IMG/VR virus record: IMGVR_UViG_3300014720_003322
Span: 1 to 23,007 of that record
Length of the DNA stretch: 23,007 bases
Source of the DNA: a virus
Direction: 5' to 3' (one strand)
Notes under the pieces: model-generated
Seen by the model: the letters and a program-made list of their open reading frames with translations, nothing else
The model's database searches: none
What the model was told of the DNA's origin: nothing
Program-made: the position numbers and the translations under genes
Shown here: positions 1 to 23,007 of the stretch, in pieces
Layout: the number at the start of each line of letters is the position of its first letter
How positions within the stretch are numbered: the first letter of the stretch is position 1

Positions 1-325
1 CTATGGCCACACCGTGATGATCGCGATAGCGCGCGTAGGTATCGCCGTGGTAGGGCAAGATATCGCCCGGCATCATTTTGTAGTAGCTGAGCCCGGTGCG
101 CGTGAGTGCGAGTCCCGCTGCAGCAAGATCGGCCACTATAACGTCATTGCAGGCCAGCTGTCGAGATCGATAGTCTGCTTGGTATCCTGTGCGGGCTATA
201 GGTCCATACACAGACAACCAACGGTCAGTCATGACCGGATCGTTGAAATCCTCTTTCACCCAATCTAGACTGTCTATCTCATCTAGTGTCCAGCCTACTG
301 GTATGCGACCCAGGCACCAGGTCAT
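1..325 (-). CDS. 2OG-Fe(II) oxygenase-like protein, partial (3' end beyond window)
   Basis: The first 108 residues are visible; the gene runs off the left edge. The ATG overlaps the stop of the epimerase gene (ATGA), so it is the next gene of the same operon. The visible product starts MTWCLGRIPVGWTLDEI and contains YYKMMPGDILPYHGDTY near residues 81-97. This layout (tyrosines, a proline/glycine turn, then HxD) resembles the first iron-binding HxD of phage 2OG-Fe(II) oxygenases, where H and D bind iron and a distal His completes the triad; the distal part lies outside the window. Such proteins often sit near glycan or nucleotide-modification genes in T4-like marine phages. The substrate cannot be told from this fragment. 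The family call rests on recognition of the motif only. Confidence 0.6.
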   Translation of the reverse strand, partial: MTWCLGRIPVGWTLDEIDSLDWVKEDFNDPVMTDRWLSVYGPIARTGYQADYRSRQLACNDVIVADLAAAGLALTRTGLSYYKMMPGDILPYHGDTYARYRDHHGVAI

Positions 326-1275
326 CTACGATACCACTGCCAGGCATGTGTGATCATGTCGGTGATGGTCCACCTGGGCTGCCATTCAGCCACTTTGGAC
401 CAACAATCTGCTGATGCTGTGAGCACAGCCGGATCGCCTGCGCGCCTGGGACCCACTGTGGTCTTGACTGTGCGACCAGTGATCTTTTCAGCCAACTGGA
501 TGATCTCTCGATTGCTTGCACCTTGTTTGGTGCCGAGATTGTACACACCTGCTGGCAAGTCTCGATCGATGGCCTGGATGTGCGCATCTGCTATGTCCTG
601 CACATGCACATAGTCGCGTATGCAGGTACCATCCTCAGTGGGATAGTCATCACCGTTGAGCACGAACTCGCGATCATCGCGTATGCTCTCCAGCACACGG
701 GCTATGATGTGCGTGGCTCCCGATCTTTGACCGTGACGGGCCGCACTATCTGCGCCGCAGGCATTGAAGTAGCGGAAGGCCATGTAGTTGAGATTGTATG
801 CCCGGTTGTAGCTCGCTAGCATCCATTCGATCATGAGCTTGCTCTCGCCATAGGGGCTGATGGGCGCACAGGGATCCACTTCCGCACAAGGCACCATGAC
901 AGGTTCGCCATAGCAGGCAGCCGATGAACTAAAGATCACGCGGGTGTTGATCTTGTGATCCACGATCCTGTCCAGCATGGCCTTGGTCTTGACGAAGTTG
1001 TTGTGGTAGTAATCGGCAGGACGTCCCAGGCTGGGACCCACTAGGCTGGAACCGGCGCAGTGCACGATGGCCCAGGGCGCGAACTCGTCCAAGAGCTGCA
1101 GTCCGCGATTCTTGGCGAAGTCCTCCTGATAGAATCTATCGGGCACGCCACGCAAGTGATCGGGAGGAGCTACCGTATCAACGCCAATCACCACATGTCC
1201 TGTGTCCTTGAGGTTGAGCATGGTCTGCCCACCGATGTAGCCACTGGCGCCCGTCACCAAGATCATTTTTGCCAT
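322..1275 (-). CDS. galE: NAD-dependent epimerase, UDP-glucose 4-epimerase (GalE)-like
   Basis: The 317-residue protein is a short-chain dehydrogenase/reductase-type nucleotide-sugar epimerase. The NAD-binding glycine motif TGASGYIGG lies at residues 8-16, a catalytic serine region SSSAACYG at 116-123 and the YxxxK pair at Y142/K146 (PYGESK). FRYFNACGAD (167-176) and RDYVHVQDIADAH (220-232) match conserved GalE blocks. The length is slightly under the usual 330-340. It would interconvert UDP-glucose and UDP-galactose, or a related sugar pair, in the cytoplasm. The ATG has GAGG seven bases upstream, inside the end of the glycosyltransferase gene, and the stop overlaps the next gene. The neighbouring glycosyltransferase suggests it supplies a nucleotide sugar for glycosylating DNA, virion or host surface. 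Exact sugar specificity is not decided by the sequence. Confidence 0.9.
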   Translation of the reverse strand: MAKMILVTGASGYIGGQTMLNLKDTGHVVIGVDTVAPPDHLRGVPDRFYQEDFAKNRGLQLLDEFAPWAIVHCAGSSLVGPSLGRPADYYHNNFVKTKAMLDRIVDHKINTRVIFSSSAACYGEPVMVPCAEVDPCAPISPYGESKLMIEWMLASYNRAYNLNYMAFRYFNACGADSAARHGQRSGATHIIARVLESIRDDREFVLNGDDYPTEDGTCIRDYVHVQDIADAHIQAIDRDLPAGVYNLGTKQGASNREIIQLAEKITGRTVKTTVGPRRAGDPAVLTASADCWSKVAEWQPRWTITDMITHAWQWYRR

Positions 1276-1276
1276 G

Positions 1277-2485
1277 TCATGCCTCTATCTTGACCACTTG
1301 ATATTTTTCATGCGCCACATGATCTCTGTAGCGATTGCCCGCCCTGTTCCACTGCTCGCCAGAGCCTGTGATGATGTCCACGATCCTGTCGACCGTGCCG
1401 TCGTTCCAGTCCGAGATCAGGCCCATGTTGTGATGTGGTTCTCTCAAGAGTAGCTGCATCTTGTGATAGGCATCATCTATAGACCAAGGAACGTAGAGAC
1501 GGTTGGGATCATTGGCAAAAGTTTCAGGAAAGCTACGGTAAGCAGGATATAACACATTACAGCCAAGAGCATCGGCTTCACTGACTGTGTTGGAGACCCA
1601 GTCTTGTAGTGCGCAATTGAATAAAACACGGCTATTATTAAGGAGGGCATAGTAATCGTTTTTATTTAGGTTTTCGTATATGGCCAGCAGTCCGCGGCTC
1701 TCCATGTCTCGCGCTCGAGTCACATAGTCAGGATTGTTAGACCGCAAAGGCCCGCCAGAATATATAGCGAACTCAGGGGGGGCGGATGTCAGCTGATGAT
1801 ACATCTCGATCAGATCCATGAAGAAGCCGGGCTGTTTTTCCTGATCAAACCGGGCAGCAAAACCCACACGGCGTGCGCGTTGATCGAATGGTCGGATCTG
1901 ATCTGCTCCACCGATACGCTCCAACACTTCCTCTTTGCCGAAGGCCAGGCCTGATATGTTGTAGATGGGAGCGGTCCAGCCCGCAATCCTCATGTGCGCC
2001 ACCATCTCTTCGTTGGTGGCCAGCACCGTGACGCCCGGGATCTGGTTGACCATCCTCTCGTAAGTGCCCATCCAACCAGCCATGTCCCACACATGCACGA
2101 AGTCATCGGGGTCGATGGCCTGGGCCAGGCAGCGCACGAAGATACGGGGCCGCTGCTCGGCAGGCACTTGGTTGATGATGTAGGGCAGGCTCTCGATGCC
2201 GGGCTGGAACATGTCTTCGAAGTAGACGACATCTTCGCTAGTGACATCACCCTGTTGCATAAGACGTACAAGATTCATCATCTGGCTCATGGCGAAGTAG
2301 CTGCGTCCATGTGCGTCCAGCACCTGGCCGACTGATATTTTCTTGCTGTGATCGAGATTGAGTCCAGGCACATAGACCACGTCCAGGCCCCGGCGTTCGA
2401 ACACCCGCCGGTTCCATTCCGTGAGCTGTAGGGTATAACGGGCCTCGTAGGACTCCAGGCCCATGTAGAAGAGTCGACGCATCAT
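1277..2485 (-). CDS. GT-B type glycosyltransferase of phage type
   Basis: The 402-residue protein has two Rossmann-like halves. The C-terminal half has the donor-binding features of GT4-like enzymes: GFAARFDQEKQPGFF at residues 208-222, then YSGGPLRSNN (242-251), and QDWVSNTVSEADALGCN (294-310), where SEADALGCNVLYP corresponds to the GT4 E-x-x-x-x-G donor loop. I recall this combination (ARFDQEKQP, LRSNN, QDWVSNTVSEADALGCN) from uncharacterised marine phage glycosyltransferases. It starts MMRR, with ATGA overlap to the upstream 70-residue gene, and stops one base before the epimerase start. Together with the epimerase it could transfer a hexose to modified DNA, a virion protein or host surface glycan. 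The acceptor is unknown. Confidence 0.8.
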   Translation of the reverse strand: MMRRLFYMGLESYEARYTLQLTEWNRRVFERRGLDVVYVPGLNLDHSKKISVGQVLDAHGRSYFAMSQMMNLVRLMQQGDVTSEDVVYFEDMFQPGIESLPYIINQVPAEQRPRIFVRCLAQAIDPDDFVHVWDMAGWMGTYERMVNQIPGVTVLATNEEMVAHMRIAGWTAPIYNISGLAFGKEEVLERIGGADQIRPFDQRARRVGFAARFDQEKQPGFFMDLIEMYHQLTSAPPEFAIYSGGPLRSNNPDYVTRARDMESRGLLAIYENLNKNDYYALLNNSRVLFNCALQDWVSNTVSEADALGCNVLYPAYRSFPETFANDPNRLYVPWSIDDAYHKMQLLLREPHHNMGLISDWNDGTVDRIVDIITGSGEQWNRAGNRYRDHVAHEKYQVVKIEA

Positions 2486-2694
2486 CGCCCCCTACGGCCG
2501 TCGATCGACCACATGTCCTTGGCGAACTTGCCCTGCACATGCTTGTTGAACTGCTGGTAAGCGTAGGATCGCCAGTTATAGAGATCGGATTCGTTGAATC
2601 GATATCCGAAGTCCTGGCAGAAACGCAAGTATTGCTCGAGATCTTCGAAGATCGCTTGCACCCGTGGATTGTGGCGGATGTTGGGTTTGGCCAT
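2482..2694 (-). CDS. small conserved phage protein, unknown function (70 aa)
   Basis: The 70-residue product starts MAKPNIRHNPRVQAIFEDLE and ends in an arginine/glycine tail (SIDGRRGR). It is rich in aromatic residues (CQDFGYRFNESDLYNWRSYAYQQFNKH), suggesting a compact helical fold. GAGGA lies six bases before the ATG in the 10-base gap after the QueD-like gene, so translation is likely independent as well as coupled. Its stop overlaps the glycosyltransferase start. I recall similar small proteins beside glycosyltransferases in T4-like marine phages, but no function is known to me. It has no signal peptide or membrane segment. It could be an accessory factor for either neighbour. Confidence 0.75.
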   Translation of the reverse strand: MAKPNIRHNPRVQAIFEDLEQYLRFCQDFGYRFNESDLYNWRSYAYQQFNKHVQGKFAKDMWSIDGRRGR

Positions 2695-2704
2695 GTGTCT
2701 TCCT

Positions 2705-3145
2705 CTAGACTTTGATCATGGGTGGTCGGTGAGTGTGATAAGTGATCAGGCATCCGTTCTCACCGTCCTCGGACACCTCGATCTGGACCGCCCGCTCGGG
2801 ATAGCGTTCGGCTATCCGTATATATAGGTCATCTGCCATCATCTCGCAACTTTTGTAGTCCAAGGCTAGTGTTCCTGAACTGTAGAGACGTTCCAACCAG
2901 CGTTTGAACTGTATGAACTCTATGTCTCGATCGTTGTGGAACACATCGATCCACACGCGGAAATGGAAAATATGGCGATGCGGATGTGCCAGGAACGAGA
3001 CATCGTACTCATCGCCAGTGGCCAGCTGGGGATTGGTGGCCGCTGCCGGATAGCAGTGGATGCCTTCTTTCCGGAAGGTCACCCAGATCTGGCGGGTAGC
3101 TGACTGAGCGATGCGGTCGATTGTTTCGCGTTGGGATTGGTTCAT
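2705..3145 (-). CDS. QueD / 6-pyruvoyl-tetrahydropterin synthase-like (T-fold) protein
   Basis: The 146-residue protein has the outline of a T-fold pterin synthase. A first strand WVTFRKEGIHCYPAA (residues 21-35) supplies H30 and C31, then HPHRHIFHFRVWIDV (54-68) gives an HxH (H56/H58) where QueD/PTPS enzymes place their other two zinc histidines. DIEFIQFKRWLERL corresponds to the 'DF..LK' helix, LDYKSCEMMADDLY to the 'PT.E..A' helix, and VQIEVSEDGENG (120-131) to the last strand with the catalytic glutamate region. QueD makes 6-carboxy-5,6,7,8-tetrahydropterin, an intermediate of preQ0. A DpdA gene in the same operon makes a 7-deazaguanine role attractive. The divergence is large, so it may be a T-fold relative with another role. 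The start overlaps the upstream radical SAM stop (ATGA) with no clear ribosome binding site. Confidence 0.55.
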   Translation of the reverse strand: MNQSQRETIDRIAQSATRQIWVTFRKEGIHCYPAAATNPQLATGDEYDVSFLAHPHRHIFHFRVWIDVFHNDRDIEFIQFKRWLERLYSSGTLALDYKSCEMMADDLYIRIAERYPERAVQIEVSEDGENGCLITYHTHRPPMIKV

Positions 3146-4281
3146 GTGGGGAGATAGGAGTAGATAGTTGGAAAAATATTGCGTGAATCAAGGTCGCGGG
3201 ACTGATCAAAATAGGTAAGACGCTCCATGATCATGGACAGGTTAGACTCATGCGCGAGGTCATTAATATGCTTGTCAATAAAATCCATGTTCTGTTGATA
3301 GGTATATATCTTGTGATACTTTGGATCGCTCATTCTTGCTTTTACTGCCTGTAAAAAGTCACGTGGCATGTGTTTGAGATGCCATGGCCCAGACCACACG
3401 TCCATGTTGTATGGTAATATACTCACGGGTGTGATGTCAAGTCCTATCTCCAATAGATGATCAATATAGTCCCAGATAGCTAGACCGTTGATGTTTAACC
3501 AGACCAGATTGAACGCTAGGGTATGATTGGGGCGATCCATGCCGGCTAGAGTATGCAAATTTTTTTCAAATACCGACCACTTGCCCGGCCATCTTAAATA
3601 TTCATATTGATCACCAACTGCTTCAGCGCTGATCATCCACTGGACATGCTCAAAATCATTGATTCGGGCAAACACTTCATTGTTTTCGATCTGGCTGAGA
3701 TTGGTATTGCATATGATCTTGCATGCGGGATTGATCTCGGCCAACTGAGACAAGATAAGGACGTTTTCTTTCAGCATCAGCGGCTCACCCCCTGCGAGAT
3801 ATATCTCTTGGAGATTGTGCAGGTCATCCATGACCAAATCAACGAGGTCAGTTTTCAAGGCAGTGATCTTGATCTGTCGGGTTCCATCTATCTGGGCCCA
3901 CAGACTGCTGAGGTCAGAGTTGCAATACACGCAGGCATAGTTGCATGTATTATTCCATCGCAGATCCAGATACTTCAATTTGAAATCATGCACATTTTGG
4001 TAATCTACATGTTCTCGTCCTCCAAACTGCCGTAGGAATCTGTGTTGCAGGCTGGAATCATAATCGTTGTGGCAGGCTTCGCATCCGGCCACTGGCCGAT
4101 TGTCCAGCATGTTCTGTTTGATTTCGATGATCTTTTTGCTTGACAGTATCTGCTTGAGCGACTGCTCATGCACACTACCGAGATTGGCCGAGCCGATACA
4201 ACATAGATCTACCTTGCCATTGGGTTCAAGATAGAATGTCATCCATGGTGCTGGACAGAAACTATCGCGCTGTTTGGTCAT
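3142..4281 (-). CDS. radical SAM protein with N-terminal cysteine cluster (copy 2)
   Basis: The 379-residue protein carries the radical SAM CxxxCxxC motif CNYACVYC (C113, C117, C120), preceded by KYLDLRWNNT, and the SAM-binding GGEP at 164-167. An N-terminal set of cysteines (C9, C27, C28, C67, C70; FCPAPW, LCC, CEAC) probably binds a second iron-sulfur cluster, like a SPASM/twitch auxiliary domain but placed before the core instead of after it. The partner gene immediately upstream has the same architecture. It lies between that copy and the QueD-like gene with ATGA overlaps on both sides. Radical SAM enzymes cleave S-adenosylmethionine to start radical chemistry; the substrate here is unknown. 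It is not a normal QueE, which is shorter with its cluster near the N-terminus. It is visibly richer in A+T than the polymerase region. Confidence 0.85.
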   Translation of the reverse strand: MTKQRDSFCPAPWMTFYLEPNGKVDLCCIGSANLGSVHEQSLKQILSSKKIIEIKQNMLDNRPVAGCEACHNDYDSSLQHRFLRQFGGREHVDYQNVHDFKLKYLDLRWNNTCNYACVYCNSDLSSLWAQIDGTRQIKITALKTDLVDLVMDDLHNLQEIYLAGGEPLMLKENVLILSQLAEINPACKIICNTNLSQIENNEVFARINDFEHVQWMISAEAVGDQYEYLRWPGKWSVFEKNLHTLAGMDRPNHTLAFNLVWLNINGLAIWDYIDHLLEIGLDITPVSILPYNMDVWSGPWHLKHMPRDFLQAVKARMSDPKYHKIYTYQQNMDFIDKHINDLAHESNLSMIMERLTYFDQSRDLDSRNIFPTIYSYLPT

Positions 4282-5492
4282 TCAGGATGGCCATAGATGT
4301 ATTCATACACATGAGGGAAAATAACCCGGCTGTCTTTGGCGCGCTGCTGGTCCAACTGCCGCAAGCGATTCACAGTATGCTCTAAACCAGACCATCGAGG
4401 ATGGAGGGCTGGCAACGGATCTGTCAATGCGTCAAGATAGTTATCTACTCCTCGTATCTGATATGAGCTACGAGCCAGTCTATCTCGTGCTTGATCTTTC
4501 CATTCAAAAGGCATGCGTTGGATGGCAAAAGGTTGGCTGCTTTCGCGATTGTTGTACATGTTGATGTTGATATCGCTGGGTTTTTCTACCACATCTAGTG
4601 CCAACAGATAGTCCACATAGTCCCATAAGGTCATGTGATTGATGTTCATGGCCACCAGATTAAAAGTGATCTGATGTCCTTGATCTCTCAAGGCTGCGAT
4701 ACGTTGGATGTTATGCGTGAAGGTCAACCAATTGCCGGGCCAGCGCACATATTCAAACACATCGCCCATGGTCTCGCCGCTGACCATCCAGCGCACGTTA
4801 GAAAACTTGGTAAGCCGGTCAAACATGGGGTTGTTGTCCAGCATGCTGAGATTGGTGTTGATCTGCAGGGTACATGAGGGATTGACTGCATACAGGTGAT
4901 CTAATATGCTGATATTTTCCTTGATGGCCAAGGGTTCTCCGCCTGCGAAATATATCCAGTCGATATCGGCAAACGAATCAGTAAGATCTTCTCGCATGCT
5001 CTGTTTGTCTTCGCGTGTGGTTTTGACAGTGATAGGTATTAGACCTTGCTGTCGATGATTCTCTTCCGACCATAAGGAACTGTATTGTTCACCGCAATAG
5101 ATACAGGCAAAATTGCAGGTATTGTTCCATCTAAGATCAAGATATTTGAGTTTGGTGTTATCGGGTGATTGATAAAAATCACTGGTAAGATCGGGATCTG
5201 GACTGCGCGCACCACCGATGGGTTGTTGTTCAATGTACTTGTTGTTAAAAAAAGTTTGCATGCGATGCTGCGGATCTTGCCGCCAGCAGGCCACACACCC
5301 CTCTACTCTTTGATTGTCGATCATGCGGGTGCGTATTTCTCGCGCTCGTGGTCCGTCCAGGATCTCTTGTATGGATTGCTCTTTGATGTTGCCCAGGTTG
5401 TTATGGGCTGTACAACAAAAATCTACCGTGCCATCGGTGTGAAGATAGAGAGCGGTCCAGGCAGCTGCGCAGAAATATTCTCGATCAATCAA
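4278..5492 (-). CDS. radical SAM protein with N-terminal cysteine cluster (copy 1)
   Basis: The 404-residue protein is a paralogue of the next gene. N-terminal cysteines C8, C26, C27, C66 and C69 (FCAAAW, FCC, CVAC) form a probable auxiliary iron-sulfur site; the core motif CNFACIYC gives C126, C130 and C133 after KYLDLRWNNT; GGEP is at 184-187; VRWMVSGE follows in the barrel. The start must be TTG at 5490-5492: an in-frame TGA directly precedes it and the next methionine comes after the essential cysteines. GGAG lies nine bases upstream. It overlaps the 170-residue gene by eight bases and the second copy by four. A role in modifying a nucleobase, sugar or peptide is possible; nothing in the sequence selects among these. 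Confidence 0.85.
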   Translation of the reverse strand: MIDREYFCAAAWTALYLHTDGTVDFCCTAHNNLGNIKEQSIQEILDGPRAREIRTRMIDNQRVEGCVACWRQDPQHRMQTFFNNKYIEQQPIGGARSPDPDLTSDFYQSPDNTKLKYLDLRWNNTCNFACIYCGEQYSSLWSEENHRQQGLIPITVKTTREDKQSMREDLTDSFADIDWIYFAGGEPLAIKENISILDHLYAVNPSCTLQINTNLSMLDNNPMFDRLTKFSNVRWMVSGETMGDVFEYVRWPGNWLTFTHNIQRIAALRDQGHQITFNLVAMNINHMTLWDYVDYLLALDVVEKPSDININMYNNRESSQPFAIQRMPFEWKDQARDRLARSSYQIRGVDNYLDALTDPLPALHPRWSGLEHTVNRLRQLDQQRAKDSRVIFPHVYEYIYGHPE

Positions 5493-5997
5493 TCACATGG
5501 TCTCCGTCGTATTTACACCAATCTGTAAACTGGCGCCTGTCCATCAGGTCATGCAAGCGGTGCACCCAGACTCCGGGATTGCTATCAGCGAAATCTCTGT
5601 CATCGATCTTTAGGCAGGTATTGTAGTTCCAGAGTCGGATGTAAGGGACAGGCACCTTGATGATGGGTATGAACCTGTCATTCTCGCACAAGCTGCCTTC
5701 GTGGAACTGTTCCACGTATTCAAACGGTATGTCCAGGCTGCACCAGAGGCCCCGCATGAGGAATGTGGAGATCACGTTCTCCCAGGCCGTATGTTCGTCT
5801 GGAGTACGAGGATGATAGCTGTCGTTGGCGCCAAAGAATATGTGCCGGGTCTCGTAGGTGGACCGAGCCAGCGCGGCCTCTATGGCCTCCTGCTGATGAT
5901 AGCCCACCACGAACAAGGTGGGCCAACCATGCGCTGGCGTGTGTTCTACTTCTCGACCGTAGAAAAAGTCTGCAGATTCGTGTCCGGGCCTATCCAT
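5485..5997 (-). CDS. conserved phage protein, unknown function (170 aa)
   Basis: The 170-residue protein starts MDRPGHESADFFYGREVEHT and contains LFVVGYHQ (28-35), HIFFGANDSYHP, a WCSLDIPFEYVE block, and FIPIIKVPVPYIRLWNYNT followed by LKIDDRDF and SNPGVWVHRLHDLMDR. I recall close homologues with this block order (G-E-T/LFVVG, FGAN, LKIDD.DF, NPGVW.H) in T4-like cyanophages and related marine phages, always uncharacterised. It sits between the DUF465-like gene and the radical SAM pair, overlapping both, so it may belong to the modification pathway. It is soluble, with no signal peptide. Several acidic and histidine residues could bind metal, but I cannot assign a catalytic site. Confidence 0.8.
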   Translation of the reverse strand: MDRPGHESADFFYGREVEHTPAHGWPTLFVVGYHQQEAIEAALARSTYETRHIFFGANDSYHPRTPDEHTAWENVISTFLMRGLWCSLDIPFEYVEQFHEGSLCENDRFIPIIKVPVPYIRLWNYNTCLKIDDRDFADSNPGVWVHRLHDLMDRRQFTDWCKYDGDHVID

Positions 5998-6190
5998 TGT
6001 GCTGTGTGCCTTTGTCGTGTGCCTGTTGCCGGGTTTTTAGTTCGGCCAGCTGATCCCGGATCTGCAGGCGCTGTTTTTTCAAATCGTGAAGATGCGTGTC
6101 GTCAAACACGCCGGTTTTTTCCATGCCGTCGATCTGCTTGTCTAACACAGCATGCATCTGTTCGAGATGCCGTATCCTACCTTCATACAT
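5990..6190 (-). CDS. DUF465 (YdcH-like) small coiled-coil protein
   Basis: The 66-residue protein MYEGRIRHLEQMHAVLDKQI... has the DUF465 pattern: H-L-E...H..LD..I...E, a short FDD linker, then a second helix HDLKKQRLQIRDQLAELK. It should form a helical hairpin. I chose the ATG at 6188-6190 because GGAG lies seven bases before it; a GTG two codons upstream (6196) is less well placed. It overlaps the end of dpdA by eight bases and the 170-residue gene by eight. Family members are common in proteobacteria and phages without known function. Because it is co-translated with DpdA it might be a partner, but that is inference from order only. Confidence 0.8.
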   Translation of the reverse strand: MYEGRIRHLEQMHAVLDKQIDGMEKTGVFDDTHLHDLKKQRLQIRDQLAELKTRQQAHDKGTQHNG

Positions 6191-7709
6191 CAACACTCTC
6201 CTCTAGTGCTTCAAGTTTAGTGGGGTCCAGATCAAGATCTTCTTCCTGGGGTTCGTCGAAATCAAACAGGCTGGTGAACATGGGTCGCGCAGTCCATACC
6301 CGTTTGCCCGTGAAGCCGCGCGTGCCGATGATCCGCTCCCATATCTTGCTGTGCTCATCGATGATGGCCAATGATCGAGAACGATCACGCGCGGCAAACA
6401 CCCGCTCGATCACGCGCCGGGCATCATACACAGGATCATGCGGGTGCACCATCATGTCAGGACAAGTGCCCGAATCATACAGGCGATTGGCCCGTTGCAC
6501 AGCCTCGATGTGCGTCCACACGTTGTGGCCCATGAGCAGGGCATAGCTAAAACTATCCCACGATGTGCGTCCTTCTTTGCCGATCTTGTTGAGATCGCCG
6601 GGCCGGTAGTGACAGATGTCGGATATCTTGAGCCGGGCCGAAATCGGGCTGTCTTCAAACTGTGGGTGGATTCCGTCTTGCATGACAGCGTCTCGGAAGG
6701 ATCGGCTATCAGTGGCATACTTCTTGTCGTCGGCAGTGGGGCTCATGCTGTAGCTCCATTTCTGCCGATTTTCGCAGGCGATAGAGTGGTACAGCTGACC
6801 ATTGGCAGTGGCCAGGAACGGACTTGCGCAGTCAAACGAGATAGTGAAAGCAGGATTGGCATGCTGTCGCACCGCCCTTTGGATATCGGTTAGTAGCACA
6901 GCCCATTCCAGTTTGGATGTGCCTAGGAAGTGCATCCAGTCGTGCGCACCTTCTTGCAAGAGCCCGTCATGTATGAGATGCGTCAGGCGTTTCAATACCA
7001 GATGCACGTCGCACATGTTCTGCCCGCCCATGGCCCAGCCGTTGAAATGATTCTTGTACCGGTGCGGATCGCAGTAGTGTTTCATGAGATCATACCAGTG
7101 ATCGGCCTCGGCATGGTTGGATCCCTGCAACACATTAAGGATCCGGGTCGATCCATATCTATTGGCTATCCAATATTCGTTGTTGTATCGCGTGGCATTG
7201 ACCGCATCATCGTAGCTGTGGATGCCACATAGTTCGCTGGCCTCTCGATCCAAGTAGGTCCAGGTAGGTATGTCCATGGTCATGCCATAGGCCGCGATGC
7301 CCATCTGCCACTCCAGGACCTGGCGGCGCTTTTTCTCTGCTGCCTTATCTTGGGTATCAGCCCACTGTCCAGGCCACACGCCTTTGGCGATCTGGAAACC
7401 ACCGGAGTCGGCCAGCATCACAGTGTTGGCATCGCGATTGCGGACCATGTCCTCTTTTGGGTCTGCTTTCTTGAGATCAAGATTGGCGTGTCCCGCACTG
7501 TACAGGCTCCAGCGATAAGGGAACAGGCCCCGCTGCGGATTCAGCCAGTTCAACTGCTCCATGTCGGGTATGAGGGCAGGCATGCGGCTCTGCTCCACAT
7601 ACACTCCAGACCTCTGCCGACCTACATAGGCGGCATAAAAGCTAGAGATGGCCGGCAGGAAAATGGCATAATCGCCCTGCGCGGCTGTGAGGTCGTGCTG
7701 CTGGATCAC
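6183..7709 (-). CDS. dpdA: DpdA-type 7-deazaguanine DNA transglycosylase
   Basis: The 508-residue protein belongs to the tRNA-guanine transglycosylase (TGT) superfamily in its phage DpdA branch, which swaps guanine in DNA for a 7-deazaguanine such as preQ0. Visible TGT features are LADSGGFQIAKG (99-110) with D101 as the base-binding/acid-base aspartate, MDIPTW (145-150), LNVLQG (191-196), GWAMGGQ (224-230), which corresponds to the GG(L/A)xxGE substrate loop, and ISFDCASPF (290-298), where D293 fits the nucleophile. It starts at GTG (7707-7709), whose TG is shared with the clamp TGA stop. The C-terminal 30 residues are acidic and hold MFTSLFDFDEP (about 477-487), like the clamp-binding tail of T4-family polymerases. 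It sits between clamp and DUF465 genes in one overlapping operon. Confidence 0.85.
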   Translation of the reverse strand: MIQQHDLTAAQGDYAIFLPAISSFYAAYVGRQRSGVYVEQSRMPALIPDMEQLNWLNPQRGLFPYRWSLYSAGHANLDLKKADPKEDMVRNRDANTVMLADSGGFQIAKGVWPGQWADTQDKAAEKKRRQVLEWQMGIAAYGMTMDIPTWTYLDREASELCGIHSYDDAVNATRYNNEYWIANRYGSTRILNVLQGSNHAEADHWYDLMKHYCDPHRYKNHFNGWAMGGQNMCDVHLVLKRLTHLIHDGLLQEGAHDWMHFLGTSKLEWAVLLTDIQRAVRQHANPAFTISFDCASPFLATANGQLYHSIACENRQKWSYSMSPTADDKKYATDSRSFRDAVMQDGIHPQFEDSPISARLKISDICHYRPGDLNKIGKEGRTSWDSFSYALLMGHNVWTHIEAVQRANRLYDSGTCPDMMVHPHDPVYDARRVIERVFAARDRSRSLAIIDEHSKIWERIIGTRGFTGKRVWTARPMFTSLFDFDEPQEEDLDLDPTKLEALEESVDV

Positions 7710-8437
7710 TTGCTCTGTGCTGGTAAGATGTAGTTGTATTCCGCGATGCCCGAGTTCACAGTGATCTGCGCAGCACCGTCATCCGAGATGCGCATGACCT
7801 TGTCGCCTGTGAGATCCATGATCGAGATCACCTGTTTCACTGGCCAAGCCCATGCCCGTTTGAGCGCGCCTGTGCAGCCCGCATGGAAAACGAACTCGCC
7901 TGCGTGTGTAGAGTGATCACCAAAGAAAAACTTGAGGGTATCTTTTTCTGTCCGGGCCTGGAAGGTGTTTTCTTCCGCGTTGGCCTGGGCCTGCATCTTC
8001 AGCCGCTGGATGCCAGCTATCGTGGGTTCGAACTCCACGTGCCAGTTGGCACCACGGAACTTGGCCGTTTTCAGTTTCTCTGCCACGATCTCGCTTGTCA
8101 TGAATCGATAGTCGTTCTCGAAGTCGTGCGTGGCGTTTTCGAAGTGCAGGCCCACTGGGGTGGGCGAGCCGTTGCGTTCTTGTCGCGTGACCGTGATCTC
8201 GGCATTCTCTCGATATTCTTGCAGGTTCAAGAGGATCTTGAGTTTGGCCAGATTGGGCATGCCAAAAGTGCCCATGAACTCGGGCACGGGCTTGAGGAAT
8301 CGTCCCTGCACCACTACCGATTTGTCTTCGGCCAGGCCGTCGATCTGTGTTTCCTTATCACTGCCAGTGATCTTGACGAGATCGATACAGCCAAGGTCAA
8401 AAGTATGTTCTACTAGATCTAAAAGATAGTCTCTCAT
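7706..8437 (-). CDS. 45: DNA polymerase sliding clamp (T4 gp45-like)
   Basis: The 243-residue protein matches T4-like clamps in length and pattern: an N-terminal DLVEHTFDLGCIDLVKI strand-turn-strand block, VVQGRFLKPVPEFMGTFGMPNLAKLKILL (a region characteristic of phage clamps), and C-terminal KQVISIMDLTGDKVMRISDDGAAQITVNSGIAEYNYILPA. It forms a trimeric ring that tethers polymerase and late-transcription factors. The ATG at 8435-8437 is chosen because GGAG lies seven bases upstream; an in-frame TTG four codons earlier lacks support. A TCTAAATA box lies about 34 bases upstream. The stop overlaps the dpdA GTG, linking its expression to DNA modification. Confidence 0.88.
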   Translation of the reverse strand: MRDYLLDLVEHTFDLGCIDLVKITGSDKETQIDGLAEDKSVVVQGRFLKPVPEFMGTFGMPNLAKLKILLNLQEYRENAEITVTRQERNGSPTPVGLHFENATHDFENDYRFMTSEIVAEKLKTAKFRGANWHVEFEPTIAGIQRLKMQAQANAEENTFQARTEKDTLKFFFGDHSTHAGEFVFHAGCTGALKRAWAWPVKQVISIMDLTGDKVMRISDDGAAQITVNSGIAEYNYILPAQSK

Positions 8438-8469
8438 ATGGGTCTCCAATCAGTATAAGTGTACGAGGT

Positions 8470-9414
8470 TTATTTAGATTTTGCTACGATTTTGGCCAAA
8501 GTTTGTCCTCCCCGCAGGCTGACGAGTTGGCCGGGGCGACGCAGTTCTACCCAGTTGGCAGCTGCATCAAGACGATAGTCCTGCTCGATAACGAAGCCAA
8601 TGGATTCACATATGGCCAGGACCAAGCGGCCGGGAGTGTAGCAGGTGAACGAGCGTTCGGCCAGTTCAACAGCACCCTTACGGTCGCAATCGTTATAGGT
8701 CATGGCCAGCACACCCCCGGGACGCAATCGGTCAAAGATTTCTCGGAGGTATGCGCGCATGATCTCAAATGGTTTGTATTGGAAAAAATTGTAGGCCAGG
8801 CAGAATCCAAACTGTCCTGCTGGCATGTGCTGCATCATGGGCTCGCTATCACTCTCTCGGATGGCATAGTATCTCAAACGGCTTTGATACATATCATTGA
8901 ACTTTTCTTTTGCAGGTTCGAACATGTCATGATTGGTATCTACCACGTAGAGCGGGTCGCACGCTACCATGTGTTCAATCCAATTTTCCAAACCCGGTCG
9001 GATGATCATTCCAGCATAATGATAGTCACAGTGGGCCATCACGCGACTTTTGATGTATTCTCGGCGCTCGTCGGAGATTGGAAATCGTCTTTGCATCACG
9101 TACTCTACCGTATCGCGCTCCATGGCACGCTCGTACCATTGATAACTCTGTGCTAGATACTGTGGCTCCAGAGCCTTTATCTGTTCCAACAGATCGGCTA
9201 GCATGTGATCAAGACCGAGATCAAAATCCTTTGTGGCCATGAGTGCGCGATCCCTGGCATTTTGCAAATCACTTAGATGGTCGGGCAGTTGGCTGGGATT
9301 ACGACCAACAGTCTCTAACATGTCGTCCATCTCTGTATGGATGGCACGTTCAACTGCTGTGGGTCGGAGACTCTCCAGCAGTTCTCGATAGTGGGCCAGT
9401 TCGCTGATCTTCAT
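8470..9414 (-). CDS. SAM-dependent methyltransferase-like protein
   Basis: The 314-residue protein has an N-terminal helical region (about 1-110) and a C-terminal class I methyltransferase-like region. Visible parts are HYAGMIIRPGLENWIEHM followed by CDPLYVVDTNHDMFE (152-166; a Rossmann strand ending in acidic residues that could bind SAM ribose), FGFCLAYNFFQY (203-213), and FDRLRPGGVLAMTYNDCD (227-244; the usual post-motif III LxPGG turn). The start overlaps the polymerase stop (ATGA), so it is translated with it. It could methylate DNA or act on the 7-deazaguanine product. No N6-adenine (DPPY) or cytosine (PC) motif is visible. The C-terminal 20 residues are basic. Confidence 0.7.
   Translation of the reverse strand: MKISELAHYRELLESLRPTAVERAIHTEMDDMLETVGRNPSQLPDHLSDLQNARDRALMATKDFDLGLDHMLADLLEQIKALEPQYLAQSYQWYERAMERDTVEYVMQRRFPISDERREYIKSRVMAHCDYHYAGMIIRPGLENWIEHMVACDPLYVVDTNHDMFEPAKEKFNDMYQSRLRYYAIRESDSEPMMQHMPAGQFGFCLAYNFFQYKPFEIMRAYLREIFDRLRPGGVLAMTYNDCDRKGAVELAERSFTCYTPGRLVLAICESIGFVIEQDYRLDAAANWVELRRPGQLVSLRGGQTLAKIVAKSK
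8471..8478 (-). promoter_or_regulatory. late-type promoter box TCTAAATA for clamp-dpdA
   Basis: On the minus strand the bases read TCTAAATA, seven of eight matches to the T4 late consensus TATAAATA. It overlaps the end of the methyltransferase gene and lies about 34 bases before the clamp start. A transcript starting about six bases downstream of the box would include the GGAG before the clamp ATG. Confidence 0.45.
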
Positions 9415-12071
9415 TGGAAATCAAATAGTGTCTGGAACGTGTTGTTGGTACTGGTGCTTGATGCCAGATCCCAGTCCAGCACACCCAAGAGATTCTCTAT
9501 CTTCTGATCTACCACAGTGGCTTCCATTTCAGCATCATCAAAGGGCAGGTCCCGGAACCACTGGGGCAGGTGCAGTTCGTCCGTAGGATAGGCGATTGAA
9601 GTCCAACCTAAAGCATTGGACTTGAGCTTGCACACGATAGCCTTCATACCGTCCACGATCTGCATGGAATAGTTGTCCGAGTTCATGCGGCGCATGGTGT
9701 TCCAGTTCATGCCAGCTCGCACATGGCCAGGCATGTTAGCGCGACCTTCACGCTCTTCGCGCTTGGCATATTGCGTGAGGTTGTTAATCCTCTTGGGAGA
9801 GCCTTTCTCCCAGCCCGGACGATCAGCGAAAGCGTACTTGAAATCTTTGATCTTCTGCACGATCTCTTCGCGCTCGCTGCCTGTGAGCACATTGTCCAGT
9901 ATCTCGCTCAAGAAGTCCTGGATGATCTTGGGTGTGTCAGACCTCTTGAGATCCAAACCCATGGCCTTGACTTTACCAGGCCGACCATTGATATCCGTGC
10001 GCTTGTTTTCTTTGTCGTAGTAGAGCACAGCATAGCGTTTTTTGGTGATAAACAGACCGCGCGTGGCCACCAGTTCACGGCCACCGCGTATGACCGAGCC
10101 CATTTCCCGGGGACAGTGGAAGGCCTGCTCCATGAATCCAGGAAAGCTCTGGTTGACTTGATCTGCGATCGAATCATACAAGGCCACGCAGGTCTCTTTG
10201 GACCAATCCATCCTGCCGGCCGCTACTTCATCTCGGACGGCCGGCCAAGCAGTGAAATAGCAGCTGTCTGTGTCACCATAGATGATGGCATCGCCCACGT
10301 GATCGTATCGTCCGGTCACACACTCGTTCACATAGGCATCCATGTGCCGGGCGATCGATCGACCGGTTAGCGTGGTCGACTGACCAATGCGCTTGTCAAA
10401 GAATCTGCAACCGGGATTGAGGATGGCACCATAGAGACTGTTCAAGTTGATCTTCTTGACCAATTGCCGCTTGTCCCAATACTCTTCATCCTCTTTGCTG
10501 TCGGCGGCCTTGAGCTTGGCCTGCATGTCTTTGCGTTCGGCATACCAGCGTTTGAGCAGACCTGGGATCACGGCTTCTGTTTCATAGGTGAAGATGGTGC
10601 CGTTGGCCGACAGGATCCAGGGCTGATTGCTATCAAACACCATGCGCCACACTTCTGCGGCTGAATGTACCGACTCATCGCCATCTTGCCAGTCTATGGT
10701 GATCTCTGTGCCACGCTGCTGATCCATCACAGCGGTATATTCCAAGGTGCCGAACAGGCCCTCCCAAGCCGCTGCGAAGCTGGCACCGCCCTGCTGTTTC
10801 TCCCGGATGTAGTGGTCGGTCATGATGGGCCGCAGCTGGCCCACGATAGTCTCGGGTCCCATGTTGAGCGCACGGATAGCCGATGGATAAAGACTGTTGA
10901 TGTCGATAGATCCCACCCAGTCGTGCATGCCTTTCTTGGGATAGGCCACGTAGGCACCTGCGGCCTGCGTTTCCTCATCTGTCAGGCGCTCTCGCCTGAC
11001 AGGCACCACCATGCCGCGCTCGTGAGCTTCGTTGATGATGGCCTGTTCTGTGACCGCCACCGCACCCATGGTCGTAGGTAGGAGCACGGTGTTTTCATGT
11101 GCCAGGGTGTTGGCTAGATCTAGGAAGCGCAGTTTCTTGTCGATAGCTGCCAAGAGTTGCACGTCCTGGCGGTTGTATTCTATAAAGGTCTTCCAGTTCT
11201 GATTGTACAACTGATCCAGCGTGCCTTCGAAAGCGGTCTTTGATCCCAGGTCTTCATACTCGCCGATGGCGTCCAGGCTGTAGCTGTGCCGCTCTTCATA
11301 GGTGTATTTCCTGTAGAGCTGCATGTAGTCTAGATGCACCCGGCCTATGAGGTCAAACGTGATGTTCTCGGCACCGAAGCGTTCAAACGTGCGCTGTTTG
11401 GGCAGCTGGTCCCAGAGACAGAAACGCCGTGTGTCATCTTTTGACAGCACGCGGGTGGTCCTCATGACGGTGTAGGGTATGTCATAGCCCTCGGAGTTCC
11501 AGCCACTCAGCACATCCGCATCCTGTATGAGGTTGAGGAAGGTGTCTAGCAGTTCCGACTCTTCCCACATGACAAAGGTGTTGGAGAACTCGCCTGCGAT
11601 CTCCTGGGCAGTTTCTTTGGACATGTGCCGGGGTGGTCTGACTAGCGTGACCAACTGATCCAACCAGTCCATGTAGACTGATATGGCGGTGATGGCGTTG
11701 AACGGGTCTTCGGGTCGGCTGAAGCCGCGCTCGGGGTCGAAGTCCACTTCGATGTCAAAGAACGCTGTGTTCAGCCGGGGAGCATCCACTCCCTTGTAGT
11801 TTTCCTCCAAGCAGCGGAAGATGGGATTGATGTCAGCCTCGTAGAGATTCTTGCCACGGTTGATGGCCATCTCCTTGCGGAACTCTTTGTTGCTGCGTGT
11901 GCTGAAGCGGGCGACCGGCGTGTTGTAGATCGAGCGGAACTTGCCCCGGGGGTCATCATAGTAGAAAACGAAATTGGCTGCGTGCTCTTCGTAGTAGCGC
12001 TCGCCGTCGCGGCGACCCACGATGTGGATGCGATCGTGATCACGATCAAACAGTGCGTCAATGTAACTCAT
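9411..12071 (-). CDS. 43: family B DNA polymerase (T4 gp43-like)
   Basis: The 886 residues match T4 gp43 in size (898). Exonuclease motifs are FFDIEVD (104-110; D106, E108), GWNSEGYDIPY (190-200; D197) and EYNRQDVQLL (298-307; D303). Polymerase motifs are A, DINSLYPSAIR (390-400; D390); B, KKINLNSLYGAI (539-550); and C, YGDTDSCY (598-605; D600, D602). All catalytic carboxylates are present, so proofreading and synthesis should be active. The protein ends QTLFDFQ, the expected clamp-binding tail. GGGAG lies four bases before the ATG. The leader of about 80 bases after the DsbA-like gene contains a late-type box. The gene is followed with ATGA overlap by the methyltransferase gene. Confidence 0.97.
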   Translation of the reverse strand: MSYIDALFDRDHDRIHIVGRRDGERYYEEHAANFVFYYDDPRGKFRSIYNTPVARFSTRSNKEFRKEMAINRGKNLYEADINPIFRCLEENYKGVDAPRLNTAFFDIEVDFDPERGFSRPEDPFNAITAISVYMDWLDQLVTLVRPPRHMSKETAQEIAGEFSNTFVMWEESELLDTFLNLIQDADVLSGWNSEGYDIPYTVMRTTRVLSKDDTRRFCLWDQLPKQRTFERFGAENITFDLIGRVHLDYMQLYRKYTYEERHSYSLDAIGEYEDLGSKTAFEGTLDQLYNQNWKTFIEYNRQDVQLLAAIDKKLRFLDLANTLAHENTVLLPTTMGAVAVTEQAIINEAHERGMVVPVRRERLTDEETQAAGAYVAYPKKGMHDWVGSIDINSLYPSAIRALNMGPETIVGQLRPIMTDHYIREKQQGGASFAAAWEGLFGTLEYTAVMDQQRGTEITIDWQDGDESVHSAAEVWRMVFDSNQPWILSANGTIFTYETEAVIPGLLKRWYAERKDMQAKLKAADSKEDEEYWDKRQLVKKINLNSLYGAILNPGCRFFDKRIGQSTTLTGRSIARHMDAYVNECVTGRYDHVGDAIIYGDTDSCYFTAWPAVRDEVAAGRMDWSKETCVALYDSIADQVNQSFPGFMEQAFHCPREMGSVIRGGRELVATRGLFITKKRYAVLYYDKENKRTDINGRPGKVKAMGLDLKRSDTPKIIQDFLSEILDNVLTGSEREEIVQKIKDFKYAFADRPGWEKGSPKRINNLTQYAKREEREGRANMPGHVRAGMNWNTMRRMNSDNYSMQIVDGMKAIVCKLKSNALGWTSIAYPTDELHLPQWFRDLPFDDAEMEATVVDQKIENLLGVLDWDLASSTSTNNTFQTLFDFQ

Positions 12072-12148
12072 CAGTCTCCCGCGGTTTATGGCCCGCCATG
12101 CCTTGCTTCATGCCCGTGTCGTGGGCGAACCGTGTGCGTGTGGCATAG

Positions 12149-12156
12149 TATTTACA
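12149..12156 (-). promoter_or_regulatory. late-type promoter box TGTAAATA before DNA polymerase
   Basis: TGTAAATA on the minus strand matches seven of eight bases of TATAAATA and overlaps the end of the DsbA-like gene, about 78 bases before the polymerase ATG. The leader between (12072-12148) holds no long ORF. In T4 the polymerase leader is a translational operator; a comparable strong hairpin is not obvious here. Confidence 0.35.
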
Positions 12157-12412
12157 ACGTCTTGCCAACAGTGGTAAGGATTGTCTCCAAGAGTTCGTGA
12201 TCCTGCTGCTCTTTGCCAAACTCGGCCTTGTAGGCGATACGGATGGCCTTCTTCAGGATGTTGGGTTTGATGTCCAGTTCTTCTGCTATGGCTTTGACCG
12301 TGTCCGACAGTCCACCGTTGAGTGTTTCTACCTCATGCATGACGGTCATGCCTTCGTTGATCAACTGGGTGAGTTTGGCCTTTTGTTCTGCGCTGAAATT
12401 TCGGGTGTCCAT
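12152..12412 (-). CDS. dsbA: DsbA-like double-stranded DNA-binding protein
   Basis: The 86-residue protein resembles T4 DsbA (89 residues), a dsDNA-binding protein linked to late transcription. The LNGGLSDTVKAIAEELDIKPNILKKAIRIAYKAEFGKEQQD block (residues 35-75) has the helix-turn-helix-like layout of that family. AAGGAG lies five bases before the ATG, a strong ribosome binding site. A perfect sigma70-type promoter lies just upstream, so this gene heads the unit leading into DNA polymerase. It may bend or mark phage DNA at late promoters. The fold is likely; the exact role in this phage is inferred from T4. Confidence 0.8.
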   Translation of the reverse strand: MDTRNFSAEQKAKLTQLINEGMTVMHEVETLNGGLSDTVKAIAEELDIKPNILKKAIRIAYKAEFGKEQQDHELLETILTTVGKTL

Positions 12413-12432
12413 GGGATCTCCTTTGAGCTACA

Positions 12433-12461
12433 ATTATATAAGAAAGATTGAGGCATGTCAA
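12433..12461 (-). promoter_or_regulatory. perfect sigma70-type (early) promoter
   Basis: On the minus strand TTGACA (12456-12461) and TATAAT (12433-12438) are separated by exactly 17 bases, the full bacterial consensus. It lies about 20 bases before the start codon of the DsbA-like gene and would be read by unmodified host RNA polymerase, which fits early expression of the replication and modification genes downstream. Confidence 0.9.
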
Positions 12462-12501
12462 TGGTTTGCTCACTTCGTCGATCAGGGTAGCGAATCCGAT
12501 C

Positions 12502-12524
12502 GAGCGGGCAGCAGCCGCCCACTC
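12502..12524 (-). other. GC-rich hairpin in the gene-free stretch 12462-12539
   Basis: Read on the minus strand, GAGTGGGC (12524-12517) pairs with GCCCGCTC (12509-12502) over a seven-base loop, with one G-U pair. An outer five-base stem AGGGT/ACCCT (12528-12532 with 12484-12488) could enclose it. There is no T-run after either arm, so it is not a standard terminator. It lies between the stop of the 83-residue gene and the -35 box of the strong promoter and may insulate the two transcription units. Confidence 0.4.
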
Positions 12525-12539
12525 ATAACCCTAGCGGTC

Positions 12540-12791
12540 CTAAGGTTGAGATTTTAAACTGTGATATATTTCCACTCGATCCAACATGTCTCGCAGCACG
12601 GCATCATGATCGGCAGCGTTCACTATCTTGATCCAGCGCATCTCGCGCTCCACTTGCTGGTCCCATTTTCTTTTGTGCTCTGAGATAGAGTGTATCTCTC
12701 TTTCGGTGGGGCTCTGGCCTACCTGGCGCCTGTACACAGTGTGTCCACCGTCGGGGCTTTCGTAGATGTAGGTCTCTTCTCTGTCGCTCAC
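12540..12791 (-). CDS. small conserved phage protein, unknown function (83 aa)
   Basis: The 83-residue product starts at GTG (12789-12791), with its TG inside the TGA stop of the upstream gene. It opens MSDREETYIYESPDGGHTVYRRQVGQ, a beta-hairpin-like block seen in small proteins of T4-like marine phages, and ends MLDRVEIYHSLKSQP. The middle part is charged and helical (SEHKRKWDQQVEREMRWIKI). It has no membrane segment or signal peptide. The function is unknown to me. It is the last gene before the hairpin and the strong promoter. Confidence 0.75.
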   Translation of the reverse strand: MSDREETYIYESPDGGHTVYRRQVGQSPTEREIHSISEHKRKWDQQVEREMRWIKIVNAADHDAVLRDMLDRVEIYHSLKSQP

Positions 12792-13357
12792 TTCTGTCCA
12801 ATGACCATGAATCGTGTGTAAGCAGTTTGGGGATCTTGGAGATCTAGACTGCCCGTATATAATACCCGATCCAAAGGGAATTTGTCAAGGATATCTTGGG
12901 TGCTATCAAACTGATGTCCGGGGTCGTGGTCCCTGGCCTGCATGACGACCAGTGTGCCCGCTGGTATACTATCGAACCACTCGCGCCCAGGCATGTCTGT
13001 AAGGCTGGTATTGATGACCACGCCATCGTCGCCCAACTGGCGATAGTCCAGATCGTTGGCGTCGGCCAGCATGTGCCGGGTGGATCTGTCACCCACATGG
13101 CGCAGCATGCGCTCGCTCTGTCGTAGCATGTTCTTGTCGCGTTCGACGTTGATCACCGGACCGTGCCGGAACATGGGCATGAGGGCCATGTACAGGCTGA
13201 TATTGCCATACCAGGAACCCAGGATGTATATGGTGCCCACCCGGGGAGCGATCCGGGCCAGTTCCTCCATGAGCCAGACCTTGCTGGTGGTGAGATCATG
13301 CGTGAAACTGCCAGACAGGCTGTAGCCGCTAGACTCGGCGAGATCACTGATCTTCAT
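12788..13357 (-). CDS. methyltransferase-like Rossmann protein (189 aa)
   Basis: The 189-residue protein has a SAM-binding-like glycine strand at ARIAPRVGTIYILGSWYGN (34-52), an acidic strand end VINVERDKNML (89-99) matching methyltransferase motif II, and LADANDLDYRQLGDDGVVINTSLTDM (117-142). I recall the ILGSWYGN signature from small phage methyltransferase-like proteins. It begins MKISDLAESSG, similar to the first residues of the 314-residue methyltransferase (MKISELA). The L-A-E after residue 5 could also be read as a head-protease site, but this is weak. There is no good ribosome binding site; the start overlaps the stop of a 22-codon mini-ORF. The target is unknown. Confidence 0.65.
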   Translation of the reverse strand: MKISDLAESSGYSLSGSFTHDLTTSKVWLMEELARIAPRVGTIYILGSWYGNISLYMALMPMFRHGPVINVERDKNMLRQSERMLRHVGDRSTRHMLADANDLDYRQLGDDGVVINTSLTDMPGREWFDSIPAGTLVVMQARDHDPGHQFDSTQDILDKFPLDRVLYTGSLDLQDPQTAYTRFMVIGQK

Positions 13358-13422
13358 ACTGGGCTGTAGGGATTGACGGGCAGATCCCGACCGTCGTCAT
13401 CGGGCCAGACAGGATAGTGCAT
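13354..13422 (-). CDS. 22-codon mini-ORF coupling two genes
   Basis: An ATG begins one base after the TAG stop of the 152-residue gene and reads MHYPVWPDDDGRDLPVNPYSPV before a TGA that overlaps the ATG of the methyltransferase-like gene (GTATGA). It fills the whole 66-base gap, with both ends set for translational re-initiation, and there is no ribosome binding site in front of the next gene. It could be a real micropeptide or only a device to carry ribosomes across the gap. Confidence 0.4.
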   Translation of the reverse strand: MHYPVWPDDDGRDLPVNPYSPV

Positions 13423-13423
13423 G

Positions 13424-13882
13424 CTACTGGCCCGCTGCGGCTATGGCCGCGCCGTTGTTAAAACTCTGGCTCCAGGAATTGGGAGTGCGACCTCGGCGTT
13501 TGTACCATTCATAGCCGGCGCGATGCCCAGAACAGTCCTTGGTGCACTGCGAACCTTTAAAGGTCAGTTCCGCTAGTTGCTCTTCATCGGTCTTGACATT
13601 GACAGGTTTCCTACCACCACCGCCAACATCGCGTCCGGGTTTACCGGCCTTTGATTGTGCTGCACGCTTGCGGCGCACTGCGCTTGATTTTTCTTTATCG
13701 GTCATGGCAGCGGCCTTGGCAGCGGGCACGCATTTGGCGTAGCCTTTTTTCTTGCCAGACGAGCCGCATTCAGGATGGCCGCCACCTGGAAGGGTCTTAC
13801 CAATATTTTTCCATTTTTGACGGAACCACTTGCGCAAGCCGCCTTGGTAGGCACCTTCGGTAATGAATTCGCTTGCACGCAT
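13424..13882 (-). CDS. basic protein with capsid-targeting-like N-terminus (152 aa)
   Basis: The product begins MRASEFITEG, closely resembling the T4 internal protein leader MKTYQEFIAE, which is cut after the last Glu by the head protease gp21. After this the protein is strongly basic. It has CGSSGKKKGYAKCVPAAKAAAMTDKEKSSAVRRKRAA (about 39-75), a block recurrent in marine phage proteins, a GKPGRDVGGGGRKP linker, and GSQCTKDCSGHRAGYEW (109-125) with cysteines and a histidine. It may be an internal head protein bound to DNA, or a virion protein processed by the prohead protease. The start overlaps the stop of the upstream 134-residue gene (TGATG). Confidence 0.7.
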   Translation of the reverse strand: MRASEFITEGAYQGGLRKWFRQKWKNIGKTLPGGGHPECGSSGKKKGYAKCVPAAKAAAMTDKEKSSAVRRKRAAQSKAGKPGRDVGGGGRKPVNVKTDEEQLAELTFKGSQCTKDCSGHRAGYEWYKRRGRTPNSWSQSFNNGAAIAAAGQ

Positions 13883-14286
13883 CAGGTGATGGGTCCACCT
13901 TCCACCCAGGCATCACAGGTACGCTTGGCAGCGCACTTAAACTTGAGAAACTTGCAATAGCCGAGATCGCCGGCATCGATGGTGTCATGCGGGTCGGACC
14001 CGGCTTCACTGCCGATACCTTTTGCTATGCAATCTTGCATGTCATCCGAGATATCAAAGGCCGCGCAGTTGCCGCAACGGGCTGACTTGGCCTCTTCGGG
14101 ATCCTCCATGTTCCATTCTGCGGCCTTGGCCTGCCAGAATTCCTCATTGGGCTCGTTGGGATCCAAGGGCCCATAGCCATACTCATCTATGGCCTTCTGG
14201 CGATTTTTAAGATTGAGATCGATCGATTGGGTGGCAGGAGGACAACCCCGCTCGATGGCCTCCATCCGGTCGATCAAGTGCCTCAT
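13882..14286 (-). CDS. cysteine-rich, probably metal-binding phage protein (134 aa)
   Basis: The 134-residue protein is acidic in its first half (YGPLDPNEPNEEFWQAKAAEW) and carries six cysteines in its second: CGNCAAFD (76-83), a cysteine in MQDCIAKGI, then GYCKFLKFKCAAKRTCDAW (108-126). The spacing CxxC...C...C...C...C suggests zinc or iron-sulfur binding. I recall the 'RCGNCAAFD...GYC...CAA.RTC..W' block from several marine phage proteins without known role. The ATG overlaps the TGA of the 43-residue gene upstream. One additional cysteine (C15) lies near the N-terminus. Confidence 0.75.
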   Translation of the reverse strand: MRHLIDRMEAIERGCPPATQSIDLNLKNRQKAIDEYGYGPLDPNEPNEEFWQAKAAEWNMEDPEEAKSARCGNCAAFDISDDMQDCIAKGIGSEAGSDPHDTIDAGDLGYCKFLKFKCAAKRTCDAWVEGGPIT

Positions 14287-14414
14287 GCCGCGGCTTTCAT
14301 GGCCGCGCTCATCATCTTGCGAGCGGCCGTCCAGTTGGGGGCAGTGAACGTGAATTCTTTGTAGATGCGACTGCCGTTTTCAACCACCCAGCGATGGAAT
14401 GTGAAAGTTTTCAT
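14283..14414 (-). CDS. small protein (43 aa)
   Basis: The 43-codon ORF reads MKTFTFHRWVVENGSRIYKE, then a basic C-terminus (NWTAARKMMSAAMKAAA). AGGAG lies six bases before the ATG, in the 12-base gap after the 37-residue gene, and the TGA overlaps the ATG of the cysteine-rich gene. A strong ribosome binding site and tight packing support a real gene. It has one predicted beta-hairpin and one helix and no recognised domain. Confidence 0.7.
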   Translation of the reverse strand: MKTFTFHRWVVENGSRIYKEFTFTAPNWTAARKMMSAAMKAAA

Positions 14415-14426
14415 CGTCGACTCCTG

Positions 14427-14540
14427 TTATCGTTTGATCATGGTCGTGATCTTGGTCTGGATGATTTTAGCCCAGAACGGTTGGGGAAAGTTCCAACCCA
14501 CGAATGCTCCTACTGCGATCCAGAATAGTGTGTCTAGCAT
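14427..14540 (-). CDS. small single-pass membrane protein (37 aa)
   Basis: MLDTLFWIAVGAFVGWNFPQ opens a 37-residue protein with one hydrophobic segment (residues 3-16) and a basic tail (KIIQTKITTMIKR), so the C-terminus is probably cytoplasmic. AAGGAG lies six bases before this ATG, whereas longer in-frame starts upstream overlap the previous gene and lack a site. The last codons and the next gene's ribosome binding site are adjacent. Function is unknown; a small inner-membrane protein of the late region is the most that can be said. Confidence 0.7.
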   Translation of the reverse strand: MLDTLFWIAVGAFVGWNFPQPFWAKIIQTKITTMIKR

Positions 14541-14553
14541 TTGATTCTCCTTG

Positions 14554-15006
14554 TTATTTTTTCTTGGGTTTGCCCATGCGCCAGCCACCGCCTTTTGACT
14601 TGTACCATTTGGAGGCCCAGGCGTTGGCATAGGCCGAAGGATACACATCAAACTTGGCACGCGCGGCCGACTTGGCCCGGCCCCAGAGGTCGGGGTTGGT
14701 TGGTTGCGGGCGCTTTTTTTCTAGCTGCAGGCTGGGGCCTGTGCCAGATTCTTTTTTTGGGTTTTGTTCGCGGATGGCATCCACCCGGCCGCCGGTGGCC
14801 TGGGCATGGGCCTCGGCACCGGGCTGATCCAGGAAATCTCGAGGAGACTCGCCTGCATCCTTGGGCGTGACCCGGAAACGATATGCGCCTTTGGGGCGCT
14901 CGGCCTCGACATCGCGCATGGTCAGGCGACCGCGCATGCCTGGAGGTAGGTCTGATTTCTTGATGTGCGCGGGCAGATCCGCTTCAAATAGGTCGTCCAG
15001 TATCAT
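14554..15006 (-). CDS. basic protein with possible head-protease leader (150 aa)
   Basis: The 150-residue protein begins MILDDLFEADLPAHIKKSDL; L-F-E at residues 6-8 fits the (L/I)-x-E cleavage rule of T4 head protease. The C-terminal domain DLWGRAKSAARAKFDVYPSAYANAW...WYKSKGGGWR (about 107-144) is a short basic module (DUF5872-like, from memory) that recurs in marine phage proteins, often joined to different N-termini. The middle is a low-complexity linker. The start overlaps the stop of the 746-residue gene (ATGA). It is probably DNA- or capsid-associated. Confidence 0.65.
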   Translation of the reverse strand: MILDDLFEADLPAHIKKSDLPPGMRGRLTMRDVEAERPKGAYRFRVTPKDAGESPRDFLDQPGAEAHAQATGGRVDAIREQNPKKESGTGPSLQLEKKRPQPTNPDLWGRAKSAARAKFDVYPSAYANAWASKWYKSKGGGWRMGKPKKK

Positions 15007-17243
15007 GATGGTCGCTGTCCATTCAACATTTTTTGGCGCCGGCGGACATGGTCGATGGCCCAGCGGATGTTTTCATCTACCTTCTTTTTGTTCTTGCGCC
15101 GTGACTCAGCCACTTTGGTCCCACCAGTCGCCATCCACATGCTCTTGATCAGTTGCTTGACTGCTGGCGCTCCGATGGGATTGTCTTGATTGGCCGTGAT
15201 CTTGTCCCAGATGGGTTTGATCTGGCCCACAATATCATCCGCGGTCATCTTGGCAGATTGCGAGTTGCTGCTAACGGTTGATGATGCAGCAGCACCGGCG
15301 CCGCCAGTCGTCTGGGTACCGGTACCAGCTGCAGCAGAGTCCGAATCAACAGGAGGTGCGTAGGGCACGCTACCGGTGGATGTATTGTCTGTGCCCGCGG
15401 CGGCAGCAGGTGGCTGTAATTTAAGATCACCGTAGACCTGTCGGGCCACTGCGTCAGGCACACCTTGCTGGATAAGGAAAGCAAATATCTTGTCGCTGTC
15501 GGTGGGTGAGCCGGCCACTTTCCAGTTGGTGTTGAGTTTTTCTGCCGTGACTTTGGTCGTGAGCTGGCGACCAAATGTCTGGAGGCCCTGTCCTATCCGG
15601 CTCATGAGTCCGGGTTTCTCTGGCTGTTGCACAGGAGCACCGGGCCTGGTAGGACGGAGATATTCGGGAGGTTCTGCGGCGGCCTGGGGTGCTGGTGCTG
15701 ACGGAGCAGCGGCGGCTGGATTGAATGTGGGTTCTACTCGTTGACCGGCCTGCGCGGCCGGAGCAGCCGCAGGTGGCGCTACAGCAGCAGGTTTTGCGAT
15801 GGTCGCGGCCGGACGTTGGCTGGCCTTTCCTCTGCGAGCCATTATGTCTTGGGCGCGGGCGCCTTTTACATCTAGTTCAGTGAGTTCTTGTTCGATCAGG
15901 CGGAACACATGGTTCACTCCGCGGCGATTGAACTGCAGGCCACCGCGCCGGCGATCCAGGCTCTCGTCCAGGCGCCAGTGCCATAGGGTGTGGTCTTTGT
16001 CCACCAGATGGCGCAGAGGCAATGGTCGGATGCGCGTGCGACTTTCTCTCGCGATGATAGTGCCTTCGCGCACCATAGATTGATAGGCTTTTTCGGTAGC
16101 GACAGTTTTGGCGAACTGTATGGCGCTTGCAGAAGGATTGGGGCCAAATCTAGCCAGAGTCTGATCAAATGTCTGTTTGTAAACGGGATTGTTAGCGATC
16201 TGATCAGCCGTCACTCCACTGACCGTGCCGCTTGAGCTGCCAGCGGCGCGTGCGGTCTGTGCCACGGCCTCGGGTGGAGGCGGTGGTGCGGGTGCCGATG
16301 GTGGTTGGATATCTCCTACATTACCACCGCCTGCTCCAGGTGGTGAGTAAGCGCCTGACTTGACCTTGGCCGCGGTATCTGCCGCTGTGCCAACGCCGCC
16401 CTGATACACGCTGCTTCCGGTCTCGGCTGGTATGTTGATATTCTGTCCCGCCCGGATCACGTCGGGGTTGGTGATGTTGGGATTGGCCTGCAGCAGTTCA
16501 TCCACGCTCACATTGTTGGCCTTGGCGATATCGCTCAAGGTATCACCAGCTTTCACGGTGTAATCGGTGCCCGCTTGTCCAGCCTGGCCTGCTGCACCCT
16601 GATAGACTTGATCTGCGTCTGCGCCTGCGCCACCTTGTGGTGCTTGGCTGCTGGCATAGGCCTGGGCCAGTTTGCTCACGCCGTAGGCAGTGGCGCCTGT
16701 GACGAATCCCGACCACAATGCCGAGCTGGCCTTGTTACCCAACAGCATCTTGTCAAAGGCCTTGATTCCACCTAGAAGTGCTGCGCCTCCTAGGCCTGCC
16801 CCACTCAACCCTGTGAGAGCGATCAGACCTGCATAGATCGCGCCCTGCATGACAGGATGTTTCTTGGCGAATTCTCTGTATTTGTAGATGGCATTCATGA
16901 CCGGGCCTGAATCACCTCCGGCCACGGACTTCAGTTTGTCTATGAGCTTGTCAACCTCCACGTCAAATGTGGACACCGGTCCAGATTTTGATATCTTGTC
17001 AGCCACTCCACGATAGGCATTCGCTATAGCTGATCCTACATCCGTGGCCACGTCCTTGCCCTTGCCGATCATGGTGCGGTTCTGTCCGGAATCGCTGTAG
17101 CCTTTTTCCACTGCCTTGAACAGGTCCTGTATTTCTTTGTCCTCCAGCCGGCGCTCGACCAACAGTTGGCCCACGCGATGGAAGTCGCGGTAAATCTTGT
17201 TTTCCAACAAGGGATCTCGGTCAGTTATGGTAGATATCAACAT
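15003..17243 (-). CDS. large LysM-containing membrane/linker protein (746 aa)
   Basis: Domains in order: an N-terminal charged helical region (1-125); a glycine-rich hydrophobic stretch with likely membrane segments around 131-160 and 174-196; a LysM domain DYTVKAGDTLSDIAKANN...GQNINIP (227-272), which binds peptidoglycan or chitin-like glycans; proline/alanine linkers (300-330, 480-550); a basic region (DKDHTLWHWRLDESLDRRRG, 416-435); and KLNTNWKVAGSPTDSDKIFAF...VYGDL (569-606), a block recurrent in marine phage proteins. The last 50 residues are basic. A short VYQGxxG repeat flanks the LysM. The protein may act at the cell wall during entry or be a virion protein. The ATG shares bases with the TAA of the upstream gene (TAATG). 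Confidence 0.75.
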   Translation of the reverse strand: MLISTITDRDPLLENKIYRDFHRVGQLLVERRLEDKEIQDLFKAVEKGYSDSGQNRTMIGKGKDVATDVGSAIANAYRGVADKISKSGPVSTFDVEVDKLIDKLKSVAGGDSGPVMNAIYKYREFAKKHPVMQGAIYAGLIALTGLSGAGLGGAALLGGIKAFDKMLLGNKASSALWSGFVTGATAYGVSKLAQAYASSQAPQGGAGADADQVYQGAAGQAGQAGTDYTVKAGDTLSDIAKANNVSVDELLQANPNITNPDVIRAGQNINIPAETGSSVYQGGVGTAADTAAKVKSGAYSPPGAGGGNVGDIQPPSAPAPPPPPEAVAQTARAAGSSSGTVSGVTADQIANNPVYKQTFDQTLARFGPNPSASAIQFAKTVATEKAYQSMVREGTIIARESRTRIRPLPLRHLVDKDHTLWHWRLDESLDRRRGGLQFNRRGVNHVFRLIEQELTELDVKGARAQDIMARRGKASQRPAATIAKPAAVAPPAAAPAAQAGQRVEPTFNPAAAAPSAPAPQAAAEPPEYLRPTRPGAPVQQPEKPGLMSRIGQGLQTFGRQLTTKVTAEKLNTNWKVAGSPTDSDKIFAFLIQQGVPDAVARQVYGDLKLQPPAAAAGTDNTSTGSVPYAPPVDSDSAAAGTGTQTTGGAGAAASSTVSSNSQSAKMTADDIVGQIKPIWDKITANQDNPIGAPAVKQLIKSMWMATGGTKVAESRRKNKKKVDENIRWAIDHVRRRQKMLNGQRPS

Positions 17244-18088
17244 TATGCTTCATCCAGGTAGTCAGCGTGGGCAGCGGCCTCTCGACGGCGCGCACAGTAC
17301 ATCTCTGCAGCCATCACGGCCTCATCGAGGTTCCGAAATGGTGTCTTGATCTCCCGGTCGCGGATGCTGATGCGGAAACCATCATCATCGTTGCCGGTGA
17401 TCTTGATCTCTTTGCCATCGTCCGTGCGGATGGTCTTCACGGCCTTGATCTGGTCTATGGTCTGGGGTATCCGGTCCTTGAGATCGGGATCGGTCCGGAT
17501 GGCGGTGGCCACGTCTTGGAAATAGTCGCCCAGCTTCTTCTTCATGGAGGATAGGACATCTTCCGTGGTGGCTGCCTCCATGAACGCTAGACGATCAGCC
17601 ATCTCTTCGCGCCCGCCCATGCGATCGGTAAGCGCATCTTTCACATAGTTCACATAGGCCGAGACATCACTAGATCCGATCTCTTCCCAGTCGGTATCGC
17701 CTTCTGTGACGTCCGCGATGGCCTGCAGCACTGCATCTGCGCCATATGTGATGTACAATTCTGGTTGAGTGTTAGAGATCCTGCGTGCCACTGCCTGGGC
17801 CATGGGATTTTGTTCCAGTTGATCGAGTGTGGTTCTCTGTACCAGATCAAAGTTTTGATGGGGTAGTTGTTTTTTCTTGAATTTAGTCAGCAGTTGCTTG
17901 CGTTCATCTCCAGGCATGTCTTCGCCTTCGCCTTCGCCCACTAGATAACCACGTGTGGCATTGGCGCCGGGGTAAGGTCCGCTCAGTTGTGGGCTGGTCT
18001 GTGCTGGTTTGAACAGGGCCGGTAATTGTTTCACTGACCGTTGTGCGGCATCCAGGCTTTCCAGGATCTGGTAGATGTCGTGGCTCAT
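17243..18088 (-). CDS. phage protein of unknown function (281 aa)
   Basis: The 281-residue protein starts MSHDIYQILESLDAAQRSVK with AAGGA upstream, its ATG overlapping the Dps-like stop (ATGA). The centre NPMAQAVARRISNTQPELYITYGADAVLQAIADVTEG followed by DWEEIGSSDVSAYVNYVKDAL (about 91-152) is a helical module I have seen in other marine phage proteins. The C-terminal part (KEIKITGNDDDGFRISIRDREIKTPFRNLDEAVMAAEMY) looks like a small beta domain with a helix. It is acidic overall with no membrane segment. Position between Dps-like and LysM proteins suggests a virion or assembly role. Confidence 0.75.
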   Translation of the reverse strand: MSHDIYQILESLDAAQRSVKQLPALFKPAQTSPQLSGPYPGANATRGYLVGEGEGEDMPGDERKQLLTKFKKKQLPHQNFDLVQRTTLDQLEQNPMAQAVARRISNTQPELYITYGADAVLQAIADVTEGDTDWEEIGSSDVSAYVNYVKDALTDRMGGREEMADRLAFMEAATTEDVLSSMKKKLGDYFQDVATAIRTDPDLKDRIPQTIDQIKAVKTIRTDDGKEIKITGNDDDGFRISIRDREIKTPFRNLDEAVMAAEMYCARRREAAAHADYLDEA

Positions 18089-18525
18089 TCCCGCGCTTCC
18101 TTGAGATAACTCTTCATCTGCCAGGCGTACTTGCCATGGCTTTCCTGCCGCTCGGCGGCGAAGTTAGCTATGTCTTCTCGACCTTCCTGCGTGGCCGCTT
18201 GGAACAGCGCACGTGAAAGGTCGATCATGGTCTGGGTGTCGGCCAGGAGTTCTGCGAGCATGAGACGCGCACGCGGGATCTTGATCTGGCCCGTGATCTG
18301 GCTCAGCTCCTGTAAACGCTCCAGGCTGCCGGGCGCATATTCGTCCGTGGTGCGGATGAACTCCGCCGTCTTGTCTATGCTATCATGGGTGTCGGCATAG
18401 ACAGCGTTGAAAAAGTCATGCAGCTCGCCGAAGTTGGAACCTTCCACGTTCCAGTGGAAACCCCAGGCCTTGGTGAAATAGGCGTAGCTTGTGCCCAAGA
18501 ATGTCTTTAGATCATCTACCAGCAT
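18085..18525 (-). CDS. Dps-like ferritin-fold DNA-protection protein
   Basis: The 146-residue protein matches the Dps family in length and in the inter-subunit ferroxidase site: AWGFHWNVEGSNFGELHDFF gives H24 and H36, and DSIDKTAEFIR gives D51 and E55. Aligned with E. coli Dps (H51, H63, D67, D78, E82), the third ligand D67 is N40 here. Dps forms a 12-mer that stores iron, consumes peroxide and in many species coats DNA. No long basic N-terminal tail is present, so DNA binding would need another surface or partner. GGAAG lies upstream of the ATG, with a GCTAAATA box about 40 bases upstream. It overlaps the 59-residue gene and the 281-residue gene. Confidence 0.88.
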   Translation of the reverse strand: MLVDDLKTFLGTSYAYFTKAWGFHWNVEGSNFGELHDFFNAVYADTHDSIDKTAEFIRTTDEYAPGSLERLQELSQITGQIKIPRARLMLAELLADTQTMIDLSRALFQAATQEGREDIANFAAERQESHGKYAWQMKSYLKEARE

Positions 18526-18691
18526 TTTTCTTCCGTGGTTTGGCCCTAATGGCGCTGTTCATATATTTAGCGGGCCTGCCCAAACCCACGCGCGAGATCA
18601 CAGTGCCCAAGGGCTGGCTGACGGTGGCGATCGAGCCCGATCCAGTGGCGCCCGCAGTGGCGTTTTCAGGCAGGAATTCTCGGGCTCTCAT
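18512..18691 (-). CDS. short basic internal-head-protein candidate (59 aa)
   Basis: The ATG at 18689-18691 is chosen because it gives the leader MRAREFLPEN and has GGAG seven bases upstream; a longer reading adds 16 residues without support. After the predicted cut following E9 the remaining 50 residues (ATAGATGSGSIATVSQPLG... ending AKPRKKNAGR) contain nine Lys/Arg and no Asp/Glu. T4 internal proteins are likewise small, basic and cut after a similar leader. The GATGSGSIATV turn block recurs in marine phage proteins. It overlaps the 103-residue gene by 26 bases and the Dps-like gene by 14. Confidence 0.7.
   Translation of the reverse strand: MRAREFLPENATAGATGSGSIATVSQPLGTVISRVGLGRPAKYMNSAIRAKPRKKNAGR
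18564..18571 (-). promoter_or_regulatory. possible late promoter box GCTAAATA before Dps-like gene
   Basis: GCTAAATA on the minus strand matches six of eight bases of TATAAATA, including the complete TAAATA core, about 39 bases before the Dps-like ATG and inside the 59-residue gene. It has the spacing expected for a normal leader with ribosome binding site. Confidence 0.35.
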
Positions 18692-18977
18692 CCCATATCT
18701 CCAGCACACGGCCTTTCTTGATCCACCGACCGGGTCCAATTTCTACTCTCTGATTGCTCACTGTAAAGGCAGCGAGGGCTGGCCCCACTGGTTCCACGCG
18801 CACTTCGTAGCGCCCGGGTTCGGCTGCGATCTGCAGCATCTCGCTGAGATAGTGTTCGGTCCAGATCCAGGTGCGCTCGGCGAACAATTCGTCATTCACA
18901 TACACACGATAGATGGGAGGAAGCCCCTCCCACTCACAGTCAAGATCGAACCAGGCTTTGACGAATACCGCGCTCAT
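18666..18977 (-). CDS. conserved phage beta-rich protein, unknown function (103 aa)
   Basis: The 103-residue protein MSAVFVKAWFDLDCEWEGLP... contains IYRVYVNDELFAERTWIW, YLSEMLQIAAEPGRYEVRVE and NQRVEIGPG: alternating strands as in a small beta-sandwich, a pattern I recall from T4-like cyanophage proteins of unknown role. A CATAAATA box ends four bases before the ATG and no ribosome binding site is present, so the transcript may start at or next to the AUG. It lies between two genes with capsid-targeting-like leaders. Confidence 0.75.
   Translation of the reverse strand: MSAVFVKAWFDLDCEWEGLPPIYRVYVNDELFAERTWIWTEHYLSEMLQIAAEPGRYEVRVEPVGPALAAFTVSNQRVEIGPGRWIKKGRVLEIWDESPRIPA
18674..18692 (-). 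repeat. 19-base near-identical repeat coding the MRAREF leader (copy 1)
   Basis: Bases 18674-18692 and 19524-19542 differ at one of 19 positions. Both encode the first six residues (MRAREF) of different proteins. This is consistent with transfer or duplication of the leader as a DNA segment, although selection on the peptide could also hold it. Confidence 0.7.
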
Positions 18978-18981
18978 ACGG

Positions 18982-18989
18982 TATTTATG
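18982..18989 (-). promoter_or_regulatory. late promoter box CATAAATA
   Basis: CATAAATA on the minus strand matches TATAAATA at seven of eight bases. Only four bases separate it from the ATG of the 103-residue gene, so transcription from it would give a leaderless or nearly leaderless message. Confidence 0.55.
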
Positions 18990-18992
18990 GGA

Positions 18993-19541
18993 TTATTTTT
19001 TTGAGCGTTTGCGGCCGCTCTTCATGTTGGCACACCAGTGGTACATCCGGCCACGTTCTCCGCCATACTTCTTAGCACGACTACGCAGGTCACTTACTGA
19101 GCCTTTGCAGGATGCACCAGACCGCTTAACGCGTCCGGGGCGGCTTTTGCCTTTTACTTTACCGTCGGCAAAGTTTTCGTCTATCTTTTCCTTGGCGGGA
19201 TCGAGATCCCATGGTCCCCAGTGCCGGGTCTGCACCATGCGTTTCTTGGCTTCGGTGTCATCATACACTGCATACTCACCGGGTTCCGTGGTGACCTGGC
19301 CCAGTTCGTAGTATTGCGGCTTACGCATCACCACCTGGCGACCGTTGCTGTAGTCCAGCACCACATCACCTACTTCGTTCCAGGCATGGCTGAATCTCTT
19401 GCCCGCTATCGGACCTTGCCCTGTGACATAGGCATGCACCAATCGCATTTCAGGAACTTCAGGCGTGATCATGGCACGGCCCGCTACTTTAAAGCAGTCG
19501 CCGCAACCTTTGATCTCGGTGATGAATTCTCGGGCCCTCAT
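18993..19541 (-). CDS. basic two-domain protein with capsid-targeting-like leader (182 aa)
   Basis: The product starts MRAREFITEIKG, predicted to be cut after E9. An N-terminal domain (about 13-115; GCGDCFKVAGRAMI, LVHAYVTGQGPIAGKRFSHAW, VGDVVLDYSNGRQVV, QYYELGQV) looks like a small papain-like or transglutaminase-like fold: C13/C16, a histidine in FSHAW and an aspartate in VVLDYS are spaced like a Cys-His-Asp set. A basic C-terminal domain (KGKSRPGRVKRSGASCKGSV, RSRAKKYGGERGRMYHWC) recurs in other marine phage proteins. The start overlaps the HAD stop (ATGA) with GAGAG upstream. If injected, such a protein could act early in the host; this is inference. Confidence 0.7.
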   Translation of the reverse strand: MRAREFITEIKGCGDCFKVAGRAMITPEVPEMRLVHAYVTGQGPIAGKRFSHAWNEVGDVVLDYSNGRQVVMRKPQYYELGQVTTEPGEYAVYDDTEAKKRMVQTRHWGPWDLDPAKEKIDENFADGKVKGKSRPGRVKRSGASCKGSVSDLRSRAKKYGGERGRMYHWCANMKSGRKRSKK

Positions 19542-19542
19542 C
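19524..19542 (-). repeat. 19-base near-identical repeat coding the MRAREF leader (copy 2)
   Basis: This is the partner of bases 18674-18692, with one difference in 19. It encodes the leader of the 182-residue protein and the ATG context. Confidence 0.7.
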
Positions 19543-20311
19543 GCATCTCTCTCGGGCGGCCGACCACTATGTTTTTACCGTACTGCTGGATCACGAGGCG
19601 TTTGGCCTGCTCGGGGTTACGGGCCGTGACCGTGGTATCCATCCTTTGATAGGCAGCACCCTGTGCGATTTTCAAAGTCACTATGTAGTTCTTGAGCCGC
19701 GCGCCGTGGCTCTGGAAGTCCTGTGATTCGCTCACGGGCACTTGGTAGATCTTGGCCAGCTGCTGGATAGCACCTTCCACGTCACTGTCGCGATAAAGCA
19801 CGCCGATGCCACCGGCCTCGGTCCAGGCGTTGATGTATTTCTTGAAATCATCCACCAAGACATTGGGCTGTCCGCCTCGGGTGGTGTAACGTTCTTTGGT
19901 GCTGGTGAAGATGGCGTCGGCTGAGGTGCCAGGGTTGTGTGCGTCTAACCATGTGCGCTTGCCTGAGATGCTGGGCTCGTGCATGCGACGGAGAGGTGCA
20001 GAAAGCACGGTGAATGGGATCCGGTTCTGCCGCAGCCAGCGGATCAAGCGCTGTCCACCGGGCAAGGTAGGCAGGGTGGCGAAGTAGCGTTCGATGAACT
20101 CTGGACCCTCGGCCGACAGCTCGGCTATGCTCTGCTCGCGCTGTTCTTTCGACCCGATGTCCTTGTAGCGTTCCACATGGCTCTGGCCGAACTTCCTGTT
20201 GTGCCACTGCGCCCAGGCCGTGAAGAAATCCGCAATAGTTCCATCCATATCCAAATATAAATGTGGCTTATTAGGTGTATTTGGATCGTCGGTTAGTTCG
20301 TTAAGGAGCAT
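19538..20311 (-). CDS. HAD-family phosphatase, 5'(3')-deoxyribonucleotidase-like
   Basis: The 257-residue protein has HAD motif I DMDGT (21-25; nucleophile D21, acid D23), motif II in VLSAPLRR (S104), a lysine near K118 in SGKRTW, and motif IV LVDD (152-155). The long cap after motif I resembles 5'(3')-nucleotidases, which dephosphorylate deoxynucleotides, so it may trim nucleotide pools or handle an unusual nucleotide. The last 70 residues form an extra module (NYIVTLKI...TVTARNPEQAKRLVIQQYG) recurrent in phage proteins. An exact late promoter box ends four bases before the ATG and there is no ribosome binding site. Confidence 0.82.
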   Translation of the reverse strand: MLLNELTDDPNTPNKPHLYLDMDGTIADFFTAWAQWHNRKFGQSHVERYKDIGSKEQREQSIAELSAEGPEFIERYFATLPTLPGGQRLIRWLRQNRIPFTVLSAPLRRMHEPSISGKRTWLDAHNPGTSADAIFTSTKERYTTRGGQPNVLVDDFKKYINAWTEAGGIGVLYRDSDVEGAIQQLAKIYQVPVSESQDFQSHGARLKNYIVTLKIAQGAAYQRMDTTVTARNPEQAKRLVIQQYGKNIVVGRPREMR

Positions 20312-20315
20312 GAAA

Positions 20316-20323
20316 TATTTATA
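20316..20323 (-). promoter_or_regulatory. exact late promoter TATAAATA, leftward
   Basis: The minus strand reads TATAAATA, identical to the T4 late consensus. It ends four bases before the HAD ATG and shares four bases with the rightward copy, making the 12-base palindrome TATTTATAAATA (20316-20327). Confidence 0.75.
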
Positions 20324-20327
20324 AATA
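20320..20327 (+). promoter_or_regulatory. exact late promoter TATAAATA, rightward
   Basis: The plus strand reads TATAAATA about 60 bases before the homing endonuclease ATG; AAGGAGA precedes that ATG by eight bases. This leader is of ordinary length, unlike the leftward one. T4 free-standing and intron endonucleases also use late promoters. Confidence 0.75.
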
Positions 20328-20387
20328 AAGGTGTCGGTCGCGATGCGTCAACATCCACCGACTCTATATCTGTAAGGAGATACAGCC

Positions 20388-21062
20388 ATGACTACTTACC
20401 TATACGTCAAAAGACACAAAGTTACCGGGTTAAAGTATTTCGGTAAAACCACAAATAAAAACCCATACAAGTATACAGGATCTGGACTTTATTGGTCTTC
20501 TCATTTGGCCAAGCACGGCGATGATATTGAAACTCTTAACGTGTGGGCTTTTGAGGAAATTAGCGAATGCGAAGCATTCGCTAAAGAATTCAGTCAAAAA
20601 AATAATATAGTTGAATCTCACCAATGGGCCAATCTCAAAAATGAAAATGGCAAAGATGGAGGATTTTCAGGGTATCGTTGGTACACTGATGGAACTATAG
20701 ATAAACTCTGTCTTTTTCCTCCAGGAGATAATTGGAAATCTGGAAGGAAACATCAGAAATCAATTACAAAGGGTTATCGTTGGTACAATAACGGCAAAAT
20801 AAACATATCATCACCAGAGAAACCTGCTGGAAACCAGTGGGTTGCGGGAATGTTGCCTAAAAATCTACCAAGCATAAAAAATAAAACACATAATTTTTTC
20901 GATCCATCACATCGTCAACGGTTGATTGACCATAATCGTAATTTAATGTCAAAAGGGCTACATTCATCACAAGCCAAATGGACCTGTAAAACATGTGGCC
21001 GATCTGGTCAAGGACTTTCAAATTACAGCCGCTGGCACGGTAATAATTGTAGAAAAAAATAG
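20388..21062 (+). CDS. GIY-YIG-like free-standing homing endonuclease
   Basis: The 224-residue protein opens YLYVKRHKVTGLKYFGKT (residues 4-21), the two-strand GIY-YIG-like start, followed by GSGLYWSSHLAKHG and EEISECEAFAKEFSQKNNIVE and WANLKNENGKDGG (80-92), as in T4 Seg-type enzymes. Two related DNA-recognition repeats follow: GYRWYTDG...PPGDNWKSGR (95-120) and GYRWYNNG...PAGNQWVAG (129-154). A C-terminal CxxC...H..C element (WTCKTCGRSGQG...WHGNNC, 198-221) may bind zinc. It is on the opposite strand to its neighbours, much richer in A+T, has its own late promoter and ends exactly where the next gene's stop begins, all signs of an inserted selfish gene. Confidence 0.85.
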   Translation: MTTYLYVKRHKVTGLKYFGKTTNKNPYKYTGSGLYWSSHLAKHGDDIETLNVWAFEEISECEAFAKEFSQKNNIVESHQWANLKNENGKDGGFSGYRWYTDGTIDKLCLFPPGDNWKSGRKHQKSITKGYRWYNNGKINISSPEKPAGNQWVAGMLPKNLPSIKNKTHNFFDPSHRQRLIDHNRNLMSKGLHSSQAKWTCKTCGRSGQGLSNYSRWHGNNCRKK

Positions 21063-21377
21063 TTACTGCTTTTGGGTGAATGGAGCCAGGTTGACGATGT
21101 CGCTCGAATCGCCCATGCCCAAGATGCAGGCGGTTTCCCTGTAGTATTGTAGCAGGGTGAAGTTGCCCCTGTCACTGTTATAGAACAGGGTGAAACTGGT
21201 AGGGTCTTGCCCGCTGCGTCCCACCCAGAGCGGAACTTCTTTATACTTTTCCTGCGTGAGCACTTTCACTATGTCCCGGAACGGACCGCACGGAACCGTG
21301 TTCTCCACCTGTCGCCACTGCTGGGCCCATGCGGGTAGAGCGATGATCAGGAGGGAGAGGAGCGTGAGTTTTTTCAT
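21063..21377 (-). CDS. exported protein with signal peptide (104 aa)
   Basis: MKKLTLLSLLIIALPAWA is a clear signal peptide with cleavage after AWA, giving a mature protein of about 86 residues with two cysteines (C30, C84) that could form a disulfide in the periplasm. The mature part (CGPFRDIVKVL, YKEVPLWVGR, ETACILGMGD) matches small exported proteins I recall from marine phages. It may modify the envelope, affect lysis or block superinfection; nothing decides between these. An AATAAATA box lies 18 bases upstream; the ribosome binding site is weak. Confidence 0.8.
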   Translation of the reverse strand: MKKLTLLSLLIIALPAWAQQWRQVENTVPCGPFRDIVKVLTQEKYKEVPLWVGRSGQDPTSFTLFYNSDRGNFTLLQYYRETACILGMGDSSDIVNLAPFTQKQ

Positions 21378-21395
21378 AGGCCGTCTTTCTATTGG

Positions 21396-21403
21396 TATTT
21401 ATT
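21396..21403 (-). promoter_or_regulatory. late promoter box AATAAATA before exported protein
   Basis: AATAAATA on the minus strand matches seven of eight bases of the T4 late consensus and fits the NATAAATA form reported for cyanophages. It lies in the 59-base gap between the proline-rich membrane gene and the exported-protein gene. Confidence 0.55.
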
Positions 21404-21436
21404 GATGGATGCGGCCTGTGTCCAAACCAGCTCATG

Positions 21437-21943
21437 CTAGAACACCGGTGGCGGGGGTGGGGGTGGTGGAGGTGCCGCGCCCGGAGGAGGTGGTGGGGGT
21501 GGCGGCATGCCGGGCATGCTCGCGGGAGGTGGTAGGCCGGGCGCCATGACGGGACGTGGGGGCATGCCAGGAGCGCCTGACAGGGGCGACACGGGCGGCC
21601 TCGGGGGAGCATTGGCTCCGGTAGCAGCATCTATCGCTCGGGCCTGCAGGTCCTTGTCGTTGCCGGCCAGCATGATACCGCTGAGTATACCTGTAAGGAA
21701 GGTAGAGATAGGCACCAGCATCTCGAAGAACTTCTGATCTATGGGGCTGATGGCGTTGAGTGGCTGGGTGACAAATATGATGGAGTAGAGCACCACGAAC
21801 ACGATGCCAGTGAGCGTGAGCGTGAGGCACACACCTATGAAAAACTTCAAGCGGGCCATCAGCTGCTCGTCTGTATACATGAAATCGTCCGTGGCTTTTT
21901 TATCGGACTTCACGCCGATCTTTTCTAGTATCTTCATTTGCAT
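21437..21943 (-). CDS. membrane protein with polyproline tail (168 aa)
   Basis: After a charged N-terminus there are two membrane segments (about 33-58 and 73-94; the second reads FFEMLVPISTFLTGILSGIML), then a proline-rich tail with runs of 5 to 9 prolines ending PPPPPPVF. The layout recalls small phage inner-membrane proteins, possibly holin-like, but no specific family motif is seen. AGGAG precedes the first ATG (21941-21943) by four bases and a second ATG two codons later by ten, so either may be used. It overlaps the 91-residue gene. Confidence 0.75.
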   Translation of the reverse strand: MQMKILEKIGVKSDKKATDDFMYTDEQLMARLKFFIGVCLTLTLTGIVFVVLYSIIFVTQPLNAISPIDQKFFEMLVPISTFLTGILSGIMLAGNDKDLQARAIDAATGANAPPRPPVSPLSGAPGMPPRPVMAPGLPPPASMPGMPPPPPPPPGAAPPPPPPPPPVF

Positions 21944-22209
21944 TCAGCTCCTGTAGCGGGTCGTGGTGCGAGCATGGGCATGGGAGCAGCGCCCTCTGGG
22001 GGCGGTCCCAGGCGTGGATCTCGCTGTCCTTTGAATATGTGTTCGGGGCAGGTGCGGGTGACATCGCACAAGGGTTTCTGGCACTGGGGGCTGTCCCAGT
22101 TCTTGGGGTCATGGCAGGGATAACGGAACCGATCTCCCCCGAATATGGCCAGTGCCACGGGTGCTATGATCAGCAGAGCGAGCCATTTGAATAGCCTCTT
22201 GTCGTTCAC
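21934..22209 (-). CDS. small membrane-anchored cysteine-rich protein (91 aa)
   Basis: I chose a GTG start at 22207-22209: AAGGAG lies nine bases upstream, preceded by a GCTAAATA box, and the product then opens with a positively charged end and one hydrophobic segment (KRLFKWLALLIIAPVALAIF), a signal anchor. The ATG at 22266 gives a longer form without any ribosome binding site. The outside part has five cysteines (PCHDP, QCQKPLCDVTRTCP, ECK) and a proline-rich stretch. With two neighbouring envelope genes it may form a membrane or spanin-like set, but no lipobox is seen. Confidence 0.65.
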   Translation of the reverse strand: MNDKRLFKWLALLIIAPVALAIFGGDRFRYPCHDPKNWDSPQCQKPLCDVTRTCPEHIFKGQRDPRLGPPPEGAAPMPMLAPRPATGAECK

Positions 22210-22229
22210 TGGTGTTTGCTCCTTCGGGG

Positions 22230-22237
22230 TATTTAGC
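22230..22237 (-). promoter_or_regulatory. possible late promoter box GCTAAATA
   Basis: GCTAAATA lies on the minus strand just upstream of the AAGGAG and GTG of the 91-residue gene. It has six of eight consensus bases. The rest of the gene-free stretch 22210-22320 holds a 12-base GC palindrome (22250-22261) and nothing else I can name. Confidence 0.35.
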
Positions 22238-22305
22238 AGATCTGGTGCCGCCGGCGCCGGCGTCATATTTTGGTCATAACAGGGTATTTCTCCCGCCCGG
22301 CGACA

Positions 22306-22313
22306 CCTAAATA
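22306..22313 (+). promoter_or_regulatory. possible late promoter box CCTAAATA before LpxH-like gene
   Basis: CCTAAATA on the plus strand ends seven bases before the ATG at 22321 and there is no ribosome binding site between. Six of eight bases match the late consensus, with the complete TAAATA core. Confidence 0.4.
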
Positions 22314-22320
22314 TTGTGTG

Positions 22321-23007
22321 ATGCCACATACCTATAGATCCATATTCATCTCAGACGTGCACCTGGGCACACGGGACTGCAAGGCCGAGGCGCTCAACAA
22401 CTTCCTCAAGCACCACACCTGCGACACCCTGTATCTCGTGGGCGACATCATCGATGCATGGAAGATCCAGCGCAACAAGTGGCGCTGGAAGCAGAGCCAT
22501 ACCAACGTTGTCAGGCGCGTGCTGGGCCATGCCAAGCGTGGCACGCGGGTGGTGTTCATAGCGGGCAACCACGACGAGTTCCTGCGCCCGCTCATACCCT
22601 ACGGCATAGGTTTCGGCCTGGTAGAGATCGCGGACCATGCCGAACACATCGGGCGCGACGGCCGGCACTATCTGGTGGTGCATGGCGACATGTTCGATGG
22701 CATCACGCGGGTCGCGCCCTGGCTCAGCTTCCTGGGCGACCAGGCCTATGACATCGTGCTCAGGCTCAACAGCCGTTTCAACTGGTTGCGTCGGCGCATG
22801 GGCTTTGGTTACTGGAGCCTCAGCAGATATCTCAAATATCGCGTGAAGAAGGCCGTGGATTTCGTGTTCCAGTTCGAGCGCAACCTGGCGGCCTACTGCC
22901 GCAAGCGTGGATTCGATGGCGTGATCTGCGGGCACATACACCATGCCGAGATCAAGGTGATAGATGGTGTGACCTACATGAACGATGGGGACTGGGTGGA
23001 GTCCTGC
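22321..23007 (+). CDS. LpxH-like metallophosphoesterase (UDP-2,3-diacylglucosamine diphosphatase family), partial 3' end
   Basis: 229 residues are visible, open at the right edge. All metallophosphoesterase motifs are present: SDVHLG (11-16; D12, H14), GDIID (41-45), GNHDE (82-86), VHGD (120-123) and GHIHH (204-208), followed by NDGDWVESC, typical of the LpxH/COG2908 group, which hydrolyses UDP-2,3-diacylglucosamine to lipid X in lipid A synthesis with Mn2+. Blocks YWSLSRYLKYRVKKAV and DAWKIQRNKW also match that group. It is on the opposite strand to its neighbours and may come from a host. It could reshape host lipid A or act on another nucleotide-linked substrate. The start is the only ATG before SDVH. 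Confidence 0.88.
   Translation, partial: MPHTYRSIFISDVHLGTRDCKAEALNNFLKHHTCDTLYLVGDIIDAWKIQRNKWRWKQSHTNVVRRVLGHAKRGTRVVFIAGNHDEFLRPLIPYGIGFGLVEIADHAEHIGRDGRHYLVVHGDMFDGITRVAPWLSFLGDQAYDIVLRLNSRFNWLRRRMGFGYWSLSRYLKYRVKKAVDFVFQFERNLAAYCRKRGFDGVICGHIHHAEIKVIDGVTYMNDGDWVESC

Follow-up and report, generated by a model that had tools for sequence, protein, structure and literature searches.

The window analysed here, the whole 23,007-nucleotide stretch of DNA, is a 23-kb virus fragment whose minus strand carries genes for a polymerase, a small methyltransferase-like protein, a protein of 243 amino acids and a protein of 508 amino acids, the last two being a predicted sliding clamp and a DpdA-like enzyme (Table 1). 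Related loci numbered 307, and from these 116 clusters (92% identity) with both C-termini complete were taken, the tree comprising 114; two scans for related loci from divergent seeds found none. The gene order polymerase-clamp-dpdA is kept in 107 of the 116 clusters. An overlap between the dpdA start codon and the clamp stop codon, pointed out in the initial annotation, is present in the window at a length of 4 nt, but this overlap is not conserved among relatives, whereas the gene order is. Polymerase genes are split or interrupted at L039, L053, L158 and L234, with frames that end in intein-like sequence and, in PA5oct (L158), a homing endonuclease.

Table 1. Coordinates of genes and sequence features in the window.
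Feature	Position	Strand	Basis or remark
Family B DNA polymerase, 886 aa	9411..12071	-	PF00136, 3.9e-36; phrog_262, 4e-191
Polymerase C-terminal FQTLFDFQ, residues 879-886	9414..9437	-	Motif resembled by DpdA
Methyltransferase-like gene, between polymerase and clamp	8470-9414	-	Weak methyltransferase-domain match (PF13649, 0.0012)
Predicted PCNA-fold sliding clamp, 243 aa	7706..8437	-	phrog_12062; AlphaFold2/Foldseek
Clamp TGA (7706-7708)/dpdA GTG (7707-7709) overlap	7706..7709	-	4 nt, read from the sequence
DpdA-like TGT-fold protein, 508 aa	6183..7709	-	GTG start; codons 7709..6186, stop 6183-6185
Clamp-binding-like DpdA motif MFTSLFDFDEP, M477-P487	6249..6281	-	Conservation; segment pLDDT <50
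Motif core F478-x-x-L481-F482-D483	6261-6278	-	F478, L481 and F482 in at least 90% of rows
Conserved DpdA C-terminal helix (LDxLE), about residues 496-504	6198..6224	-	L499, L502 and E503 invariant in A1
Small DUF465 protein	5990-6196		PF04325, 1.9e-12; start overlaps dpdA end
Adjacent radical-SAM/SPASM pair (404 and 379 aa), downstream of dpdA	3142-5492		Related domain order

Sequence profiles name neither the clamp nor DpdA, so predicted structures were used for both identities. For the 243-residue protein, an AlphaFold2 model made from an alignment of relatives (pLDDT 89.6) has a two-domain PCNA-like fold, and Foldseek returned 481 PDB matches at E<=1e-3, among which the 50 listed are all PCNA (best E 2.7e-11). 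The protein has no match in Pfam or NCBIfam, and the T4 gp45 profile PF02916 (DNA_PPF) matched neither it nor the proteins of six relatives; its only PHROGs match is phrog_12062 (E 6e-32), a family annotated as being of unknown function. The clamp is of the gp45 type by position and predicted fold only, and the predicted structure gives phrog_12062 a function, as a sliding clamp with the PCNA fold. In PA5oct, the gene EST35_0314 (L158, 5912-6658), annotated as a structural protein, lies between the polymerase and the DpdA relative and scores 170 against the clamp profile made here.

The 508-residue protein was modelled in the same way (pLDDT 85.5), and all 15 of its PDB matches at E<1e-3 are TGT enzymes; among viral models, it matches phage TGT/DpdA proteins including DpdA2 of Vibrio phage nt-1 (R9TGF0). 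The segments DSGGFQ and SFDCASP are invariant in 42 sequences, and with them the TGT active-site elements DSGG[FY]Q (D101-Q106) and FDC, the element of the nucleophilic Asp (F292-D293-C294); the motifs around D101 and D293 presumably correspond to Asp102 and Asp280 of TGT. No TGT or DpdA family in Pfam, PHROGs or NCBIfam matches the protein, but this test does not discriminate, since the validated 9g DpdA and nt-1 DpdA2 likewise have no Pfam match. Direct profile comparison of the family with 9g DpdA was unsuccessful, and comparison with nt-1 DpdA2 gave a weak match in which the active-site motifs nevertheless aligned. The initial annotation had called the two proteins gp45 and DpdA; the predicted structures agree with both names, whereas no Pfam, PHROGs or NCBIfam match supplies either. 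Genes for 7-deazaguanine precursors are absent from the 23-kb window, while genes for FolE (GTP cyclohydrolase I) and QueD/PTPS occur in all 13 relatives, of which three are isolated phages, QueC being weak or absent in most of them; the FolE and QueD/PTPS genes support a DpdA role. The evidence from models and relatives thus supports the reading of this protein as the DpdA of the phage: an enzyme with a TGT fold that would replace guanine in DNA by a 7-deazaguanine, for instance preQ0.

The TGT domain of the model extends to about residue 463 and is followed by a disordered acidic tail (residues 464-492, pLDDT below 50), inside which lies the segment MFTSLFDFDEP, and then by a short predicted helix containing the LDxLE element (pLDDT about 70); a similar element is found in PA5oct. 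The segment had been picked out in the initial annotation as a possible clamp tether on account of its likeness to the end of the phage's own polymerase, given there as QTLFDFQ, and to the clamp-binding tail of RB69/T4-type polymerases, of the form SLFDMFDF. Both motifs were recovered from the open reading frames, the polymerase C-terminus reading NTFQTLFDFQ, and RB69 polymerase (PDB 1clq_A, 903 aa), with KKASLFDMF up to residue 901, fits that form. Two grounds on which the initial annotation said that its proposal would fall do not apply: the motif lies outside the folded TGT domain and is retained in close and distant homologues. The motif itself has to be revised, as the final F of SLFDF varies in DpdA, and the core common to the DpdA motif and the polymerase end is F-x-x-L-F-[DE]. 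In the polymerase ends of the 116 clusters, F occupies position 1 in 114, L position 4 in 109, F position 5 in all 116, and D or E position 6 in 90. The matching positions of the DpdA tails hold F or Y, L (in some F or M), F, and D or E; at position 7, where the polymerase has an aromatic residue, DpdA mostly has V, E or T. The canonical eukaryotic PIP box Qxx[ILM]xxFF is not matched, both DpdA and polymerase having F at position 1. DpdA displays a trait of sliding-clamp clients, a short motif in a flexible segment that resembles that of the cognate polymerase.

The strict motif is present in 111 of the 114 DpdA clusters on the tree, and the other three carry near matches (FAVHFD, FNVHFD and FHSVMFD); locus L037 is without the motif, with an apparent short deletion. 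When a score matrix built from polymerase C-termini was applied to the 116 DpdA tails, 94% exceeded the 95th percentile of a background of 1280 other phage protein tails and 54% exceeded its 99th. The position of the motif is variable: it lies about 12 residues past the enzyme domain in 89 tails and at the extreme C-terminus only in 14, while both patterns match in 8, four of which have one motif that is itself terminal and four of which have two separate motifs. The tree requires at least 12 changes of the proximal motif and at least 11 of the terminal one. Among independent pairs differing in the proximal motif, five show an opposite change of the terminal motif and none or one a change in the same direction; the sign test is underpowered (median p 0.22). 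The LDxLE element is kept with an internal motif and lost where the motif is terminal only.

In L234 the proximal motif is gone and DpdA ends QTFESLFEV against NTFESLFEF in its own polymerase; the DpdAs of L206 and L208 end directly in FNNLFDF, and that of L212 in FSNLFEEV. To judge from these sequences, such turnover is the behaviour of a selected linear motif, unlike that of a structural contact or an accident. Likeness to the polymerase of the same phage is also seen in Vibrio phage 2.275.O (DpdA NNNDLFGW, polymerase NNTDLFDW) and in PA5oct (DpdA FNSLFDV, polymerase FDSLFGW). Relocation of the motif together with its agreement with the polymerase C-terminus of its own phage constitutes strong, if indirect, evidence that the two proteins share a partner. 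Three lineages (L065, L209 and L223) have F in place of L at position 4 of polymerase and DpdA alike, which first looked decisive (three of five against six of 109 clusters, Fisher p=0.003); on the tree, however, the count is 3:0 (p=0.25, not significant), with six clusters having F in DpdA only, and this co-variation is kept as supporting evidence only. Of the 212 gene families found in six relatives, only those of polymerase and DpdA have a conserved tail motif of this kind in every one of the six genomes. Whole-proteome counts of F..LF are no higher than in shuffled sequences; the argument is accordingly built on conservation and position and not on counts.

A smaller family, phrog_11543, with the end YYEALWD, could be a third clamp client. 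One such protein is encoded at positions 3415-4167 of L084 (plus strand), and its end, GFRLFG[KR]YY[QE][GA]LWD, is conserved in three genomes.

A wider sample of DpdAs, picked from a ranked list and not exhaustive, brought in phages with beta-type clamps, for which the published clamp-binding consensus is QL(S/D)LF (PMC9690074). In phage 9g, dpdA adjoins the genes for a beta-type clamp and a polymerase, and DpdA ends RLQDLFDE. Similarly linked dpdA genes encode proteins ending VMELF (Seurat), IQELF (Iggy, EC151 and R7M), QMELF (PSASB_03), QQGLFV (BcepGomr), DPVLF (Synechococcus phage Yong-L2-223) and EQRLF (Erebus and RHEph06); the DpdA of Dp-1 ends QRRLF, with dnaN three genes downstream. Tails of this kind were found beside unannotated, clamp-sized neighbours in R29Z (IQGLF), 1.207.B (QPGLF) and PSTCR7 (VQELF), and with no clamp within the stretch read in R5C (QVSLF) and BUCT006 (QQELF). 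As background, a C-terminal [LM]F occurs in about 0.2% of other proteins. Phages with a beta clamp appear to have come to the same principle, with DpdA ending in a beta-type Q-x-x-L-F tail. Phosso, whose DpdA ends VEGLF, was considered as a natural clamp swap and dropped, the adjacent 240-aa protein having no clamp match. Vibrio phage nt-1 has a T4-type clamp in its genome, yet its DpdA2 is without a tail motif; the expectation that the motif would be conserved only with T4-type clamps was therefore wrong in both directions, the DpdAs of beta-clamp phages having a clamp-type tail of their own.

DpdB, a ParB-superfamily protein, is often found alongside DpdA (PMC6392294), and the ParB-adjacent DpdAs of Typha, Tinciduntsolum (Rosebush-type), Mufasa8, Quesadilla and Cellulophaga phi3ST:2 have no clamp-type tail. 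The loci with a DpdA near a ParB-like gene and no such tail are L415, L416, L418, L420 and L426. In Megan, both proteins are without a clamp-type tail, and the neighbour shows no ParB domain. Clamp-adjacent and ParB-adjacent DpdAs possibly represent two alternative modes of recruitment. The fuller proposal, in which DpdAs either ride the clamp, by a PCNA-type F-x-x-L-F-[DE] or a beta-type Q-x-x-L-F tail according to the clamp of the phage, and put 7-deazaguanine into replicating DNA, or work with a ParB-like or DpdB-like partner, is one to which we would give an even chance of being right.

As to what the tail of the window DpdA binds, we consider it highly probable that DpdA is a client of the sliding clamp through its F-x-x-L-F-[DE] motif, and the clamp-tether reading of the initial annotation is, on sequence evidence, supported. 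A shared motif indicates a common partner and not its identity, and gene order by itself does not identify that partner either, so that polymerase and DpdA might both bind another protein, such as a single-strand binding protein, a helicase or the clamp loader, and DpdA be recruited to the replisome by a route other than the clamp. This is unlikely, given that T4-type polymerases bind the clamp by their C-terminus (PMC2988020), of which KKASLFDMF in RB69 is an instance, that the clamp gene adjoins dpdA, and that DpdA tails in beta-clamp phages are of the beta-clamp type instead. We regard it as very improbable that the motif instead serves docking or dimerisation within DpdA, its likeness to the polymerase end being coincidental. 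Dimers are the active form of TGT enzymes, and the second conserved element of the tail, the LDxLE helix, may pack on the enzyme; but the motif segment is predicted with pLDDT below 50, it shifts between the proximal site and the C-terminus in several lineages, in a manner that a fixed intramolecular contact would not readily permit, and it matches the residue preferences of the polymerase at four positions. That hydrophobic residues came by chance to stand in an acidic tail and were retained by shared ancestry is scarcely credible, and the turnover data already refute it for the most part: short motifs are common, and a single F..LF occurs proteome-wide at the shuffled rate, but the motif is conserved inside a variable tail, is lost and regained, and the tail scores separate from background.

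As a clamp client, DpdA would hold the PCNA-fold clamp directly by the motif in its disordered tail, probably in the same pocket that receives the polymerase C-terminus, and would thereby stay on the freshly replicated duplex behind the fork, from which we infer a coupling of base modification to the moving replisome. Because the DpdA motif usually is without the last aromatic residue of the polymerase motif, its binding may be weaker and may not displace the polymerase. With a motif weaker than that of the polymerase, and several sites on a trimeric clamp, the two could be present together. The experimentally validated DpdA of phage 9g modifies plasmids in Escherichia coli without the phage clamp (PMC6884629), and tethering would thus not be strictly required, unless the host beta clamp substitutes. 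DpdAs of the Seurat type, like that of 9g, function in laboratory E. coli.

None of the papers in the library searched describes a clamp-bound DpdA. The closest relative of the proposed arrangement is T4 alpha-glucosyltransferase, likewise a phage DNA-modification enzyme on the phage clamp, although it glucosylates hydroxymethylcytosine whereas DpdA exchanges guanine. Sommer and colleagues reportedly found in 2004 that this enzyme binds gp45, and modification concomitant with replication was proposed for it. The pull-down has been repeated, and the share of modification was found to be set mainly by expression and enzymatic activity, not by clamp binding (PMC13216743). The T4/RB69 proteins gp43, gp55 and gp33 resemble DpdA in having a short hydrophobic-acidic clamp epitope on a flexible linker; they are, however, polymerase or transcription factors with a C-terminal epitope, whereas DpdA is a base-exchange enzyme whose motif usually lies about 30 residues from the C-terminus. 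The clamp epitope of a T4 late factor is functional when internal (PMC2988020). Eukaryotic Dnmt1, which likewise modifies bases, carries a PCNA-binding motif and works on newly made DNA (PMC9690074), but it is a methyltransferase of another fold and purpose. The enzymes 9g DpdA and nt-1 DpdA2, which share the TGT fold with the window protein, put 7-deazaguanines in DNA (PMC6884629); 9g DpdA has a beta-type tail and nt-1 DpdA2 no tail motif, and neither has a described link to a clamp.

A clamp-client DpdA would be composed of ordinary parts in a new combination, and is well supported by sequence evolution. A clamp tether would offer a concrete mechanism by which DpdA finds its sites and by which new phage DNA is protected before host nucleases act. 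If true, clamp recruitment would be a convergent strategy of phage DNA-modification enzymes, with DpdA standing beside T4 alpha-glucosyltransferase.

Follow-up and report, generated by a model that had tools for sequence, protein, structure and literature searches.

A nine-residue leader and a shared predicted cut motif on modular proteins of a giant T4-like phage

Three proteins encoded in a 23,007-nucleotide stretch of viral DNA (IMG/VR record IMGVR_UViG_3300014720_003322, positions 1 to 23,007; referred to here as the window) begin with nearly the same nine residues, raising the question of what this shared start does and what becomes of the proteins that carry it. The window is part of the genome of a jumbo T4-like phage, and its polB is 83% identical to that of relative G027 (345 kb) and 80% identical to that of G030 (353 kb).

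The leader in the window and in related phages

The pattern MRAxEF[IL]xE was found at the first methionine of three open reading frames, all on the minus strand like every other feature described below: MRAREFITE (19515-19541), MRAREFLPE (18665-18691), and MRASEFITE (13856-13882). A pattern search of the whole window with one mismatch allowed matched exactly these three leaders; dinucleotide shuffles predict 0.01 matches, and at least three were reached in none of 100 shuffles. This confirms the leaders that a sequence-only reading of this DNA had claimed on three proteins. Each is nine residues long, lies at the extreme N-terminus, and starts at the first in-frame ATG of its open frame. Their ends (ITE, LPE, and ITE) agree with the gp21 consensus, L/I-x-E with cleavage after the Glu (PMC9026906). 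In the shortest frame, of 59 residues, the leader start shares its reading frame with a TTG and with an upstream ATG. Two methyltransferase-like frames of the window starting MKISEL or MKISDL were not counted as leaders.

The proposed resemblance to T4 is borne out by the T4 record, where ipIII starts MKTYQEFIAE; EF[I/L]xE is common to both, and the leader is one residue shorter. In the same record the gp23 site reads SFLTE, followed after the cut by AEIGG; mature gp23 retains 456 of the 521 residues, as expected if cleavage falls behind E65. Glu at P1 is the rule for the prohead proteases of T4, phiKZ, and SPN3US (PMC9026906, PMC10052503). MRAREFITE fits the consensus of IPIII EFIAE and gp23 FLTE, so that the leader is predicted, on this comparative evidence, to be a capsid-targeting sequence cut after E9. 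The predicted gp23 site of the relatives falls in a different alignment column from E65 of T4.

Beyond the window, a DNA pattern for the leader was positive in 13 of 28 records, with none for a reversed-pattern control. Across 83 loci, Met stood before the looser motif [KRNQ]x(2-4)[ED][FL][ILVMF]xE 72 times, and no other residue did so more than 21 times. Among 259 tagged proteins the hydrophobic P3 position is I in 188, V in 37, and L in 32. The 236 complete tagged proteins fall into 46 clusters, 37 of them singletons, placing the leader on otherwise unrelated proteins that include, in other records, ADP-ribosyltransferases, acetyltransferases, and cell-wall hydrolases.

The earlier suggestion that a gp21-type protease cuts after Glu is supported by the relatives, which encode an S77 protease together with a gp23 that has a matching site. 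Both nearest relatives, G027 and G030, encode a gp21-type S77 protease and a T4-type gp23; neither gene is in the 23 kb fragment itself. S77 is present in 11 of the 13 leader-bearing records above 150 kb that were examined. Where leader records have no S77, a full gp23 is missing as well, the pattern expected of fragments. Counting against the link, G014 (343 kb, three leaders) yielded neither S77 nor gp23, and G010 (167 kb, two leaders) neither S77 nor a full gp23, the completeness of both records being uncertain. The absence of S77 from 48 short leader contigs is uninformative, all being about 75 kb or less. The effective positive controls for S77 were Phosso and Atu_ph07, the intended control genomes never having matched. 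The idea that leader number alone tracks the protease gene was dropped: the relation is not one-to-one, since S77 also occurs without a strict leader in the relatives G003, G009, G011, G023, Phosso, and Atu_ph07.

Modules and predicted cut sites in the tagged proteins

ORF and profile searches divide the 182-residue tagged protein (18993-19541) into the leader, an N-terminal domain of unknown fold, and a YHWC module; tblastn of the whole protein against annotated phages gave nothing at E 0.01. A predicted cut site, I-D-E at residues 120-122 (19176-19184), stands directly before the 60-residue YHWC module (NFADGKVKGKSRPG...MYHWCANMKSG, 18996-19175), which has 20 K/R and 3 D/E and is modelled by AF2 as three helices with a mean pLDDT of 73. 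In support of this site, Glu is at -1 in all of 66 distinct contexts and I, L, V, M, or F at -3 in 92%. Profile searches also identified a Dps/ferritin-like DNA-binding protein without a leader in the same conserved block (18085-18525). A 746-residue LysM protein (15003-17243) is syntenic with a relative's Tat-bearing multi-module protein, and its end, V-D-E followed by NIRWAIDHVRRR, is a candidate cut site.

The 59-residue protein (18512-18691) consists of the leader, a segment resembling the N-terminal arm of gp23, and a basic tail. The segment, NATAGATGSGSIATVSQPLGTVISRVG (18581-18664), resembles the stretch of the relatives' gp23 directly behind its predicted cleavage Glu. In hhalign, the family without its leader matched gp23 with E=2.5e-6. 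The match is in register with the gp23 residue after the Glu; this placement scores 54, and the next best one 25. The 50 residues after the predicted cut have nine K/R and no D/E, as was noticed earlier, when the match to gp23 at its predicted cleavage site was overlooked.

Two further proteins carry parts of DUF5872. The tagged 152-residue protein (13424-13882) combines the leader, a DUF5872 C-half module (YQGGLRKWFRQKW..CGSSGKKKGYAKCVP, 13577-13855), an internal predicted cut site, L-A-E at residues 103-105 (13568-13576), and the LTFKGS module LTFKGSQCTKDCSGHRAGY (13427-13567), before which [LI]xE stands in four of four copies. The leader's ITE9 and this LAE are its sole [ILVMF]xE sites. The C-half matched PF19197 at E=1.1e-4, below the curated cut-off, and phrog_23735 at E=6e-15; the AF2 model of DUF5872 was poor (pLDDT 55). 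Podoviruses without an S77 match have the C-half as stand-alone genes starting M-S-LKKWF. The 150-residue protein (14554-15006) has a DUF5872 N-half module at its C end by profile searches. Its start, MILDDLFE (14983-15006), had been proposed as a fourth leader; it may represent a second leader class, although the case is weaker than for the MRAxEF starts. The KKRPQPTNPDLW..DVYPSAYANAW module (14557-14718) is preceded by Glu with Q at P3 (LQLE) in the window, a point against the cleavage reading, and by [ILV]xE in five of five relatives that have an internal copy; it is a stand-alone gene in podovirus DSL-LC04.

Tagged cargo had also been described as basic and DNA-associated. Basicity holds for small modules (the 59-residue protein, YHWC, and the DUF5872 halves), but the tagged proteins are not uniformly basic or DNA-associated: 15 K/R are outnumbered by 17 D/E in the first domain of the 182-residue one, many tagged proteins elsewhere are enzymes, and the class median of net charge per residue is only +0.016, against -0.005 for other ORFs. 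The idea that all tagged cargo is basic was dropped.

The predicted cut site is also what separates modules inside these proteins, a feature that the earlier reading had overlooked. [ILVMF]-x-Glu bounds recurring modules in 84 of 91 internal contexts, against a background of 1.74%. At homology edges the motif is enriched two- to threefold at +1 to +5. Upstream of the mature ends of leader proteins, 466 distinct non-leader contexts have Glu at -1 in 281 and the full motif in 239. One protein may hold several modules, as do the 152-residue protein and a 552-residue protein of L312, and one module can stand behind a leader in one phage and behind an internal site in another. As an example, GKLSVDVPNE is preceded by MRAQEFITE in G030, MKKQGVAE in G027, and EQTVTE in L180. 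The proposal that the leader is a mobile tag on recurring modules is supported by these exchanges.

A proposed route into the head, and its alternatives

Giant T4-like aquatic phages appear to tag many unrelated proteins with a nine-residue head address. From the leader, its position and protein-level conservation, the S77 and gp23 of relatives, the cleavage consensus, the module bounds, and the exchange between leaders and internal sites, all read from sequence, we infer core binding, cleavage, packaging, injection, and the function of the pieces. We hold it to be highly probable that MRAxEF[IVL]xE acts as a capsid-targeting propeptide of the T4 type. It would bring tagged proteins to the prohead core, where the S77 protease would remove it after E9 and also cut at internal [I/L/V/M/F]-x-Glu junctions, so that enzymes and small modules would lie in the head as separate pieces. 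The pieces would then be injected along with the DNA, their small size easing passage through the portal. In this way enzymes, small basic domains, and even proteins with hidden export signals may reach the host after being packaged and cleaved into pieces.

An unlikely alternative is that the leader is never cleaved and serves in docking, for example in tail or baseplate assembly, or in translation initiation, and that the Glu motif is part of the modules or a recombination linker. Codon 2 is nearly always AGA or CGA, but all synonymous codons are used at conserved positions, including E5, F6, I7, and E9, and the leader is therefore conserved at the protein level. Recurrent QG[VM]xE linkers do resemble recombination joints, but junctions generally have variable P2 and P4, a hydrophobic P3, and Glu at P1, the published gp21 signature, and the same junction residue occurs behind leaders and behind unrelated internal sequence. 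This alternative is also opposed by the podoviruses, in which the module begins directly after Met, and by the alignment of the 59-residue protein with gp23 exactly at the predicted cut. It is less probable still that the tagged proteins are cut by some enzyme other than S77, or that they are carried in the tail and not in the head. Some tagged cargoes do contain cell-wall domains of kinds common in tails (LysM, GH19, and SLT), and G027 has a ClpP-like ORF close to polB. Against this, the motif equals the published gp21 consensus and obeys the P1 Glu rule of prohead proteases, and in the leader phages gp23 and gp21 themselves have a comparable Y-L-x-E close to the N-terminus.

The predicted prohead cleavage of tagged cargo has its closest parallel in IPI-III and Alt of T4. 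There too, unrelated proteins start with a short leader that ends in aromatic-aliphatic-x-Glu, the phage has an S77 protease and T4-type gp23, and the cargo includes ADP-ribosyltransferases. The T4 leader has ten residues rather than nine, and the phages studied here have many more cargo families, predicted sites between modules, a gp23 arm-like cargo, and Tat signals behind sites. The inner-body and ejection proteins of phiKZ and SPN3US share Glu-specific prohead processing, many packaged proteins, and several cuts in each (PMC5694885, PMC10052503). Their propeptides mostly exceed 100 residues and their motif is S/A-x-E or A-x-E (PMC5694885, PMC10052503), whereas the leader seen here is short and uniform and the junctions between domains read I/L/V/M/F-x-E. 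Polyvalent proteins of phages and plasmids are packaged multi-domain proteins with ART, GNAT, and wall-hydrolase domains and proposed cutting into functional units, but that cutting is ascribed to a metallopeptidase domain of their own, acting in cis (PMC5512222). Here the prohead protease is predicted to do the cutting in trans, and neither Pfam nor PHROGs gave a peptidase domain in the tagged window proteins. In phage P1, which is not T4-like, an N-terminal sequence of DarB is enough on its own to target a protein to the head (PMC9024508).

If prohead targeting and cleavage are correct, the leader and cut motif would allow the head contents of many uncultivated jumbo phages, a large group, to be read from sequence. 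The result would be a catalogue of likely injected effectors, many of them of unknown function, together with their predicted mature ends. Short aquatic-phage domains such as DUF5872 and YHWC would share one context as cleavable head cargo, the T4 targeting idea, now applied to a few internal proteins, would extend to modular polyproteins, and portal passage of small pieces would offer a simple rationale for cutting.

Tat signals behind predicted sites

Tat signals are not present in the window, but occur inside proteins of relatives, where they suggest a second, hidden address for the periplasm. It seems to us about an even chance that addressing has two stages: a polyprotein is packed, each cut by the prohead protease exposes the next address or active piece, Tat included, and domain shuffling takes place at cut sites. 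Exposed Tat signals would return injected cell-wall enzymes to the host periplasm, and the prohead protease would be a general processor of a modular injected arsenal. If so, hidden Tat signals would be a new phage route for placing enzymes in the periplasm from inside.

For the Tat part only, a less likely but plausible reading is that the signals have nothing to do with head cleavage and either belong to nested genes that use internal start codons or serve the export of late endolysins. Several Tat cargoes are wall hydrolases, some internal motifs read M-[STN]-RRGFL, so that an internal ATG is possible, and 10 of 41 have no predicted site. Most, however, have I-D, V-D, or D-L-S before RR and no Met, and [ILVMF]xE lies one to five residues before RR in 31 of 41 internal motifs and in six of six that follow a leader. 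A narrow pattern, QGVxE plus RR, matched only G027 and one near-copy. In L016, PF10518 matched above the cut-off (1.1e-6) at residues 9-29, directly behind the leader MRAQELLVE.

Leader-tagged proteins and their predicted cargo

Three open reading frames (ORFs) on the minus strand of the window start with the leader, a nine-residue MRAxEF[IL]xE sequence resembling T4-type capsid-targeting signals: MRASEFITE (13856-13882) on a 152-residue protein (13424-13882), MRAREFLPE (18665-18691) on a 59-residue protein (18512-18691) and MRAREFITE (19515-19541) on a 182-residue protein (18993-19541). The leader DNA pattern has exactly three matches in the window (0.01 expected from shuffles), and the first Met of the frame lies at or adjoining each. 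Across 83 related loci, Met precedes the motif 72 times and no other residue does so more than 21 times; these loci were chosen by similarity to the 182-residue protein, and leader frequency among them is no population estimate. The reversed pattern gave zero matches in every record. All synonymous codons are used at conserved leader positions, so conservation is at the protein level.

Complete proteins carrying the leader (n = 236) fall into 46 clusters. The predicted cargo includes an ADP-ribosyltransferase exoenzyme domain (PF03496, 9.5e-13), an ART-PolyVal match under the cut-off (4e-6), a GH19 glycosidase, two GNAT domains (3e-8), with weaker GNAT matches in the related record G030, and a weak protein-kinase-like match. 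These domains resemble T4 Alt and the domain list of polyvalent proteins (PMC5512222).

Predicted cleavage sites at module junctions

The T4 prohead protease gp21 cleaves after Glu in L/I-x-E (PMC9026906). In the T4 record, IPIII starts MKTYQEFIAE and the major head protein gp23 contains SFLTE|AEIGG; the mature gp23 chain has 456 residues and the whole protein 521, consistent with a cut after E65. The window leader endings EFITE and EFLPE correspond to the motif common to both T4 sites.

The same motif marks internal junctions. The modules that the sequence-only reading had seen recurring on different phage proteins are each immediately preceded by [I/L/V/M/F]-x-Glu, and this holds both behind a leader and after a stretch of hundreds of unrelated residues. 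All 66 distinct contexts of the YHWC module have Glu at -1; position -3 is hydrophobic in 92% of them, compared with 6% for -2 and 18% for -4. For five modules, the site is present in 84/91 internal contexts; the per-position background in those frames is 1.74%. A homology-edge screen without preselected modules gave a 2-3 fold motif peak at the edge, driven in part by those same five modules. Upstream of mature ends, 466 distinct non-leader contexts had Glu at -1 in 281 and the full motif in 239; the queries were mature ends of 302 tagged proteins, with low complexity or an offset of one or two residues in some alignments. For example, GKLSVDVPNE follows MRAQEFITE (G030), MKKQGVAE (G027) or EQTVTE (L180), and AVEDRTSYQV follows MKAREFITE (G030) or QGVAE (L052). 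The window 152-residue protein has only ITE9, the leader end, and LAE105, a module junction; in the 182-residue protein the sites are ITE9, VPE31 and, at the YHWC junction, IDE122. One exception is the DVYPSAYANAW module (14557-14718), preceded by LQLE, where five relatives have [ILV]xE. A natural control comes from podoviruses that lack this context. In podoviruses HTVC023P and HTVC203P and phage DSL-LC04, where S77, the gp21-type protease, gave no match, the DUF5872 C-half is a stand-alone gene starting near Met; DSL-LC04 encodes both DUF5872 halves as adjacent genes close to cement and adaptor genes.

QG[VM]xE recurs as an inter-module linker, in up to five copies per protein (for example, L052:15202-17802, L202:10687-13365 and L180:6107-7636), and possibly doubles as a cut site and a recombination joint. 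A 746-residue LysM protein in the window (15003-17243), which has no Tat signal, ends V-D-E|NIRWAIDHVRRRQ, which may be one more cut site.

The basic 59-residue protein, correctly described by that reading as having nine Lys/Arg and no Asp/Glu after residue 9, resembles gp23. Past E9 (NATAGATGSGSIATV...) it matches relatives' gp23, beginning exactly one residue past the Glu of KYLKE|NASAGSTSSGNIATL, so the predicted leader and gp23 cuts coincide. Profile comparison of this family without its leader against gp23 gave E=2.5e-6. The ungapped score was 54 at the gp23 cut, against 25 at the next best gp23 place and 18 ± 5 for other tagged proteins. T4 alignments place the relatives' Glu some ten residues past E65, and the gp23 site is thus itself a prediction.

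Protease, Tat signals and proposed mechanism

Eleven leader-bearing records, G027 and G030 among them, encode an S77 protease, followed by a T4-type gp23. Where a leader record gave no S77 match, a full gp23 was missing too, as fragments would show. G014 (343 kb) and G010 (167 kb) belong to this group; their genomes are possibly incomplete, and the protease may truly be absent. Some S77-bearing relatives lack a strict leader, so the two are not claimed to track one-to-one. In loci L277-L292, gp21 proteins of leader phages start M..YL[RK]E|[HN]L[ST]F, where YL[RK]E is possibly a self-processing site, and small ORFs adjoining portal start M[LIK]L.E[FL], possibly core leaders.

Hidden Tat signals come from relatives, with none in the window. 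In the first 2.9 Mb, 7/7 Tat-like signals lie directly behind an [ILVMF]xE site. An independent scan for RRGFLxGxGA, in which Glu was not required, gave 65 contexts, with the site in 31/41 internal, 6/6 post-leader and 5/18 other N-terminal ones. Domains downstream include GH19, LysM plus SLT, and LysM with a lysozyme-like region; the L319 protein runs MRASEFIAE|DLSRRGFLRGLG, LysM, SLT. Among the larger scanned records, S77 is encoded in G093 and was not found in several shorter ones. Tat-like signals within long phage proteins usually lie 1-5 residues past [ILVMF]xE (L087, L132, L088, L049/L092, L041, L312, L314), with more internal contexts in L315-L394; another internal class (L318, L380) is preceded by GGRIGLKDGGGPK and has no Glu site.

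Capsid-targeting leaders and prohead-protease processing are already known (T4, phiKZ, SPN3US, P1). A literature search, thin on subscription papers, returned no account of modular head proteins with cut sites where their domains meet, of jumbo phages carrying the MRAxEF[IL]xE leader, or of prohead-protease sites followed by Tat signals. The leader, the site motif and the Tat-like sequences are observed features of these proteins; from them, we infer core binding, cutting, packaging, injection and export. Most likely, the leader would bind the prohead core, and S77 would cleave after E9 and between modules. Propeptides would exit and the pieces would remain with the DNA, to be injected later; those with a Tat signal as the new N-terminus may go to the periplasm.

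Genomic setting

The IMG/VR record extends no further than the 23 kb window. Its family B polymerase (polB) is nearest, among named phages, to those of Sinorhizobium phage Phosso and Agrobacterium phage Atu_ph07, with 83% identity to G027 (345 kb) and 80% to G030 (353 kb), both uncultivated records. A block upstream of polB is kept in both: a 99-103 residue ORF, a small tagged protein, a Dps-like protein and a 160-280 residue ORF, completed in the window and G027 by a large multi-domain protein. A ClpP-like protease ORF, absent from the window, lies immediately upstream of polB in G027 (L312:8661-9254, reverse complement). The Dps-like DNA-binding protein of this block (18085-18525) is leaderless; G027, G030 and the window all place it, in synteny, beside the small tagged protein that resembles gp23. 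In window positions 1-12071, where the polymerase was the sole ORF checked by search, inspection by eye suggests two radical-SAM-like ORFs, a sugar epimerase-like ORF and a glycosyltransferase-like ORF.
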